In this document: positions 1-64,000 of the stretch, in pieces
Position numbering within the stretch: position 1 is the stretch's first letter
Layout: every line of letters starts with the position of its first letter
From: Imperialibacter sp. EC-SDR9
GTDB taxonomy: Bacteria > Bacteroidota > Bacteroidia > Cytophagales > Cyclobacteriaceae
DNA length: 64,000 nucleotides
Assembly: GCF_902498805.1 (NCBI RefSeq)
Contig: NZ_LR701591.1
Coordinates: forward strand, 1 to 64,000
Direction: 5' to 3'
The notes under the pieces: generated by a model
The model's input: only the letters and a program-made list of their open reading frames with translations
What the model was told of the DNA's origin: nothing
The model's database searches: none
Translations under genes and position numbers: made by a program

Positions 1-111
<111 letters not shown>

Positions 112-120
112 TTTTATCAA

Positions 121-172
121 ACAACCCGCAAGGTTGTCAAAGCCTCTAAGAGCTATCTTAGAGGCTTTTTTG
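121..172 (+). terminator. rRNA operon terminator (two hairpins)
   Basis: A small hairpin (ACAACC at 121-126 with GGTTGT at 132-137) is followed by a strong one. In the second, AAGCCTCTAAGA at 140-151 pairs perfectly with TCTTAGAGGCTT at 156-167 and is followed by a T run. This is a Rho-independent terminator closing the rRNA operon. Confidence 0.9.
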
Positions 173-199
173 TGTTTAAAATGATTTAGAATCATGCTG

Positions 200-381
200 A
201 AAATCTGGGGAGCAAGACACTTAAATCACGTTGTACCATTTGGCGAACGATAAGCATTAAAGAAGCAAAACTGGTTCAATGCGTCTCGCTTGGACCTTTT
301 GCTTCTTTATGTAATGACAAGATACTCTTGCAAAAAAAACAACCCCCGGAAATATTGCTTGATCCAAAATCTGGGGAGCAA
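200..381. repeat. 16-bp direct repeat pair flanking a hairpin
   Basis: The 16-mer AAAATCTGGGGAGCAA occurs at 200-215 and again at 366-381 in the same orientation. The second copy lies directly beyond the stop of the transposase remnant at 387. It could be the IS terminus, with the first copy left from an earlier insertion or a deletion event. No coding frame is supported between the copies. Confidence 0.6.
258..309. repeat. 52-nt inverted repeat forming a long hairpin
   Basis: TAAAGAAGCAAAA at 258-270 is perfectly complementary to TTTTGCTTCTTTA at 297-309. Inside it, after a two-base bulge, GGTTCAA at 273-279 pairs with TTGGACC at 290-296 with one G-T wobble. That leaves a 10-nt loop. It sits between the two 16-bp direct repeats. 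It could be a terminator, a folded RNA or a MITE-like remnant; the sequence does not say which. Confidence 0.6.
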
Positions 382-386
382 TTGTA

Positions 387-599
387 CTAAGCATAGATTT
401 TTAGGAGTCTGTATAGAAAGAAGCTGACGTTTCTCACGCCCCTAAACTGACTTCTAAAGGCTTTGATCTTTGTATTGAAAGGGTTTGTGATGGCAAATCG
501 GGCTGCGACATTGGTACCACTGTGCTTGATCGCTCAAAGAGGTTTTGAGTACCAGATTTAGATGTTTTCGGCTACGGGGTTGAAGATTTCAAGCCAGAG
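387..599 (-). pseudogene. Decayed transposase C-terminus (ISAon1-like)
   Basis: Read on the minus strand, 599 to 387 gives one 70-codon frame with two internal stops. Its C-terminal part contains FNTKIKAFRSQFRGVRNVSF followed by FLYRLLKIYA and a stop. This closely resembles the conserved C-terminal end of Bacteroidota transposases annotated as the ISAon1 family, from memory of the family rather than a search. Beyond 599 the match breaks into other frames. I read it as the remains of an insertion sequence beside the rRNA operon, with no active transposase. Confidence 0.65.
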
Positions 600-770
600 T
601 TCCCCCCAATGCGTCTTGCAAGTCCACAGCGAAAGCTAGTTGGTTGACGTATTTTGGCTAGTTCTCTGGAAAGGTTATTAATCCTGCTTAGGCAGAGTGC
701 GCTGGAAGGCACAGCCTAATCTTTTAGGGAAGGTAATATGCGGAAAGGGCGAAGCAAGCCTACAGTTGGG
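600..770. other. Gene-poor stretch, possibly more decayed IS
   Basis: No reading frame here is convincing on either strand. Short stretches on the minus strand could be frameshifted upstream parts of the same transposase remnant, but I cannot align them with confidence. Confidence 0.4.
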
Positions 771-771
771 G

Positions 772-806
772 ACAAAAAGAAGCCTCAATACAAACAGTAT
801 TGAGGC
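772..806 (-). terminator. Terminator of the floA operon
   Basis: GCCTCAATAC at 782-791 and GTATTGAGGC at 797-806 form a perfect 10-bp stem with a 5-nt loop. On the minus strand the stem is followed by TTCTTTTT, so it ends transcription of the flotillin gene that stops at 827. Confidence 0.9.
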
Positions 807-826
807 GTAATCTTATCAAATATGCG

Positions 827-1849
827 TTATTCCTTATTCTTAGACTTAGACTTTGATGAACCTGAGCCCGAAATAGATTCTCTCATCTCAGTATCAGCCT
901 TTACATTTTGCATTTTGTAGTAGTCCATGATGCCCATGTTACCTGAACGGAAGGCTTCTGCCATTGCTTTAGGTACTTCAGCTTCAGCTTCGATAACCTT
1001 GGCCCGGGCTTCCTGAGCTTTTGCTTTCATTTCCTGCTCCAGGGCCACCGCCATGGCTCTTCTCTCTTCAGCCTTAGCTTCAGCCACTTTCAAGTCGGCT
1101 GATGCCTGGTCAGTTTGGAGTTTTGCGCCGATGTTAGCTCCAACGTCTACGTCGGCAATGTCAATGGAAAGAATTTCGAAAGCTGTTCCAGCATCAAGGC
1201 CACGGGCCAATACCAGTTTCGAGATTTTATCTGGGTTTTCTAAAACAGCTTTATGTGTAGCGGCAGAACCAATTGATGTTACAATGCCTTCCCCAACCCT
1301 CGCAAGAATGGTGTCTTCACCAGCGCCACCAACAAGTTGCTGAATATTGGCACGGACGGTAACTCTGGCTTTCGCTACCAGTTGGATGCCGTCTGCAGCT
1401 ACCGCAGCTACAGAAGGTGTGTTGATTACTTTCGGATTAACCGAGATTTGAACTGCCTCAAACACATCTCTACCTGCAAGGTCAATAGCAGTTGCCTGCT
1501 TGAATGACAAGTTGATGTTAGCCTTGTCAGCTGAAATAAGTGCCCTGATTACCTGGGGCACATTACCGCCAGCCAGGTAGTGCGTTTCAAGATCCGAGGT
1601 TTTCAATTGGCGTTTTTCCCCAGTGTGTTCATCCGAAATAGCGATACCCGCTTTTGTGGCTGTAATTAATGAGTTTACCACAACACTTGGAGGCACCTTT
1701 CTGATGCGCATAAAAACAAGTTCAAGTAGCCCAACCTTTACGCCGGAAAAGATTGCTGTGATCCAAAGGTTCACAGGCACGAAGTATAGGAAAATGAAGA
1801 ATCCTATAATGGCGGCGAAGACTAAAAATAGAAAAGAAAGATTACCCAT
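827..1849 (-). CDS. floA: Flotillin-like protein FloA
   Basis: The 340-residue product is a bacterial flotillin of the UPF0365/FloA family, a membrane scaffold that organises ordered lipid domains. An N-terminal hydrophobic hairpin covers residues 5-45. An SPFH domain follows at about 50-230. An Ala/Glu-rich helical region sits at about 235-310, and the tail is polar and Ser/Lys-rich. The length matches FloA of Bacillus (about 330). The gene lies 6 bp downstream of an NfeD gene on the same strand, the usual flotillin partner, so the two are probably co-transcribed. Confidence 0.93.
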
Positions 1850-1855
1850 TATTGA

Positions 1856-2329
1856 TTAATTTAAGATTGATTCAACGAATATTTTACTATCGACAATTTT
1901 CGAAATCTGTATTTTGGCATCGGCCGGGATATAGTCTCCACTGCTTCGAACTTCCATTATTTTCTCATCAAATAGACCGTTGCCTATAGGCTTTAGAGTT
2001 GAAATGGCTTTGCCAATATCGCCAACTTTTGCTGTTACTACAATTTCGCCGTTTACCTTCCCCTCCATGGTCGATTTGAGGGAAAATTTTTCCCAAACGC
2101 CACTCTTTAGGCTAACAACTACCACTGATATCCCCGCAATCAGTGAGACAATAGAGATAATTGCGCCAATGGTGTTTCCGAAATACTCGAAGCTGAGATA
2201 GAGAGCAGCAATACCAAAGATACATCCAAGTACCCCAACAATGGTGGTTCCCGGAATAAACACCACCTCGATGACTATGAGTGCCAGCCCGAAAACCAAA
2301 AGCCCGATAACAATGAACCACTCTGCCAT
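1856..2329 (-). CDS. NfeD family membrane protein
   Basis: This 157-residue protein has three to four hydrophobic segments in its first 90 residues and a small soluble C-terminal domain predicted to be the OB fold of NfeD proteins (about 95-155). It is the short NfeD form without the ClpP-like protease domain. NfeD proteins accompany flotillins or stomatins in bacterial membranes, and this gene directly precedes floA. It is probably the first gene of that operon, since proS ends 60 bp upstream. Confidence 0.85.
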   Translation of the reverse strand: MAEWFIVIGLLVFGLALIVIEVVFIPGTTIVGVLGCIFGIAALYLSFEYFGNTIGAIISIVSLIAGISVVVVSLKSGVWEKFSLKSTMEGKVNGEIVVTAKVGDIGKAISTLKPIGNGLFDEKIMEVRSSGDYIPADAKIQISKIVDSKIFVESILN

Positions 2330-2389
2330 AATTGTTTAAGTTCCTGAAATTTAGAAATTAACTTCGAGCTTACCTTGAGAAATGTTCGC

Positions 2390-3868
2390 TTAGTAAGCTC
2401 TGGCGAAAATTACTCTTTGCTTAGACGGCTTACCTGTTACCATGCATTTACCGGCTTCTTCTTCTCCATCAAGAGGAATACATCTAATAGTGGCTTTTGT
2501 TTCGTCCTTCACTTTTTCTTCGGTCTCGGGGGTGCCATCCCAGTGCGCTAGTACAAATCCACCCTTTTTGTCAAGCACACTTTTAAACTCCTCGTAGGAT
2601 TCTACTTTCGTAATCATGCCGGCTCTGAAGTCATGTGCCTTCTTATAGATATTAGCCTGCATGTCTTCAAGCAGCTGACTTATCGTCGTGGTAAATTCCT
2701 CATTTAACGGAATGACCGACTTCTCCAGGGTGTCTCTTCTTGCTACCTCAACAGTTCCGTTTTCAAGGTCTTTGGGGCCGATAGCGATGCGAACCGGTAC
2801 GCCTTTTAGCTCGTACTCAGCAAATTTCCATCCAGGCTTATGCGTATCTCGATCGTCATATTTTACGGAAATACCCGCTTTGCGAAGTTTACTGATCATT
2901 TCCTTAGTTACCTCATTGATCTGTTCCTTCTCTTCATCCGAGCGATAAATAGGAACGACTACGACTTTGTTCGGAGCAAGATTGGGCGGAAGTACCAAGC
3001 CGTTGTCGTCGGAGTGAGCCATGATGAGAGCTCCCATTAGCCTGGTGCTGACGCCCCAACTGGTACCCCAGACATACTCAAGGCCACCTTCCTTCGACTG
3101 AAACTTGACATCGAATGCTTTGGCAAAGTTCTGCCCAAGAAAATGAGAAGTGCCTGCCTGAAGCGCTTTTCCATCTTGCATGAGCGCTTCAATGCAATAG
3201 GTGTCTTCAGCTCCGGCAAATCTTTCGTTTTCGGTTTTCACGCCCTTTATTACGGGCAGTGCCATGAACGTTTCCGCAAACTCTGCATATACATCGAGCA
3301 TACGCACTGTTTCTTCTACAGCTTCTGTTTTGCTGGCATGGGCAGTGTGGCCTTCTTGCCAGAGAAATTCGGCTGTGCGAAGAAATAGCCTTGTGCGCAT
3401 TTCCCAGCGAACCACATTAGCCCATTGATTAATGAGTAAAGGAAGATCTCTGTATGATTGAATCCAATTTTTGTACGTGCTCCATATAACTGTTTCGGAT
3501 GTCGGCCTCACAATTAATTCTTCTTCCAACTTAGCTTCTGGGTCTACAATAATACCACCCCCGTTTTCATCGTTCTTAAGTCGGTAATGAGTAACCACGG
3601 CGCACTCTTTTGCGAACCCTTCTACGTGTGCAGCCTCTTTACTTAAATAGGATTTTGGTATGAAAAGTGGGAAGTAGGCATTGGAATGGCCCGTTTCCTT
3701 GAACATGCGATCAAGCTCCTGCTGCATTTTTTCCCAGATAGCGTAGCCATAGGGTTTAATTACCATACATCCCCGAACAGGTGAATTTTCGGCCAAATCG
3801 GCCCTTTTTACCAGTTCGTTATACCACAGTGAATAGTCCTCGCTCCTTTTAGGTAATCCTTTACTCAT
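2390..3868 (-). CDS. proS: Prolyl-tRNA synthetase, type 3
   Basis: The enzyme charges tRNA-Pro with proline at the expense of ATP in the cytoplasm. At 492 residues it lacks the large editing insertion of the E. coli type, and its ends match the archaeal/eukaryote-like ProRS (type 3) common in Bacteroidota. Class II motifs are visible: RPTSETVIW at about residue 120 and the motif 2 region [20 protein letters not shown] at about 147-166. The anticodon-binding domain lies at about 300-390, followed by the type-specific C-terminal domain ending in RVIFARAY. Confidence 0.96.
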
Positions 3869-3922
3869 CGAAAAATTAATTTTTGGTACAGATATTGCTT
3901 AAATTGTAAATACCATTGACGG

Positions 3923-3930
3923 CAAATATA
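3923..3930 (-). promoter_or_regulatory. Candidate proS promoter -7 element
   Basis: On the minus strand this reads TATATTTG, a perfect match to the Bacteroidota -7 consensus TAnnTTTG, 55 bp upstream of the proS start. I see no clear -33 TTG element, so this is a partial call. Confidence 0.45.
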
Positions 3931-4013
3931 CGTGAATGAAAGGAAACGGGAAGGGAAACTCTTTACGTTGTTTTGTTGTCATTAAATTATAGGGAGTCAA
4001 AAAATATAAAGCT

Positions 4014-5642
4014 ATGAAAAGGTACACGAAGTTCGCAGCGTTAAAGACAGCTCTAAGCTTAGGGGCATTGATTGCATTGGTGCCTTTTGCGGCAATGTCT
4101 CAGTCATCCAAGGAAGTGGACGATCTCTACTTTTCGAAAAATGACAGGGTTAAAATCAAATATGCTACCAACGAGGAAGGGCAACCTGTGACTGAGTCTC
4201 AGGCAACTTATGAGTCGTACAGCAACAATACGTACAACCCAACTTATTCCGCAAAGACAGTCAATCCTGAGTATATAGCTAAGTATAAGAGTGCTTCGCA
4301 GGAAAATGTGCAGGCTCAGCTTGATGAGCAGGCTGCGCTCGACAATCAGGAGAATCAGAACTATAGCAGCGAAGACTACTATGTGGATGGTTATAACTCT
4401 AATGGCTATACTACATCGGGAGCCAGCACAGTTAATATCTACACGGGTGGTTACGGTAACAATTGGAATTCCTGGATGCCATACAATAATTATTACTTCA
4501 GCGCATGGAATAGTCCTTACTGGAACCCCTATATCGGCTTTTCAATAGGCTATAACTGGGGCTGGGGTGGAATGGGGTATGGTTTTGGCTACCCTGGTGG
4601 ATTTTATGACCCATGGGGATATACATGGGGAGGCTATTACGGTGGCGGCTGGGGTAGGTACGGTGGCTGGGGTTGGAACAGACCTTATAGTTACTTCGGA
4701 TATGGAAACGGCTACTATCATGGGTTCTACGATGGCTACTATTCAGGCGGCGGCAAAGGCGTATATGCGAAAAATGTAGTGAGGGGTGGGAGAGTGAATA
4801 GAAGTGCCGTTGGTGGTGGCAGTTATGCAAACACGGCCGGGTCTAGCAGATACAGAAATGCCAATGTGCAAAATGTGACTGGGTCGACTGACAGAAGCGG
4901 TTCCACGGCATCGAGAGGAAGAACTGTTTCAAGTTCGACAAGCTCAAGAGACTACTCAGGCACTCAAAACGAATATTTTCAAAGATCCAGAGCTGGCTAC
5001 ACCTCAGGAGTAGGCACTAGCGACAGGAACACTTCTGCTGTGACCAATAGGAACTCAGGCAGAACCACATATGAGTCGGGTGTAAGATCAAGGAGTTCTT
5101 ATACGGCAGCTGACAGGACTTCTCAAAATGCTAACACGAGCAGAGGTTCTTCTACTACAGGAACGACTACTAACTCCAATAGCTCAAGAAGTTTGAACCC
5201 AGCATCTTCTGGAAGGACGAACAATAGTTCGACCAACGAATTCAGGGGAGTGGCGCCTAGTAACTCCAGATCGTCATCTGGGCAGATGAACAGGCAGGTA
5301 ATTCCTAACAACAATTCGTACAGAACAAGATCCAATAGCAGTGGCTATTCCAGTCCATCCTATTCCGCACCTTCTAATAGCGGGCGAAGCAATAACTCTT
5401 ATTCAAGCCCTTCTTATAACAGAAGCAGCGGCTCGAGTAGTGGTAGCAGAAGCAACTCTGGCTGGTCTGCTCCGGCTCCCAGCAGAAGTAGTGGTGGGTC
5501 TAACACCTTTTCTGCTCCTAGCAGAAGTTCTGGTAGCAGCGGTGGATTTTCGGCACCTAGCCGATCTTCCGGAAGCAGCTCCGGAGGAAGCAGGTCATCA
5601 GGATCCTCTTCGGGGGGATCAAGAAGTGGCCGTGGTAATTAA
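4014..5642 (+). CDS. Secreted Gly/Tyr- then Ser-rich low-complexity protein
   Basis: The function is unknown. The 542-residue product starts with a signal peptide (residues 1-29, ending AAMSQ). A modest conserved-looking stretch beginning VDDLYFSKNDRVKIKY follows at about 36-100. Residues 140-250 are rich in Gly, Tyr, Trp and Asn. A basic, Ser/Arg/Asn-rich tail fills the rest, with repeats such as SAPSRSSGSS. The composition suggests an intrinsically disordered exported protein that may stick to the envelope or aggregate. It lies 26 bp upstream of an outer-membrane protein gene on the same strand and is probably co-transcribed with it. Confidence 0.85.
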   Translation: MKRYTKFAALKTALSLGALIALVPFAAMSQSSKEVDDLYFSKNDRVKIKYATNEEGQPVTESQATYESYSNNTYNPTYSAKTVNPEYIAKYKSASQENVQAQLDEQAALDNQENQNYSSEDYYVDGYNSNGYTTSGASTVNIYTGGYGNNWNSWMPYNNYYFSAWNSPYWNPYIGFSIGYNWGWGGMGYGFGYPGGFYDPWGYTWGGYYGGGWGRYGGWGWNRPYSYFGYGNGYYHGFYDGYYSGGGKGVYAKNVVRGGRVNRSAVGGGSYANTAGSSRYRNANVQNVTGSTDRSGSTASRGRTVSSSTSSRDYSGTQNEYFQRSRAGYTSGVGTSDRNTSAVTNRNSGRTTYESGVRSRSSYTAADRTSQNANTSRGSSTTGTTTNSNSSRSLNPASSGRTNNSSTNEFRGVAPSNSRSSSGQMNRQVIPNNNSYRTRSNSSGYSSPSYSAPSNSGRSNNSYSSPSYNRSSGSSSGSRSNSGWSAPAPSRSSGGSNTFSAPSRSSGSSGGFSAPSRSSGSSSGGSRSSGSSSGGSRSGRGN

Positions 5643-5668
5643 GTTTTATTCATAAATACCAGACTAAA

Positions 5669-7195
5669 ATGAAGAAGTTGACTAAGCTTACCGTCGTAGG
5701 CATGCTAATGGTATGCTCTGTTGGAAAACTAAGTGCGCAGGTTGAAAGTGGGTCGTTTGGTTATTATACTGATGCACTAAGGTTCAGCAGTATTTCATCG
5801 ACAACCGGTTCGGCCAGGATGCAGGGATTGGGGGGAGCCAACACATCGCTTGGGGGAGACATTACCACTGCCGCAAGTAACCCGGCTGGTCTTGGGTATT
5901 TTAACAGGTCTGTGTTTGCTGTTACACCCTCATTAAATTTTAATACTTCGGATGCCACGTTTGCTGACGAAAAAAATAGCGGCTACCTCAATAAATTTAA
6001 TTTGAGTACGCTAGGTGTGGCCTTTAATTTCTCGAAAGGGGATGTTGTTCAGGATAAATTCAAAGGAGGAACGTTTGCTATTAACTATCAGCGGGTGAAT
6101 GATTTTTATAATGAATTCACATATGAGGGCTACAACGACAATAGCTCGATAATTGACTATTTTCTTGAGCAATCGAACGGAATACCTGTAAACAGCATCG
6201 ACAACAGAGGGTTGTTAAGCCTTGCTTACTACAATTATCTGATCAACCCTGTAGCAGATCAGGACGGAACTTATGATTCGTTTGTGCTGGGATATCCTCG
6301 TCAGAGCGAAACGGTTAAAACTGTAGGTGGCCAAAGCCAGTGGAGCTTTTCTTATGGTGGTAACTACGACGACAAACTTTACTTTGGAGCTGGTTTAGGT
6401 ATTGTAGGGTTGAGGTATAAGAATACTAAACGTTACACGGAGAATAGCTTCTACGATTTCGCTAACGATGCCGATGACCCGACAATCAACAGCATTTCGG
6501 CTGACGAAAGCCTTGAGATAACAGGAACCGGTGTGAATGCGACTTTTGGTTTCATCTACCGACCACTGGACTTGGTCAGGGTTGGGGTTTCGTATACTAC
6601 CCCGACAATCTATGATTTGAACGAAGTGAGTACATACGCTCTCACTACCAACTACAATAATTTCTATTATGAGCCGGAAGATACCGTTCTGAATGTTTTG
6701 ACCTCCGATGGAGACCTTCTCGAGTCGAGCTATCAAATGACTACACCAGGTCGACTATCGGCGGGAGTGTCGGTATTTGCGGGAAAGAAGGGTTTCGTTT
6801 CTGCTGATGTGGAGTTGGTAAACTATTCTACTGCAAGGTTGAGATCAACCGATTTTTCGGCTAATGCTGACAATAGAACGATAGAGAATCTTTATAAGTC
6901 GACTCTGAACTACCGAGTCGGAGCTGAAGCAAGGTTGGATATATTCAGGCTGAGAGCCGGTTATGTGCTTTATGGCAACCCTTACGCCAGTTCTGATTCT
7001 TCTACCGGGAACAAACAGTCAGTTACGGCTGGCGCTGGTATCAGATTAAGTAACTTCTACGTTGACCTTGGCATTATCAATACTTTTTCGAATCAGAATT
7101 ACTCACCATACATATTGGCTAACAATGTAAGCCCGGAGGTTAGCATCAAAAACAGAACGACCTCAGGTCTGATTACCTTTGGTTTTACATTCTAA
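5669..7195 (+). CDS. Outer-membrane transport protein, OmpP1/FadL-like
   Basis: The 508-residue product has a signal peptide (1-23, ending KLSAQ). It then has the OmpP1/FadL/TodX-type N-terminal signature: small residues and GLGGANTSLGGD, then TAASNPAGLGYF. Alternating beta-strand segments follow, and the C-terminus ends in a phenylalanine (TFGFTF), as in outer-membrane beta barrels. FadL relatives pass hydrophobic compounds such as fatty acids; the substrate here is unknown. The 3' end overlaps the convergent aroK gene by 4 bp. Confidence 0.85.
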   Translation: MKKLTKLTVVGMLMVCSVGKLSAQVESGSFGYYTDALRFSSISSTTGSARMQGLGGANTSLGGDITTAASNPAGLGYFNRSVFAVTPSLNFNTSDATFADEKNSGYLNKFNLSTLGVAFNFSKGDVVQDKFKGGTFAINYQRVNDFYNEFTYEGYNDNSSIIDYFLEQSNGIPVNSIDNRGLLSLAYYNYLINPVADQDGTYDSFVLGYPRQSETVKTVGGQSQWSFSYGGNYDDKLYFGAGLGIVGLRYKNTKRYTENSFYDFANDADDPTINSISADESLEITGTGVNATFGFIYRPLDLVRVGVSYTTPTIYDLNEVSTYALTTNYNNFYYEPEDTVLNVLTSDGDLLESSYQMTTPGRLSAGVSVFAGKKGFVSADVELVNYSTARLRSTDFSANADNRTIENLYKSTLNYRVGAEARLDIFRLRAGYVLYGNPYASSDSSTGNKQSVTAGAGIRLSNFYVDLGIINTFSNQNYSPYILANNVSPEVSIKNRTTSGLITFGFTF

Positions 7196-7716
7196 AGCCG
7201 GGCTAAGAGCTCTTTTGCTATGTCTGACGCTAATTTGTTCTCGGTTGAGATGATGATTTGGGCTTTTTGATAGAACGGAAGTCGCCATGAAAAGCGCTCC
7301 TGGAGCTGGTTTTCTATTTCAGACCCTGCCAATCCTTTGAACAAAGGCCTTGTGCTTTCTTCTGGAGCTACCCTGGCTGCGAGTTCATTCCAGGGTGTTT
7401 CCAGATAGCAAGTGATTCCATGTCTTTTCATTTTTTCGAGATTATCGAAAAAACAGGGAGTGCCCCCGCCGGTGGCTACTACCTTAATATCCTTTGATTC
7501 AATAAGAGTGGCAAGGCAAGCAGCCTCCACTTTTCTGAAATAGTCTTCGCCTTCTTTTTCAAACACTTCGGTGATGGCCCTGCCCTCCCTTTGAACTATT
7601 ATGTCATCGAGGTCGATGAATGAAATGCCGAGTTGAGTGCTCAAAAGTTTTCCGACAGTGGTTTTCCCAGACCCCGGCAGGCCAATTAAGAAAATCGGTT
7701 TTCCGCCAGCCAACAT
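7192..7716 (-). CDS. aroK: Shikimate kinase
   Basis: This enzyme phosphorylates shikimate at O3 in aromatic amino-acid synthesis. Its 174 residues are the usual length. The Walker A loop is GLPGSGKTT (about 13-21), the shikimate-binding DLDD lies at about 36-39, and the Walker B-like GGGTPC is at about 83-88. The lid arginine region ESTRPL is at about 119-124. It abuts the DoxX gene (stop at 7717), so the minus-strand genes from 9380 to 7192 probably form one transcript. Confidence 0.95.
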   Translation of the reverse strand: MLAGGKPIFLIGLPGSGKTTVGKLLSTQLGISFIDLDDIIVQREGRAITEVFEKEGEDYFRKVEAACLATLIESKDIKVVATGGGTPCFFDNLEKMKRHGITCYLETPWNELAARVAPEESTRPLFKGLAGSEIENQLQERFSWRLPFYQKAQIIISTENKLASDIAKELLARL

Positions 7717-8811
7717 TTAGCGAAGAAGACTTTGGACTTCATATGCAGTTGGCACATCGTTGAAATGCCACTTACCTTTCACCACTCCATCTTTTACCAG
7801 TAGAAGCCCCGGATTAGACCTGATGATGGTTTTTAGAACCGTGGCATCGGAATAGTAGTAAGGAACTGCCAGTTGCACTTCGTGCCTAAAGGCTTCGAAG
7901 CTTGTGGGATCTGAGGCTGTCAGTGCCCAGGTGTCTACTTGTCCACTGAGCTGACTGATAAGTGTATTGATCTCGGAAAAGTGTTCTTTATTGACCTTTT
8001 CCACATTGTAGGTGATCACAAATAGCTTATTCCCAGTGAATGTTTCCTGCGTAAAGTCGCCATCATCGTTCCACACTGCATAGTCTGTGATTTTCGGTTG
8101 CACTTCGGGGTTAAGGATGACCATTTCCTTGAAGGTGTACGACTTATCGGTGGGGTACTGCTCCATTCGATGCTCTTTGCCATCCTTTTCCATCACGTAT
8201 TCATACTTCAGTTCGCCTGACGGCTCCATAAGCTCGGGCAGGTTGTTGCCTACTTTGTATGCTCTGAAATCGATGAAAGGAAGGTGACGGATGGCGTATA
8301 TGCCAATGAAAAGCGATAGAGCTGTTGCGCCTCCAATGATAATATCTTTGGTGCGACTTTCCTCAGACTCGCTGGCTACGAGGTCTCTTTTGAGGAATAA
8401 GAAAGCTATGAAAATGGTGAGTATGATATCTTTTATGAATGACTCCCACGGAGTAAGTTTGATAGCGTCGCCAAAGCAGCCACAGTCAGTCACTTTGTCA
8501 AAATAAGCTGAGTAGAAGGTGAGAAATGTAAAGAACACGATGATGACAAGCAGCAGCCAATAAGTGATTTTTACCCGGTAGTTAAGAAGGACGGCGATTC
8601 CCAGTACCACTTCCAACACGCAAAGAAACACCGCCAATGGTAAAGCAAGCGGAACGAATATTTCGAAGAATGAGGCAATGTCGGAAGCGAAAACCTCGAA
8701 GTACTCCTCAAGTTTGATGGCAGTGCCTACAGGGTCGTTGATTTTGATGGCACCAGAAAAAATAAAGAGACCACCGACGAAAAATCTTGATATTTGTAAT
8801 AGCCACTTCAT
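7717..8811 (-). CDS. DoxX family membrane protein (BT_3928 type)
   Basis: The N-terminal half (about 1-150) has the four-helix DoxX-type membrane domain with FSGAIKINDP and a Cys pair DCGCFGD near residue 125. The C-terminal 180 residues look like a thioredoxin-fold domain without a CxxC motif. This architecture matches Bacteroidota BT_3928-family proteins of unknown role, possibly linked to redox chemistry. I chose the ATG at 8811, giving 364 residues, because it overlaps the upstream DUF1599 stop as ATGA. An in-frame ATG at 8841 would add 10 residues. Confidence 0.85.
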   Translation of the reverse strand: MKWLLQISRFFVGGLFIFSGAIKINDPVGTAIKLEEYFEVFASDIASFFEIFVPLALPLAVFLCVLEVVLGIAVLLNYRVKITYWLLLVIIVFFTFLTFYSAYFDKVTDCGCFGDAIKLTPWESFIKDIILTIFIAFLFLKRDLVASESEESRTKDIIIGGATALSLFIGIYAIRHLPFIDFRAYKVGNNLPELMEPSGELKYEYVMEKDGKEHRMEQYPTDKSYTFKEMVILNPEVQPKITDYAVWNDDGDFTQETFTGNKLFVITYNVEKVNKEHFSEINTLISQLSGQVDTWALTASDPTSFEAFRHEVQLAVPYYYSDATVLKTIIRSNPGLLLVKDGVVKGKWHFNDVPTAYEVQSLLR

Positions 8812-9380
8812 TTGCTGAGATAGTTTAGTTTTATCAAACAAAACACTGAGTAATTGATCATGTCCTGATAGTTGGCTTTTATGCCTTCTGACACCAGTGT
8901 TTTTCCTTTGTTGTCTTCTATTTGTTTTACTCTCAATAACTTCATTAAAATAATGTCGGTCATCGAGCTCACCCTCATTTCCCGCCAGGCCTCACCATAG
9001 TCATGATTTTTATTGAGGAGCAATTCCATTGTCTCCCGGGCAATTTTATCATAGTGGGGTTCCAACGCTTCATACGGCAGTTCGAGCGCCGGGTTTTCAG
9101 CCAGCTCCATTTGAATCATAGCAATGATGCAATAGTTGATGATACCAATAAACTCTCCACTGATATTATCTTCCACCTTCTGCGTCCCCTTTTCCTGAAT
9201 AGAGCGGATTCTTTGCGCTTTGATGAATATTTGATCGGTGAGGGAAGAAAGCCGCAAAATGCGCCAGGCGGTGCCATAATCACGGGTCTTCTTTTCAAAT
9301 AATTCTTTACAAGCCTTTATTACTTGAGTATATTCGCCAACAGTTTTTTCTTCCAAAGGAGTATATCTTAATTGTCTCAA
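8808..9380 (-). CDS. DUF1599 domain protein (two repeats)
   Basis: This 190-residue soluble protein contains two copies of the same module. One lies at about 17-90 with KTRDYGTAWRILRLSSLTDQ, the other at about 108-185 with KNHDYGEAWREMRVSSMTDI. This is the DUF1599 (Nmad1-like) family, proposed from genome context elsewhere to act on nucleotides; no activity is established here. It is the first gene of the DUF1599-DoxX-aroK group and is divergent from folP, 22 bp away. Confidence 0.88.
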   Translation of the reverse strand: MRQLRYTPLEEKTVGEYTQVIKACKELFEKKTRDYGTAWRILRLSSLTDQIFIKAQRIRSIQEKGTQKVEDNISGEFIGIINYCIIAMIQMELAENPALELPYEALEPHYDKIARETMELLLNKNHDYGEAWREMRVSSMTDIILMKLLRVKQIEDNKGKTLVSEGIKANYQDMINYSVFCLIKLNYLSK

Positions 9381-9402
9381 CAGGGCGCTAAAAATAACGA
9401 AA

Positions 9403-10260
9403 TTGCTTTCAATTCATAAACCCTTTGATGCTAAAAGGAGTATCGAAGTTCGGGGACAAATCATATCGCTGGAATATCCATGCGTGATGGGCATTGTTAA
9501 CTTCACTCCCGACTCGTTTTATGATGGAGGGCGATTAAAGACTGACAGTGATATCCTGGCTCTCGCCGAAAGGCATTTAACCGACGGGGCCACTTTTCTT
9601 GATATAGGCGGTTATTCCTCTCGCCCTGATGCTGATCATATTAGTGAAGAAGAAGAGCAGCGGCGGGTTGGCCATGTAGTTGCTACTGTCATCCGACAGT
9701 TTCCCCAAGCTATTCTATCAGTGGATACCTTCAGAGCGTCAGTTGCCAAAGCAGCTCTTGATGCAGGTACTCAAATGATTAATGATATTTCGGGAGGAGA
9801 ACTGGACGCTGAAATGTTTTCATTAGTAGCGGAGCGGAATGTTCCTTACATTCTCATGCATATGAGGGGCACACCGCAGACGATGAAGCAGATGTCGGAT
9901 TATGAGGATGTTTTACAGGAAGTTTGTGACTACTTTAGTAGCAAGCTTAACTATTTACGTTCGAATGGCGTGAAGGACATTATCATCGACCCTGGTTTTG
10001 GGTTTGCAAAAGGGCCTTCTGTCGGCTTTGAGTTACTAGGAAAGATGTCGTTTCTCAAAGCATTGGGTGCTCCCGTTATGGTGGGGTTATCGAGGAAGTC
10101 GATGATTTATAAAACACTTGAAATAAATGCGGAAGAAGCGCTGAATGGCACAACAGCTTTGCATATGATTGCGTTAGAGAATGGGGCGAATATTCTGAGG
10201 GTACACGATACAAAAGAGGCTATTGAGGCCATAGAATTATACAGGAGGGTATATACTTGA
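9403..10260 (+). CDS. folP: Dihydropteroate synthase
   Basis: FolP condenses para-aminobenzoate with 6-hydroxymethyl-dihydropterin pyrophosphate in folate synthesis and is the sulfonamide target. The protein is 285 residues. Signatures visible include MGIVNFTPDSFYDGG (about 29-43), DIGGYSSRPDA (about 67-77), NDISGG (about 127) and IIDPGFGFAKG (about 189-199). It ends within the start codon of cdaA, a common Bacteroidota arrangement. Confidence 0.96.
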   Translation: MLSIHKPFDAKRSIEVRGQIISLEYPCVMGIVNFTPDSFYDGGRLKTDSDILALAERHLTDGATFLDIGGYSSRPDADHISEEEEQRRVGHVVATVIRQFPQAILSVDTFRASVAKAALDAGTQMINDISGGELDAEMFSLVAERNVPYILMHMRGTPQTMKQMSDYEDVLQEVCDYFSSKLNYLRSNGVKDIIIDPGFGFAKGPSVGFELLGKMSFLKALGAPVMVGLSRKSMIYKTLEINAEEALNGTTALHMIALENGANILRVHDTKEAIEAIELYRRVYT

Positions 10261-11144
10261 TACTAGCGTTCAAAATTGGGTTTTTAGAAATTGGATGGGT
10301 TGATGTCATCGACATAGGCTTTGTGAGCGTGCTCCTGTACCATGTGTACAAGCTCATGAGGGGGAGTGTGGCCATCAGGGTTTTTTTAGGCTTCTTGTTT
10401 CTCTACCTGGTTTACCTGGTGGTGAGGGCCGCCGAAATGGAGCTATTGTCGATCATTCTTGGTCAATTCATGGGAGTGGGTGTGCTGGCAGTCATTATCT
10501 TGTTTCAGCAGGAAATCAGGAAGTTTCTGCTGATTATCGGGCGTACCACCGCATTTGACAAGGAAAGTTTCTTCAAATCGTTTGGCGTCTTTTGGCGCAG
10601 CTCATCTGCTAGTAATAAATTTGACGTGACTCCTTTGGTAGAGGGGATGAAGAGCCTGGGTGGATCAAATACCGGCGCTCTAATGGTGGTTTCTAAGAAC
10701 ACCGAGCTCAAGTTTTATGCAGAATCCGGTGACAGAATGGACGCCATACTCTCCAAAAGGCTGCTTCTCTCTATATTCAACAAATATAGCCCACTGCATG
10801 ATGGCGCTGTAATCGTTTACGAAGGGAAGATAGTGGCCGCAAGGTGTATTTTGCCCGTAACCGAAAGAGACAATTTGCCAGCTCAGTTCGGGCTCAGGCA
10901 TCGGGCGGCAATAGGAATGTCGGAGCAGACAGACACGTTGATTCTGGTGGTTTCAGAGGAAACAGGTCAGCTTTCTGTCGTGAGGAACGGAAGAGTATTC
11001 TACAACCTGGCACCTCAGGACATTAGAAAGAAAATCAACGACTACCTTTCAGAAAACGAGGACGAGGAGCTGCTTTCTGAAGCAAATAAGGCAGCTGCCG
11101 CCGAAGCCGAAAAACCTCTAAAAAAGGAAAAGACCTCTGCTTAG
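10257..11144 (+). CDS. cdaA: Diadenylate cyclase CdaA
   Basis: The enzyme makes cyclic di-AMP from two ATP, a second messenger for potassium and cell-wall homeostasis. Three hydrophobic segments cover about residues 5-85. The DAC domain follows with the catalytic motif HDGA (PLHDGAVIVY, about 180) and RHRAA (about 218-222). A charged Glu/Lys tail follows. The start must be TTG at 10257, overlapping the folP stop as TTGA. The next ATG (residue 35) would remove the first membrane helix. Length is 295 residues. Confidence 0.93.
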   Translation: MILAFKIGFLEIGWVDVIDIGFVSVLLYHVYKLMRGSVAIRVFLGFLFLYLVYLVVRAAEMELLSIILGQFMGVGVLAVIILFQQEIRKFLLIIGRTTAFDKESFFKSFGVFWRSSSASNKFDVTPLVEGMKSLGGSNTGALMVVSKNTELKFYAESGDRMDAILSKRLLLSIFNKYSPLHDGAVIVYEGKIVAARCILPVTERDNLPAQFGLRHRAAIGMSEQTDTLILVVSEETGQLSVVRNGRVFYNLAPQDIRKKINDYLSENEDEELLSEANKAAAAEAEKPLKKEKTSA

Positions 11145-12427
11145 TGATGGTCGGCATTTACTGGCTTTTCTAGCCGCACGCCGAACGAATACTCCAGCAG
11201 TTTGCGTACGGTGAGCCCCTGAAACAGGATAGATAACACAACAACTGTATAAGTCATTGTGACAATGATGTCTTTTCCCTCAAACTCTGGGAGCGACAGC
11301 GACAATGCAATAGGTATGCCTCCCCGGAGCCCGCCCCAGGTCATGATTGTAACGGAGTGTTTTTCGAAATGATGTTGTTTGAAAACAGACATGAGCTTTA
11401 TGGGGATTCCTACACTGATAAACCGGGCTACCAAAATCAACGTAAAAGCAAAAAAGCCTGCTGCGAAATAGTCAAGCCGGATGGTAATGACCAACATTTC
11501 GAGCCCGATCAACACAAAAAGCATAGCATTTAGAGACTCCTCCATCAAACTCCAAAACTTAAACACGTAGTCGCTGGTGACGCTGGTGATATAGTTTCCC
11601 CGTCCTTCGTTTCCTATAATCAGCCCGGCCACTACTGCAGCCTGCTTGGCAGAGATGTGGAGTATTGTTGCAATTTGTGCTCCTGTTAGTACCAGAGCCA
11701 GCGTAACCAGGATCTCCAGTTCCGATTGATCGTTGTCGATGTACTTAAGCAGCCGGTAGCCAACAAAACCAAGGATAAGCCCAAGTATGATTCCACCCCC
11801 AACATCGAGGGAAAATATAAAGCCGACATCCCAGAAGCTGATTCTGTGGTCTTCGCCGGTATGAGCAAGGTCGAGCAACGTAAGGGCCAGCACCACAGCC
11901 ACGCCATCATTGAAAAGTGACTCGCCGGAGACTTGAATGGCCAGTCTTTTGGATAAGTTATACTTCTTGATGGTCGATGTGAGAGCGATCGGATCAGTGG
12001 GCGATATCAGGGCACCAAAGACCAGGCAATAAATCAGGTCAAGATGGATGCCGGAAAACTTCAGAATGTAGAAAATGCCAAGGCCCACGATGACCGTGGA
12101 AATGAAAATACTGGCCGTGGCTAATATTAACACAGGCCATTTCTCCTGAGCAAGTTTTTTGAAGTCGATTTGGAGTGCTCCTGCAAAGAGCATGAAAATG
12201 AGCACTACCTGATAGAGGACATCGGAATAGTCGTAGTTTTCCATGACACGCTCGGTGCCTATGATGAAATCGGGGAACAGCCAGCCAGCCACTAAAATGC
12301 AAAAGGACAGGCAAAGCGCCATTAACATCAGCCCAATGGAAGAGGGCAATTTGATGAAGTATGTGTTTACGTATATAAAGATGCCTGCCAGGCAGACAAA
12401 AATTGCGACTATATCAAGTATATGCAT
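11141..12427 (-). CDS. Cation:proton antiporter (CPA1/NhaP type)
   Basis: The 428-residue integral membrane protein has about 12 predicted helices. It shows the CPA1 features GALISPTDPIAL (about 133-144) and FNDGVAVVLAL (about 170-180, with the ND pair in the ion-binding core). A glycine-rich helix WGGLRGGIPIALSLS lies at about 370. It exchanges protons for sodium or potassium across the inner membrane for pH and salt balance. It converges on cdaA with a 4-bp overlap. Confidence 0.92.
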   Translation of the reverse strand: MHILDIVAIFVCLAGIFIYVNTYFIKLPSSIGLMLMALCLSFCILVAGWLFPDFIIGTERVMENYDYSDVLYQVVLIFMLFAGALQIDFKKLAQEKWPVLILATASIFISTVIVGLGIFYILKFSGIHLDLIYCLVFGALISPTDPIALTSTIKKYNLSKRLAIQVSGESLFNDGVAVVLALTLLDLAHTGEDHRISFWDVGFIFSLDVGGGIILGLILGFVGYRLLKYIDNDQSELEILVTLALVLTGAQIATILHISAKQAAVVAGLIIGNEGRGNYITSVTSDYVFKFWSLMEESLNAMLFVLIGLEMLVITIRLDYFAAGFFAFTLILVARFISVGIPIKLMSVFKQHHFEKHSVTIMTWGGLRGGIPIALSLSLPEFEGKDIIVTMTYTVVVLSILFQGLTVRKLLEYSFGVRLEKPVNADHH

Positions 12428-12497
12428 AGAAGGCCTTCAATGCCGGGTAATTTTTTTATTGATAATAACTATGCAGGTGATTTAGATAAAATTTGCC

Positions 12498-12505
12498 CAA
12501 ATTTA
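12498..12505 (-). promoter_or_regulatory. Candidate antiporter promoter -7 element
   Basis: On the minus strand this reads TAAATTTG, matching TAnnTTTG, about 70 bp upstream of the antiporter start. No good -33 box is evident. Confidence 0.4.
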
Positions 12506-12642
12506 GTGTATTATGAATAAATGACCCGTTTTTTTTTACGGTTACTCAAAACTTGTACGAATGCGGTCTTTTGAGTTCCAGACGTAAATTGTGTCAAAAG
12601 CGGATTAACCCGATCTCAGTAGCGTATGACCATCAGTTTTTT

Positions 12643-13170
12643 ATGAAGAAAGAAAAGCTAAAGAAGCAATTTGAGGTGTTGCGGGAGAAAAGGGAACAGC
12701 TATTTAAAATAGTTACGTCGGTAGATGCAGCCTTGTTGGATCGGCCACCTTCGGAAGGCAAATGGAGCATACTGCAAATTCTTTATCATGTGAAGGCATC
12801 TGAGGCAGGAACGCTGCGCTACATCGACAAAAAGTTGTCGTTTTCGCCGGATGGGCTTCCAAACTCATCTTTTCTTTCGGGAGCAAAGTTGGTGTTGCTC
12901 GAAATTACTTTGAGGTCTCCCCTAAAGTTCAAAGCCCCTAATGGACTAGATGTGTTTCCTGAGAAGTTGGCGCTGGAAGAAATCAAAGCAGACTGGGATC
13001 GATGCGATGAGGGCTTTCTGCAACTTATTGATCGCCTCCACGAACACAAGCTTGGCTGGCAGCTTTTCAAGCATCCCATTATTGGGCGGCTCAATATGCA
13101 GCAGACGATCAAGTTTATGGTCAGTCATTTTGACCACCACGCACGTCAAATAAAGCGATTAATGAACTGA
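12643..13170 (+). CDS. DinB-like four-helix protein
   Basis: The 175-residue soluble protein fits the DinB/YfiT-like metal-dependent four-helix bundle. It has helical heptads, RPPSEGKWSILQILYHVKASE at about 27-47 with the first His of the presumed metal triad, and a C-terminal SHFDHHARQIKRL supplying further His residues. Relatives include thiol (bacillithiol) transferases. The substrate here is unknown. An in-frame ATG 90 bp upstream exists, but the added residues (Cys/Arg-rich) do not look like part of the fold, so I start at 12643. Confidence 0.82.
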   Translation: MKKEKLKKQFEVLREKREQLFKIVTSVDAALLDRPPSEGKWSILQILYHVKASEAGTLRYIDKKLSFSPDGLPNSSFLSGAKLVLLEITLRSPLKFKAPNGLDVFPEKLALEEIKADWDRCDEGFLQLIDRLHEHKLGWQLFKHPIIGRLNMQQTIKFMVSHFDHHARQIKRLMN

Positions 13171-13251
13171 TTTTCTTTCAGTCAAAAAATCATTGAGAAA
13201 AAAGCCGACCATTGGAAGGGTCATTCCTATAAATGCGAGTAAGATTGTCAT
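13159..13251 (-). CDS. 30-residue hydrophobic peptide, translationally coupled
   Basis: The frame encodes 30 residues: a hydrophobic stretch MTILLAFIGMTLPMVGFFLN and a short charged tail. One membrane helix is likely. The start is unusually well supported. The codons for the last residues of the upstream Hpt-like gene contain AGGAGGT, 5 bases before this ATG, and that gene's TAA ends one base before the ATG. Strong Shine-Dalgarno sequences are uncommon in Bacteroidota. The end overlaps the 3' end of the convergent DinB-like gene by 12 bp. No function is recognised. Confidence 0.5.
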   Translation of the reverse strand: MTILLAFIGMTLPMVGFFLNDFLTERKSVH

Positions 13252-13252
13252 T

Positions 13253-13597
13253 TTATACCTCCTGTGTTTGTAGTTGCGTTTTTATATTTTCTATTAGCTG
13301 GTAAATTTCTTTTTCCAGGGACTCAAGTTGATGGTCTAGTTCCCACTGACCCTGGCTGGCAAGCTCAGATATCGTCGATATTTTCTTCGAAGTCATTTCA
13401 TCACTCAAAAGCTCAAGTAGTGTTTTTGATTTGTGCTTGATGAAGTTTAACCAATACAAATTTTTAGTTTCGATCCCTTCTTTGATACAAGACAAATAGT
13501 TTGCCAATTCCCCGGTGCTTTGCTCAATAAAAGTGTTAATGAAAGCTTCATCACCTTCTCCAAGCTGAAGTACCTGACTAAAATTCGTTGATGTCAT
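13253..13597 (-). CDS. Hpt-like helical protein
   Basis: A 114-residue, all-helical, Cys-poor cytoplasmic protein. The pattern DEAFINTFIEQSTGELANYL followed at about residue 53 by FIKHKSKTLLELL resembles a histidine phosphotransfer (Hpt) domain, whose phosphorylated His sits in an AHxLK-type motif. By that reading His54 would be the phosphosite. The surrounding consensus is weak, so this is an inference from spacing and helix pattern. No kinase or response regulator is adjacent. It is co-transcribed with the 30-residue membrane peptide that follows. Confidence 0.55.
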   Translation of the reverse strand: MTSTNFSQVLQLGEGDEAFINTFIEQSTGELANYLSCIKEGIETKNLYWLNFIKHKSKTLLELLSDEMTSKKISTISELASQGQWELDHQLESLEKEIYQLIENIKTQLQTQEV

Positions 13598-13617
13598 TTC
13601 TTTAATTTTTTCTGATT

Positions 13618-13649
13618 CAAAGGTACGGCGAGTTGGTGGTCTGGAACTG
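13618..13649 (-). promoter_or_regulatory. Candidate promoter of the Hpt-like gene
   Basis: On the minus strand TACCTTTG (13618-13625) matches TAnnTTTG exactly, 21 bp upstream of the ATG. A TTC that could serve as the -33 element lies 18 bases further upstream. Confidence 0.5.
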
Positions 13650-13859
13650 TGATAGTATTGTGATTACTTACATGGATGACAAGGATTTGGAAATTCAGCT
13701 TTTCTCGTTGAAAGATGTGTCTTGAGTATAAAAGGGCACTTTTTTGAAAAAAGGATAAAGGATTCTTTTTGCTGCGAAAAAGGTGAAAACTTCATTTTAG
13801 CGCTAAAAACTACTCACACTACCACTCAGCACATTCTCTGTGAACTTCGTAAAGCATCG

Positions 13860-13890
13860 TTTCAGGCTAACATATTAACCCCTATTTTTG
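13860..13890 (+). promoter_or_regulatory. Candidate promoter of the ABC operon
   Basis: TATTTTTG at 13883-13890 matches TAnnTTTG, and TTTC at 13860-13863 lies at the right distance for a -33 TTTG-like box. Transcription would start only about 10 bases before the ATG at 13906, giving a very short leader. The rest of 13598-13860 holds nothing else I can support. Confidence 0.5.
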
Positions 13891-13905
13891 ACCCGACTTA
13901 GTTTT

Positions 13906-14532
13906 ATGATAAGCGTACAAAGCGTTATTTACACCTATGGGCCAGCCAAGGATCTGATATTTCCTGATTGGGAAATCGAGCAGGGCAAGCATAGCCTGAT
14001 TCTGGGCGGTTCCGGGTGTGGCAAAACCACTTTGCTTCATGTGCTGGCGGGGCTTCGAACACCGACAGCCGGTATTGTGAAAGTAGCAGGTCAGGTGCTT
14101 TCTGAACTCGGAGGTCATAGAATGGATGTATTCAGGGGCAAGCATATTGGGCTTATTTTCCAAAAGCCTCACTTGCTGAGTGTATTAACAGTTGAGGACA
14201 ATTTGCTGCTTGCTCAGTATATGGCTGAGCTCCCTCAGGACAAAAAAAGGATACGGGATGTGCTTGATGTTCTTAACCTGTCGGATAGAAGAAATGCGAA
14301 GGTCTATGAGCTAAGTCAGGGTGAAGCCCAGCGAATAGCGATAGCAAGGGCTGTACTAAACAAACCACAAGTGATTCTGGCCGATGAACCTACTGCCAGT
14401 TTGGATGACGACAACAGCGAAAAGGTTTTGAATATCCTTGAAGAACAGGCAAATGTGTATAATGCTACACTCGTTATCGCCACGCATGATCAAAGGGTGA
14501 AGAGTCGATTCCCGCACCAACTCAAGCTTTGA
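13906..14532 (+). CDS. ABC transporter ATP-binding protein (LolD/MacB type)
   Basis: The 208-residue ATPase has Walker A GGSGCGKTT (about 37-45), the signature LSQGEAQR (about 135-142), Walker B VILADEPTASLD (about 155-166) and a switch His in IATHDQ. It belongs to the LolD/MacB class that energises FtsX-like permeases, and the next gene is one. I prefer the ATG at 13906 over an upstream TTG at 13888 because that codon lies in the promoter -7 element. Confidence 0.92.
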   Translation: MISVQSVIYTYGPAKDLIFPDWEIEQGKHSLILGGSGCGKTTLLHVLAGLRTPTAGIVKVAGQVLSELGGHRMDVFRGKHIGLIFQKPHLLSVLTVEDNLLLAQYMAELPQDKKRIRDVLDVLNLSDRRNAKVYELSQGEAQRIAIARAVLNKPQVILADEPTASLDDDNSEKVLNILEEQANVYNATLVIATHDQRVKSRFPHQLKL

Positions 14533-14540
14533 ATAGAGAT

Positions 14541-15791
14541 ATGAACCTTTTCGTTTTAAGCTGGAAGTACATAAAAGGCAAGCCGCTGAGTACAGCACTC
14601 AATGTGCTATTGCTGTCGTTCGGAATAGGCATTATTGTCGTTTTGCTTCTTGTAAGTCAGCAGGTGGAGGAAAAGCTCTCCGAAAATGCCAGCGGAATTG
14701 ATCTTGTGGTGGGGGCCAAAGGCAGCCCTCTTCAAATAATACTCGGAAGCATCTACCATATTGACTACCCAACGGGGAACATACCTCTCAATGAAGCAGC
14801 CAAACTGGCCAGGAACAGGCTGGTAAAAAACGTGATTCCACTAGCGCTGGGGGATAGCTACAAATCTTTAAGAATTGTGGGCTCGACCAGGGGATTTGCT
14901 GAGCTGTACGGCTTGGTCCTTGATGAAGGAGCACTCTGGGCGGACGACTACGAAGTAACACTCGGGGCAGCTGCCGCACAAACGTTGAGCCTGGCAGTTG
15001 GCGACACCTTTTTTGGAGAACACGGCATGGCTGATGGGGGAGAAGCGCATGACGCCCATGCCTATAAAGTAGTGGGAATACTACAGCCCACGGGCAAGGT
15101 GGTGGACAACCTTATTTTAACAAGTATTCCAAGTGTATGGCTGATGCATGGTCATGATGAAGAAGAGGACGGGCATGAGAACTTGCCGGATACGGTGGCG
15201 ATTGAAGCTTTGGGAATAGCAGTTACGGCAGAGCAGCTTGAGGAAAAAGAGGTGACTTCATTGCTGGTGCAGTATCGGGGGCCGATGGCGGCAGTGCAGC
15301 TTCCCCGCATGGTGAATACGCAAAGCAGCATGCAGGCAGCTTCACCGGCTTTTGAAACAGCCAGGCTTTTCTCATTGATTGGCATCGGGGTCGATGTGGT
15401 GCAAGGCTTTGCTTATCTGGTTATTGTGATGGCTGGACTGAGCATTTTCATAGCATTGTACAATTCGCTGAAAGAGAGGCAGTATGATCTCGCCATTATG
15501 CGGTCGTTGGGGGCATCCAGGCTCAGGCTATTCATTCACATTGTTATGGAGGGCGTTATCATCACGTTGCTGGGAGCCGGGGTTGGTTTTGTGCTGGGCC
15601 ATGGGGTAGTAGAAATACTTGCTCAATTCATTTTGAAAGGGTCGTCTGCTAGCATAACCGGCCTTGTATTTTTGCCTTCCGAACTTTACATATTATATAT
15701 AAGTTTACTTTTGGGAGTGATAGCTTCTCTTATTCCGGCTATCAATGCCTATAAGACTGACATTTCTGAAGTACTTGCTAAAGGAGCATAA
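14541..15791 (+). CDS. FtsX/MacB-type ABC permease with His/acidic loops
   Basis: The 416-residue permease has one N-terminal helix (about 17-40), a large periplasmic domain (about 45-280) and three C-terminal helices (about 285-410) of the FtsX family. The periplasmic domain contains two clusters suited to metal binding: GEHGMADGGEAHDAHAYK at about 160-178 and LMHGHDEEEDGHENL at about 200-215. Together with the ATPase, the DUF3299-like protein and a lipoprotein, this resembles the Vibrio ZrgBCDE zinc-linked system; that parallel is inference. I start at ATG 14541; a TTG at 14529 overlaps the ATPase stop. Confidence 0.87.
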   Translation: MNLFVLSWKYIKGKPLSTALNVLLLSFGIGIIVVLLLVSQQVEEKLSENASGIDLVVGAKGSPLQIILGSIYHIDYPTGNIPLNEAAKLARNRLVKNVIPLALGDSYKSLRIVGSTRGFAELYGLVLDEGALWADDYEVTLGAAAAQTLSLAVGDTFFGEHGMADGGEAHDAHAYKVVGILQPTGKVVDNLILTSIPSVWLMHGHDEEEDGHENLPDTVAIEALGIAVTAEQLEEKEVTSLLVQYRGPMAAVQLPRMVNTQSSMQAASPAFETARLFSLIGIGVDVVQGFAYLVIVMAGLSIFIALYNSLKERQYDLAIMRSLGASRLRLFIHIVMEGVIITLLGAGVGFVLGHGVVEILAQFILKGSSASITGLVFLPSELYILYISLLLGVIASLIPAINAYKTDISEVLAKGA

Positions 15792-15794
15792 ATT

Positions 15795-16256
15795 ATGAAG
15801 AGAATATTCATCGCAGTGGCTTTTCTTATCGTTGGCATGTCGTATTTGTCGCATGCGCAGGACAACAATAAATCGCTGGCTACAGCCAACTGGGCTACCC
15901 TGGCTAAGGTAACTTACAAGGTAGGTAAAGACGAATATGGAGAGCTGAGCATTCCAGTGTTTGGTGATGAGATTCAAAAACTTGCAGGCAAGGAAATTGA
16001 GCTTCCAGGTTATATCATCCCTTTCGATGGGATGTTTAAGCCGGATCATATCATTCTGTCGTCGTTGCCTGTTGCGGCGTGCTTTTTCTGCGGCAGCGGT
16101 GGCCCTGAATCGGTGATTGAAATTTATCTTAAGGAGCCAATTAAGTATACAGCCAACGGAATTAAGGTGAGAGGTAAACTTGAGCTGAATGAAACGGATT
16201 ACAACCAGCTGATGTATATTCTGAAGGATGCTGTGATGGTAGGGCCGGCGAACTGA
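15795..16256 (+). CDS. Secreted DUF3299-like protein
   Basis: A 153-residue exported protein with a signal peptide (1-22, ending SHAQ). The mature part has WATLAKVTYKVG, then IELPGYIIPFD and a Cys pair ACFFCGSGGPES at about 94-105, a layout like DUF3299 proteins found beside ABC transporters. The Cys pair may bind metal. It follows the permease by 3 bp and belongs to the same operon, so it is probably a periplasmic partner of the transporter. Confidence 0.7.
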   Translation: MKRIFIAVAFLIVGMSYLSHAQDNNKSLATANWATLAKVTYKVGKDEYGELSIPVFGDEIQKLAGKEIELPGYIIPFDGMFKPDHIILSSLPVAACFFCGSGGPESVIEIYLKEPIKYTANGIKVRGKLELNETDYNQLMYILKDAVMVGPAN

Positions 16257-16281
16257 TGCAAACGAAGAGAGTAAAAAACCA

Positions 16282-16707
16282 ATGGCTATGAAAATGAAAA
16301 AGGTGGTGTTTCTTCTTTTCATGGTGGCAACGGCCACTGCGTGCTCCAATGAACAAAAGGAGCAAAAGGATGCCTTGATGGCTGAAGTGATGGCGGCGCA
16401 TGATGAGGTAATGCCTAAGATGGGAGAGCTGAGAAAGACGGCGAAAGCATTGCAAGCAAAGGCTGACTCGCTGGCTGCTTTAACTGATCAGGACTTTTCG
16501 GCCGAAATAAACACTTTGAGACAGACAGCTAAAAGAATTGAAGACGCCAATGAAGTTATGATGGAATGGATGAGGCAGTTTGAAATGCCTGACAATGAAG
16601 CGCCAATAGCTGAAGTCTTGGTCTACCTGAAGGATCAAAAGGAAAAAATCGACAAGGTAAAAGACGAAATGCTGAAGTCGCTGGAGGAGGGGAAGGCATT
16701 GGAATAG
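16282..16707 (+). CDS. Coiled-coil lipoprotein
   Basis: The first 20 residues end in a lipobox (TATAC), so the 141-residue precursor becomes a lipoprotein of about 120 residues. The mature part is almost entirely helical and charged, rich in Met, Lys and Glu, with predicted coiled coil over about 35-140. Bacteroidota homologues are often labelled viral A-type inclusion protein, a name without functional meaning. As last gene of the ABC operon it may be an envelope-anchored accessory factor. Confidence 0.75.
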   Translation: MAMKMKKVVFLLFMVATATACSNEQKEQKDALMAEVMAAHDEVMPKMGELRKTAKALQAKADSLAALTDQDFSAEINTLRQTAKRIEDANEVMMEWMRQFEMPDNEAPIAEVLVYLKDQKEKIDKVKDEMLKSLEEGKALE

Positions 16708-16761
16708 TACTAGCCTATTTTTGGCCTGCGGAGTGACAGATAAAGGATACAACAAATAAAA

Positions 16762-17568
16762 CTATCGCCCGAAGGAGACTCTCCCGCAAAGCTCCAAAAG
16801 CTTTTTCTTTGGTATTCTCTCAAATTTTACCTTGAAGAGGTCGTATCTGGGTTCAACGTAGTAAACTGGTAAACGAGGGTATTTGTCTATTATGGTGTTG
16901 AGTAAAAGACTTCTCTCGGGAGTTAAGTCTTCGAAGACTTTGAATCCGATATAAACTGCCTCAACTATGTTTGGGTCGTATGTCCATTTCCTTTCCTTGC
17001 CCTCCGGCCCTATGTATACTAACCTGACCTCTTTTTCATAACTCCACCTTTTATGCTTGATGATAGAAAGGTATAAAGTACGGAACTCGCTTCTTATTTT
17101 CTTTGACTCTATTACTTTGTTTACGTATGCTACTTCTCCACAATACTGAAGCTTAAATTCTTTAGAACCGAATGCTTTTTGCCTGGGAAGCCCCTTGATT
17201 TTGACAGCAAAGCCATCGAAACCTTTCGCATAATGCCCCCACATCAGGACATCATCTTTTTTGGTTGAAAAGCAGCTGATGCCGACTTTAGAGTATTCAT
17301 TTTTAACCTTGTTGCTTATTGGATCAATCAATTTTGTATTAAAATCAAATGGGTCATTGAAGCTATTTGGACTGGAGAGCCAAAAATAGTTGCTTGCAAA
17401 TGCGTCTAAGCTATTAATGCCAAGAGGAAAAAATTTGAAAACGCTTTTTAGGTAGGGCCCTCTAGGTTCATTTTTATAAATAACCTCTATAGGCATACTT
17501 CCGTCTGTTCGCATTGAAAGTCGGAGTTTGTAATTATTGGCGATTATCAGTTCTTCCAAGGGCCACAT
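16762..17568 (-). CDS. DUF2971 domain protein
   Basis: The 268-residue cytoplasmic protein has the DUF2971 pattern: FWLSSPNSFNDPFDFN (about 60-75), GISCFSTKKDDVLMWGHYAKG (about 96-116) and KEVRLVYIGPEG (about 179-190). Proteins of this family have no known function and tend to sit in variable genomic spots. The gene stands alone between two operons. The true start may be ATG at 17496, since residues 1-24 do not look like the family N-terminus. Confidence 0.8.
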   Translation of the reverse strand: MWPLEELIIANNYKLRLSMRTDGSMPIEVIYKNEPRGPYLKSVFKFFPLGINSLDAFASNYFWLSSPNSFNDPFDFNTKLIDPISNKVKNEYSKVGISCFSTKKDDVLMWGHYAKGFDGFAVKIKGLPRQKAFGSKEFKLQYCGEVAYVNKVIESKKIRSEFRTLYLSIIKHKRWSYEKEVRLVYIGPEGKERKWTYDPNIVEAVYIGFKVFEDLTPERSLLLNTIIDKYPRLPVYYVEPRYDLFKVKFERIPKKKLLELCGRVSFGR

Positions 17569-17673
17569 GCCAATCGTTAAAGATTTATCATTCTGATTCT
17601 AAATTATTGACGTCCTATAATTTACTCTTAAAGTGGTTACATCTACGATTCTTGGTACGAAAAAGTAATATAG

Positions 17674-17700
17674 AAGGCTGTGAAATTGCAGCCTTTTTCT
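17674..17700 (+). terminator. Hairpin with T run between DUF2971 and cytochrome c genes
   Basis: AAGGCTG at 17674-17680 pairs with CAGCCTT at 17689-17695 and is followed by TTTCT on the plus strand. The stem could also slow minus-strand transcripts leaving the cytochrome c gene, where the T run is weaker. Confidence 0.45.
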
Positions 17701-17701
17701 A

Positions 17702-18190
17702 TCACTTGGTTTCGCAATCTTGTAAAAACTCCGCTACATCGTTCACATCAATCAACCCTTTTTTGTTGCCCCACGAGTTGGATACATAGGTAAGTATTTC
17801 CGCTATTTCGAGGTCTTTCAGGCTGAGCTGAGGCATCACGCCATCATACTCTACACCATTCACCGTTATTTTGCCGCTCTGTCCGTTTTTGATAATGCAG
17901 GCTGCTTTTTTGGAATCGGCCATTAGAAAGTCGGAGCCAGCCAGGGGTGGGATGAGGGTAGCAAGTCCCTGGCCTTCAGTTTGATGGCAAGCAGAACAGT
18001 TTTGCTTGTACAGTTGTGCTCCTTCGCTCATGTACTGGCGCAGCCTGATGCTGGTTCGTTCGTCCAGCCCTTCGTAAATATCATCGGATTTAGCCTCTTC
18101 TTTTTTGTCTCCTGAAGAACAGCTTGTCATGGAAACGGCCGTGGCTACGAATGAAACCAGTGCCAGCACTAAAATTCTCTTTCTACTCAT
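17702..18190 (-). CDS. Cytochrome c lipoprotein
   Basis: The 162-residue precursor has a lipoprotein signal (lipobox at about Cys24, SMTSC), one heme-attachment motif CSACH at about 61-65 and a probable axial Met in GVMPQL at about 118. It is a small class I cytochrome c anchored in the periplasm. It overlaps the SCO gene by 4 bp and shares its operon, so it probably shuttles electrons to a terminal oxidase not in this window. Confidence 0.9.
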   Translation of the reverse strand: MSRKRILVLALVSFVATAVSMTSCSSGDKKEEAKSDDIYEGLDERTSIRLRQYMSEGAQLYKQNCSACHQTEGQGLATLIPPLAGSDFLMADSKKAACIIKNGQSGKITVNGVEYDGVMPQLSLKDLEIAEILTYVSNSWGNKKGLIDVNDVAEFLQDCETK

Positions 18191-18846
18191 GATTTTTCTT
18201 TATTGTATTCTTTAAGTAAAGTTCTCATGTCTTCCATCAATTTATCCACATCTTCTTTTACCGTGCCATCATACACTCCTCTTATCCGACGATCTTTGTC
18301 TACCAGAAGGAAAGCACCACTGTGAATATACCCGCCCGGTGCGCCAGGATCTTCCCCCGCCACCACCATATAACTTGTTTCTCCAAGATCGTAAATGGCA
18401 TCTTTATCACCCGTTACGAAGTGCCATCTGTCGCTCTTTACCCCAAGACGCTCAGCAAAATCGTGCAATACGGCAACGGTGTCATGTGCGGGGTCGATGG
18501 AATAGCTAAGCAACCCTACCTCGGGATTGTCCTCAAAGGCTTCGTAAATGCGAATCATCTGCGTTTTCATGATCGGGCAAATGGTGGGGCAGCTTGTGAA
18601 GAAAAAGTCAGCCACGTAGATTTTGCCATTGTACGTTTCGTTGGTCACCCAGGCACTGTCCTGATCGAGAAACCTAAAGTCGGCAATGGTGTGGTAGATA
18701 GTGTCGGCTGTTGTTACCCCATCAATTTCTACCGTCGTCACTTCCCTTCTGCCAAGGATGGGTAGTTTTTTTTCGCCTCCGAAATTGGTGCAGGCACTAA
18801 GGCTTGCTGCCGCTATCACCGAGAATATTAGTTTTTTCATTTTCAA
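18187..18846 (-). CDS. SCO family copper chaperone
   Basis: SCO proteins deliver copper to the CuA site of cytochrome c oxidase. The 219-residue precursor has a lipoprotein signal (SLSAC, Cys19), a thioredoxin fold, the copper ligands in TSCPTICP (about 87-94) and the conserved His in YIHSGAF (about 172-178). It lies between hemJ and the cytochrome c gene with 4-bp overlaps on both sides. Confidence 0.93.
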   Translation of the reverse strand: MKMKKLIFSVIAAASLSACTNFGGEKKLPILGRREVTTVEIDGVTTADTIYHTIADFRFLDQDSAWVTNETYNGKIYVADFFFTSCPTICPIMKTQMIRIYEAFEDNPEVGLLSYSIDPAHDTVAVLHDFAERLGVKSDRWHFVTGDKDAIYDLGETSYMVVAGEDPGAPGGYIHSGAFLLVDKDRRIRGVYDGTVKEDVDKLMEDMRTLLKEYNKEKS

Positions 18847-19394
18847 CTCTTTGAATTAGTTTTCTCTCTCCACTTCTTATAACTCCTTATGGCGAACATG
18901 AGTGCCCCGGTAAAAGCGATCAGTCCTCCCATGCCCCATGCCAGGCTTACAATGTTTTTGAGCACCACAAGGAAAACTGTGGCTACGAGAAGAATGGTGG
19001 CCACTTCATTGAAAATGCGCAGGTAGTAGCCTGAGTCTTTATAGACATCCTTCTGCAGGTTCCTGAATTTTACATGACAAACCGACTGATAGACATAAAG
19101 GAGGAAAACGAAAATCAGTTTGGCGATCATCCAGGGCTGGGTGGCCATGGCCCAACCCAGGGAGTTGAGCACAAGCGGACCGAATATCAGCGTTAAAATG
19201 GCGGAAGGCCAGGTAATGCCAAACCAAAGCAGCTTCGAAATACGCTTGTATTCTTTGGTGAGAATACTGCGCTCAGGCTCCGGTTTTTCCTGGGTTTCTG
19301 TTTGATAGATAAACAAGCGAACCATATAAAACAGGCCTGCAAACCAGGTGACAATAAAGATGATATGAAGCGCCTTGAGATACAGATAAGACAT
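18843..19394 (-). CDS. hemJ: Protoporphyrinogen oxidase HemJ (CopD superfamily)
   Basis: The 183-residue, four-helix membrane protein matches HemJ, which oxidises protoporphyrinogen IX in heme synthesis. Visible marks are KALHIIFIVTWFAGLFYMVR at about 7-26 with the conserved His, and LWFGITWPSAILTLIFG at about 55-72. It leads a three-gene operon with SCO and cytochrome c, consistent with supply of heme and copper for respiration. Confidence 0.85.
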   Translation of the reverse strand: MSYLYLKALHIIFIVTWFAGLFYMVRLFIYQTETQEKPEPERSILTKEYKRISKLLWFGITWPSAILTLIFGPLVLNSLGWAMATQPWMIAKLIFVFLLYVYQSVCHVKFRNLQKDVYKDSGYYLRIFNEVATILLVATVFLVVLKNIVSLAWGMGGLIAFTGALMFAIRSYKKWREKTNSKS

Positions 19395-19525
19395 GCTTGT
19401 CCTTTTGCCTCAAAAATAGTGGCTGAAAGGCGAATGTCCTTGCTTTGGTCGGAATAAAAGCGTGTATTTCTTGCTCCGGGGAAATCAAAAGAAAAGGCCG
19501 TTTCAGGCACCGATGTGGCAAGTGT

Positions 19526-20326
19526 TTACAAAAGGGTTACAACATCCCCCACTTTTACCACTCCTTGTTTTTCGACGACGGCATTCATACCAAAAAGGAT
19601 TTTGTGCTCGTGTTTTCTGAATGTTGCCAGTGTTTTTGTGGGCTCCTTACCCATTTTGCCTGTTTCCTGATTGATGGTGGGGATCTGGCATTTGGCGCAG
19701 GGCTTCAGGCAATGGAAAATGGCATCGCCGGCTGAAAGTTTCCCCCAGGTGTCTTCTTCAAACGGTTTTGCATTTGCCACTACAATATTGGGACGAAACC
19801 TGTTCATGGGGATGGGTTGTTCGAGCTTGTCGTTCAGGTCTTTCAACGAGGCGTCGGATATAAAAAGATAGGGATAACCATCGGCAAAGCTCACCATGGA
19901 ATTGGCTCCGTATTTTTTTTCTACTTCTCTTTTCTTGCTTTCGTGCTGAAAGCAGAACCATACTTTTTCGCCGAGAACGTCGGAAAACCAGTCGTTGAAG
20001 TTTTTTCCAACGATCCGTGCTTCCACTTCATCATCCCAAATGGTCACTTTTTCCTTGCTGCCTGAATAGTGTTGACTGTTCAGTGGTACCATAATGGAAC
20101 TGTCCTCGTAGGTGATGACCAGCGATTCTCCAATGATCGCCGTATGAATAAGGGCCAGCATAGGCGTTTCCCTTTGCGAAATGAATTTGCCTGTTGTGTC
20201 GGTCAGCATCCAGCGCCGGTCATACCTGAAGCCTTTTTCGAGCGCCTCCGTTTCTTTCACGCTTATCCCTTTCAATCCCTTCACTGGGTAAATATTCAAT
20301 TCGCTAATCTGCAACGCCATGGGCAA
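19526..20326 (-). CDS. MOSC domain protein with N-terminal beta barrel
   Basis: The 266-residue protein has the MOSC N-terminal beta-barrel domain (ISELNIYPVKGLKGISV, about 7-23) and a C-terminal MOSC domain containing CAKCQIPTINQETG at about 211-224, where a Cys is the presumed sulfur carrier site. Relatives (YcbX, mARC) act in molybdenum-cofactor-dependent reduction of N-hydroxylated compounds. It is monocistronic and divergent from the Crp/Fnr gene. Confidence 0.9.
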   Translation of the reverse strand: MPMALQISELNIYPVKGLKGISVKETEALEKGFRYDRRWMLTDTTGKFISQRETPMLALIHTAIIGESLVITYEDSSIMVPLNSQHYSGSKEKVTIWDDEVEARIVGKNFNDWFSDVLGEKVWFCFQHESKKREVEKKYGANSMVSFADGYPYLFISDASLKDLNDKLEQPIPMNRFRPNIVVANAKPFEEDTWGKLSAGDAIFHCLKPCAKCQIPTINQETGKMGKEPTKTLATFRKHEHKILFGMNAVVEKQGVVKVGDVVTLL

Positions 20327-20400
20327 TGAACTTTTTAGATGGTAAATATGGTTCCTTTTGCTGAAATTGCTTTTGTTTCAACCTTGATTTCCTGCCAATT

Positions 20401-21081
20401 ATGAGTGAACGCACCAGTTTGTGGTATTTTGAGGAGGTAGATCTTTACAACGTGCTCTGTCCTCACAAGGTACCGGACATGAAAGAGAGGCACACGTTCA
20501 ATCATTTCCGGAAGGATCAGTTCATTTATTTTCCCAACGAACCATCAAGTCATATTTACCTTATTGCCGAAGGGCGGGTTAAAATAGGTTCCTATACCGA
20601 GGACGGCAAGGAAATCCTGAAGGCCATTCTTGGGGCCGGGGAAATTTTTGGCGAGCTATCGATCGCAGGCGAAGAGCGAAGGACAGACTTTGCGCAGGCG
20701 CTTGATCCTAACACGACGGTTTGCCCGATGACCATCGACGATATGCAGGAGCTGATGAAGGAAAATCAGGCCTTAAGTTTGCGAATTTTTAAGCTGATGG
20801 GGCTTCGCCTCAAGAGGGTGGAGCGCAAACTGGAATCGCTGGTGTTTAAAGACGCCCGCAGCAGGGTGATTGACTTCATAAGAGAGATGGCCGAGGAGAG
20901 AGGCCAGAAGGTTGGCTACGAAATGCTTATCAAGACAAAATTTACCCACAAGGACATTGCCAGCCTTACAGGCACCAGCCGCCAAACCGTGACCACCATC
21001 CTCAACGAGCTAAAATCTCAAAATGTGATTAATTTCGACAGGAGGAGGATATTGGTGAGGGATATGGATAAACTGAAGTAA
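20401..21081 (+). CDS. Crp/Fnr family transcription regulator
   Basis: The 226-residue regulator has an N-terminal cyclic-nucleotide-binding-type domain (about 25-145, with GEIFGELSIAGEERR at about 79-93) and a winged helix with HKDIASLTGTSRQTVTTILN at about 183-202. There is no FNR-type N-terminal Cys cluster. The ligand is unknown. It lies alone, divergent from the MOSC gene and convergent with the redoxin gene 4 bp away. Confidence 0.92.
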   Translation: MSERTSLWYFEEVDLYNVLCPHKVPDMKERHTFNHFRKDQFIYFPNEPSSHIYLIAEGRVKIGSYTEDGKEILKAILGAGEIFGELSIAGEERRTDFAQALDPNTTVCPMTIDDMQELMKENQALSLRIFKLMGLRLKRVERKLESLVFKDARSRVIDFIREMAEERGQKVGYEMLIKTKFTHKDIASLTGTSRQTVTTILNELKSQNVINFDRRRILVRDMDKLK

Positions 21082-21084
21082 TGT

Positions 21085-21774
21085 TCAGTATTTAGGCTGA
21101 TTTAGCAGGTTTCTGATGGCCTTTTTTGTATTCCTTTCGTTGAACCACAGCTCTCTGAACGCTACCTTGCCTTCAGTATTTATCAGGTAGCACATGTTGG
21201 GGCCTTGCCCAAATGCCCACCAAAACTCATTTTGCGGGTTGTCGATGAATATCGGCACTGAAATCGCATTTTCCCTTACCCAAGCTTTTGCAAGCTCCAC
21301 TCGCTCTTTGTAAGTTTTGGGTTGTTCGGCTTTGATGTTATTCCGCACGTTGTCCATCGCTATAGAGACCTCGCCTGTCGGCGAATAGGGACTTGGCGAG
21401 TCGTAAGGATGTGCATCCATTGTGTAGACTATCATGATGTCTACTTTCGAACCGAATTTCTCTTCCAAATGCAGTAGTGACGGCAGGTTTTTTCGACTTA
21501 TGTCGCAGGTATAGCTCCCCGTGACAATCAGCAAGGGCTTTGTTTTTTTATGAGAGTCATCCGTAAGACTGAGGATTTGACGTTCTGTGTCAAACAGGGT
21601 TAAGGAAGGGACTTCCTTGCCTGGCAGATATCCCAGAGTAACCCAGGGGGCACTCATAATGGCTGACGTTTGAAAAACCGTCTCTGCTTCGTCGCAAGGA
21701 GGGACAGGTTTGTCATCGCACGGTGTGGTGAATGAAAAAAGGAAGAAAAGCAGGGTGGCCAGCAGTACTTTCAT
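21085..21774 (-). CDS. Secreted deiodinase-like redoxin
   Basis: The exported protein has a thioredoxin fold. The region GSYTCDISRKNLPSLLHLEE followed by IMIVYTMDAHPYDSPSPYS resembles the iodothyronine-deiodinase-like branch, where the catalytic position is Cys (or Sec) before a conserved AHP. Other marks are FIDNPQNEFWWAFGQGP and a C-terminal NERNTKKAI. I start at ATG 21774 because it begins the signal peptide MKVLLATLLFFLFSF. The natural substrate of bacterial members is unknown. Confidence 0.75.
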   Translation of the reverse strand: MKVLLATLLFFLFSFTTPCDDKPVPPCDEAETVFQTSAIMSAPWVTLGYLPGKEVPSLTLFDTERQILSLTDDSHKKTKPLLIVTGSYTCDISRKNLPSLLHLEEKFGSKVDIMIVYTMDAHPYDSPSPYSPTGEVSIAMDNVRNNIKAEQPKTYKERVELAKAWVRENAISVPIFIDNPQNEFWWAFGQGPNMCYLINTEGKVAFRELWFNERNTKKAIRNLLNQPKY

Positions 21775-21969
21775 TGGGAGACAAAAATTGTAATGGTATA
21801 TGTTTAATGACATCTACCTGACAATTTTCACCAGCCGAAAAATCCCACTTTCTATGACTTTTGATCAGTGGTAGCCTTTTCCTAAAGTGACTCTGATAGT
21901 GAACCATTTAAGTGGGGCTTAATTTCGATTTCTGACCATTTTTTTTGTTGTGGAGGACAAAGTATTTCG

Positions 21970-22845
21970 CTACCTCTCCCAGTATTTGCTCCTCTTGTAA
22001 TCCTTCAATCGAAGCTTACGGCCATCCCAGGCCACCATTTCCACGAGGATGTTTGGATAGGATTGGGTGAAGATGTATTGGTTAATTTTTTCATCGTCTA
22101 GCTGCACCGTCACTCGCCAGGTATCTTGCTGCGGCAATCCGCCAGGCAGTGAGTCGATGGCTTCAAGTGGCGCCACGCTAAACTCCGCATCGTACACCCG
22201 GGGCATGTCGGCCCGGCTGTTGATTTGTGTGGCATACACCGGCATGCGGAACCATAGCTTGTCTTTGAATTTCAGGGTTCGCAGGGTGTAAGGCAGCTGA
22301 TCTTCCCAAAGCGGGGTAGCATCCAGCATTTTGGTGTCGTCGCCCTGTCCGTCCCAGTAGCTGTGGTAGGTGTACTCCAGCTGACTACCTTTTTCCTTCA
22401 GTATCTTGAAAGTATTGCCGCACCATTCCTGGCTGGAGTTGGTGAATTTGTGGATTTGCACCGGATTGTTTCTGTGAAAGAAGATGCTTGTAAGAAAGTG
22501 GTAGGGGTAATTGTCGGTAGGGATATCAGCGAATTGATTGACCTTCATCACCTCATACAGATCGTCTCGCTGGTAGTTGTCTGTTTTTACACCGTATTCG
22601 ATATTAAAATCCTCTTTTACTAAAATATACACATAGTCGAAATAGCGAGGTCTGTTGTAGATGGTTCGGGCGGCATTGTAAATGGCCACTTCAGCCTGCC
22701 CGTCGTCCCACAGTTCATTTTTGGCCCAGCTTGTGTCGAAATACTCGTTGAGCCCCCGTTCATCGGATGAGTCAAATACTTGATCGCAGGCTGTTGCCAA
22801 TAGCAGAACGACTAAAGCAAAAAGGAATGGGTTGTAGGTCTTCAT
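21970..22845 (-). CDS. Lipoprotein of unknown function, end of glycosyltransferase operon
   Basis: The 291-residue protein has a lipobox at about residue 20 (LLATAC) and no family I can name with confidence. Related Bacteroidota proteins are sometimes misannotated as Maf. The mature part is rich in aromatic and acidic residues, with many beta-like segments. Its start overlaps the DUF2064 transferase by 4 bp, making it the last gene of the six-gene operon from 27410, so it may be exported to serve whatever polymer or glycolipid that operon makes. Confidence 0.7.
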   Translation of the reverse strand: MKTYNPFLFALVVLLLATACDQVFDSSDERGLNEYFDTSWAKNELWDDGQAEVAIYNAARTIYNRPRYFDYVYILVKEDFNIEYGVKTDNYQRDDLYEVMKVNQFADIPTDNYPYHFLTSIFFHRNNPVQIHKFTNSSQEWCGNTFKILKEKGSQLEYTYHSYWDGQGDDTKMLDATPLWEDQLPYTLRTLKFKDKLWFRMPVYATQINSRADMPRVYDAEFSVAPLEAIDSLPGGLPQQDTWRVTVQLDDEKINQYIFTQSYPNILVEMVAWDGRKLRLKDYKRSKYWER

Positions 22846-23444
22846 TCTATTATTAGTGTTTTGAGCCTCCCCAAATCATCGATGGTGTCCACATCGCTCA
22901 GAGGCGGGAGCTTGTGGAAGTCTTTGTTCTGGCTTTCAATATAGTCAGTTGTCTTTTTGTACACCGAGCTGGTGCTCCACTCAATGCCCTTGAAGATACC
23001 GCTGTCAAAAGTTTTCATTCCCAGCAAGTAGTAGCCACCATCACGGGCAGGGCCAATGATGAAATCACGAAAAGCAAGACACTCAAAAGCCTTTTCGATA
23101 TAGAGGGTTTCCAGTTCCAGGCAATCGCTACCTATGATCACCACTCTTTCATATCCAAGTCCCAGCACTTCTTCAAAGGCATTGGACATGCGCTCGCCAA
23201 GGTCATCACCCTTTTGCTGTTTCAATATGTATCCGGCATGCGAGAACATGTCGTCTTCCGGAATCAAGCTGGAGTAGAAAACGTATTTGTCTTGCGAAAG
23301 GTCAGCGGTGATGTCTTTAGTGTGCTGCAAAAGCTCAAGATAAACCTCAAGCGCTTTTTCAGCACCAACGTCTTTGGCCAGGCGGGTTTTTACCTTGCCC
23401 AGCTCGGCATTTTTCACAAAAATAATGAGTGCTTCTTTAGTCAT
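22842..23444 (-). CDS. TIGR04282/DUF2064 family transferase
   Basis: The 200-residue protein starts MTKEALIIFVKNAELGKVKTRLAKDVG-like, the nucleotide-binding pattern of the DUF2064/TIGR04282 family, and has VVIIGSDCLEL at about 96-106 and GPARDGGYYLLG at about 131-142. The family is called arsenosugar biosynthesis glycosyltransferase, but no arsM/arsS genes are present here, so that label should not be taken literally. It overlaps its neighbours by 8 bp (rhodanese) and 4 bp (lipoprotein). Confidence 0.85.
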   Translation of the reverse strand: MTKEALIIFVKNAELGKVKTRLAKDVGAEKALEVYLELLQHTKDITADLSQDKYVFYSSLIPEDDMFSHAGYILKQQKGDDLGERMSNAFEEVLGLGYERVVIIGSDCLELETLYIEKAFECLAFRDFIIGPARDGGYYLLGMKTFDSGIFKGIEWSTSSVYKKTTDYIESQNKDFHKLPPLSDVDTIDDLGRLKTLIIE

Positions 23445-23943
23445 ATACTTTTATACCTTCCTTCAGCCATACCGACCAAAGCTTGTTGTAACAATGCACG
23501 CTGTCGGTTGCCTGGTTTTTCGAGTTTACCACTTTGTGCCCTTCGTTTTTCCATTCAAAAATGCCGCCGTACAGGTTTTCCACATTGGTATACCCCAGGG
23601 CTTTGAGCTTTTCTCCAATTTTTTCGCTTCGATAGCCGACGGAGCAGTACACCACAATTGGCTGGTCTTTGGCAATGTCTTTGACCATTTCGGGCTTGAA
23701 CGTTTCGTAGTCTACCCATTTGGCGCCGGAAAGATGGCTAACATCAAACTCAGCTTTTGCCCTTGTGTCAAGTAATATTGGCTTTTTTGCCTGTTGGATA
23801 CTTGCCAGCGAATCAGCCGAGATCGTTGGTACCGACTTGCTGTAAAGCGTGGAAAGGAGCACGTCGTAAGCACTTTGCGCTTGCGTAAACTGTGGCAAGG
23901 CAATGGCCAAAACGAGCAAGAGTATTCTTCCTGGTGTTGTCAT
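23437..23943 (-). CDS. Periplasmic rhodanese domain protein
   Basis: The 168-residue precursor has a signal peptide (1-22, ending TQAQ) and a single rhodanese domain. The active-site loop is VVYCSVGYRSE at about 98-108, with the catalytic Cys. The protein could carry sulfane sulfur or act as a periplasmic redox protein. I start at ATG 23943, which overlaps the upstream glycosyltransferase by 4 bp; a longer frame exists only because the upstream gene lies in a different frame. Confidence 0.88.
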   Translation of the reverse strand: MTTPGRILLLVLAIALPQFTQAQSAYDVLLSTLYSKSVPTISADSLASIQQAKKPILLDTRAKAEFDVSHLSGAKWVDYETFKPEMVKDIAKDQPIVVYCSVGYRSEKIGEKLKALGYTNVENLYGGIFEWKNEGHKVVNSKNQATDSVHCYNKLWSVWLKEGIKVYD

Positions 23944-25271
23944 CTCTTTAATAAGCTTATTGCTCCCTGTTTTGTTCTCTGGGGTAACACCACTTCCCAC
24001 ATAAAAACTCCATTGACCAACAAATATTCTGTGATGACGGCCCACCAGGGAATTTCGTAGCCAGTCGCTGTGTAACCAATATATGTCCATAGAATGGCAT
24101 AAGACCACACAATGGGGTATTTGTAGCCCGAGAACACGGACAGGGCTACCAATGGTACGACATACCATGGGTGAACGGTGGTGGCCGCCAGGTAGTAGAT
24201 GAAAAAAACGATACTTAGTACCTGGAAAAGACTTCGGTCTTTTGGCCAGTTTGTCCAACTCACGATCAAAATGAGAACGCCGCCTGAGAGTGCTAATCGT
24301 GGCCCCAATGTGGCTATGATATTGTAGCCTTTCCACCAAAACCCCATTTCCCGGAACAGGTAGTAGAACGAGGCGTTGAATTCGAACTTTCGAAAATACA
24401 GGTCGAGGCTTTCTCCCTGCCCGCTTAGCCAGGTAGGGTCGATCAGTGGCAGAAAAAAGAGGAGAGAACCTAGCATGGTCACCAGCACCACTTTCCACCA
24501 GTTTTCTTTACCACCGGCAAACATCAGCACCGGCCCGGCAATGACGGGTGTAAGTTTGGTGGCAATAGCTGCTGCCAGTGCCAGAGGCCCGGCAAACAAT
24601 TTCCTGTCGGCAATTAAAAGAATCGAAAGAATGAGAAACAAAGCCATCATGCCTTCAAAGTGAAGGTTGCCAGACACTTCTGTGATAACCAGTGGATTGA
24701 GGGCATAGATGGCCAGCAGTGACGAGGGTTTGCCTGTTTTCTTCAGGTAGCTGGCGATGACAAACAGAAAGGCTACTTCTGTGCCTATGAGCATCAGTCG
24801 CATGGGCAAAACAGCGCTAATCAATGATCCGTTGTAGGAAGCGGTGCTCAGCCAAAATACCAGTTGATGGAAAGGTGGGTACACCGTGAAGTATTCTTTT
24901 GAATTGAGCCCATCGTAGAGCTCGGCCGTCAGTGTGGGAATAGCATTACCCGCTTCCATGTAAAATGATGGCGGGTGGCTGAATGGATGGATGCCTTGAT
25001 GCCACAGCAAGCCATCCCATATGAACCGGTAGAAGTCATCAGAAAGCGCCGGGAGGGCGAATAGGAAAATCAGGCGGAACAGGACGGCAAGGCCAAGAAT
25101 CCATTTCAATTCAGCTTTTTGTAAAGCCAGGAAGGCGAGAAAAAGTAAAGCGAATGAGCCCTGAAGGATCCAGGCGTCTGTTCTTTGAAGCTTGTAGGCC
25201 AGCAAAAAATAGGTCATGCAGGAGAGTCCTCCGGCGATAGCCCATTTAACCCTTTGAGGCAGCAAGCCCAT
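23940..25271 (-). CDS. Membrane glycosyltransferase, GT-C-like
   Basis: The 443-residue integral membrane protein has about 12 helices and an acidic loop after the first block (FALPALSDDFYRFIWDGLLW, about 93-112). This acidic loop is typical of lipid-phosphate-sugar-using GT-C mannosyltransferases and DUF2029-like enzymes. The donor is probably a polyprenyl-phosphate sugar made by one of the two upstream GT2 enzymes. It overlaps the upstream GT2 gene by 26 bp and the rhodanese gene by 4 bp. Confidence 0.8.
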   Translation of the reverse strand: MGLLPQRVKWAIAGGLSCMTYFLLAYKLQRTDAWILQGSFALLFLAFLALQKAELKWILGLAVLFRLIFLFALPALSDDFYRFIWDGLLWHQGIHPFSHPPSFYMEAGNAIPTLTAELYDGLNSKEYFTVYPPFHQLVFWLSTASYNGSLISAVLPMRLMLIGTEVAFLFVIASYLKKTGKPSSLLAIYALNPLVITEVSGNLHFEGMMALFLILSILLIADRKLFAGPLALAAAIATKLTPVIAGPVLMFAGGKENWWKVVLVTMLGSLLFFLPLIDPTWLSGQGESLDLYFRKFEFNASFYYLFREMGFWWKGYNIIATLGPRLALSGGVLILIVSWTNWPKDRSLFQVLSIVFFIYYLAATTVHPWYVVPLVALSVFSGYKYPIVWSYAILWTYIGYTATGYEIPWWAVITEYLLVNGVFMWEVVLPQRTKQGAISLLKR

Positions 25272-26739
25272 AAGGTTTAATTGAGAGTAAGAAGATACCT
25301 CCGAAGCCTATGGTGAGCATGAGGTGGAAAAATATCAGCCCAAAGTCATACAAGTAGAAGGCCGACCATAAGCCAAAGGCAAAGTAAACGGCCAGGAGCC
25401 CCTCAGCAATGATGGCAGGCGTCAGCTTCCAATTGACGTACTTATTGGTTTTCCAGGATATTTTGTCCTTTAGCACATTGAATTTGGGTGTGCGCAAAAA
25501 TGGCGTCTTAATGCCGAGCCAGCCTTCAAGCACCGCAATGGCATTGTGCAGCGACATACCCATCGAGAAGGTGATGAACATGGGGAAATGAACGAGGAAG
25601 TATTTCAGTGTCTTTTTGGGAAATGAGGAGCCGCTGGCAACCCAGTAGAAATAGCTAACAAAGAGAAAACCTAATACAAATACACTTGCCGCATTGAATA
25701 ATGTGCTGTATGTGGGCAAATGATTCATTGTGTAGAGCAGAGGCAGGCTTAGCAAAGAAGCAGTGAAAAGGAAGAAGAAAAGGGAGCTGTTGAGCAAATG
25801 CTGGACGGCGTGAAGCTTGTTTTTCAGCGGCAGGGCCGATGTGAGCACAGCACCCAGGTTTTTTCTGGCGGTTTCGGCAGCGCCTTTGTTCCAGCGGTAC
25901 TGTTGTGATTTTACAGCCGGCATAAGTATGGGCAGTTCGGCAGGAGATTCAACGTTCTCAAGGAAAGTGAAATGCCAGCCTTTCAACTGGGCCCTGTAGC
26001 TAAGGTCGAGGTCTTCGGTGAGGGTGTCTGCTGTCCAGCCGCCGCCGTCTATAATGCACTCCTTTCGCCAAATGCCTCCGGTGCCATTGAAGTTGATAAA
26101 ACTGCCCGATGCACTACGGCCAGTTTGCTCTACCGAAAAGTGGGCGTCGAGCCCGAAGGCCTGTAGTTTCGTCAGCCACGAGTAGTTGCGATTGAGATGA
26201 CCCCAGCGGGTTTGCACCATGCCCACTTTTGGGGTGGTAAAATGGGGCAATGTTTCCTTCAGGAATTGAGGGTCTGGCAGGAAGTCGGCATCGAAAATGG
26301 CAATAAACTCAGCATGCGCCTGCTCAAGTCCACTCTGCAAGGCTCCCGCTTTGAAACCTGTTCTTTCTTGTCGGTGCAGCACTTTAATGTCGAAGCCCTT
26401 CTTTTTGTATTCTTCAACCAGGTTGTCTACAACAACGCAAGTCTCATCGTCGCTGTCGTCGAGCACTTGAATTTCCAGTTTATCTTTTGGGTAGTTGAGC
26501 AGGCATACTTGTCTGATCAGCCTTTCCACCACGTAGAGCTCGTTATAAATAGGCAGCTGTACCGTGACCAGCGGGAACTCTGTCAGTGGTGCAAGGGTGG
26601 CTGGTGTTGACTTCTTGTTTTTTCGGTAGCGAATGGCCAGGTGCAGCTGTCCCAGGCTGAACAGAAAGATCAGCGACAGAGAGAGCCCGTACCCGATAAT
26701 AACCAGCCAGTCGATCATAAGTACCTGAAGATTGTCCAA
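25246..26739 (-). CDS. GT2 family membrane glycosyltransferase
   Basis: The 497-residue processive-type GT2 enzyme has an N-terminal helix, then TVQLPIYNELYVVERLI (about 58-74), DDSDDE (about 94-99), DADFLPD (about 151-157) and a C-terminal QQYRWNKG (QxxRW-like, about 272-279). At least four helices follow. This is the architecture of cellulose-synthase/ceramide-glucosyltransferase-like enzymes that extrude or transfer a sugar across the membrane. The acceptor is unknown. Its start overlaps the upstream GT2 gene by 25 bp. Confidence 0.88.
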   Translation of the reverse strand: MDNLQVLMIDWLVIIGYGLSLSLIFLFSLGQLHLAIRYRKNKKSTPATLAPLTEFPLVTVQLPIYNELYVVERLIRQVCLLNYPKDKLEIQVLDDSDDETCVVVDNLVEEYKKKGFDIKVLHRQERTGFKAGALQSGLEQAHAEFIAIFDADFLPDPQFLKETLPHFTTPKVGMVQTRWGHLNRNYSWLTKLQAFGLDAHFSVEQTGRSASGSFINFNGTGGIWRKECIIDGGGWTADTLTEDLDLSYRAQLKGWHFTFLENVESPAELPILMPAVKSQQYRWNKGAAETARKNLGAVLTSALPLKNKLHAVQHLLNSSLFFFLFTASLLSLPLLYTMNHLPTYSTLFNAASVFVLGFLFVSYFYWVASGSSFPKKTLKYFLVHFPMFITFSMGMSLHNAIAVLEGWLGIKTPFLRTPKFNVLKDKISWKTNKYVNWKLTPAIIAEGLLAVYFAFGLWSAFYLYDFGLIFFHLMLTIGFGGIFLLSIKPYGLAASKG

Positions 26740-27410
26740 AGTATTTTGTAGCCTGCTCCGAACGTGCCTTTTACCGTGCCCGACACTTTGGAAACACCAA
26801 TGCGCTGCCGATAGTTTACCGGCACCTCGGTGGTTTGCATTCCCAATTTAGCCGCTTTTAGCTGCATTTCTACAGTCCAGCCATAGGTTTTGTCCTGCAT
26901 GTTGATGCGCAGCAGGCTTTCATATTTCACAGCCCGGAAAGGCCCAAGGTCAGTAAACTGCACGCCGTAAAACCAGCGGAGGAGGGTGGTGGCTAACCAG
27001 TTGCCAAATATTTGCTGCGGTGTCATTGAGCCCTTTTCTTTTTTGCCGAGTGCCCGGGAACCGATTACAAGGTCAGCCTTGCCATCGATAATCGGCTGCA
27101 CCAGTTGGTACATTTCTTCAGGGTAGTCGGAGTGGTCGCCATCAAGAAACACCACGATATCTGGCCGGTCGCTGACCTGGCTGGCAATGTGCTGCATGCC
27201 GCAAAGGCAGGCGTTGCCATAGCCTCTTTTTTCTTCTCGTAGCGCAGTTGCTCCTCTGGATTGTGCCTGACCAAAGGTGTCGTCGGTAGAGCCATTGTCG
27301 ACTACGATGATTTCGGATACCAGTTCTTTGGGAATCTCGTCAATCACCATACCTACGGCGTTCTGCTCATTGAAGGCAGGAATGATGACTTTGATATTGT
27401 GTTGGCGCAC
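26715..27410 (-). CDS. GT2 glycosyltransferase, polyprenyl-phosphate sugar synthase-like
   Basis: The 231-residue enzyme has VIIPAFNEQNAVGMVIDEIP (about 9-28), VVDNGSTDDT (about 36-45) and FLDGDHSDYP (about 88-97, with the DxD site). These are marks of GT2 enzymes such as dolichol/undecaprenyl-phosphate mannosyl or glucosyl synthases. There is no clear membrane anchor, so it is likely peripheral. It is the first gene of the six-gene operon and could supply the lipid-linked sugar used by the GT-C-like enzyme. Confidence 0.88.
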   Translation of the reverse strand: MRQHNIKVIIPAFNEQNAVGMVIDEIPKELVSEIIVVDNGSTDDTFGQAQSRGATALREEKRGYGNACLCGMQHIASQVSDRPDIVVFLDGDHSDYPEEMYQLVQPIIDGKADLVIGSRALGKKEKGSMTPQQIFGNWLATTLLRWFYGVQFTDLGPFRAVKYESLLRINMQDKTYGWTVEMQLKAAKLGMQTTEVPVNYRQRIGVSKVSGTVKGTFGAGYKILWTIFRYL

Positions 27411-27483
27411 TTACGGTTGATTTACATGCAAAAATAGGGAATGGATTGGATTGGGAGGTCGGGGGTGGGACAAAAGGTTGGCA

Positions 27484-27834
27484 TTAGTCCATATCCGCAT
27501 CTTTTATCAGGCGTTTGATTTCGGACTTTAGCAAGGGGAGGTGTTTGGTCAAAATAGCCCAAATGTTTTCATCGGAGATATTATCGTAGGAATGAATGAT
27601 TTGATTTCTCAACCCAACGATTCTGATAGCATTTGTGATTGGGAATTCGGGCTCCTTGTCAAGAACCCTTCGAACGGCTTCGCCAATAATTTCCAGATTT
27701 CTCTCGACACCTCTCTTCAAAAGAAGATTTCTTTGGTAGCTGATAAAGTCGTGTGCTTGCCCGTCGAAATAGCTTTCAATTTCATTGATGGAGCCATCAA
27801 TGTCATATAGCCACTTCAGTACCTTTTCGTCCAT
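27484..27834 (-). CDS. hepT: HepT-like toxin (DUF86)
   Basis: The 116-residue helical protein carries the HEPN RNase motif Rx4HxY as RNQIIHSY at about 81-88, typical of HepT toxins. It partners with the MNT-type nucleotidyltransferase encoded just upstream, which overlaps its start by 32 bp. In studied pairs the MNT antitoxin AMPylates the HepT tyrosine; the tyrosine is present here. Confidence 0.92.
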   Translation of the reverse strand: MDEKVLKWLYDIDGSINEIESYFDGQAHDFISYQRNLLLKRGVERNLEIIGEAVRRVLDKEPEFPITNAIRIVGLRNQIIHSYDNISDENIWAILTKHLPLLKSEIKRLIKDADMD

Positions 27835-28135
27835 AAACCAGCGCCTTGGTTCTATTGATAGATTTAATTAGAATAGGATTCCGAAGGGTTTGGACTTCTA
27901 AAAGATCCACTTTTCTGCCGAGTAGAGATTCCAAAGATTCTTTCAGGTTCATATAGTTGTCGAAATAGTCAGCCAAATTCACATCACCAAACTTCACCAG
28001 AAAATCGACATCACTGTCAGCATCAAAAGAGTCTGATAGTATGGAACCAAAGGCGAACAGCTCAATTACCTTGTGCTTTTTGCATAGGGTGGATATTTCG
28101 TCAATATGATCCTTGATGATTTTCATCCGTCGCAT
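27803..28135 (-). CDS. mntA: MNT-type nucleotidyltransferase antitoxin
   Basis: The 110-residue protein has the minimal nucleotidyltransferase motif GSx10DxD: FGSILSDSFDADSDVDFLV at about 28-46. It belongs to the antitoxin half of HepT/MNT systems and would neutralise HepT by transferring AMP to its Tyr. Start choice is uncertain, because the ATG at 28126 (third codon pair) is also possible. Confidence 0.9.
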   Translation of the reverse strand: MRRMKIIKDHIDEISTLCKKHKVIELFAFGSILSDSFDADSDVDFLVKFGDVNLADYFDNYMNLKESLESLLGRKVDLLEVQTLRNPILIKSINRTKALVYGRKGTEVAI

Positions 28136-28189
28136 GTAAATATAACAAATATTTTTCTCTCATAATTTAGTCCAGTAACGACTCCCGAT

Positions 28190-28454
28190 ATGCCGAGAGT
28201 ATCTCCAAGAGTAGAAATAACTCTATTGATAGTTGCTTGCCAGGCCCACATCGCCGAAACCGTTCTTGGCCCCGGATGGGCAAGTACCTCTGTCAACGCC
28301 GGTACCTTTCGCACCAACTCCGTTGGCAGTGACAAGGATCGGCAGCTTGCGGCTTACCATGATTCAACTGGCGATGTGGTGCTGGCACAGAGGCTCAAAA
28401 GAAGCAGGAGCAATGCCTGCTGAGGAGGTAAGGGTGGTGAAGTGGTGTTATTGA
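28190..28454 (+). pseudogene. Frameshifted N-terminal fragment of a BNR-repeat protein
   Basis: From ATG 28190 the frame gives a signal-like start (ITLLIVACQAHIAE) and then GPGWASTSVNAGTFRTNSVG and YHDSTGDVVLAQR. This resembles the beginning of BNR_4-type secreted beta-propeller proteins, which run to several hundred residues. After LAQR the frame is lost. A shift by one base at about 28390 continues as GSKEAGAMPAEEVRVVKWCY, then a stop at 28452-28454. Only about 85 codons remain, abutting the convergent lipoprotein gene. The family match is from memory. Confidence 0.55.
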
Positions 28455-28484
28455 CCTTGAGTAATGGGCTCTTCGAAAATTGAG

Positions 28485-30851
28485 TTATTCTCCTTGCCAT
28501 ATTTTCCAAAGAAAGATATCGCTTCCTCCGAAACTTGTTAATGCAGTAGATCCAAATGTAACTGATTCAGTAAAGCTTCCGGTAATGTGGACAATACCGT
28601 TAGCTCCAACAGCCAAAGCCTGACCATAGTCATCTCCCGGGCCGCCAGCTTTTTGAGCCCAAAGAATTTCGCCACTCGGGTTGTATTTGGCTACAAAGGC
28701 ATCACGACTGTTCATTTCTGTAGTGAGACCAAAATCGTCAAAGGCGCTGGTTGAGAAGTATCCAGTTACATAAATATTCCCGTTATTATCGAGGTCAACG
28801 GATCGAGCGTTGTCGTAATTATACCCTCCTTCAGTTTTCACCCAAACCAGATCGCCTGAGGAAGTCCCGAATTTAGCAATAAGGATATCTTCGTTTCCTT
28901 GACCAGCAATAGAGACTGAACCAAGCGTAGCTTGTCCAGTAAAGTACCCCACCCCGTACAGGTTTCCTTGATTATCAGCCGCTAACGAGTATACATTATC
29001 ATAGTTACTACCTCCAAGTTGTTTTACCCAAATCGGATCCCCCTCTGCATCGAGCTTTGCAACAAATGCATCCAAAGAACCGAATGACGTAAGAGATTTG
29101 TCCCCTAAATGAGTAGTTTCAAAAAACGCACCAGCCAGGAATAACTCATGGTTGGCATTAATTTCAATAGCACTTCCAAAGTCGTTAGAATCTCCCCCCA
29201 TATTTTTTGCCCACAATAAATCTCCAGATGCAGAATTCAACTTCATAATCAATAGGTCGGTGCCGCCGTTAGAAATCAAACTGGATGATCCAATTGAAAG
29301 TGACTCAGCAAAACCACCAGCCAGATATAGATTTCCTGCTTGATCTGACGCCATGGAATTAAATGAAGGCATCTGTGAGCTATTCGACGCAAAGGTTTTA
29401 ACCCATGCTACGTCTCCTGATGCATTCAATTTTGTAACAAATAGATTTCGACCTGGTTGACCTTTTGGTATGCCGTCAAACAACGGTCGGTCACTAGACA
29501 CTCCAGCCAAATATGAATTGCCCAGCTGGTCAACTATGATCGTTGTAGGAAACTCGTATTCCGCACCTCCGATTTGTTTTACCCAAATCAGGTTACAATT
29601 AGGATCGTATTTAGCAACAAAGATATCATCAAGTCCTGCAGAGGTTAAGGATGTTCCCGCAAAAACGGCAGTTTCTCTGAAAGAGCCGATCAGGTAGGTA
29701 TTACCGAAACTATCAACTCCAATACTGTTGCCCATATCATAATCGACGCCACCGGCGGCGGCGGCTTCAATTACTACTTCAAAGACTGCTGTACTGGTTG
29801 TGGCATTGCCTTCTGTCGTCACTGTAATTTGCCCGGAAGTGGCTGTTTCAGGGATTTTGAAAGTTATCATCGTCGCACTCACTTGGGTGACAATCGCAGG
29901 CACTCCATTGATATTCACCGAGTTCCCGGTGGGTGAAATGCTAAACCCTGACCCAGTAATTGTCACAGTTGCCCCGACTGCACCAACCGAAGGTGAGAAT
30001 GTGCTTATCATTGGTAATACAGCAAAATCTTCGGGAGAAATAACAGTGTGATTGCTCACAGTGACAGTGATTTTTCCAGTCGCTGCCAGTTCGGGCACCA
30101 CCACAAGTATTGACTTAGCAGTTGAGGACGAAACAGTTGCAGCTACCCCATTGAACATTACAATGTTTTTGGATGGGTCAGGACTGAAACCTGACCCATT
30201 TATTTCAATGGTAGACCCTATGGTTCCATTTTTTGGAGTAAAGCTTTCAATTATAGGTGGGACGATGAATTCTTCGGCTGAATTTGTAGAAAGTTGATGT
30301 ACAGTTAGTTCGAACTTTCCAGTTATTGCTTCCTCAGGCACTATAATATTTAAGGTAGTTTCGGTTGAAGATGCTACCGTAACCGGAATACCACCAAGCG
30401 TAACTAAATTTTCTTCTGGCGCTGTACTGAAGTTTTTTCCAGTGATTGTTATTTCTGACCCAACTGGCCCAAATGATGGTGAAAAACTGGCAATTTCTGG
30501 AGACTGAAACACTGTGAAGGCAATATCAGAAGTGCCAGTCTGACCATTTACAGTTATAGATATTTTTCCGGTAGAAGCAGCAGCAGGTACCTTAACTACT
30601 AGGCCCGTTAGGGTTGCCGAAATTGCAATTGCTGCAGTTTCATTGAACTTCACAATATTTTCTTTTGCTAAATTGCTAAAGTTTTCACCCAAAATGGTCA
30701 CAGTGTCACCAGCAATACCACTGTCTGGATTGAAGCTAGAGATTACCGGAACGGGCTCCGGGTCTTCTTCACCACATGAAATAGTAAAAAGTATACTTGC
30801 AAGGAATAGAATAGACACACAGTGCCAAACAAGAACTCTTTTATTAATCAT
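28485..30851 (-). CDS. Lipoprotein with four IPT/TIG domains and an SBBP-repeat region
   Basis: The 788-residue surface-type protein has a lipoprotein signal (FTISC, about Cys26). It is followed by four IPT/TIG immunoglobulin-like domains starting near residues 35, 117, 198 and 280, each opening like ISSFNPDSGIAGDTVTI. From about 365 to the end come seven SBBP-type repeats of about 55 residues with the core GNxYxxGxF (for example GNIYVTGYF), likely a beta-propeller. It lacks a T9SS C-terminal sorting domain, so it is probably lipid-anchored. Role unknown; adhesion or binding of polymer is plausible. Confidence 0.88.
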   Translation of the reverse strand: MINKRVLVWHCVSILFLASILFTISCGEEDPEPVPVISSFNPDSGIAGDTVTILGENFSNLAKENIVKFNETAAIAISATLTGLVVKVPAAASTGKISITVNGQTGTSDIAFTVFQSPEIASFSPSFGPVGSEITITGKNFSTAPEENLVTLGGIPVTVASSTETTLNIIVPEEAITGKFELTVHQLSTNSAEEFIVPPIIESFTPKNGTIGSTIEINGSGFSPDPSKNIVMFNGVAATVSSSTAKSILVVVPELAATGKITVTVSNHTVISPEDFAVLPMISTFSPSVGAVGATVTITGSGFSISPTGNSVNINGVPAIVTQVSATMITFKIPETATSGQITVTTEGNATTSTAVFEVVIEAAAAGGVDYDMGNSIGVDSFGNTYLIGSFRETAVFAGTSLTSAGLDDIFVAKYDPNCNLIWVKQIGGAEYEFPTTIIVDQLGNSYLAGVSSDRPLFDGIPKGQPGRNLFVTKLNASGDVAWVKTFASNSSQMPSFNSMASDQAGNLYLAGGFAESLSIGSSSLISNGGTDLLIMKLNSASGDLLWAKNMGGDSNDFGSAIEINANHELFLAGAFFETTHLGDKSLTSFGSLDAFVAKLDAEGDPIWVKQLGGSNYDNVYSLAADNQGNLYGVGYFTGQATLGSVSIAGQGNEDILIAKFGTSSGDLVWVKTEGGYNYDNARSVDLDNNGNIYVTGYFSTSAFDDFGLTTEMNSRDAFVAKYNPSGEILWAQKAGGPGDDYGQALAVGANGIVHITGSFTESVTFGSTALTSFGGSDIFLWKIWQGE

Positions 30852-30953
30852 GATAACAGGGCTAGAAAAATTGACGGAAAAGTAGTTGTAAATTTGATGT
30901 TTATCAATCTTCTTTTCGTTTTATTTTTTTCTTTCTGTTGATCGAAGAGAATA

Positions 30954-31379
30954 TTAAGCAGAGTTGTACTTCTTATTCATATAATCCACCGACTCTTTGA
31001 CCAGTGTTTTAAGAATACCAAGATCCACATCGGTCAACTTGTTGATATAAAGACACGACTTTCCTGTTTTGTATTTCCCGAGTTTCTGCATCAGCTCTTC
31101 GTACCGCCCAAAGCCTGGCATGATATAGAGCGTAAGGCTTGTTTTTCTTGGCGAGAAGCCGGTTATCATCCAATCACCTTCCTGTCCACTGGCATATTTG
31201 TAGCGATAGGTGCCAAAACCAACTATAGATGACCCCCACATCTTTGGTTTTTCGCCAGTCACCTCTTTCATCAGCTTCAGCACCTCAAAGGCATCATTTC
31301 GTTTTTTCTCATCTTCCACTTTGTCGAGAAAGCCTTCCACGCTTACATCGTTGACTTTTGTTTTTAATTCGTAGGCCAT
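30954..31379 (-). CDS. DUF1801 domain protein
   Basis: The 141-residue cytoplasmic protein fits DUF1801: PKMWGSSIVGFGTYRYKY at about 45-62, then SPRKTSLTLYIMPGF at about 75-89 and TGKSCLYINKLTDVDL at about 104-119. The fold is shared with frataxin/YdhG-like proteins. No function is established. It lies in a loose minus-strand group with a DHFR-like gene. Confidence 0.88.
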   Translation of the reverse strand: MAYELKTKVNDVSVEGFLDKVEDEKKRNDAFEVLKLMKEVTGEKPKMWGSSIVGFGTYRYKYASGQEGDWMITGFSPRKTSLTLYIMPGFGRYEELMQKLGKYKTGKSCLYINKLTDVDLGILKTLVKESVDYMNKKYNSA

Positions 31380-31447
31380 AGTGATGTATTTTGACTCTGG
31401 AATTAAGAAAAATCTACTTTAAATGCAAGGGACTACAGCCCAAAGCA

Positions 31448-31984
31448 CTACACCTTTTTGTTTTCCTTTTTATCGTACCATAGCTGCACCAGCCCCGAGG
31501 GGAAAGTCAGGCTTTTTTTGAAAGTCAGGTTTTGCTCCGGGCGGCCGCCCTTAAACAATCTAATGCCGCTACCCAGCAAGTGAGGAATGACCGAAACGAT
31601 TACCCTGTCAATGAAAGAATGCTTAAGCAGTTCAAACACCAGGTCGCCACCACCGTCGCAGTAGATGTCCTTGCCCTTTTCCTTTTTGAGTTTTTTAATG
31701 AGAGCCGCCAAGTCATTAAAGTACTCAACGTTTTCATCCTTGCCGGTTCTGCTATTGGATAGCACCCACACCTTTTTGTCCTTGTGATGAAAGTCTCCTC
31801 CAAATGATAATACTTTGTCGTATGTCTTTCTGCCCCAAATGACCGTGTCGATCCCAGCGGTGAATTCCGCATAGCCATAGTCCTCACCAGGCACCTGTAC
31901 TTGTGACAGAAAATCAATATTGTCGTCTTCTTTGGCGATGTAGCCATCGAGACTCATGGCGATGTAGAGATTTACTTTGCGCAT
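31448..31984 (-). CDS. Dihydrofolate reductase-like protein (RibD C-terminal family)
   Basis: The 178-residue protein starts RKVNLYIAMSLDGYIA, typical of RibD_C/YyaP-like reductases. It contains VIWGRKTYDKVLSF (about 48-61), the nucleotide-binding CDGGGDLVFELL (about 109-120) and a C-terminal LIKG-type loop. Members use NADPH, but the substrate is usually unknown. It is not the folate enzyme FolA. Confidence 0.88.
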   Translation of the reverse strand: MRKVNLYIAMSLDGYIAKEDDNIDFLSQVQVPGEDYGYAEFTAGIDTVIWGRKTYDKVLSFGGDFHHKDKKVWVLSNSRTGKDENVEYFNDLAALIKKLKKEKGKDIYCDGGGDLVFELLKHSFIDRVIVSVIPHLLGSGIRLFKGGRPEQNLTFKKSLTFPSGLVQLWYDKKENKKV

Positions 31985-32046
31985 AATTTAAGTTTTTTTA
32001 ACAAAGGTCGGTAAGCTGTTGTTACTTGAATTGTAAAAATCGGACA

Positions 32047-32850
32047 TCAGAAAAGTACATTTTTTGCCTGCCGCAATTCGCCTGGTGTCATCCCGGAAAA
32101 CTGCTTTGCATCGTGGATAAAATGCGCCTGGTCGAAATACCCGGCTTCGTAGGCGACGTCTGTGAGACTCCATTTGGCCACTTTCATCAACTTAGAAGCT
32201 GTGAGAAACCTTTTCATTTTGATGTATTCTTTTGGCCCCAAGCCCAAACACCGGTCATACTTTCTAAGTAGTTGCCGATGGCTGAGTCCTACTGCCCTGG
32301 CTATCGAGTCAACGCTGACCTGGGCCAGCGATTTTTCAATGAGGGTCAGAGTGGATTGAAATGACTCTTCAGCTCTATAGTTTCGACTCAATTTCTCAAT
32401 AAGAAACTCCTGAACGGCTTGCACCTTCTCCTCGTCGGACAAAGCAGCCTCGACTCTTTGTTCCATCTCTTTCGCCGCTTCCGCCTGCGATTTACCAATG
32501 TCGCTCAGACACACTGTTTGGTTGGCAACAAATGACATTGGAACATCGAAAAAAGGCCAGGATCGACCCGGGTAAAACCATACGGTAATAAAGTGAACCT
32601 GCTTCGGGCTGGAAATATCCATAAAGCAGTTCATTCGGGACGTGATGAAGCTACTGCCATTTATTTTTCGTCCATTCACCTCAAATGAATCGGCGGTGTC
32701 GCCAATATTGACGAACAGTTCAACACATCCGTCGGGAAGTACTCGTGAATGGGGAGGGGGCTCCCACGTGCCAGGCGCCTGCATCAGGTAAATCGCCTTA
32801 ACAAAGGGACGGAGTTGCTCTGGTATCTGGCAGTTTTTTAAATGTGTCAT
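32047..32850 (-). CDS. AraC family transcription regulator
   Basis: The 267-residue regulator has an N-terminal DUF6597-like sensor domain (about 1-140, with PDGCVELFVNIGD) and a C-terminal AraC DNA-binding domain (about 165-262). The latter has VDSIARAVGLSHRQLLRKYD and SLTDVAYEAGYFDQAHFIHD as its two helix-turn-helix units. It may control the DHFR-like and DUF1801 genes downstream on the same strand; that is inference from position. Confidence 0.9.
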   Translation of the reverse strand: MTHLKNCQIPEQLRPFVKAIYLMQAPGTWEPPPHSRVLPDGCVELFVNIGDTADSFEVNGRKINGSSFITSRMNCFMDISSPKQVHFITVWFYPGRSWPFFDVPMSFVANQTVCLSDIGKSQAEAAKEMEQRVEAALSDEEKVQAVQEFLIEKLSRNYRAEESFQSTLTLIEKSLAQVSVDSIARAVGLSHRQLLRKYDRCLGLGPKEYIKMKRFLTASKLMKVAKWSLTDVAYEAGYFDQAHFIHDAKQFSGMTPGELRQAKNVLF

Positions 32851-32939
32851 AAGCGACAGACCTAATTGTGACCCCGGGAGACGGTTCTATGACAATTTTT
32901 TACAATGTGTATAGCAGACACATTTTTGCTATTAACTAC

Positions 32940-33047
32940 TTTGCAAGACAAGTTTGGTAATGCCCTTTCGGGGGCAGCAACGTTTAACGTTGCACGGTTG
33001 ATTAGGTTTGGTAGCCCGGTGGTCTTTTAGAGCGCCGGGCTTTTTTT
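32940..33047 (+). ncRNA. Candidate small RNA with three hairpins and its own terminator
   Basis: No gene runs on the plus strand here, yet there is a textbook plus-strand terminator: AGCCCGG (33013-33019) and CCGGGCT (33035-33041) followed by seven T. Before it lie TGCCC/GGGCA (32961-32976) and GCAACGTT-T-AACGTTGC (32977-32993). A TAcTTTG element at 32937-32943 resembles the Bacteroidota -7 box with one base missing. A transcript of roughly 100 nt from about 32950 is likely. The minus-strand neighbours do not explain the T run. I do not recognise the family. Confidence 0.55.
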
Positions 33048-33094
33048 AATTGTTCTGTTCTGCTCCGGGCAAAGCTCTCGGTTTCTTCACCAGC

Positions 33095-34600
33095 TTATGG
33101 TTGATTGGTATAATCCTTAAAATATTTTTCAAGTACAAAAGGAGGTTGGTGCACATCCGGCTTCCTTTCGAAAGTAGTTGGGTCGTACTCCATTGGCACA
33201 ATTGTTTTGGCTGTAAGCTTCAGTGTATCGTCGGTTCGCCTTTGCCAGCTACCTAACAAGCCCATCATTTCCCTCACTTTTACCTCGTGCTCCTTTTCAC
33301 CAGCCAGGTTGACTAGTTCATCAGGATCATTTTCGAGGTCGAAGAGCTGTGTGTGGTCTATCATGGGATATCGTATCAATTTCCATTTTTTGTCCCGCAC
33401 TGCCCGATGCGTGCCCCTGTAGGTGGTGAATAGCGAGGTACGAACACCTCCTTCTTTGCCCATAATCACCTTCGAAAGATCTTTTCCATCCACTCTCTCA
33501 GGTGGTTCTACGCCTGTAAGGTTGCAAAGCGTAGGGAAAATGTCATAGAGGTAAACCAGTGCATCTCTTGTTTCATTGGTTGGCAAGCCGGGGCCTGCGA
33601 ATACTAGTGGCGCCTTCATGCTGTGCTCATACAGGCTTTGTTTCCCCACCAGTCCGTGGCTTCCCAGGGCAAGCCCATGGTCGGCAGCGTAGACTATTAT
33701 TGTGTTGTCAGCAAAACCGCTGGCTTCAATCGAAGCGATAATGTCGCCTATTCTTTTGTCGGCGTGGGTAATCATAGCGTAGTATTCTCTGAGCTGATCC
33801 TGAATCATTTCGGGATCTCGTGGCCAGGGTGCCAGGTGCTCATCTCTTACCTGCATTTCATTTATTTCCCCAAAATTGAATGGATGCCAGGGCTTAAAGT
33901 TGGCCGGTAAAGGAACGGTGTCTCCCGCATATTGCTCCAGGTATTGTGGCAATGGGCTTCTCGGGTCGTGAGGAGCAGTGAAGGCTATGTAAGCAAAGAA
34001 AGGTTTTTCGGCACCCTTTTGTGACGTAATGAAATCTATCATCGCATCAGCAAAAAGGTCAGTGGAGAAGCCTTTTTCTATAGGTTCGGTAAAAGTGGAG
34101 TCATTTACCTTGTCACGCACAGCTGTGTTGAAATGATCATCCATGCCACCCAGAAACACATTCTTTCCCTGCTGAAACGAAGCCAGAAAGCTGTTGCCAC
34201 CATTGTGCCATTTACCAGTGCCAAAAGTAGTGTAGCCATTGGCGGCCAATACCTGCGGCATGGTGGTTACGGTGTCGAGCTTGTCGTATACATGATAAAG
34301 GCTTTTTCCGCTCATGAGCATAGCCCGGCTGGGAGCGCAAACTGCTCCATGAATGGAGCCCATGCAGTAGTTGTTAGTGAAGCGCACACCACTTTTCGCA
34401 AGTGCATCCAGGCTGGGTGTTTTAATAAATTGGTTGCCCGCTGCCCCCAATGCATCTGCTCGCTGGTCGTCAGTGAAAATGAAAACTATGTTGGGCTTTT
34501 TAGGTTCCTCTTTCCTTTGAGAACATCCCACTAAGACTTGAAAAAAAAGCAGGGCTGCCAGAGAACCGACACTAAAAATTGAGCAATAATCTTTCCTCAT
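33095..34600 (-). CDS. Sulfatase (formylglycine type), lipoprotein
   Basis: The enzyme hydrolyses sulfate esters, probably on an algal or animal polysaccharide. From the chosen start at 34600, a lipoprotein signal ends at LVGC. The metal-binding NIVFIFTDDQRADALG follows, then the formylglycine site CAPSR (in GAVCAPSRAMLMSG), with YAADHGLALGSHGLVGKQ later. Length is 501 residues, normal for the family. A frame start at 34678 adds 26 residues but spoils the signal peptide. It is divergent from the amidase gene. Confidence 0.9.
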   Translation of the reverse strand: MRKDYCSIFSVGSLAALLFFQVLVGCSQRKEEPKKPNIVFIFTDDQRADALGAAGNQFIKTPSLDALAKSGVRFTNNYCMGSIHGAVCAPSRAMLMSGKSLYHVYDKLDTVTTMPQVLAANGYTTFGTGKWHNGGNSFLASFQQGKNVFLGGMDDHFNTAVRDKVNDSTFTEPIEKGFSTDLFADAMIDFITSQKGAEKPFFAYIAFTAPHDPRSPLPQYLEQYAGDTVPLPANFKPWHPFNFGEINEMQVRDEHLAPWPRDPEMIQDQLREYYAMITHADKRIGDIIASIEASGFADNTIIVYAADHGLALGSHGLVGKQSLYEHSMKAPLVFAGPGLPTNETRDALVYLYDIFPTLCNLTGVEPPERVDGKDLSKVIMGKEGGVRTSLFTTYRGTHRAVRDKKWKLIRYPMIDHTQLFDLENDPDELVNLAGEKEHEVKVREMMGLLGSWQRRTDDTLKLTAKTIVPMEYDPTTFERKPDVHQPPFVLEKYFKDYTNQP

Positions 34601-34702
34601 GGCTAAAAATAGAAAACCATCCACATTTATAAATGGCTTCTTGCTAATATTTGACATGCCTAATTCTATTTTATTCATTAAACTGTGATATAATCCTTAG
34701 AT

Positions 34703-36370
34703 ATGAAAGCAGTATTTGGCAAGGCCGCTCTTTTTGTTCTGGTGGCAGTTGTCTTCTTTAGTCTGGGCCAGTACGTGTCGCTAACAAATGAAGAAACGAT
34801 TAGCTATGGAGATATTATTAGCGCAGGTGAACTGATCGGAGTGCCGCTTACCCGTGCTGAGGCTGACTCCATGCTTGAGGGGGTTGCTTCACAGAGGGAA
34901 AGCTATCTTTACATGCGCAGGAGCCCATTAGCTAACGACGTGGTGCCAGCCATGCAGTTCAATCCGCTCCCTTTGGGCTTTGGCCACCAAAGCCATTTTA
35001 AAGAGTTGAAATTTGGCGATTACACTGGAGCCTTGCGACCTGCCGCTGACGAGGAGCTGGCTTTTATGAGCATCGGAGAGTTGGCGGAGCTCATCCGAAC
35101 CAAACAAATATCCTCACTTGAGCTTACCCAGTTTTATATAGACAGAATTAAGAAGTTTGACCCACAATTGCACGCCATCGTGACCCTCATGGAGGACTAT
35201 GCACTTGAAAAAGCGGCAAATGCTGACAAGGAAATTTCACAGGGTAACTACAAAGGACTTTTGCATGGGATTCCTTTTGGTGCCAAAGACCTGCTAGCCA
35301 AGAAGGGCTTCAAAACAACCTGGGGAGCCATGCCCTACAAAGACCAGGAGTTTGAGGTTGATGCGACTGTTGTCGAGCGGCTGGAAAACGCTGGGGCAAT
35401 TTTGGTAGCAAAAACCACACTTGGCGCTCTTGCGATGGGCGATATTTGGTTCGGAGGCAAAACACGGAATCCGTGGAATACCGAGAAGGGCAGTAGTGGT
35501 TCATCGGCGGGTTCGGCATCCACTGTGTCAGCAGGCTTGTTACCTTTTGCAATAGGTTCGGAGACGTTAGGGTCGATTGTGTCACCGTCCACGGTTTGTG
35601 GCGTAACCGGGCTGAGGCCTACTTATGGCCGGGTAAGCCGCCACGGAGCCATGGCTCTTAGCTGGAGCATGGACAAGCTTGGCCCATTGTGCCGCAATGT
35701 GGAAGACTGTGCCATTGTGTTGGCTGCCATTGGCGGGCCCGACGGCAAAGATGATATGGTGTTGGACTTTCCGTTCTACTATGAGCCTGCTGTCGATCTG
35801 AAGGCACTCAGGATCGGTTATGTGAAAAGTGACTTTGACAAAGAATACGCCTTTCGTCGTCAAGATAGCGTGGCCCTGCAGGTCTTGAAAGAACTCGGAG
35901 CAGAACTTATACCAATTGAATTGCCTAACCAGCCGGTAGGGGATATGACCATCATACTTTCGGCAGAGGCTGCGGCGGCTTTTGAGGAATTGACGTTAAG
36001 TGGACGGGATGACCAGTTGGTGAACCAGCAAAAGTGGGGCTGGCCCAATAGCTTCAGGGAGTCCCGACTCATTCCGGCTGTCGAATACATCCAGGCAAAC
36101 AGACTGAGGACCCAACTTATCCAGGACATGACCAGAGTTTTTCAAAAAGTGGATGTGTACCTGGCTCCTTCCAGAGAAGGCAAGAACCTGCGGGTCACCA
36201 ATCTTAGTGGCCACCCGTCCGTAGTACTGCCAAACGGCTTTTCCGATGATGGTACTCCCACCAGTTTGACCTTCACAGGTCGGCTATTTGACGAAGGAAC
36301 TTTGCTGGCGGTGGCAAAAGCCTATCAGAATGCCACAGACTGGCATAAGAAACATCCGAAGCTTGATTGA
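34703..36370 (+). CDS. Secreted or membrane-anchored amidase (GatA-like)
   Basis: The 555-residue amidase-signature enzyme has the Ser-cisSer-Lys triad: Lys in GIPFGAKDLL (about 195), and the Ser pair within GSSGSSAGSAST (about 264-275) and FAIGSETLGS (about 284-293). An N-terminal hydrophobic segment (about 5-27) and a long extra N-terminal region suggest it works outside the cytoplasm. It is therefore not the tRNA amidotransferase subunit. The substrate is unknown. Confidence 0.88.
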   Translation: MKAVFGKAALFVLVAVVFFSLGQYVSLTNEETISYGDIISAGELIGVPLTRAEADSMLEGVASQRESYLYMRRSPLANDVVPAMQFNPLPLGFGHQSHFKELKFGDYTGALRPAADEELAFMSIGELAELIRTKQISSLELTQFYIDRIKKFDPQLHAIVTLMEDYALEKAANADKEISQGNYKGLLHGIPFGAKDLLAKKGFKTTWGAMPYKDQEFEVDATVVERLENAGAILVAKTTLGALAMGDIWFGGKTRNPWNTEKGSSGSSAGSASTVSAGLLPFAIGSETLGSIVSPSTVCGVTGLRPTYGRVSRHGAMALSWSMDKLGPLCRNVEDCAIVLAAIGGPDGKDDMVLDFPFYYEPAVDLKALRIGYVKSDFDKEYAFRRQDSVALQVLKELGAELIPIELPNQPVGDMTIILSAEAAAAFEELTLSGRDDQLVNQQKWGWPNSFRESRLIPAVEYIQANRLRTQLIQDMTRVFQKVDVYLAPSREGKNLRVTNLSGHPSVVLPNGFSDDGTPTSLTFTGRLFDEGTLLAVAKAYQNATDWHKKHPKLD

Positions 36371-36479
36371 ACGATATTCAAAATAATATTTCGCCCACCT
36401 GCCTTTATTGATTTTTTTTGACTGTTTTGAGTGATTTATCAAAACATACTTCTATTTAATTTTTCTGAAAATATTAGTG

Positions 36480-36508
36480 AAGGTGACGAAAGTCACCTTT
36501 TCTGTTTT
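36480..36508 (+). terminator. Terminator after the amidase gene
   Basis: AAGGTGAC (36480-36487) pairs perfectly with GTCACCTT (36492-36499) around a GAAA tetraloop, followed by TTCTGTTTT. Confidence 0.8.
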
Positions 36509-36584
36509 GTGACGTCATACCCTCCCCTTATTCCCGCTTATACCTTAGCATCATCAAAATGTTTCACCAAAACCAATTAGAAAC

Positions 36585-37133
36585 ATGAAAACGTTGCTAA
36601 CAATTACCGCCCTCGTATTTCTGACTGTAGCCGCTACAGCCGGGCAGCCATTTAAGGCAGAAAAGGGATCAAAAATTACTGTAGCTGGCACCTCAACTAT
36701 GCATGACTGGACGATGGTTTCAGAAGAAATTCAGGTTGAAGCAACCATAGCTGATGGAGGAGGAACCGTTGAAGGGTTGAAACTAATCGTGCCGGTTACC
36801 ACACTAAAGAGTCATAAGAGTAGCATGGATGACAATGCCTACAAGGCACTGAAGTCTGACAAGAATCCGCAGATCATTTTCAACCTGAAGACATCGCAAG
36901 CCAAAGGAGCTTCGCTTTTGCAAGGATCAGGTCAATTAACCATTGCCGGAGTAACCAAAGACATCAGTCTTGAGGGGAAACTTGAGGCTCTTGCCAATGG
37001 CAAATACAAAATCACAGGTTCCTATACTCTCGATATGGAGGCTTACCAAGTGGAACCACCCTCTTTTATGTTTGGCACAGTCAATACAGGAAAAGAGGTA
37101 ACAATCTCGTATGAAATTATTCTTTCTAAATAA
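36585..37133 (+). CDS. YceI family lipid-binding protein
   Basis: The 182-residue periplasmic protein has a signal peptide (1-20, ending ATAGQ) and the YceI beta-barrel pattern: VAGTSTMHDWTM (about 32-43), VPVTTLKSHKSSMDDNAYKA (about 67-86), NPQIIFNL and the C-terminal VTISYEIILSK. YceI proteins bind isoprenoid or other long lipids. An outer-membrane protein gene follows 28 bp downstream in the same operon. Confidence 0.92.
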   Translation: MKTLLTITALVFLTVAATAGQPFKAEKGSKITVAGTSTMHDWTMVSEEIQVEATIADGGGTVEGLKLIVPVTTLKSHKSSMDDNAYKALKSDKNPQIIFNLKTSQAKGASLLQGSGQLTIAGVTKDISLEGKLEALANGKYKITGSYTLDMEAYQVEPPSFMFGTVNTGKEVTISYEIILSK

Positions 37134-37161
37134 ATCAAAAAACCAATAAATGTCCCTTATC

Positions 37162-38445
37162 ATGAAAACGCTAAATAAATTTTTTGGGATACTGATTGTC
37201 TTAGGACTTTCCGCAACCAGCACATTGATGGCTCAGCAGCCTGACCTTCAATTCTTCAGAACAAATGACGCAAAAGGCCTGAATGTATTTGAAACCACCA
37301 AAGCCGACACAGTACCTTTTGACGGCTTAAAAGTAAGAGTAGGCGGTGATTTTGCCATCGAATTTCAGGGCATTAACCAAACAAACTCCCTGGACAGTCT
37401 TTTGGACTTGGGTACCAACTTAAACCTTCCCACAGCCAACCTGAACCTTGATGTTCAGTTGTCTGACGGTATGAGAATGCACTTGAGAACCTACCTTTCC
37501 GCCAGGCACCACAATGAGTCTTGGGTAAAGGGTGGTTACATCCAAATTGACAAGCTTGACTTTATCAAGCCAGGCTTTGCAGCCAACCTGATGAAAGTAG
37601 TAACTTTTAGAGTAGGTTTGGACGAGATCAACTTTGGTGATGCGCACTTTAGAAGAACTGACAACGCCAGGGCTTTATATAACCCTTTTGTTGGCAACTA
37701 CATCATGGACTCTTTTACCACCGAGGCCTTCATCGAGGCAAATGCCCAAAGCAACGGCTTCATAGGCGTGTTGGGTATTTCTAATGGCAAGTTGAACCAG
37801 AGCGTGGTGGTTACACCTACTACCGACAACAAAATTTCCTTCTATGGTAAAGTGGGCTACGACAAGCAGGTGAACGATGACCTTCGTTTCAGACTTACCG
37901 GTAGCTGGTACATGAACAGTGGTTTATCTACAGGTTTTTACCTCTACGGTGGTGACAGAGCAGGAGATAGGTATTACAACACATTAATCTCTCTTGCTGA
38001 GGCAGCCAGTGGAGTGAATGCAACAAGTGCATATGCCAATGCCCGCTTTAACCCAAGATTCCGACAAATGACCGCTATTCAGATCAATCCATTCATTAAG
38101 TATCAGGGACTTGAGTTGTTCGGTATCTATGAAATAGTGTCTAACAGCGAAGACCAGGGAAATGGTCAATATACTCAAACAGCAGTTGAAGCAATCTACA
38201 GAATTGGCGCTGCCGAAAAGGTATTTGTCGGAGGCAGATACAACTCCGTAAGTGGAAAAGCAACAGATGCAGCCACTGCTACCCAGAAAATTAACCGGAT
38301 CAACCTTGGTGGCGGATGGTTTATGACCGACAATGTGGTTGCTAAGCTAGAGTATGTTAATCAGCAGTATACTGAAGGCTGGACTGGCAAATACAACGAC
38401 GCCGAGTTCAAAGGTATCATGATCGAAGCAGCCATTAGTTTCTAG
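37162..38445 (+). CDS. Outer-membrane beta-barrel protein, porin-like
   Basis: The 427-residue product has a signal peptide (ending TLMAQ) and alternating aromatic strands. It ends in Phe (MIEAAISF), as for outer-membrane barrels. No family is named with certainty; it resembles Bacteroidota porin-like proteins with LKVRVGGDFAIEFQG at the start of the barrel. It is flanked by two YceI-type genes, so it may move or sense the same lipid. I prefer ATG 37162 over 37150 because it begins the signal peptide. Confidence 0.8.
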   Translation: MKTLNKFFGILIVLGLSATSTLMAQQPDLQFFRTNDAKGLNVFETTKADTVPFDGLKVRVGGDFAIEFQGINQTNSLDSLLDLGTNLNLPTANLNLDVQLSDGMRMHLRTYLSARHHNESWVKGGYIQIDKLDFIKPGFAANLMKVVTFRVGLDEINFGDAHFRRTDNARALYNPFVGNYIMDSFTTEAFIEANAQSNGFIGVLGISNGKLNQSVVVTPTTDNKISFYGKVGYDKQVNDDLRFRLTGSWYMNSGLSTGFYLYGGDRAGDRYYNTLISLAEAASGVNATSAYANARFNPRFRQMTAIQINPFIKYQGLELFGIYEIVSNSEDQGNGQYTQTAVEAIYRIGAAEKVFVGGRYNSVSGKATDAATATQKINRINLGGGWFMTDNVVAKLEYVNQQYTEGWTGKYNDAEFKGIMIEAAISF

Positions 38446-38468
38446 TTGGTTTTTGGTAAGTTAGTTAC

Positions 38469-38505
38469 GGAATGCCCGCCAAGCGGGCATTCCTTTCTCT
38501 TTTTG
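38469..38505 (+). terminator. Strong terminator after the porin-like gene
   Basis: GGAATGCCCGC (38469-38479) and GCGGGCATTCC (38483-38493) form a perfect 11-bp stem with a 3-nt loop, followed by TTTCTCTTTTT. It ends 3 bp before the ATG of the next gene, so it can act as an attenuator that lowers expression of the second YceI-like gene. Confidence 0.85.
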
Positions 38506-38507
38506 AT

Positions 38508-39098
38508 ATGAAGCTCCTCCTCACAGTAATTGGCTTTTACTCCCTCTTCTTCAGCAATGGAGACGAAAAAAGGATGGTGGCATGGGTGATTGAGCCCTCC
38601 AGCACCCTGATTATCAATGGGGCTTCCAATGTCAATCAATTCACTTGTGGAATGTCGTCGTACCAGTATGCCGACACGCTGGAGCTGTCCGAACGGACAG
38701 CCTCTTATATCAAATTTTCCCCTAACAAGCTATCGCTCCCTGTTGTCGATTTTGATTGTGCGCACAAAATGATCACCAGCGACTTCCAGGAAACCCTCCA
38801 GGCTGACATATATCCTGAAATCGGTGTGAGCTTTTTGTCATTGAACGCCGCTTCATCCATACTGCCGGGCGTTACAAGCTACGACGCCGTGATGCTCATA
38901 GAGCTCTCTGGAAGAAAAAAAGAGGTGAGTGTTCATTTCGATTTCTGGGAAAAAAGCTATAGCCTCTACAATTTGGTGGGCTCTAAAACCTTACGTTTTA
39001 CGGATTTTGAGATGGTACCTCCTTCAAAAATGATGGGCCTGGTAAAGGTAGCCGATGAGCTTACCATAGATTTTAATTTGGTGATACGGCCGCTCTAG
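38508..39098 (+). CDS. YceI-like exported protein
   Basis: The 196-residue protein has a short signal peptide (MKLLLTVIGFYSLFFS) and a diverged YceI layout: WVIEPSSTLIINGASNVNQF (about 24-43), a central FDCAHKMITSDFQETL and a C-terminal VADELTIDFNLVI. Relative to the 36585 copy it has Cys residues and replaces the HD of the lipid-binding entry. It is separated from the porin-like gene by the terminator hairpin at 38469-38493, so expression may be lower than the first two. Confidence 0.8.
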   Translation: MKLLLTVIGFYSLFFSNGDEKRMVAWVIEPSSTLIINGASNVNQFTCGMSSYQYADTLELSERTASYIKFSPNKLSLPVVDFDCAHKMITSDFQETLQADIYPEIGVSFLSLNAASSILPGVTSYDAVMLIELSGRKKEVSVHFDFWEKSYSLYNLVGSKTLRFTDFEMVPPSKMMGLVKVADELTIDFNLVIRPL

Positions 39099-39194
39099 TC
39101 GAAACTTCTTATGGCTTGACTTTCAGTAATTTATCATCCTGCCATGCATTGATTTTCAGCCGCTTTTGACTATTTTCATGGAAAAGCGAGTCCT

Positions 39195-40220
39195 ATGAAA
39201 ACGAAAAGGGCAATTTTTATCCTCGGCTTGATTTTTTACCAGGCCGCAATAGCGCAAATTGGTTCGAAAGTAAAAGAACAGACAACTCAGGGGCTGCAAG
39301 GCACCTGGGTTAACACCGAATTTGGTTACACAATTTCTTTGCGACTGCTCAGCAATGGTTCGGGAGAGTTTGACGGTGAATCTGTTACCTACACAGCAAG
39401 CGAAAACGCTTTAACGATCAAATTTGCCGCCGAAGTAGTGACCTATCAGTATAGCCTGATGGGTGATCAGTTAACACTTTCCGGGGGCGATTTGGATGCG
39501 GCAATCACATTTGGAAAAAACGGAGCCGAAAGGCAGGCTTCTGCCAGTACACTGCCTACTCAGGCTGGCGACTCTCCAGCGGGCTCAATCGTAGGCAAGT
39601 GGGAAAGCCAGGGGCAAGTGCTCGACTTCATGGCCAACGGCAAGGTAGTGATCGACGGCAATTCCTTCGACTACCAAACACAGGGTGCCACTGTGACACT
39701 TTCGACGCCGCAAGGTGCGGTGCAGTTTCAGTACCAGTTGCGAGGAAATACTTTGACATTGACTGGCCCTGGAGGAAGCCTTGTCTACAACAAATTTGAT
39801 GGGAATATGCCGCCAGCCGGGCAGGCTGGAGTCTCCACAAGCTCGGGTTCCGCTCTTGCCGAACTCTCAGGGAAATGGTGCTACGTGAATGTAACCAGCA
39901 CAGGGTCAGGTGGCTGGACTACCGACGAGTGTATCATTCTAAATGCAAACGGTACCTACGAATACTATAGTGAAAATTCGGGCAGTGCAACGGTGACCAA
40001 TCAATATGGAACGCAGATAGCCACAGGTGGAACAAGTTCGCAGACTTCCGATGCAGGCACGTGGAGCTTGCAGGGAAATACGTTAGTCGCTAGTTCTAAA
40101 TCAGGGGGCAGCCAATCATTTGCGTTCGAGAAGCGGAATCATCCCAAAAATGGAGATCCAATGATTGTGCTTAACGGCCGTACGTATGTGACTTTTTACC
40201 AGAAACCACCTTGGCGGTAA
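39195..40220 (+). CDS. Secreted protein with three lipocalin-like repeats
   Basis: The 341-residue precursor has a signal peptide (1-20, ending AAIAQ). The mature part has three beta-rich modules starting with a GTW/GKW motif (LQGTWVNTEFGY at about 35, IVGKWESQGQV at about 131, LSGKWCYVNVTS at about 226). Each ends in a GNTL- or GDQLTL-type strand, as in lipocalin-like/DUF5640 domains. Gly/Ser linkers separate them. Function is unknown. Confidence 0.78.
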   Translation: MKTKRAIFILGLIFYQAAIAQIGSKVKEQTTQGLQGTWVNTEFGYTISLRLLSNGSGEFDGESVTYTASENALTIKFAAEVVTYQYSLMGDQLTLSGGDLDAAITFGKNGAERQASASTLPTQAGDSPAGSIVGKWESQGQVLDFMANGKVVIDGNSFDYQTQGATVTLSTPQGAVQFQYQLRGNTLTLTGPGGSLVYNKFDGNMPPAGQAGVSTSSGSALAELSGKWCYVNVTSTGSGGWTTDECIILNANGTYEYYSENSGSATVTNQYGTQIATGGTSSQTSDAGTWSLQGNTLVASSKSGGSQSFAFEKRNHPKNGDPMIVLNGRTYVTFYQKPPWR

Positions 40221-40231
40221 AGCGGTTTATC

Positions 40232-40306
40232 TTAGAAAACGTTGAAAAAAGTACCGAGCCAGCCAAGTATAACGCTAAATAGAAAAAGTAGTAGTAGAGT
40301 AATCAT
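40232..40306 (-). CDS. Possible 24-residue hydrophobic peptide
   Basis: An ATG-to-TAA frame encodes MITLLLLFLFSVILGWLGTF plus four residues, one membrane-helix length. There is no Shine-Dalgarno sequence or clear promoter, and the rest of 40221-40517 shows no other gene. It may be noise, and I list it only because small membrane peptides are easily missed. Confidence 0.2.
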   Translation of the reverse strand: MITLLLLFLFSVILGWLGTFFNVF

Positions 40307-40517
40307 AATGCTAATTACGTGTTTTTTGCGAAAAGGATGCTAAAACTTTAGCTGTATGGACATTTAACACCATTTCTTTGCTGTCGCTTTGACTTCATTT
40401 TGTGATCCGAGGTTACATTCCTTTGTCGACTTTTTTCACCGCCGCTAGTGGAATAAGACCAGCCATATATGGTGACATACGATTTTCCCTTTATTTTCGA
40501 AGGTCAAATAAACAACT

Positions 40518-41882
40518 ATGGCTAGAGATAACTGGGGAAGTAAGTTTGGTTTTGTAATGGCCGCTGCCGGCTCCGCTGTGGGCTTAGGCAACATTTGGAG
40601 ATTCCCTTACCTGACAGGAGAGAATGGTGGCGGCGCCTTTGTATTTGTCTACTTTATCTGCATCCTTTTAGTGGGAGCTCCATTGCTATTCAATGAAATG
40701 GGACTTGGTCGCTTTTCCCGAAAAAACCCTGTTGGTGCCTTTCAGGAAACGGGAGGAAGTAAGTTGTGGATATTTGGTGGAGGAATTTTGTCGCTTTGTG
40801 TGAGCTTTTTTGTGCTTTCATATTACGGAGTAATTGCCGGCTGGACAATTGGGTACATGTACACAGCCTTGTTCGACATACCGCTGGATTTTGATGTTTT
40901 CCGGGCTAATCCGGTGGCAATTTTACCACTCTTTGGCATATTCATGGCTGCGTCTACGCTAATCGTTTTGGGGGGCATAAGTGGAGGCATTGAAAAGGCA
41001 GCCAAGATCATGATGCCTGTGCTGTTTATTTTGTTGATTGTTGTAATTATTCGGAGCGTAACGCTTCCCGGGGCCATGGCGGGCATTGAGTACTACCTTG
41101 TTCCCGACTTCAGCAAAATCGGAGGAGGAACTATTCTGGCCGCTCTCGGCCAGGCCTTTTTCTCCATGAGTATCGGCTGGGGAATGATGATTACGTACGG
41201 TTCCTACCTGCCAAAAGACAGTAACATCGTGAGCTCGGGTCTTTGGGTTGGTATCATGGACACAGGCGTTGCGCTGCTGGGTGGATTAATGATTTTTCCG
41301 GCGGTTTTCGCATTCGGTATGCAGCCGGATCAGGGCCCCACTTTGGTTTTTCAGATACTACCAGTGATTTTCGAGTCATTACCTGCTGGCGGCAATATCA
41401 TTGGCGCTTTTTTCTTTCTTCTGCTTTGCCTGGCTGCTCTTACGTCTTCCATAGCAATGATTGAAGTACCGGCTTCCTTTTTCATAGACAACAAAAACTG
41501 GAGCCGGAAAAAAGCTGCCTGGGTAGTAGGGATTGCCGCCACAGTAGTAGGGCTGCCATCTGCACTCTCCAGTGGTGGGGCCGACATATTCACCAATGTT
41601 TCCATCACAGTATTTGGCAACACCTATGCTGGTGTAATGGACATCATGGACTTCTTCTTTGGCACGTTCTTCATTGTGATCGTGGCGTTGATGACCTGTC
41701 TTTACACTGGTTGGGTCATGGACATCACCAAGATTTCGGATGAAATTGCTGAGGGTGCTCCATTTTTCAAGAAAGAGCTAGTGGCGGGCATCACTCCGGC
41801 AGCCATTTGGCGATTCTTTATTCGCTTTGTGTGCCCGGCGGTTATCGGATTGGTGCTGATTAATATGATGGGGATATTCTAA
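40518..41882 (+). CDS. Sodium-dependent NSS/SNF family transporter
   Basis: The 454-residue symporter opens with the family signature NWGSKFGFVMAAAGSAVGLGNIWRFPYL-like region (about 4-31), which forms the sodium and substrate site of LeuT-type transporters. About 11-12 helices follow. It probably takes up an amino acid. No MetS-like small subunit lies next to it. Confidence 0.94.
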   Translation: MARDNWGSKFGFVMAAAGSAVGLGNIWRFPYLTGENGGGAFVFVYFICILLVGAPLLFNEMGLGRFSRKNPVGAFQETGGSKLWIFGGGILSLCVSFFVLSYYGVIAGWTIGYMYTALFDIPLDFDVFRANPVAILPLFGIFMAASTLIVLGGISGGIEKAAKIMMPVLFILLIVVIIRSVTLPGAMAGIEYYLVPDFSKIGGGTILAALGQAFFSMSIGWGMMITYGSYLPKDSNIVSSGLWVGIMDTGVALLGGLMIFPAVFAFGMQPDQGPTLVFQILPVIFESLPAGGNIIGAFFFLLLCLAALTSSIAMIEVPASFFIDNKNWSRKKAAWVVGIAATVVGLPSALSSGGADIFTNVSITVFGNTYAGVMDIMDFFFGTFFIVIVALMTCLYTGWVMDITKISDEIAEGAPFFKKELVAGITPAAIWRFFIRFVCPAVIGLVLINMMGIF

Positions 41883-41893
41883 AACAAAAGAGT

Positions 41894-41929
41894 GCTCCGG
41901 GAAGTGCTAATGAACAGCCTTCCCGGAGC
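41894..41929. terminator. Shared hairpin between NSS and flotillin genes
   Basis: GCTCCGGGAAG (41894-41904) and CTTCCCGGAGC (41919-41929) form a perfect 11-bp stem. The better T-rich tail is on the minus strand (CTCTTTTGTTTT), so it chiefly ends the flotillin transcript, with the convergent NSS gene possibly sharing it. Confidence 0.6.
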
Positions 41930-41938
41930 GCTGGATTT

Positions 41939-43594
41939 CTACTTCTTAGGCGCTGGGCCTGGTCCTTTCTTAGGATCATCTTTTCCCTTTGCTGGTTGCG
42001 ACGGCTTTGTTTCAGTAGGTTTTTCTTCCTTCTTCTCTGAGGTCGTTTCCTTTACTTCCGTTGCGGCTACCTTTTTCGCTGCTTCGCCCAAATAGGCTGG
42101 TAGCTCAAGGCCGGCCATCTCAAAAATCTCTTTCAGTGGAGGCACCGACTGGTACATGCCCGAAAGGAAGTTGGCTGTCGACGTCTTGCCGTCTTTGCCA
42201 GTGCCCGAATCCCAAACGGTGATTTTCTCGATCTGGATATTCTTGATGGCTTCCGACTGTAGCCTTACCAGCTCAGGTAGTTTTTCAGCAATGATAAGCA
42301 TCGCTGCATCTTTCGAACTGTTGCCGGCAGCGTTCACTATTTGCTTCAACCCTTCAGCCTGCTTGGTCAGCACTTCATAAATACCCCTGGCCTCCGCCTC
42401 TCGCCTCATAATGATTGAATCGGCCTCACCTTTGGCACGTCGTCTGATCATTTCGGCTTCAGCCTCGGCGGCAATCTCTACTTTGAGCTTGTCGATTTCT
42501 GCTGGCACCACAATATTGGCCGTTTGGCTGGCTTTGTCTCTTTGGGCTCTGGCGTTTTCCGCTGCTTGCTCGGCTGCATACGATTCTTCCAGGGCTTTGG
42601 CTTGCTTCACCTTTTCAGCCGCCATGGCTTTTCTGAGCGCCTCAGCTTCTTTTTCTCTTCTATCGGCTTCAGAGTTGGCTATATCAATTTTGGCCTTGTT
42701 CTCGCCTTCAACTGCCCTTGCATTGGCTTCCGAAGTCTGGATTCTTTCTGTCTTTTGCGCTTCGGCCTCGCCAATATTGGCTTTTGCCAAAGCTTCCGAC
42801 TCGCCCACTTTAGCGCTGGAGTCGGCATTGGCAATTTGGATCCGTTCTTTTTGTGCTGCATTGGCCTCACCAATTTTTGCAAGAGCATTGGCATCGGCCA
42901 CCTGCACCCGCTGATCCTGGTGCGCCATCGCTTCTCCGATCGAACCATCTCTGGTTTTTTCGGCCACGCTTTTTCGGGCGTCGTTAATAGCCTTGGCGGC
43001 CGCTTCTTTTCCAAGCGCCTCTATGTAGCCCGACTCATCCTTGATATCTGTTACGTTTACGTTGATGAGCTTAAGGCCAATTTTCTTTAGTTCTGCTTCC
43101 ACATTACTGGCCACGTTCGCCAGGAACTTGTCACGGTTGCTGTTGATCTCCTCAATGTCCATCATGGCCACTACAAGCCTCAGCTGACCAAAAATGATGT
43201 CTTTGGCAAGGTCATGAATATGGTCTTTGGTTAACCCGAGCAGTCTTTCAGCTGCATTTTCCATCACGCCCGTTTCTGTAGAGATACCCACAGTAAAGCG
43301 GGAAGGCACGTCAACCCGAATGTTTTGCTTGCTGAGTGCGTTGGTAAGGTTCACCTCTATCGAATTAGGGGTGAGGTCGAGAAAGGCGTAGTCCTGGAAC
43401 ACAGGCCACACAAACGCAGCACCACCGTGGATACACTTGGAGGAGCTATGGCCGTCGGTACCGCCGCCCACTTTTCCGTAGACAACCATTACCCTGTCGG
43501 AGGGGCATCGCTTGTAGCGACTAAAAAATGTGATAAGGATGATAAAAATAAAGAGGGCCACAATGGCCACTACGGGTAATGCGAATACGCTCAT
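41939..43594 (-). CDS. Flotillin family protein (YqiK/FloT type)
   Basis: The 551-residue membrane scaffold has an N-terminal helix (1-25, ending FFSRY), an SPFH domain (about 30-210), and a long Ala/Glu/Lys-rich coiled coil (about 215-420) with repeats of the form EANAxAxE, for example AKIGEANAAQKERIQ. A C-terminal flotillin domain and a Pro/Lys-rich tail complete it. It is the large flotillin class, distinct from FloA at 827, and follows its own NfeD-like partner by 2 bp. Confidence 0.92.
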   Translation of the reverse strand: MSVFALPVVAIVALFIFIILITFFSRYKRCPSDRVMVVYGKVGGGTDGHSSSKCIHGGAAFVWPVFQDYAFLDLTPNSIEVNLTNALSKQNIRVDVPSRFTVGISTETGVMENAAERLLGLTKDHIHDLAKDIIFGQLRLVVAMMDIEEINSNRDKFLANVASNVEAELKKIGLKLINVNVTDIKDESGYIEALGKEAAAKAINDARKSVAEKTRDGSIGEAMAHQDQRVQVADANALAKIGEANAAQKERIQIANADSSAKVGESEALAKANIGEAEAQKTERIQTSEANARAVEGENKAKIDIANSEADRREKEAEALRKAMAAEKVKQAKALEESYAAEQAAENARAQRDKASQTANIVVPAEIDKLKVEIAAEAEAEMIRRRAKGEADSIIMRREAEARGIYEVLTKQAEGLKQIVNAAGNSSKDAAMLIIAEKLPELVRLQSEAIKNIQIEKITVWDSGTGKDGKTSTANFLSGMYQSVPPLKEIFEMAGLELPAYLGEAAKKVAATEVKETTSEKKEEKPTETKPSQPAKGKDDPKKGPGPAPKK

Positions 43595-43596
43595 AT

Positions 43597-44187
43597 TCAG
43601 CTAAAGTTTGCGGTAACTAAGAGTAGATTATTGTCTATAACATCACTGACTTTCACCACTTTGCCCGTTTTAATATCGGTCTCATCGTCGGTGATGGCCT
43701 CCAGGGTTCTCAGCGAACCCTGTACTTTTATCTGGATTTGGCCTATGCTGTTTCGCTTTGAGGCAATAGTAAGGTACACCTCACCCAGTTTTCCTTTTGC
43801 ATTGCTCATTTTCAGGTTGCCGCTTTCGTCAGCCTTTGAAAGAAAATAAAAGATGCTGGCCATAATTAACATCATTGCCAGCCCGGCGACCGAGGAGGCT
43901 ACCAATGACCAGCCATCCGACAGGCCGCTATCCAGGCAGGCTATACCCGTCCATGAAAAAATGGAGAAGAAGGCCACAAGGTTTTTCAACGTAAGGAACT
44001 GAAAAGGAATACCGGTGTCGCCGTCTATTTCTGCATCGGTAGACAGATCGTCGCCCATATCGCCACCGCCAATGAGGGTCATCAGCATCTGCAACAGGAA
44101 AAAAAGAGTGAATGGAACTGCCAGCGACCAGTATATTTTCTGCAGCAGGGTAAGGGTTTCCCACCAATTGGTGTATTGCTCAATCAT
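43597..44187 (-). CDS. NfeD/YuaF-like membrane partner of the flotillin
   Basis: The 196-residue protein has three hydrophobic segments (about 15-40, 66-90, 92-112). It then has a soluble C-terminal domain (about 120-195) with the OB-fold-like pattern KGKLGEVYLTIASKRNSIGQ and GSLRTLEAITDDETDIKTG. The gene order with flotillin matches YuaF-FloT of Bacillus and YqiJ-YqiK of E. coli, so I infer the same partnership. Confidence 0.8.
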   Translation of the reverse strand: MIEQYTNWWETLTLLQKIYWSLAVPFTLFFLLQMLMTLIGGGDMGDDLSTDAEIDGDTGIPFQFLTLKNLVAFFSIFSWTGIACLDSGLSDGWSLVASSVAGLAMMLIMASIFYFLSKADESGNLKMSNAKGKLGEVYLTIASKRNSIGQIQIKVQGSLRTLEAITDDETDIKTGKVVKVSDVIDNNLLLVTANFS

Positions 44188-44285
44188 TCTTTTTGAACCT
44201 TAGGGTTGAAACGTTCAGTAAAATACGAAGTGTTGAGAAATTTCCTATTATGAAAAGAGAATAAAGAAAGTATTGGAAGCAAGAT

Positions 44286-46082
44286 TTATGCTTCCACTTT
44301 AATGCTGTCGTTACCAATCAATATGGGCTGACCAAACCTCCCTTCTTCGTCTCTGTTCTCCAGGTTGAGTACGCCACGTGGGCAAACTGATGAGCAAACG
44401 CCGCAGCCTACGCACGATGAGCGAACGATGTTTTGGCCTCTCTGGGCATACCAGCGCACATCTATTCCCATTTCGCAATAGGTGGAGCAGTTGCCGCAGC
44501 TGATGCACTGACCACCGTTGGTAGTAATGCGGAAGCGGCTTTTGAAGCGCTGCACAATGCCAAGATAGGCAGCCAGCGGACAGCCAAACCGGCACCACAC
44601 CCTATTGCCCATCAAAGGATAAAAACCAGTGCCCACCACGCCAGCGAAGCCAGCACCGATGTAAACACCATACACTTCTCTGAGTGTGTAGCTGTCGATC
44701 ACACCCAGCCAGGAGTTGCCCGACCAATAGGTGTACAGTACGCCGCCAGTCATCACAACAGAAAAGGCCAGCACTGCATGGATCATCCATCTTTCGATTT
44801 TCCATGCCTTCAATGATTTATCGGAAAGCTGACGGAAGGGGTCGCCCAAAGTTTCGGCCAATCCACCACAGCCGCACACCCAGGAACAGTACCATCTTTT
44901 GCCAAAGAAGTATACAAAAACTGGCACAGCAATGATGATCAACGCAATGCCCCAGCCCAGCATAAAGATGCCCAGGCTGCCTGAAGAGATAAGCTGGTTG
45001 AGCTCATTGTCAAAGAAGAAGTCGTAGTCGAGCGGCCAGATGTTTTTAAAGTCGAAATAGGGTTGGTTAAGCCTTAGGAGTATTTCGGGAATAAGGAAAG
45101 CGAAAGCTGTTTGAAAGAACATCACAGAAATCGTCCGCATAATCTGATATTTGCTATGGCGGTATTTAATGAACATCCGTACCCCCATTACAAGGATGCA
45201 AAGCGTGTAAATAAAACCATAAAGGAAAAAACGGCTGGCGTCACTGTTCTTTAGTAGCTGACTCACTGGATCGACCATGATGATCCATTCAGTCATGTAC
45301 TCGGGGAAGAAATACAAAATGATATAGAAGACAATAAGAAAGCTGCCAAGCATGATGCCGAGCCAGCCTTTGTTTTTCAAAGCACTGTGGAAGATGCCAT
45401 TGTTCTTAATGCCAGCCGGGCCATCAAGTTTGTTCTTAGGTAGCAAATACATCATTGCCCCAATAATTGGTAGCAGGTAACAAAGGGCCAAAAAGAGGCC
45501 CGGACTGGATTTGATTGGCCCGTGAGAGGCAAGTTTGGTAGCCTCGTACCTGATATCTCTGGCTTTGTAGCGGTCGATACCTACCTCACTGATAATGCCA
45601 TAATCGTTGATCGTGTTGGCCACTGACATCAGATCTTTCTTCAGCGCTTCTCTGGAATCATATTTTCTCCCCTCCAGCCAGTTGCCGTACTCCTCCATTT
45701 TTCGTCTCTTGAAAATAGTGCTGGTGTTGATCTTCGGGTAGATGTAGTTCAGCATTTCAAGGGAGAAAGTGTAGGGAGGAGGGCCCAGCTCGCTAATCAA
45801 TAGATTTATCTCTGATTCCTTGAGGGCAAAGAGCATCATTTGCTGCCTGTTGTAGGTGTTGATGCCTTTTTGGATGGTGCCGACAAACCCGAAATTCGTG
45901 CTGTATTCTGTGTCGACTATCTCCGGCGTGAAAGTGAGGATACCTTGGGTCTTTCCCTCGTGAGCAACAACTTTGTCAAAGTCACTCCTCGAAATTTTGT
46001 AGTCAGCCATAAAGAAGCTGGCCAGAAAAAGGCCAAAGCCAAGTATGAAAAGTGCCAGCCCGGTTAGTTGTATTGCTCTCAT
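44286..46082 (-). CDS. Membrane polyferredoxin-type 4Fe-4S protein
   Basis: The 598-residue protein has an N-terminal helix and a periplasmic stretch of about 170 residues. About six helices with the cysteine motifs RWYCSWVCGCGG (about 395-406) and VWCRFGCPL (about 491-499) follow. Two ferredoxin clusters sit at CISCGNCSTYC (about 520-530) and CVGCGVCSSVC (about 548-558). It resembles NosR/CcoG-like membrane iron-sulfur proteins that pass electrons across the inner membrane. It lies 18 bp after an FAD oxidoreductase gene and likely works with it. Confidence 0.87.
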   Translation of the reverse strand: MRAIQLTGLALFILGFGLFLASFFMADYKISRSDFDKVVAHEGKTQGILTFTPEIVDTEYSTNFGFVGTIQKGINTYNRQQMMLFALKESEINLLISELGPPPYTFSLEMLNYIYPKINTSTIFKRRKMEEYGNWLEGRKYDSREALKKDLMSVANTINDYGIISEVGIDRYKARDIRYEATKLASHGPIKSSPGLFLALCYLLPIIGAMMYLLPKNKLDGPAGIKNNGIFHSALKNKGWLGIMLGSFLIVFYIILYFFPEYMTEWIIMVDPVSQLLKNSDASRFFLYGFIYTLCILVMGVRMFIKYRHSKYQIMRTISVMFFQTAFAFLIPEILLRLNQPYFDFKNIWPLDYDFFFDNELNQLISSGSLGIFMLGWGIALIIIAVPVFVYFFGKRWYCSWVCGCGGLAETLGDPFRQLSDKSLKAWKIERWMIHAVLAFSVVMTGGVLYTYWSGNSWLGVIDSYTLREVYGVYIGAGFAGVVGTGFYPLMGNRVWCRFGCPLAAYLGIVQRFKSRFRITTNGGQCISCGNCSTYCEMGIDVRWYAQRGQNIVRSSCVGCGVCSSVCPRGVLNLENRDEEGRFGQPILIGNDSIKVEA

Positions 46083-46100
46083 CTCTTTCTTCCTCTTGCT

Positions 46101-47429
46101 TTAGAAAATACCAAACAGCTTTTTCTTCCTTTTCTTTTCGATTTCGAAATAAGGGAACTGCGTCGAAAATGCCGCTCTGATCTCCTGCTCACAGGTATCA
46201 AAAAACTCCGGATCAAAATTGGCCTTCTCGAGTTCGTTTATCACTCTATCTACTTTTGTTTTCTGCCTGATCCAGCCGTCCCAAACTTCGTGTCGCTGCC
46301 GGATGCCCATGGCATTCATGCCGAGCACAGTGCCGGTTGCCTGATCAAAATTAATTCTGATGCCCTTTTTCCCGGCAGCATGCTCCCACCAAAATGAGTC
46401 TACTCCTTCAGAAGCAATGGCGGGCACTGAACCATAGGTCTGATACTCGATATCAAGGAACTTGGCAGAATTGAACCAAATTCCAGGCACATACCTGGTT
46501 GGTTTATCAGTCAGGGTCAGAGCAAGCGTTTCTCCCATCATGCGGCCTGTGTACCACACCTGCTCTATGGCTTTCCGGTGAGGTAGCGGGTTTCGTAGTT
46601 CCGCACAGTCGCCAATGGCATAAACATCAGGCAAATTGGTCTGTAGATGGTCATCGACCAGAATGCCACGCTTGGTTTCGACGCCGAACGACTTGGCCAG
46701 GTCAATATTGGCATGCACACCGGCAGTCAGTCCTACTACCTGGCAGGGTATTTCCTCACCAGTACTGGTAATGATGGCAGAAGCTTTCCCATCAGGCCCT
46801 GCTTTTATCTCCTTCAACTCAGTGTCCAGCCGGAGGTCAATATGATGCTCAACAATGTGCCTGTTGATCATGGCCGACTCTTCCGCTGGCAAAACCAAAT
46901 CCCAAAAGCTTTTTTCTCGTACCAGAAAGGTCACAGGAATCTTTCGTGACGCCAGCATTTCCGCCAACTCAATGCCGATGAGTCCACCACCAACAATGAC
47001 TGCTCTTTTGCAATTCCCGGTGTTTTTCTCGAGCGTCTCCAAATCCTGATAGGAGTAGAGCCCCTGCACACCGGGTAAGTCCTGCCCGGGCCAGCCAAAC
47101 TTGTTGGGCTGTGAGCCAGTCGCCAATACTAGCTTATCGTACTTAATTTTTTTACCGGACTTCAATTGGAGGGATTTTGCCCCGGTTTCGATGCCAGTAA
47201 CAAAATCGAACACCAGGTCAATCTTGTTCTTTTCCCAAAACCAGTCCTCGTAGGGTTTGGTGTGTTCGTACTTCATGTGTCCCATGTAGATATACATGAG
47301 GGCTGTTCTGCTGAAGAAGTGTTCCGTTTCCCCCGAAATGACGGTAATCTGATCACCTCCTTGCTTTCTCACATGCCGGGCACAGGTAATGCCAGCGATT
47401 CCATTTCCAATAATGACGATGTGTGCCAT
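46101..47429 (-). CDS. FAD-dependent NAD(P)H oxidoreductase
   Basis: The 442-residue flavoprotein has the FAD-binding IIGNGIAGITCARHVRKQ (about 5-22), KYDKLVLATGSQP (about 98-110), the NAD-binding VIVGGGLIGIELAEML (about 142-157) and VYAIGDCAEL (about 272-281). It belongs to the rubredoxin/nitrite-reductase-type pyridine nucleotide oxidoreductases. A basic C-terminal tail (KKRKKKLFGIF) is unusual. It precedes the membrane polyferredoxin gene and probably feeds it electrons. Confidence 0.9.
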   Translation of the reverse strand: MAHIVIIGNGIAGITCARHVRKQGGDQITVISGETEHFFSRTALMYIYMGHMKYEHTKPYEDWFWEKNKIDLVFDFVTGIETGAKSLQLKSGKKIKYDKLVLATGSQPNKFGWPGQDLPGVQGLYSYQDLETLEKNTGNCKRAVIVGGGLIGIELAEMLASRKIPVTFLVREKSFWDLVLPAEESAMINRHIVEHHIDLRLDTELKEIKAGPDGKASAIITSTGEEIPCQVVGLTAGVHANIDLAKSFGVETKRGILVDDHLQTNLPDVYAIGDCAELRNPLPHRKAIEQVWYTGRMMGETLALTLTDKPTRYVPGIWFNSAKFLDIEYQTYGSVPAIASEGVDSFWWEHAAGKKGIRINFDQATGTVLGMNAMGIRQRHEVWDGWIRQKTKVDRVINELEKANFDPEFFDTCEQEIRAAFSTQFPYFEIEKKRKKKLFGIF

Positions 47430-47439
47430 AAGTATGCTC

Positions 47440-47447
47440 CAAACTTA
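47440..47447 (-). promoter_or_regulatory. Candidate promoter -7 element of the FAD oxidoreductase gene
   Basis: On the minus strand this reads TAAGTTTG, matching TAnnTTTG, 10 bases before the ATG, which would give an almost leaderless transcript. Confidence 0.4.
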
Positions 47448-47573
47448 GCTAGCAGACCGCAATTGCTTTGTCTTAGCAGCGACCGAACCAGACAGTGAAG
47501 ATACAAAAGCAACGATTAGTTGTAACGTTCGATGCTTTTAACTCGATCAATTGTTTATTTGGATGGAGTAACT

Positions 47574-48965
47574 TTAGAAGTGCAAACCAAAGCTATACCC
47601 GGGCCAGTACTGTACGTTCAGGCTTTCTTCCCTTGTTTTGAACACCTCCTGGCCAATGTTCAGGTCTTGCCCTTCGTGGAAATAGGCGTTGAACGATAGT
47701 CCAATAAACAAATGAGGCCCCCTTTTTTTCCTTCTCAAGCCAAATTCCGCATGAATTTTATGTAACAGGCTGAGCCTGGGGTCAAAATTCTTGGTTCGGT
47801 TGAGGTAAAGCGTTCGTATGCCCGCACTTAAAAACCAGCGGGCATTTATTGTATCGGCCCCTATCATAGAGTGCTTGTTGTAAAACACCTTCATGAATCC
47901 ATAGCCCAGTCCCCACTTTACCTGGTTTCTGAAGCCGTCGAAAGGATTGTATGCGAATATGAGTGCATTTTGATTGACTACTTTGAACCGCCCCGTAAAG
48001 GGCATTTGTGAAGGTGTGTAAGTGCAGTTTTGACAGTTGCCCGTGGTGCGTTCCAGCACAGTTGCAAACAGCTCGTCGGTGAAAAGCCGGGTGTGTACAC
48101 CGCTGGATCCAAAGTTAAGAGGCCCCACCTGCGTGCCGTACGTGGGCACGGAAGAGCCCTGGTAAGGACTCGGCTTAAAGATGTTGATCAAACCTATTTG
48201 CGTGCCGTGCACTTTCCTGGCTATGTTGATGAGGCCAAACTGCGTTCCGTCCATTTCGCTTGAAACATTCACCAGGCCGAGTTGAAAGCCCCGGTCGGGG
48301 CCCGGCGGGGAAGAGTTTTTGCCTTCCATTTGTACTGCCCGGTTGATGGTACCCAACTGCAAGCCACTAAGTTCGCCATAAGTGTAGTTGAACAACAGGG
48401 AAGCCTGGCTGCCGGTCATGCCACGAATAGCAATATTATAGAGCCCAGCCATTTGCACTCCGAAAACTTGTTTGCCAGCCATATTCCCCAGCCCAGCCAA
48501 CTGAAAGCCGTGCACGTAGCCATTGTTGAAGTTGAACCCGCCTGTTAGCTGGATGCCTTCGACGTTGTTTCTGACAAAATTGAGGAGCCCGGAAAACTGG
48601 ATGCCCTTTAAGTTGCAGGAAAAACCTTCGTTGACAATGGAGAGCTCTTCGCCATCTGTCAGATTAAAGTAAGCCTGGCTTCCGATAACGTTGGCCAGCC
48701 CTGCTATCTGGATGCCAGTGCTTGAGTTGGTGTTGATATTTGAAATGCCGCCCAGTTCAAAGTGGTGGCTGCCCGCCGACAAGCCACCGAACAGGTTAAG
48801 GGAAAATTTATTGAAATAGAAGCCACTTTCCAGTCCGTTCGTGCCTATGCCCGAAAAAAAGGAGAGCTGGAATGTTCTTTCCTTGTACCTGCTTTTAGCC
48901 GGTTGACTAAGCAGATCGCCGTAGACTGCACAAATAGTGAGCAGCAAAAAAATTACTCTATTCAA
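47574..48965 (-). CDS. LA_2272-type surface repeat protein
   Basis: The 463-residue precursor has a signal peptide (about 1-20). Residues 50-285 are built from short beta repeats of the form GxQxAGLxN (examples GFQLAGLGNMAGK, GVQMAGLYNIA, GTQIGLINIF), as in proteins named LA_2272 surface repeat. The C-terminal 170 residues look like a barrel or strand-rich domain ending GYSFGLHF. Role is unknown; it is probably outer-membrane or surface located. Confidence 0.8.
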   Translation of the reverse strand: MNRVIFLLLTICAVYGDLLSQPAKSRYKERTFQLSFFSGIGTNGLESGFYFNKFSLNLFGGLSAGSHHFELGGISNINTNSSTGIQIAGLANVIGSQAYFNLTDGEELSIVNEGFSCNLKGIQFSGLLNFVRNNVEGIQLTGGFNFNNGYVHGFQLAGLGNMAGKQVFGVQMAGLYNIAIRGMTGSQASLLFNYTYGELSGLQLGTINRAVQMEGKNSSPPGPDRGFQLGLVNVSSEMDGTQFGLINIARKVHGTQIGLINIFKPSPYQGSSVPTYGTQVGPLNFGSSGVHTRLFTDELFATVLERTTGNCQNCTYTPSQMPFTGRFKVVNQNALIFAYNPFDGFRNQVKWGLGYGFMKVFYNKHSMIGADTINARWFLSAGIRTLYLNRTKNFDPRLSLLHKIHAEFGLRRKKRGPHLFIGLSFNAYFHEGQDLNIGQEVFKTREESLNVQYWPGYSFGLHF

Positions 48966-49046
48966 AACTTTATCCTTTACCTGTTTAACCTTCAGATAAA
49001 GGACGACCGTAGGCCGAGAGAATTACAGTGGAGATGAAAATGGGCC

Positions 49047-50057
49047 TTACTTGCCCTTGTGCCCTGGCAGAAAGTTGAGGAGGCTTTCGAGGGAGAGGAA
49101 TCTTTGGTCTGCTACCACCCAACTGGTGGCATTTCCCTCAGTTTCAATGGTGAGTTTAATTGTTGCATTCGCATCGCCAGGCAAATAGCCATGCCTTTCC
49201 AGTGCCCGTTTTGTCCAGTTATGGGCCTGTGAATTTCCAAATAAAGAAAACGTTTTGCCTTCTTTTGTCGGCAACAGCACTCTGCCATTTAGCAGATCAA
49301 ACCCAAACCCTTCGTGGTACAGGCTTTCTTCTAACTGCCCGTTTAGTGCCAAATCCTCAGGCAGTCCCTCAACCAAAGGGCTATTGAAATTGGTCAGCCA
49401 AAGTCTGTCAGCAAACTCCATCGCCAGGTGGAAATCATGTGTGGATACCACAATAGCTTTTTCTTTTTCAAGAGCAAGTTGTCTAAGTAGCATAAATATT
49501 TCGACACTGTTGTTCAGATCGAGAAACGCCGTGGGCTCATCGAGGATCATCAAGTCGCCGTCTTGCGCCACCGCTCTGGCTATCATAGCTTTCTGGTACT
49601 GGCCGTCACTCAGTTCGCCTACTTTTTTATTCAGTAGGTAGTTGATTTTGGTGAGAGCGACAGCCTCATTCACGGCTGCCCTGTCTTCTTTTGAAAGCAA
49701 GCCGAGCCAGTTGGTATAAGGATGGCGGCCCAGTGCCACCAACTCTTCAACAGAAAGGTTCCCGCCGCCCACCTTTTCAGTGAGCACCAGGCTAACCTTT
49801 GTGGCAAGCTCCTGGATGCTGTATGCTTGAACAGGCTGATTGACAAGAAGAACCTCGCCAGACAGGGGAGGCTGCAATCCGGCGATTGTTCGCAGCAGCG
49901 TTGACTTTCCGACACCATTTTGTCCCAGCAAGCAAACCACCTCACCCGGATTGATATCCAGGTTGATGTCTTTCAAAAGCGGGGTAGGGTGGCCTTTTAC
50001 GAAGTAGCCGACACTCAAATGCCGCAATTTCATCACCGCTTTGTTGTTAACGATCAT
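49047..50057 (-). CDS. btuD: Cobalamin/iron-type ABC ATPase with C-terminal extension
   Basis: The 336-residue ATPase has Walker A GQNGVGKST (about 44-52), signature LSDGQYQK (about 148-155), Walker B LMILDEPTAFLD (about 168-179) and STHD. About 95 residues beyond the usual FecE/BtuD end carry no motif I recognise. It overlaps the permease gene by 4 bp. I start at ATG 50057; a longer frame is only possible by reading back through the permease gene. The B12 assignment rests on the nearby riboswitch and BtuB/BtuG genes. Confidence 0.85.
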   Translation of the reverse strand: MIVNNKAVMKLRHLSVGYFVKGHPTPLLKDINLDINPGEVVCLLGQNGVGKSTLLRTIAGLQPPLSGEVLLVNQPVQAYSIQELATKVSLVLTEKVGGGNLSVEELVALGRHPYTNWLGLLSKEDRAAVNEAVALTKINYLLNKKVGELSDGQYQKAMIARAVAQDGDLMILDEPTAFLDLNNSVEIFMLLRQLALEKEKAIVVSTHDFHLAMEFADRLWLTNFNSPLVEGLPEDLALNGQLEESLYHEGFGFDLLNGRVLLPTKEGKTFSLFGNSQAHNWTKRALERHGYLPGDANATIKLTIETEGNATSWVVADQRFLSLESLLNFLPGHKGK

Positions 50058-51109
50058 AACGAGTACCTCAGGTTTCGTTTGCTCACAATGATCCAGATAA
50101 CGATGGGGCCACCAATCAGAGAAGTCACGGCATTGATGGGTAGCAACTGCGATGTGCCCGGGAGCTGAGCAATTAAGTCGCAAAAAAGCATTGTGCCTGC
50201 GCCCATCAGGCAGACCAGCGGAATAAGCAGCAGGTGGTTCGAAGTCGGAAACAGCATGCGAACCATATGTGGCACGGCAATGCCAATAAAGGCAATAGGC
50301 CCGCAAAAAGCAGTGACACTACCCGCCAGCAGGCAGGTGCTGATAATGATAGTGAGCCGGGCTCGCTTGATGTTGAGCCCCATGCTTCGGGCGTACTGCT
50401 CACCAAGCAAGAGCATATTGAGTTGCTTGGCCGAGGCAAAAGAGAGCAACAGACCAATTATGATTACAGGCGCAAAGATTTGCATTTCCTCCCAACTAAG
50501 TCCGCCTAGACTTCCGAATGACCAAAGCATATAAGCCTGGATGTCTTCGGCCTGGCTGAAGTATTGCATGATGCTGACGAGGGCTCCCGTGGTGCTGCTA
50601 AACATCAGTCCCACGATGAGGAGGCTCATGGCGTCACGCAGTGAGCGGGCCACGGAGATAACGGCTATCATGACAAGAATGGCTCCGAGCGCTGCGGCAA
50701 GTACCTGAGCACTGGCAAAAAGCTGCCCACCCAGCTGATGAAGCCCCAACGAAGCTCCGCCCAGAATGAGCAAGGCGGCACCAAGGCTGGCGCCGGAGCT
50801 AATGCCAAGCACAAATGGCCCGGCCAAAGGATTCCGGAAGAAGGTCTGCATTTGCAGCCCGCTGATGCCTAAAGCGGCGCCAACTAATATCGCTGTCAAT
50901 GCCTTAGGCAGCCTGAAGTTGACGATAATTTCCTGCCAGGCTTCATTTTGACTGGTAAAGCCAGATACGATTTTCAGTGCGTCAAATGCCGGGATTACTA
51001 CCGACCCCAGGGCCAGGCTGAGAAGGAAAAGCATGAAAATCACAAGACTGAGAAGCACGAAATACTTCCACCATTGCTTCCACGACTGTTGGATGAAATC
51101 CCTAAGCAT
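50054..51109 (-). CDS. btuC: FecCD/BtuC-type ABC permease
   Basis: The 351-residue permease has about 9-10 helices and FecCD family marks: VNFRLPKALTAILVGAALGI (about 62-81), NPLAGPFVLGISSGASLGAA (about 92-111), and GPIAFIGIAVPHMVRM (about 270-285). Its partners are the ATPase downstream (4-bp overlap) and the substrate-binding lipoprotein upstream (8-bp gap). Vitamin B12 is the likely cargo from context; heme or siderophore iron cannot be excluded. Confidence 0.88.
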   Translation of the reverse strand: MLRDFIQQSWKQWWKYFVLLSLVIFMLFLLSLALGSVVIPAFDALKIVSGFTSQNEAWQEIIVNFRLPKALTAILVGAALGISGLQMQTFFRNPLAGPFVLGISSGASLGAALLILGGASLGLHQLGGQLFASAQVLAAALGAILVMIAVISVARSLRDAMSLLIVGLMFSSTTGALVSIMQYFSQAEDIQAYMLWSFGSLGGLSWEEMQIFAPVIIIGLLLSFASAKQLNMLLLGEQYARSMGLNIKRARLTIIISTCLLAGSVTAFCGPIAFIGIAVPHMVRMLFPTSNHLLLIPLVCLMGAGTMLFCDLIAQLPGTSQLLPINAVTSLIGGPIVIWIIVSKRNLRYSL

Positions 51110-51117
51110 GGCACAGA

Positions 51118-52257
51118 TTAGGGTAATTTTCTGTAAAAATAAAGTTTGTGGTCGGGTAGGAGCTCAGGATGCATAATATGTATCAGGTCGGCTAGCACAA
51201 TATCCGGCCTGCTATATCCCTCCTCCAGATAGTTATTTCCACCCTTTTTGTTCAACTGATTGTCGTAGTTGTAAACGGCGCTGTTTTTCCAGGCACTAAA
51301 CAAACCGTACCTGCTTTCTTGCGCCTTCATTTCCTGCAGCGTCGTGAAGGAGGCCACTCCAAACCAGTAATCGGCTTTCAAACCCTTTTCAAACACAGAC
51401 TCAAAACTTAACTCAAGCCATCCATTTTCGTCTGTTTCTTTCCACAGGTAGTTACCCCCTGCGTCCTCAAAAAAAGCCGCTCCGTAGTTTTTGCCTCCAG
51501 GAAGAAACCATGTGTCTCCATAGACCACGCCCGTCAGCACGGTTGGCTTTGCTTCGGCTTTCTGCGCTTCGGCTTTTAGTTCCAGATAGTTTTGTTCTAT
51601 CACGTTGAAAATAGAATCGGCCTCGTCAAGTTTGTTAAAGAAAGCAGCCGTGAACTTGATCCATTCTGCTCGGCCAAGAGGCGTCGTTTCCAGGTAATCG
51701 GCATTGTATAACATGTCGATGCCAGCTTGCTCCAGCCTTTCGTCAGTTGATCGGTCGTTCCCCATGGAAAAGGTAAACAATGCTTCTGGCTTCAGGTTGA
51801 GGCACGACTCAAAGTTGACGCCGGCACCGTCCCCAATTTCGACCAGCTCACCACTTTCGAGCCTGCTCTGGAAAACCTTGGAGTACACATAGTCTGCATT
51901 GGCGAAGCCCTTCAGACTGTACACTTCGCCAATGGCTGAAAAATGAGGAAGGTGGGTAGTGCTGGTGGCTGCCACCTTGGTAAGCGGCACTTTCACAATT
52001 GTGTAGCCTTCAAAAGCGGTGTGTGCATCGCTTTTTTTGTCAACCAAAGCATACCTTATCGCCTTACCGGCACCCTTCCACGGCTGCTTCACCACCACTT
52101 CTGTCCAATCTGAGTGCCTGGCAATGACAAGCCCGCTTGCATACTTTATGTAAGAGGCCTGACCTGGATGGTCAGTTGCCGTTTCAGCCTTTTTTTGTTG
52201 GCAGGAGAACGTAAGCCCCGCTAAAAGGGAGACGAAAAGAAGTGTTTTGTTGAACAT
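51118..52257 (-). CDS. btuF: ABC substrate-binding lipoprotein (BtuF/FecB-like)
   Basis: The 379-residue precursor has a lipobox (GLTFSC, about Cys19). The mature part is a two-lobed periplasmic binding domain of the FhuD/BtuF class (LVIARHSDWTEVVVKQPW early, LPHFSAIGEVYSLKGFANAD, then the FESCLNLKPEALFTF hinge region). I start at 52257 because that ATG begins the signal peptide; 18 upstream residues in frame look untranslated. It would hand substrate to BtuC-BtuD. Confidence 0.85.
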   Translation of the reverse strand: MFNKTLLFVSLLAGLTFSCQQKKAETATDHPGQASYIKYASGLVIARHSDWTEVVVKQPWKGAGKAIRYALVDKKSDAHTAFEGYTIVKVPLTKVAATSTTHLPHFSAIGEVYSLKGFANADYVYSKVFQSRLESGELVEIGDGAGVNFESCLNLKPEALFTFSMGNDRSTDERLEQAGIDMLYNADYLETTPLGRAEWIKFTAAFFNKLDEADSIFNVIEQNYLELKAEAQKAEAKPTVLTGVVYGDTWFLPGGKNYGAAFFEDAGGNYLWKETDENGWLELSFESVFEKGLKADYWFGVASFTTLQEMKAQESRYGLFSAWKNSAVYNYDNQLNKKGGNNYLEEGYSRPDIVLADLIHIMHPELLPDHKLYFYRKLP

Positions 52258-52349
52258 GGTGCGGCAAAAATAAAACAATCCGCCCCTTTTGGGAACGGAT
52301 TGCATTTTCATTTCGATTATGTGCTTTGCCCGTCGGGCAGCGGAGCTTT

Positions 52350-52811
52350 TTATCTGATCTTATTGCCTCCCGCCAGCATAGTGGCATATTCTTTTATTTC
52401 TTCGTAAGTATCCTTTTCAAGTACCGCTTTTGCGTCGCCAGACTTAGGTGGGTTGTACACGCCTTTGGATTCCCACCACTGTAGCGCATGTTTCTTGGCT
52501 TCGTTGGTATCCACCTCGAACTGCTTTATGCAAGTGTCGCATACAAGCCAGGTCTGGTCTTTTTCAGCCGTTTTTTCAAAAATGATCCCTCTCATTTTTG
52601 TAGCATTGGCATCTTTCTGCTTAAAATGAGCAGTAGTATACCCAAGCGTTTCGGGCTCGACCATCTTATGATCCCAATATTCCTTTGAGCTAACTACCTC
52701 AGAGGTAGTAAGTGCATATCCTTCATTGTACTCCAGAAGGGTTTTGCAAATTTTGCACTGTGAAACAGGAGTTTTTTCCTTTTTACCAAATAGCTTTCCA
52801 ATAAACGACAT
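52350..52811 (-). CDS. Small zinc-ribbon-like protein upstream of btuF
   Basis: The 153-residue soluble protein has CKICKTLLEY at about 19-28 and CDTCIKQF at about 93-100. Two CxxC pairs of this kind suggest a zinc ribbon or rubredoxin-like fold. No family is named. It precedes btuF on the same strand by 92 bp, so the two may share a transcript. Its own role in B12 uptake, if any, is unknown. Confidence 0.7.
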   Translation of the reverse strand: MSFIGKLFGKKEKTPVSQCKICKTLLEYNEGYALTTSEVVSSKEYWDHKMVEPETLGYTTAHFKQKDANATKMRGIIFEKTAEKDQTWLVCDTCIKQFEVDTNEAKKHALQWWESKGVYNPPKSGDAKAVLEKDTYEEIKEYATMLAGGNKIR

Positions 52812-52902
52812 CGTAGTATTTTATAATTCTAGTTTTCGACCTAAACCAATGTAAGGACGCTTTAACTGGGGTTGAGGTTGCGTGCGCAGCTCAAATTTCT
52901 TC

Positions 52903-52910
52903 CAAATATA
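52903..52910 (-). promoter_or_regulatory. Candidate promoter -7 element for 52811 leftward
   Basis: On the minus strand this reads TATATTTG, matching TAnnTTTG, about 92 bp before the zinc-ribbon gene start. It may drive that gene and btuFCD. Confidence 0.4.
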
Positions 52911-53049
52911 CCCTCAACTGGCATAAAGGTTACTTGAAAAGGTATTAAAAAGTGTTAAATCGGAGAATTTTTACAGAATCGTTTTAACATCATTACAATT
53001 ATTGCGTATTTCGCAGCGACCGTTGGTTTCTGCCTCAACTCATCAGCAG

Positions 53050-53205
53050 TAGTAGCAGAATTAAAAGGGAACCCCGTTAAAATCGGGGGCTGTCCCCGCA
53101 ACTGTAAGCCTACAAAGGCCTCTATCAAATAGTCACTGTTCCGATAAACCGGGGTGGGAAGGCGATAGACGGGCCAGGCGAGCCAGGAGACCTGCCATAG
53201 TCAAA
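53050..53205 (+). promoter_or_regulatory. Cobalamin (AdoCbl) riboswitch
   Basis: The plus-strand leader before btuB has the class hallmarks: AAAAGGGAACCCCGTTAAAA near 53063-53082, CGGGGGCTGTCCCCGCAACT (53085-53104), and the B12 box AGCCAGGAGACCTGCC at 53181-53196. Binding of adenosylcobalamin would repress the downstream receptor and BtuG-like genes when B12 is plentiful. The expression platform lies in 53205-53340, where a GAAGAGGCCG/CCGGCTTC hairpin could block translation. Confidence 0.95.
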
Positions 53206-53346
53206 CAATTCAAAGCTTTCGGGTGAAAAGCGGCGGATGATCTGAAGAGGCCGTGTTCCGGCTTCACATTTCATTCCACCTTATTCCCTCTACAGCTTTG
53301 AGTTAAGTTAACAAACTGGGCTTGCCCGTTAATTTAATTCAAAGAG

Positions 53347-55278
53347 ATGTATGCAGTTGGTATAAGGGTGGTCGGGCTGGTAGCCTGTGTCATCCTTTTT
53401 TTGTTTAATGCAAAAGGTCAGGAGGATGCTGCTGATTCTGTCCGCAAGGGTGAGATCTTGGCGCCAGTGGAGATTAGTGACTCATGGCTTCACAGCTATG
53501 CAGTGGGAGGCCATTCGGAACAACTCGACTCGATTGCCCTTCAACGGCAGTCGTCTGCATCCTTAGGTAAGCTACTTCAGGCGCAGCAGGGCATTTACCT
53601 GAAGGAGTATGGCCCCGGTATGCTGAGCTCTATTAGCCTCAGGGGCACCTCCGCCAGCCAAACCTCCCTGCTTTGGAACGGTCTTCCCATCAACTTCCCC
53701 TCCCTGGGGCAGGCCGATTTTTCACTGATTCCCAATTTCTTTATTGACAAAGCGGAGGTTTTTTACGGAGGGGTAAGTTCGCTGGCAGGGTCTGGCGCTA
53801 TTGGAGGTGCGGTGGCTGTCAGCGATAAGGTTGACAAAAACCTCCGAAGCATAGGGTTCACCCAGGAAGTTGGAAGCTTCGGCACAAATTTTTCTGGATT
53901 GAAAGCCAGGGTGGCGGGGGAGAAGGCTGGCATTTCTCTCGCTGGCTTTTATAAGGAATCCGATAATGACTACACCTATCGTAATCTGGCAAAAGCCGGG
54001 CAGCCGATTGAAAGACAATCTCATGGCGCTTACATGGGCAAAGGCCTGAAGGCGGCTGCCTTCTGGAACCCCTGGTCAAAGGGTGTTTTTGACTTCGAAG
54101 GTTGGCTGACTCACTATAATAGAGAGATTATTCCGCCCTACACCGTTGCTTCAGCCGGAGATACCCAAATTGATCAGTCGCTGCGACTGTCGTTGGGTTA
54201 TATGCACCGCATCCAGCCTTTGTTGAAATGGGAATCACGGGTTGGGAGAATCTACGATTTTATCAAATTCAACGGCCTTGCATCCGGCACCACTCAGTAT
54301 ATGTGGAATAATAGCATTGAATGGATGCCGTTTTCCCACCTTCAGCTCCGGGTTGGTGGTTTAATCAATCATATGCTAGCTGACGTGCCGGAATACGGTG
54401 GCGATTTGAGTGAAAACCGATCCAACGTCTATTTAATGCTCAATTGGTTTCCCTCAACCAGGTGGACGCTCAACGCCAAAGTTCGCCAGGAAATTGTTGC
54501 TGGCACATGGAATCCAGTCGCTCCGTCACTGGGAGCTGACGTTCTGGTTTTACGATCAGAGGCAGTTTCCGTCAATTGGCGATCGCAGCTCTCCAGAAGC
54601 TACCGGGTGCCCACACTCAACGACCGCTATTGGAGCCCTGGTGGCAACCTAAACCTGAAGCCAGAACAAGGTTGGAATGCAGAGTCTGGACTCGATTATT
54701 CTGTCAAACGGGGAAATCATGTGCTGGAAGCATCTGTCACTGGCTTTGCGCACTGGATACAAGATTGGATTCTTTGGCTCCCGCAGGTGGAGGGCTACTG
54801 GTCGCCAGTAAATGTGAGGAATGTGTTTTCCCGTGGCGGTGAGCTATCTGTTGGACATAAATGGAGCGTGGGAACGTGGCTGTTAAGCAATGACATCAAC
54901 TACAAACTAACAGTATCGCAGATCCGGGCAGGCTATTCTGGTGACGATAGCAATATCGGTAATCAACTGCCTTATGTGCCACTGCATCAGGGCGCCTGGA
55001 GCTTTGGGTTGCAAACGGAGCCATGGCATTTTAATTCCCAGGTTTCATTCTATGGCAGCAGGTATACGCTCGTTGATAACGACATCAACTTGAACGCCTA
55101 TACGCTCTGGAATCTGGAGACTGGCAGGCAAATTCAGGCTGGGAAGTCCCTTTTTGCGCTGTCGATCAAGGTCGACAATGTGTTGGGCACCCGGTACGAG
55201 AACCTGCAATACCGACCAATGCCGGGTCGCTCATTCTCCATTCAATTGAATTACACTTTAAATCAAGATAAAAAATGA
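53347..55278 (+). CDS. btuB: TonB-dependent cobalamin receptor
   Basis: The 643-residue outer-membrane receptor has a signal peptide (about 1-24, ending NAKGQ), a plug domain (about 55-160, with LQAQQGIYLKEYGPGMLSSI and SLRGTSASQTSLLWNGLPI) and a 22-strand barrel ending IQLNYTLNQDKK. The TonB box is not obvious. The cobalamin riboswitch upstream and the BtuG-like lipoprotein overlapping its end make B12 the likely ligand. It is small for the family, like other Bacteroidota BtuB proteins. Confidence 0.92.
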   Translation: MYAVGIRVVGLVACVILFLFNAKGQEDAADSVRKGEILAPVEISDSWLHSYAVGGHSEQLDSIALQRQSSASLGKLLQAQQGIYLKEYGPGMLSSISLRGTSASQTSLLWNGLPINFPSLGQADFSLIPNFFIDKAEVFYGGVSSLAGSGAIGGAVAVSDKVDKNLRSIGFTQEVGSFGTNFSGLKARVAGEKAGISLAGFYKESDNDYTYRNLAKAGQPIERQSHGAYMGKGLKAAAFWNPWSKGVFDFEGWLTHYNREIIPPYTVASAGDTQIDQSLRLSLGYMHRIQPLLKWESRVGRIYDFIKFNGLASGTTQYMWNNSIEWMPFSHLQLRVGGLINHMLADVPEYGGDLSENRSNVYLMLNWFPSTRWTLNAKVRQEIVAGTWNPVAPSLGADVLVLRSEAVSVNWRSQLSRSYRVPTLNDRYWSPGGNLNLKPEQGWNAESGLDYSVKRGNHVLEASVTGFAHWIQDWILWLPQVEGYWSPVNVRNVFSRGGELSVGHKWSVGTWLLSNDINYKLTVSQIRAGYSGDDSNIGNQLPYVPLHQGAWSFGLQTEPWHFNSQVSFYGSRYTLVDNDINLNAYTLWNLETGRQIQAGKSLFALSIKVDNVLGTRYENLQYRPMPGRSFSIQLNYTLNQDKK

Positions 55279-56309
55279 AAAAGCTAGCATTATGGAGTTT
55301 AGTGGCCGCAGTTTTCCTAACCAGCTGTGGTGGTGACGACGAAGGCGATCCGAAAAACAGTGTGGGATCCGTTTTTGTGGTCAATGAGGGGAATTTTAAT
55401 CAAACGAATGGAAGCATTACTTCCTATGATCCGGAAACCGAAGAAGTCTCTTCCCTTGTTTTTCAATCGGCCAACGGTCGGCCATTGGGTGACGTGGTGC
55501 AATCCTTGTTCATTGATGCTGACGAGGTGGGCTACGTAGTAGTGAATAACAGCAAAAAAGTTGAAGTCGTGAACGCTGACTTTGTTTCAACAGCCACCAT
55601 TGAGGCCAACCTGGCCAATCCAAGGTATCTGTTGAGAGTCAACGATCAGCTCTTTGTCAGCAATTGGGGCACTTTCGATGAGAACTATGCACTCGATCAG
55701 TCGTACGTACTCATTCTTGACGCTGCAACCTTTGAAAAGGAGGGGGCAGTAAACACGGAGGATGGAACCGAAAACCTGGCCTATGCTGATGGCTATGTGT
55801 ATGCATCCAATAGTTTCGGGAACACCGTGTCGGTAATTAAAACCAGCACCGGAGAACTTGAAACAACCCTTGAGGTGGGATATTCTCCGGGAGAAATGGT
55901 GGTGGATGCAGACGGGGCCGTTTGGTTGATCTGTGGAGGAAGCTATCAGGAAAACGATGGAGCAATTTACAAGCTTGGCGCATCCGCAGCTACCAAAGAG
56001 GTCGACTTGGAGGTTAATCCTTCTACACGATTGTCAATTGATAAAGAGCAGGGTGTGTTGTATTACATAGCAGGCACATCGGTTGGAAGCTATGAAACTG
56101 GGCAAAAAGTGCTTAAAAAAGAGTTTATTACGATTGACGATGCTGTTGGCTTTTATGGACTAGGCTATAGCGAGGCCGAGGATGTTATTTATATAGCCGA
56201 TGCCAAGGGCTTTCAGGGTAAAGGTACTGTTTACAGGTATTCTGCTGACGGAACAGCAATATCGAAGTTTGAAGCGGGGGTGGCGCCAAACGGATTCGTA
56301 TTTAAATAG
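55275..56309 (+). CDS. btuG: BtuG-like beta-propeller lipoprotein (YncE/DUF5074)
   Basis: The 344-residue precursor has a lipobox (FLTSC, about Cys18) and a seven-bladed-propeller repeat pattern: GSVFVVNEGNFNQTNGSI (about 31-48), PRYLLRVNDQLFVSNWG, NLAYADGYVYASNSFGNTVS, and VGYSPGEMVVDADGAVWLIC. In Bacteroides, BtuG of this type sits on BtuB and binds B12 with very high affinity. The start overlaps the btuB stop by 4 bp, supporting the pairing. Confidence 0.83.
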   Translation: MKKLALWSLVAAVFLTSCGGDDEGDPKNSVGSVFVVNEGNFNQTNGSITSYDPETEEVSSLVFQSANGRPLGDVVQSLFIDADEVGYVVVNNSKKVEVVNADFVSTATIEANLANPRYLLRVNDQLFVSNWGTFDENYALDQSYVLILDAATFEKEGAVNTEDGTENLAYADGYVYASNSFGNTVSVIKTSTGELETTLEVGYSPGEMVVDADGAVWLICGGSYQENDGAIYKLGASAATKEVDLEVNPSTRLSIDKEQGVLYYIAGTSVGSYETGQKVLKKEFITIDDAVGFYGLGYSEAEDVIYIADAKGFQGKGTVYRYSADGTAISKFEAGVAPNGFVFK

Positions 56310-56369
56310 AACCATCACTTGCAACCCTTCAATTTGCCCGCAGTCTTTACTCAAAATGAACTGATAATT

Positions 56370-57050
56370 ATGAGAAAGATAGGAGTACTTGTACTTGGGT
56401 TGCTAATCGCCGGTCAGGTGTGGGCTGGAGAGGAAACAAGAGAGTTGTCTTCGTTCAGCAGCCTCGATATTGGTGGTGCTTTTAAAGTGACACTGAAAAA
56501 AACCGGCAAGCACAGGGTATTCATTGATGCAGATGACAACGTGATAGACAGAATCCGAACGGAAGTTGTCGGTAGCACCCTGAAAGTGTATATCAAGGAC
56601 AATAATTTCAGGTCGAACGGGCCCATGAATCTGACCATTGAGTTTTCGAGCATTAATGGCATGGATTTAAGTGGTGCTTCCACAGTTGTATGTGATGATG
56701 TCATCACCGCCTCAACATTCGAATTGGAAGTGAGTGGAGCGGGTTCTACAAGGCTAATCGTAGAAGCTGACAGGCTAAGGGCCGACATGACAGGTGCTGG
56801 CACGCTTACACTAAGGGGGAAGGCGAGGGAGCAAGTCATTGATATAACCGGCGCAGGTAGTTACAATGCGGAGGACTTCGACTGCGACTACACCGAGGTG
56901 GAGTCTTCAGGGGCTGGCACAGCAAGGGTAGTAGCCAACAAAGAGCTTAGGGCTGAATGCAGTGGAGCAGGCTCGGTTCGCTACAAGGGCAATCCGCAGA
57001 AAGTTTATGCTGACTCAAACGGCGCAGGCTCTGTCAAAAGAATGAATTAA
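56370..57050 (+). CDS. Head-GIN (DUF2807) exported protein
   Basis: The 226-residue precursor has a signal peptide (ending QVWAG). The mature protein is a parallel beta-helix-like GIN domain with repeating G-A/S-G turns: SGAGSTRL, TGAGTLTL, SGAGTARV, NGAGSV. It opens with the TRELSSFSSLDIGGAFKVTL motif of DUF2807. Function is unknown. I start at ATG 56370, which begins the signal peptide. It lies 60 bp past the BtuG-like gene. Confidence 0.88.
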   Translation: MRKIGVLVLGLLIAGQVWAGEETRELSSFSSLDIGGAFKVTLKKTGKHRVFIDADDNVIDRIRTEVVGSTLKVYIKDNNFRSNGPMNLTIEFSSINGMDLSGASTVVCDDVITASTFELEVSGAGSTRLIVEADRLRADMTGAGTLTLRGKAREQVIDITGAGSYNAEDFDCDYTEVESSGAGTARVVANKELRAECSGAGSVRYKGNPQKVYADSNGAGSVKRMN

Positions 57051-57056
57051 TAGAGA

Positions 57057-57085
57057 AGGGGTGTTTTCACCCTTTCTTTTTTTTG
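57057..57085 (+). terminator. Terminator after the head-GIN gene
   Basis: AAGGGGTG (57057-57064) pairs with CACCCTTT (57069-57076) with one wobble, then CTTTTTTTTT. It overlaps the last codons of the convergent meaB gene. Confidence 0.75.
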
Positions 57086-58080
57086 TAGAGGTCAAACAGT
57101 TGATGTGCTGCACTTACAGGGTTCAGCTCTCTAGTTTCCACTTTTGCGGCAAGGTCTTTGATTTCCTCTTTTACCAGACTATTAAATTCCTGTTTCAAAA
57201 GCCCATCCAGTTTCTGGTGCATCCATTGCAGGTTTTGCTGCGATCGCTGATGCGCCAGGTAGCCATTCGCAATCATCTTTTCTTTGAACGACTCAATCAA
57301 AGTCCATAACTCGCTAATTCCCTCGCCAAGTAAAGAAGAGCAAGTCGTTACTTGAGTAACCCAGCCGGAAGGGGGCAGCGAGAAGTAGTGGGTCACTTGT
57401 TTGAGTTCCTGAAGCGTCTTCCTGACGGCTGGCATGTTGTCGCCGTCTGCCTTGTTGATTACAATGGCATCAGCCATCTCCATGATGCCCTTTTTTATCC
57501 CCTGCAGATCATCGCCTGCACCAGCGATAGTTAACAGCAGGAAGAAGTCGCACATGTCTCGCACCAGGGTCTCTGATTGGCCAACGCCCACGGTCTCTAT
57601 CAGAATGACATCGAACCCGGCCGCTTCGCACAATAACATGGCTTCACGTGTCTGATCTGCCACGCCCCCCAGAGTTGAGCCCGTAGGAGTGGGCCTTATA
57701 TAGGCATTTGGGTTGACGGCCAGCTTGTTCATCCTGGTTTTGTCGCCCAGGATGCTACCTTTGGTCTGCTTGCTTGACGGATCAACTGCCAATACGGCCA
57801 CCTTTTTTCCTACGCTGACCAGGTATTCGCCAAAGGCTTCTATAAAGGTGCTTTTCCCAACTCCCGGTATGCCTGATACACCAATTCTTGTTGCCTTGCC
57901 CGTTTTGCTTAACAATCTGTCTATCAGTTGCTCAGCAAGCGCTCTGTCAGATGGTAGTTTGCTTTCCACGAGCGTAATACCCCTGGCCAGAGCCACCCTG
58001 TCGCTCCTGATTATTCCGCTAATCAGTTCCTCTGGTGTTGGCCTTTTTGGTATATTCGTTGACATCGAAGAAAAAGTCAC
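57067..58080 (-). CDS. meaB: MeaB GTPase, methylmalonyl-CoA mutase chaperone
   Basis: MeaB gates adenosylcobalamin loading of, and protects, the B12-dependent methylmalonyl-CoA mutase. The 337-residue P-loop GTPase has Walker A GIPGVGKST (about 66-74), the family switch VDPSSKQTKGSILGDKTRM (about 98-116), ETVGVGQSE (about 164-172) and NKADGDN (about 209-215). The mutase genes are not in the window. Its place beside B12 uptake genes is functionally consistent. ATG 58065 is an alternative start. Confidence 0.95.
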   Translation of the reverse strand: MTFSSMSTNIPKRPTPEELISGIIRSDRVALARGITLVESKLPSDRALAEQLIDRLLSKTGKATRIGVSGIPGVGKSTFIEAFGEYLVSVGKKVAVLAVDPSSKQTKGSILGDKTRMNKLAVNPNAYIRPTPTGSTLGGVADQTREAMLLCEAAGFDVILIETVGVGQSETLVRDMCDFFLLLTIAGAGDDLQGIKKGIMEMADAIVINKADGDNMPAVRKTLQELKQVTHYFSLPPSGWVTQVTTCSSLLGEGISELWTLIESFKEKMIANGYLAHQRSQQNLQWMHQKLDGLLKQEFNSLVKEEIKDLAAKVETRELNPVSAAHQLFDLYKKKKG

Positions 58081-58186
58081 AGTGGTTTAAACCGACAGCA
58101 ATATACGTTCGTCCTTCAAATAATTCCTTTCGTCGAAAGAACCAAAAAAAGAATTGTTCTATTTTAAGTTTAATTTGGCTTTTACT

Positions 58187-58194
58187 TATGTTTG
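58187..58194 (+). promoter_or_regulatory. Candidate promoter -7 element of the CHASE2 gene
   Basis: TATGTTTG matches TAnnTTTG and lies 58 bp before the CHASE2 start codon. It would drive the CHASE2 gene and the secreted protein gene that follows. Confidence 0.45.
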
Positions 58195-58251
58195 TATCGT
58201 TGGTTCGTGAATATTTAGTTACTTACCAGTTGGCAAAGCAACTAATCTACT

Positions 58252-59502
58252 ATGAAAGCAAACAGAAGAGAATTTTGGCTGGACTCGATTTTTGGAACAG
58301 CCTTCATATTCTTACTGATGTGGACGTTTTATTCCGTAACCGCATTTAAGGTCTTTGACTTATTTGATCCGATTGGAGACGCTCTCGGCGACGTAGAGCT
58401 CACTGATGTGGTATTCTCCCAGCTAAGGGAGCCGGCAGTTCCTGACGACAGGATTGTGCTGGTCAACCTGGGCAGGGTAAACAGGGCAGATATTGGGTAT
58501 ATGATTGATATTGTCAATCAATATGAACCAAAGGTAATTGGCCTCGATACCTATTTCAGAACGCCCAAAGATTCTGCTGTCGATGCCATTATGGAGGATG
58601 CTTTTTCGAGGGTTGATAACCTGGTAATTGGTAGCATTCTTCAGAACTTTAATGAAGAGAAGCTGGAATTTGATTCTCTGGGGAAATCTCTTCCAAGATT
58701 CACTCAGCATGCTGAGACGGGTTTTGTTAATTTTATAACAGATGCCCAAACTCAGGAAGAGTTGAAAATGACCCGGGAGTTCACTCCCAAGGAGATGGTG
58801 GCAGGGCAACAAGAACTGGCATTTGCTGTAAAGCTGGCTCAGTATTTGGAACCTGAAAAGGTAGACAGGTTGTTGAAAAGAGGCAACGAGCGAGAGACGA
58901 TTAATTACCGAGGCAATGTGATGGACTTCGGTGCGTCGGTGTATGGTACGATGTTTTTCGCACTGGACGTTAATCAAGTTTTTGATCAGAACTTCGATCC
59001 ATCTCTGATCAAGGATAAAATTGTGATCTTCTGCTTCTTAGGTGAGTATCTTGGTGATAGACTGACAATAGAAGACAAGTACTATTCGCCGATTAACTCG
59101 CAGTTTGCAGGAAGATCCTACCCGGATATGTTTGGGGGAGTTGTGCATGCCAACATTGTGGCCATGATTCTCAATGAGGATTACATTGATGCCATGGATG
59201 ATGCAACCGGCGCTATAATTGGTGTGCTGTTGTGTTTAATCAATGTAGCGGCTTTTTCTTACATATACAGAGTGTATTCCAAATGGTACGACGGTGCCAC
59301 TAAATTGATACAGCTGGTGGAAGTTTTGGGCATCAGCTTTATGAATGTTTATGTATTGGACAAGTTCAATTATAAACCGGAGTTAACCATTGGCATGGTA
59401 GCAATAGCCCTTGCCGGTGATTCTCTGGAAGTATATTACAGCGTGGTGAAGAATTCAGTCACCGGGCTTTTTAAAAGTAGAAAAAGAAAAATTAAATTGT
59501 AA
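58252..59502 (+). CDS. Orphan CHASE2-domain membrane sensor
   Basis: The 416-residue protein has one N-terminal helix (about 13-35), an extracytoplasmic CHASE2 domain (about 40-310) with PDDRIVLVNLGRVNRADIGY, YEPKVIGLDTYFRTPKDS and IKDKIVIFCFLGEYLGD, and three C-terminal helices (about 318-402). CHASE2 normally feeds a kinase, cyclase or GGDEF domain, but here the chain ends about 10 residues after the last helix (KSRKRKIKL). Output must therefore pass to a separate protein, or the domain serves another purpose. The next gene is 19 bp downstream. Confidence 0.88.
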   Translation: MKANRREFWLDSIFGTAFIFLLMWTFYSVTAFKVFDLFDPIGDALGDVELTDVVFSQLREPAVPDDRIVLVNLGRVNRADIGYMIDIVNQYEPKVIGLDTYFRTPKDSAVDAIMEDAFSRVDNLVIGSILQNFNEEKLEFDSLGKSLPRFTQHAETGFVNFITDAQTQEELKMTREFTPKEMVAGQQELAFAVKLAQYLEPEKVDRLLKRGNERETINYRGNVMDFGASVYGTMFFALDVNQVFDQNFDPSLIKDKIVIFCFLGEYLGDRLTIEDKYYSPINSQFAGRSYPDMFGGVVHANIVAMILNEDYIDAMDDATGAIIGVLLCLINVAAFSYIYRVYSKWYDGATKLIQLVEVLGISFMNVYVLDKFNYKPELTIGMVAIALAGDSLEVYYSVVKNSVTGLFKSRKRKIKL

Positions 59503-59521
59503 AACATTAAAAATTAGACCT

Positions 59522-60451
59522 ATGAAAATGAGAACAATTCTTTTGACGTTCTTGGTATTGCTGAGTTTTTTGAGCAGCAATGTATTGGCTCAGGGTTATG
59601 AGTTTCGTGTATTGGCTAATAAAGGTGAAAACCAAGTAAAAAAGGCTGGTGCAAGTCAGGCAGAGACCTTGAAAACTGGCGCAACGCTTGCGAAAGGTGA
59701 TCAAATCATCGCTGCAAATGGCGCTTACATCGGACTGGTGCACAGCAGTGGTAAAACCACCGAGATAAGAACTCCTGGCACTGTAAAGATCGACGATTTG
59801 TCGGCGAAAATTTCTGCCACTAGTTCTACAACCGCCAGCCGTTATGCTAACTACATAGCTGCTAAAATGAACGAAAGTGACGGTGGCGGAAACTACCGGT
59901 CAAACATGAAAGCGACTGGTGCTGTTGAAAGAGCTTTAACGTCTGCTATCAACGTAATGCTTCCTAATTCTGTTGACTTTTATGGTGACAACGCTATTGT
60001 TCGCTGGAAAGCTATAGGTGAAGATAACACAACGTACATAGTAACTGTGAAGAACATTTTTGATGAGGAAGTAGCCAAAATCGAAACTGATCAGACAGCT
60101 TATGAGCTTGATTTTACCAACCCTAAGCTTGCACAGGAGAGACTAGTGATACTTAATGTAAAAGTGAAAGGTGATGAAGACATGAAGTCGTCTGACTACG
60201 GTATCAAACGCCTTTCAAACACTGAGTCTGCTAAGGTGAACGAAAACATCAAAGGACTGAAGAGTGAAGTAAACGAAGAAACGCCGCTGAATAAGATCAT
60301 TTATGCTTCTTTCTTCGAAGAAAACAACCTTGTGCTTGATGCGCTTACCAAGTATGAAGAGGCTATCGAGATGTCTCCCGAAGTACAGGACTTCCAGGAC
60401 ATGTATCAGAGCTTCCTTGTAAAGAACGGCCTTGTTGCCACTGCTAACTAA
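59522..60451 (+). CDS. Secreted FecR-like/helical-repeat protein
   Basis: The 309-residue precursor has a signal peptide (1-24, ending VLAQ). Residues 30-90 resemble a FecR-type domain (NQVKKAGASQAETLKTGATL, then KTTEIRTPGTVKIDDL). Residues 150-225 look like an Ig-type strand domain (NAIVRWKAIGEDNTTYIVTV). The C-terminal 60 residues are helical and TPR-like (LDALTKYEEAIEMSPEVQDF). In layout it recalls the DUF928-type proteins near CHAT genes in cyanobacteria, though I cannot claim homology. It follows the CHASE2 gene by 19 bp. Confidence 0.7.
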   Translation: MKMRTILLTFLVLLSFLSSNVLAQGYEFRVLANKGENQVKKAGASQAETLKTGATLAKGDQIIAANGAYIGLVHSSGKTTEIRTPGTVKIDDLSAKISATSSTTASRYANYIAAKMNESDGGGNYRSNMKATGAVERALTSAINVMLPNSVDFYGDNAIVRWKAIGEDNTTYIVTVKNIFDEEVAKIETDQTAYELDFTNPKLAQERLVILNVKVKGDEDMKSSDYGIKRLSNTESAKVNENIKGLKSEVNEETPLNKIIYASFFEENNLVLDALTKYEEAIEMSPEVQDFQDMYQSFLVKNGLVATAN

Positions 60452-60780
60452 GGCGAAGTGTAAAAAAGATAAAAAAAGGGGCGCAAGCCCTTTTTTTTAT
60501 GCCCATATTCTGACAAAATGAAAGCGGCTGGATTGAGGCAAGAGAGGCGAACAATAGAAACGGAATTATTAGGGCAATGGTCATGTTAAGCGTCCAGTCC
60601 CAGAAATTCTGAACTGGTTCCAGTTGATCGACCTGATTGCAAAACAACTCCTTAGCGACCAGCCCCCTTCCGGCTAGCGAGACACGTCCAAAAATCTACA
60701 GGTAGCTGTTCATCAGACTGCCACTGTTGTCACTCTAAAGCTATGGGTTGTTGAGCCCCACCAGAGACCAGGCTAACAAC
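60452..60780. other. Intergenic region between secreted protein and CHAT gene
   Basis: Apart from terminators at its ends I see no gene. A minus-strand frame at 60444-60647 encodes a hydrophobic stretch but crosses a terminator and has no promoter or ribosome-site support, so I do not call it. Confidence 0.5.
60471..60498. terminator. Bidirectional terminator
   Basis: GGGC (60479-60482), a GCAA tetraloop and GCCC (60487-60490) are flanked by seven A on the left and eight T on the right. It ends the CHASE2-operon transcript and could also act on the minus strand. Confidence 0.85.
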
Positions 60781-60810
60781 AAAAAAAAGAGGCTGCCTTT
60801 CGACAGTCTC
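60781..60810 (-). terminator. Terminator of the CHAT gene
   Basis: On the minus strand GAGACTGTC (60110 bases into the hairpin, 60102-60110 of the +60,000 block) pairs with GGCAGCCTC around a GAAA loop, with one mismatch and one wobble, and is followed by eight T at 60781-60788. On the plus strand the arms lie at 60789-60797 and 60802-60810. Confidence 0.75.
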
Positions 60811-60836
60811 CCTCAAGTTCGATCATGTAATAGAGA

Positions 60837-63800
60837 TCAATCCAATCCTATCATTACAAAAGGCCCCCAATAGATTGGGTCACGATACTCATTTCTTATC
60901 TCTTTCTTAGCATCAATGAAAGCCCTGCGCTTGTCGCCGGTAGTGATCCATTTCTGGTAAAACTTCACCATGAGCTGCTGTGTGGCTTCATCAGATACTT
61001 TGAACAAACTCATGATGATTGTTTTGGCTCCCGCAACCAGAAATGCTCGTTGCAATCCATACACGCCTTCTCCGGCTTCCATTTCACCTAAGCCCGTTTC
61101 GCAAGCGCTCAACACCACCAGGTCAGTTTGATCCAGGTTGAGGTTCATGGCTTCATAGGCAGTTAGGATACCACTCTGGCTATTGTAGTTGTAGGCGCTT
61201 TCGTTCAAAATATCGCCAGCACCTGCCATGAGCAGTCCGGAACGCAGCAAAGGGTTGTCATATGCTTTCGATTCGTTGAGTCCGGCAAATATGTTATTTT
61301 CCTCGATCGCTGGCTGGAAGAAACCGTGTGTGGCAATGTGAAATACTTTTGGGCTTTTCATCAGCTTAACCTGATCCTCACCCGCCTTCATCTCAAGATA
61401 GTCCTGGGTTTTCCAGCCATTGTCGTTAAGCAGCTTTTTGAGTTCAACAACTTCTTCATGCGTGCCAGGAAGTCGCTGTACTTCACTCATGCCAATACTT
61501 TTGGTTAAGTTGTCGTTGCCGGAAGATGCTCCTTCCGATTTTACATAAAAAATAGGATCCCCAAACATCAACGCCAGGTTCTCAGCGGGTGCCTGTGCCT
61601 TCTTTTTCTTATTTCTGTTTACAAGATCCCTGGTATTACTTACCAGGATTATATTGGAATTATCGAGTACGTATTTGCCATCGCCAGTTGGTATAGCCTC
61701 CAAATTAATTTGATTATAAACACCGTCGGCCGAAAGGTAGATCGTAGAGGTTTGCCCAACAGCTTCAACGATAGGCTTCCAGAACTGATCATAGGAATAC
61801 TCATCCTCAATTTTAAATTTAATACTGTTTCGATACAGCTTCATGTACCTGCCTTCGAGGGCTGCGCCGTTTCGCAGCAGCACCAGCTGTGGTTTGCTGC
61901 GCTTTTCATTGTCGACATAGATGACAGCGTACATTACCGAATCAGTAAAATCATGGTCGAAGTAACGGAACCTCACAATTTCAACCCCCTTTTCATTCTC
62001 GCCCAGGGCTGCTTTTACATCCTGCCACGTGACAACATTGTTGTCGACACCTTCTCCAAATACTTCGGACTTCAAGCTGAGCTGTTTCTCCAGCGCTTCC
62101 ATTTCTTGTACCAGTTGAGCCGGATTCACATTGTTCTCCAGCAGCTGATCGTTTGACATGGAAAGGGCATTGGTTAGCTGTGCTTTTTTGGCTATCCAGC
62201 TGCTGTACATATTTATCAACGTGCTGTCTCCGCTGGAAAGAATACGGGTTCTGATTTTTATTGAGGTATTCAGCAGGAGTGCCTTGGTGAGCAAAGCGTT
62301 ATTGTAAATGTCACCTATCAGGTCCTCTTTCTTGTCGATCCGTGTAAGCGCCAATGTGTTGTAGAACTCGTAATCGGACTTGATGGTGTTCCAAAATTTG
62401 GCTTTTTCTCTTTCACTTAGAGCGGGGAAGTAGGTCTTTATAAACTCCTGATAGTTGGCCAGTGTCTCTTCAATAGTATTCTGGGCCTTTCTAATGTCCC
62501 CATTCATGTAGTAAGTTTTAGCAAGCTTCGACAGCACTTTCACATACTCCGGGTGAGAAGTGGAGAAAAATTTGGCGTACGTCTTTAGGGCATCCTGGTA
62601 AAAATTGTCTGCCCTGTCGTATTGCCTCTTTTGGTACTGGATGTCACCTTTCAGCGTGTTGACTACAGCAGCATTAACGTTATTCCGCTTTCCTATTCGG
62701 TCTTTCCAGATCGTCCACGCCTCTTCGAGATACTGTAGGGAAATGTCATATTCGCCCGCATAAATACTCACAGTAGCCAAATCTTTCAATACTTCAGCAT
62801 AGAGTGGGTTTTTACTTCCCAGCTTGGTTCCAACGATTTTTTCTGCTTCAACAAGCAGGGCTTGTTGCTGCTTGAAACTGGCACCATCGTAAAATTTGAT
62901 CATTCCCAGCTGGGCAAGCGAACGGCCTACATCTACATGGCTTCGCCCAAATTGTTTTTCCTGATTGGTAATCGCCTGAGAAATAAATTGCTCCGCCTTT
63001 TCATAATCTCCAATCGTTGTGTAGAGTCGGGATAAGGTTATTAAGCTGCTGGCTAGCTTGGAGGAAGAGGCTGGAAATACAGCTGTTGCTATGTTAAGAG
63101 ATCTTCTTGCGAACGACTCCGCATCGGTATACTCGCCGGCAGCCAGCTTCAATTGTGCCTTCAAAACCAGCGGGCGCAAAAGGTGCCTGCTTGTGGCACC
63201 AAACTGTTTTTCTGTATTCGTCAGGTATTTATCGACCAAATCTGTTGCATCGCTGTATCTGCCCAAATGATAGTACAGTTCGGCAAGGTCTTCCGTGTTT
63301 TGTCCGGCAGAGCCCAGTCGGTTCAGTCCACTCTTAATTTTGATTCGTTCTGACTCGAAAAGAAGGTCTTCCGCCTCGTCGTAGAGGCCTTGAATAACCA
63401 TTAATCTCGCTTTGGTAGTCAATAGGTTGGTATAGTGAAGTGTTTCCTCAAGGGAGGAAGGTTTGGCGAGAATATTTGTTGCTTCCTGAATGTTTTTTTC
63501 TGCTTTCTCATATTCTCCAATATTCATTTGCAGAGACGCAATCTTATTCAACTCAACGCCATAGTTTACATCCTTGTTGTCGTATTTCACACGGGATACA
63601 TTCAGTGCTTTGTCAAGTGTTTTTGATGCATTACTGAAATCGTCATTTTCCTCATAAAACTGCGCCAAATGGTTGAGGGTGTTCACATATTCAACATGGC
63701 CTTGAGAAAACTCCTTTTCAATCACTCCATGGAAGCTCTCATCATATATTTTCTTTGCCTCAGCAAACTTGTCCGAGTATTCGACCAGGTAGTTGGCTTG

Positions 63801-64000
63801 CAGCACTCTCGACAAGTGATACTCTGGGGCATCGGCACCGAGCATGTCCTTTTCAATTTTAAGGATATCAAGAAGGTACTTTTCCGCATTTTCCGCATTA
63901 TTGTTTAGCTGGGCAGCACGGTAGGCAAATTCAAGTATCCTTCGTCTCTCAGGGTGAATTTCAGGGTAAAGGCTACCGTAAGCTTTGGAGGCAGCATCTT
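60837..64000 (-). CDS. TPR-CHAT caspase-like protease, 5' end outside window
   Basis: At least 1053 residues are visible and the frame is open to the window edge. Roughly the first 530 visible residues are tandem TPR-type helical repeats (for example DYEKAEQFISQAITNQEKQFG, one per about 40 residues). The C-terminal 350 residues are a CHAT domain, a separase/caspase-like cysteine protease fold. It has the catalytic His in HIATHGFF (163 residues from the end) and Cys in VLSACETG (88 from the end). Such proteins are usually cytoplasmic proteases released by a signal on the TPRs. Here the neighbours are a CHASE2 sensor and a secreted protein, convergent with it. Confidence 0.9.
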   Translation of the reverse strand, partial: DAASKAYGSLYPEIHPERRRILEFAYRAAQLNNNAENAEKYLLDILKIEKDMLGADAPEYHLSRVLQANYLVEYSDKFAEAKKIYDESFHGVIEKEFSQGHVEYVNTLNHLAQFYEENDDFSNASKTLDKALNVSRVKYDNKDVNYGVELNKIASLQMNIGEYEKAEKNIQEATNILAKPSSLEETLHYTNLLTTKARLMVIQGLYDEAEDLLFESERIKIKSGLNRLGSAGQNTEDLAELYYHLGRYSDATDLVDKYLTNTEKQFGATSRHLLRPLVLKAQLKLAAGEYTDAESFARRSLNIATAVFPASSSKLASSLITLSRLYTTIGDYEKAEQFISQAITNQEKQFGRSHVDVGRSLAQLGMIKFYDGASFKQQQALLVEAEKIVGTKLGSKNPLYAEVLKDLATVSIYAGEYDISLQYLEEAWTIWKDRIGKRNNVNAAVVNTLKGDIQYQKRQYDRADNFYQDALKTYAKFFSTSHPEYVKVLSKLAKTYYMNGDIRKAQNTIEETLANYQEFIKTYFPALSEREKAKFWNTIKSDYEFYNTLALTRIDKKEDLIGDIYNNALLTKALLLNTSIKIRTRILSSGDSTLINMYSSWIAKKAQLTNALSMSNDQLLENNVNPAQLVQEMEALEKQLSLKSEVFGEGVDNNVVTWQDVKAALGENEKGVEIVRFRYFDHDFTDSVMYAVIYVDNEKRSKPQLVLLRNGAALEGRYMKLYRNSIKFKIEDEYSYDQFWKPIVEAVGQTSTIYLSADGVYNQINLEAIPTGDGKYVLDNSNIILVSNTRDLVNRNKKKKAQAPAENLALMFGDPIFYVKSEGASSGNDNLTKSIGMSEVQRLPGTHEEVVELKKLLNDNGWKTQDYLEMKAGEDQVKLMKSPKVFHIATHGFFQPAIEENNIFAGLNESKAYDNPLLRSGLLMAGAGDILNESAYNYNSQSGILTAYEAMNLNLDQTDLVVLSACETGLGEMEAGEGVYGLQRAFLVAGAKTIIMSLFKVSDEATQQLMVKFYQKWITTGDKRRAFIDAKKEIRNEYRDPIYWGPFVMIGLD

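What the first reader, a model, noticed from the sequence alone, without database searches (positions are those of the whole stretch)
58252..64000. Candidate CHASE2 / secreted FecR-like / TPR-CHAT protease module
A CHASE2 sensor without any output domain, a secreted FecR-like protein with a TPR-like end, and a large TPR-CHAT caspase-like protease are neighbours. CHASE2 and CHAT genes also cluster in cyanobacteria, which argues against chance. I suggest the sensor reads an envelope signal and triggers the protease, possibly as an undescribed stress- or defence-like system. I see no gasdermin or other known target in the window.
Basis: partly seen in the sequence, partly recalled or inferred. 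Interest (0 to 1): 0.8.

Follow-up and report, generated by a model that had tools for sequence, protein, structure and literature searches.

The report
Sensor-coupled exported caspase-like protease
A membrane sensor with no signalling domain of its own, a small exported adaptor protein and a large exported caspase-like protease tend to be gained, lost and evolve together across a bacterial order, so they probably form one envelope signalling system whose output is a protein cut made outside the cytoplasm.

Summary
The three genes are real. CHASE2 (58252-59502 +) has no output domain. The 'FecR-like' protein (59522-60451 +) is MtxA-like: signal peptide, beta part, Fn3-like and TPR-like end; Pfam FecR does not match it. 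The CHAT gene (-) runs beyond the window to 65060: 1,407 aa, signal peptide, His/Cys dyad present.

Adjacency here proves little. The genes converge with a terminator-like hairpin between them, CHAT lies 27 bp behind mutB, and 10 of 44 family genomes with both show them within 10 kb.

Co-occurrence is the evidence. Family: both 44, CHASE2 only 6, CHAT only 1, neither 47 (looser cut 46/4/8/40). Order: 101/2/1/88. On an rpoB tree of 130 genomes gains and losses are correlated (LR 77; largest of 80 null simulations 9.1; neighbour MeaB, family only, 0.4). Evolutionary rates covary too. One genome has CHAT-CHASE2-MtxA-like head to tail; one without the long CHAT has an exported WD40-caspase (C14) upstream of CHASE2; one cyanobacterial protein fuses CHAT to CHASE2.

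Best reading: an envelope sensor controlling an exported protease. Coupling is well supported; direction, ligand, substrate and any defence role are unshown. New variant of the known CHASE2/FecR-type pairing.

The parts
58252..59502 (+). CHASE2 protein, 416 aa, four predicted membrane helices, no output domain
   Evidence: Pfam PF05226; AlphaFold2 model pLDDT 92.0; related gene in 50 of 98 family genomes and a PF05226 match in 103 of 192 order genomes
59522..60451 (+). MtxA-like exported protein, 309 aa (FecR-like beta part, Fn3-like part, TPR-like end)
   Evidence: 19 bp after CHASE2; relative directly downstream of CHASE2 in 41 of 42 loci rows (one row, L094, duplicates L055); Foldseek best match MtxA 4z29; PF22121 MtxA_C in 7 of 50 members, not in this one
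60837..64000 (-). long TPR-CHAT protein, exported; gene continues beyond the window to contig position 65060 (1,407 aa in all)
   Evidence: Pfam PF12770; full ORF; His1245 and Cys1320 invariant in 58 of 58 distinct relatives
60471..60497 (-). terminator-like hairpin between the convergent genes (A-run before and T-run after the stem)
   Evidence: 10-pair stem; a consensus match only (3 sites found, 0.7 expected in shuffles)

Best explanation
An envelope signalling module with a proteolytic output. The CHASE2 protein sits in the inner membrane with its sensing domain outside the cytoplasm. The MtxA-like protein is its exported partner, as in other CHASE2 systems. In place of a fused cyclase or kinase, the output is an exported TPR-CHAT cysteine protease: a change read by CHASE2/MtxA-like recruits or releases the protease, probably through the TPR-like end of the MtxA-like protein and the long TPR array of the CHAT protein, and it cuts an envelope substrate. 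Shown here: the genes, export signals, dyad, conserved CHASE2/MtxA-like pairing, correlated presence and correlated rates. Inferred: physical contact, direction of signal, protease activity. Unknown: ligand and substrate.
For: Pairing: MtxA-like gene beside CHASE2 in 41 of 42 family locus rows and 26 of 30 order loci. Co-occurrence with the long CHAT: family 44/6/1/47, Fisher 4e-20; order 101/2/1/88. On an rpoB tree of 130 genomes with about 20 and 19 parsimony changes, dependent against independent model LR 77.1; 12 bootstrap trees 71.9-86.4; 80 null simulations at most 9.1; family tips alone 38.4, the other 49 tips alone 41.1; MeaB control 0.4. Rate covariation given rpoB in 27 genomes: CHASE2/MtxA-like 0.49, CHASE2/CHAT 0.43, MtxA-like/CHAT 0.51 (permutation p 0.0004, 0.006, 0.0008); with MeaB 0.03, -0.02, 0.11. 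Arrangement: CHAT-CHASE2-MtxA-like on one strand, gaps 65 and 3 bp, in G442; convergent as in the window in G490. Replacement: G343 lacks the long CHAT but has an exported WD40-Peptidase_C14 protein (E 6.8e-14, H and C present) upstream of CHASE2-MtxA-like on the same strand. Fusion: Brasilonema CHAT (E 1.5e-9) + CHASE2 (E 6.7e-67) in one protein. Dyad invariant in 58 of 58.
Against: No operon in this genome; CHAT sits in the mutase gene row here and behind mutB in 21 of 30 family loci. Six CHASE2-positive family genomes lack a long CHAT at my cut. G402 has CHASE2 and the MtxA-like gene, no long CHAT, and no protease among five neighbours scanned. My family cut (E 1e-200) was chosen after seeing the list; at E 1e-80 the table is 46/4/8/40 and LR falls to 28.9 in the family and 59.9 overall. 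A basal clade (G012, G025, G071, G091) has a divergent 1,350-1,390 aa CHAT and no CHASE2. A second exported CHAT group also tracks CHASE2 (32 of 50 against 0 of 48; LR 29.7; at a loose cut 37/13/9/39, LR 9.4, p 0.05), so the link may be to several exported CHATs or to lifestyle. No non-CHAT accessory gene of similar frequency was tested. In one genome (G438) a separate SpoIIE phosphatase gene follows CHASE2, which fits an inward signal. No activity was tested.
Confidence: 0.55

Rival explanations
1. The three belong together, but the signal runs inward: the exported CHAT protease processes a ligand or partner, the MtxA-like protein relays it, and CHASE2 passes it through the membrane helices to a separately encoded cytoplasmic partner such as a kinase or SpoIIE-type phosphatase.
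For: Known CHASE2 systems signal inward: CHASE2 cyclases in S. meliloti (PMC13001267, passages), CHASE2 histidine kinase with a FecR protein in Burkholderia (PMC5192318, passages), FecR gene 5 bp before a CHASE2-cyclase in Phyllobacterium. In G438 a SpoIIE gene follows CHASE2. Co-occurrence says nothing about direction.
Against: No cytoplasmic partner recurs beside CHASE2 in the 42 family rows; the only genes next to it in most rows are MtxA-like and MeaB, and MeaB shows no covariation. The CHASE2 model ends with the last helix.
Confidence: 0.22
2. Indirect association: clades with a given lifestyle keep both the CHASE2/MtxA-like pair and a rich set of exported CHAT genes, and the window shows old synteny at the methylmalonyl-CoA mutase locus.
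For: CHAT is behind mutB in 21 of 30 family loci and CHASE2 beside MeaB in 34 of 42 rows. A second CHAT group tracks CHASE2 as well. Lifestyle was not measured.
Against: Losses coincide within genera and sister pairs (G009/G090 in one genus) in genomes of ordinary size; two separate parts of the tree both show it; rates covary; one head-to-tail cluster outside the mut locus; caspase-fold fusion and replacement.
Confidence: 0.18
3. A defence or self-killing system: envelope damage or phage adsorption is sensed and the protease triggers death.
For: CHAT and caspase domains are effectors in bacterial conflict systems, and one described caspase protein class carries CHASE2 (PMC8195603, one passage). 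A trypsin- or caspase-type effector logic is described in PMC10907252 (passages).
Against: No PADLOC match at E 0.01 for the three proteins. The unit is stable across about 13 order families rather than patchy and mobile, and the protease is exported. No target gene was looked for beyond the neighbourhood.
Confidence: 0.07

Closest known systems
MtxA plus CHASE2-adenylate cyclase gene cluster of magnetotactic bacteria (PMC4439547; section 3 and passages seen)
   Same: MtxA is 313 aa: signal peptide, beta region, Fn3-like fold 142-226, TPR 227-313, and its gene is followed by a CHASE2 gene. The window protein has the same order of parts in 309 aa and Foldseek ranks 4z29 first (E 8.1e-6).
   Different: There the CHASE2 gene has similarity to adenylate cyclase; here CHASE2 ends after the last membrane helix. 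In the window MtxA-like follows CHASE2; mtxA precedes it. No CHAT is mentioned in what I saw. Sequence identity in the Foldseek match is 14%.
LysM-FecR plus CHASE2-histidine kinase operon of Burkholderia (PMC5192318; passages seen)
   Same: Exported FecR-type protein encoded beside a CHASE2 membrane protein.
   Different: Output is a fused kinase and a response regulator; the FecR protein carries LysM.
Cyanobacterial caspase-CHASE2 fusions: metacaspase-CHASE2 of Trichodesmium (PMC3501461, PMC2853523; passages) and CHAT-CHASE2 of Brasilonema
   Same: A caspase-fold domain tied to CHASE2 with one helix before and three after it.
   Different: There the protease is fused and expected in the cytoplasm (the Brasilonema protein begins without a signal sequence); here it is separate and exported.
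Craspase TPR-CHAT (Csx29; PMC9729208 and others, search listing only)
   Same: TPR array plus CHAT caspase-like protease controlled by a partner protein.
   Different: RNA-guided Cas7-11 partner; the window protein has a signal peptide and no PADLOC match.

Membership tests
CHASE2 (PF05226) | Match above the curated score | tested here: met
   62.1 bits against cut-off 26.3
CHASE2 receptor with fused output | Cytoplasmic cyclase, kinase or other output after the last membrane helix | tested here: not met
   Only CHASE2 in Pfam; model ends in the fourth helix
FecR (PF04773) | Match above the curated score | tested here: not met
   No Pfam family at E 0.1 for the window protein; FecR not among the 25 families listed for 50 relatives. 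A weak LapA retention-module hit, 20.5 bits against cut-off 50
MtxA family | Order of parts: signal peptide, beta region, Fn3-like fold, TPR | tested here: met
   Model secondary structure; Foldseek first match 4z29, TM-score 0.52 by target length, rmsd 7.0 over two domains
MtxA family | Sequence match to PF22121 MtxA_C | tested here: inconclusive
   7 of 50 relatives at E 0.1, best 0.0049; not the window protein
CHAT protease (PF12770) | Match above the curated score | tested here: met
   186.2 bits against 24
CHAT protease (PF12770) | His/Cys catalytic dyad | tested here: met
   THG and SACET residues invariant in 58 of 58 distinct long CHATs; that these form the dyad is recalled knowledge of the family
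CHAT protease (PF12770) | Peptidase activity | not testable with these tools
   No assay
Known anti-phage defence systems (PADLOC-DB 2.0.0) | Model match | tested here: not met
   None for the three proteins at E 0.01
Caspase-gasdermin systems | Gasdermin gene nearby | not tested
   No gasdermin search was run

The most novel reading that the evidence does not exclude
A transmembrane sensor whose output is a caspase-family protease working in the periplasm: an envelope counterpart of caspase signalling, with interchangeable protease folds (TPR-CHAT in most of the order, WD40-C14 caspase in one lineage, fused CHAT or C14 in cyanobacteria), used to remodel or destroy the envelope on cue.
Probability: 0.3. 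Interest if true: 0.9.

Novelty: new variant of a known kind. Interest (0 to 1): 0.72.

Why it matters
CHASE2 ligands and the role of exported CHAT proteins are both open questions (Zhulin-type CHASE2 domains are described as having unknown signals in PMC5192318). If the coupling is right, a sensor, an adaptor and a protease that genome annotation lists apart can be tested as one system, and caspase-family proteolysis would act outside the bacterial cytoplasm. I found no paper joining CHASE2 and CHAT in searches of 5.39 million open papers (the two hits are a metacaspase paper where 'Chat' is an author name, and a conference collection not opened).

Tried and rejected
Rejected: (1) operon in the window: genes converge with a hairpin between. 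(2) Adjacency as proof: mostly synteny at the mutase locus. (3) FecR family membership. (4) Known defence system. (5) MeaB as a fourth part: beside CHASE2 in 34 of 42 rows but no covariation. (6) 'longCHAT' label on an 853 aa neighbour in G436: Pfam shows OmpA-TPR, not CHAT. (7) The 987 aa neighbour in G435 is not labelled CHAT; its start looks like a SusC-type receptor, not scanned.

Led nowhere: genome-contig scan with a single protein gave one locus; CHASE2 fold search gave no match at E 0.001; PDB sequence search none for CHASE2; plasmid searches for CHASE2 found Bernardetia with MeaB-CHASE2-hypothetical, then an IS. NsrA paper not held.

Limits: single-gene tree; 17 of the 98 family genomes left out of it (7 with full rpoB not fetched, all 'neither'; 6 partial and 4 without rpoB: G087, G008, G069, G044, G062 both, G051, G046 CHASE2 only, G022, G021, G089 neither), and 49 further tips taken from the order search (48 outside the family) plus none else. 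The family and order sets share some family genomes. The 'drop incomplete genomes' run (LR 73.1) dropped 8 tips: six under 90% complete and two at 93%. Signal peptides were judged by a crude pattern (53 of 58; four of the other five look like signals by eye, one is cut at a contig end), not by a trained predictor. Only the top few candidates per genome were scored by the genome search.

Full report
WHAT IS THERE. The window is G000:C58:1-64000 of a 6.8 Mb genome. CHASE2 (58252-59502 +, 416 aa) matches PF05226 and nothing else. The MtxA-like gene starts 19 bp later (59522-60451 +). The CHAT gene is on the other strand, 60837-65060 on the contig, 1,407 aa. MeaB (57067-58080 -, PF03308) precedes CHASE2 divergently. 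Upstream of CHAT, 27 bp away, is a methylmalonyl-CoA mutase large subunit gene and then a second mutase gene (PF01642). A terminator-like hairpin lies between the convergent genes.

THE SECOND PROTEIN. It has no Pfam match. Its AlphaFold2 model from 50 relatives (pLDDT 89.8) has a signal helix, a beta part (28-89), helices, a second beta part (150-230) and a helical end (233-301). Foldseek's first PDB match is the C-terminal part of MtxA (4z29, E 8.1e-6); PF22121 MtxA_C is found weakly in 7 of 50 relatives. MtxA is described with the same order of parts and a CHASE2 gene after it (PMC4439547, section 3 and passages). CHASE2 with a FecR-type exported neighbour is also described in Burkholderia (PMC5192318, passages) and seen in a Phyllobacterium plasmid, FecR then CHASE2-cyclase. 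So the pair CHASE2 + FecR/MtxA-type exported protein is a known kind.

THE PAIR IN RELATIVES. Of 98 family genomes 50 have a CHASE2 relative. In 42 locus rows (one, L094, repeats L055) the MtxA-like gene follows CHASE2 in 41; L065, a second CHASE2 copy, is the exception. MeaB is beside it in 34. A long CHAT or fragment lies in 10 rows of the same fetched stretches, plus a fragment in L066. In 30 order loci with 1.5 kb flanks the MtxA-like gene is present in 26.

THE LONG CHAT. All 28 aligned family orthologues are full length, mean column identity 57%. In 58 distinct long CHATs from family and order, His1245 and Cys1320 are invariant, and 53 of 58 pass a crude signal-peptide pattern. The own genome has 11 CHAT genes, and all 11 pass the same pattern. 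In 21 of 30 family loci the long CHAT follows mutB.

CO-OCCURRENCE. Family (98 genomes; CHASE2 at E 1e-3, long CHAT at E 1e-200): both 44, CHASE2 only 6 (G019, G046, G051, G066, G077, G081), CHAT only 1 (G005), neither 47; Fisher 4e-20. G051 has a CHAT fragment beside its MtxA-like gene at a contig end, and some positives are themselves fragments. With the tool's listed cut of E 1e-80 the table is 46/4/8/40, Fisher 9e-15. Any CHAT domain: 86 of 98, all 50 CHASE2-positive and 36 of 48 negative genomes. MeaB: 90 of 98, no association (p 0.48). Order (192 genomes, some of them family members): CHASE2 103, long-CHAT profile at E 1e-100 102, both 101, CHASE2 only G402 and G343, CHAT only G512, neither 88.

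TREE TEST. rpoB from 130 genomes. Parsimony changes: CHASE2 20, CHAT 19. Dependent against independent two-state model: LR 77.1. Twelve bootstrap trees: 71.9 to 86.4. Eighty simulations under independence: mean 1.5, maximum 9.1. Stricter CHAT cut 69.2; eight less complete tips dropped 73.1; basal clade of four counted as CHAT-positive 64.5; loose cut 59.9. Family tips alone (81): 38.4, loose cut 28.9; the other 49 tips: 41.1; controls on the 81 tips, CHASE2 with MeaB 0.4 and long CHAT with MeaB 1.9. MeaB is near universal, so it is a weak control on frequency.

A RESULT THAT BLURS SPECIFICITY. I meant a second CHAT group of about 900 aa as a control. It is found in 32 of 50 CHASE2-positive and 0 of 48 negative genomes, LR 29.7. 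At the loose E 1e-60 cut, which takes in other CHATs, it is 37/13/9/39 and LR 9.4, p 0.05. So either the module governs more than one exported CHAT, or clades with CHASE2 are rich in such genes.

RATES. In 27 genomes with all five genes, tree distances given rpoB correlate: CHASE2/MtxA-like 0.49, CHASE2/CHAT 0.43, MtxA-like/CHAT 0.51; each with MeaB 0.03, -0.02, 0.11 and not significant. MeaB is as close on the chromosome to CHASE2 as the MtxA-like gene, so linkage alone does not explain it.

ARRANGEMENTS. Family: 10 of 44 within 10 kb, 17 of 44 on one contig. Another family of the order: G442 has CHAT (5246-9406), CHASE2 (9472-10761), MtxA-like (10765-11712), one strand, gaps 65 and 3 bp; G490 has the window's convergent order. 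G445 has a CHAT two genes from CHASE2.

REPLACEMENT AND FUSION. G343 has CHASE2 and a divergent MtxA-like gene but no long CHAT. On the same strand upstream is a 1,023 aa exported protein with WD40 repeats and Peptidase_C14 (E 6.8e-14), with AGHG and DACYSG motifs, 274 bp from the CHASE2 ORF. No similar protein was found among the other ORFs of the fetched CHASE2 loci. This is one case. The other CHASE2-only order genome, G402, showed no protease among five neighbours scanned. In Brasilonema one 775 aa protein holds CHAT then CHASE2, in a row with DUF1822, DUF928 and TPS-secretion genes. The literature has a metacaspase-CHASE2 protein in Trichodesmium (PMC3501461, PMC2853523, passages) and a caspase class with CHASE2 ends (PMC8195603, one passage).

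HOW IT MOST LIKELY WORKS. CHASE2 without output and two exported partners point to an output outside the cytoplasm. I propose that CHASE2 and the MtxA-like protein sense an envelope state and control the TPR-CHAT protease. Coupling I put at about 0.8; this direction at 0.55. Ligand, contact, activity and substrate are not shown. The main rivals are an inward signal through CHASE2 and an indirect lifestyle association.

NOVELTY. The sensor pair is known; an exported caspase-fold protease as its coupled partner was not found in my searches. I therefore file it as a new variant of a known kind.

Noticed in passing
window 57067-58080 and 58252: CHASE2 lies divergent to MeaB in 34 of 42 family rows and in several other order families, yet MeaB shows no covariation with it. 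The reason for this stable neighbourhood is unexplained.
   Followed up: partly
window 53347-57050: TonB-dependent receptor, DUF5074 protein and a DUF2807 protein precede MeaB; the first two recur in 20 and 17 of 42 CHASE2 loci, which with MeaB and the mutase suggests a B12 uptake and use region.
   Followed up: no
own genome, L014-L023: Eleven CHAT genes, all with signal-peptide-like starts: exported TPR-CHAT proteins are a multigene family here.
   Followed up: partly
G022, contig C190 and others: One family genome without CHASE2 has 21 CHAT matches, many in a row on one contig.
   Followed up: no
L095-L124: In other classes of the phylum the CHASE2 protein is about 730 aa, and in 15 of 30 loci the gene just upstream ends in phenylalanine like an outer-membrane barrel. 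This recalls NsrA, the barrel needed by CHASE2 cyclases in S. meliloti (PMC13001267). Neither the barrel nor the C-terminal part was tested.
   Followed up: no
L363:7813-14141: In G438 CHASE2 is followed by a SpoIIE phosphatase gene and a T9SS-tailed subtilase instead of a recognised MtxA-like gene.
   Followed up: partly
L141: In G080 an extra MtxA-like gene lies beside the long CHAT although the CHASE2 copy is on another contig.
   Followed up: no
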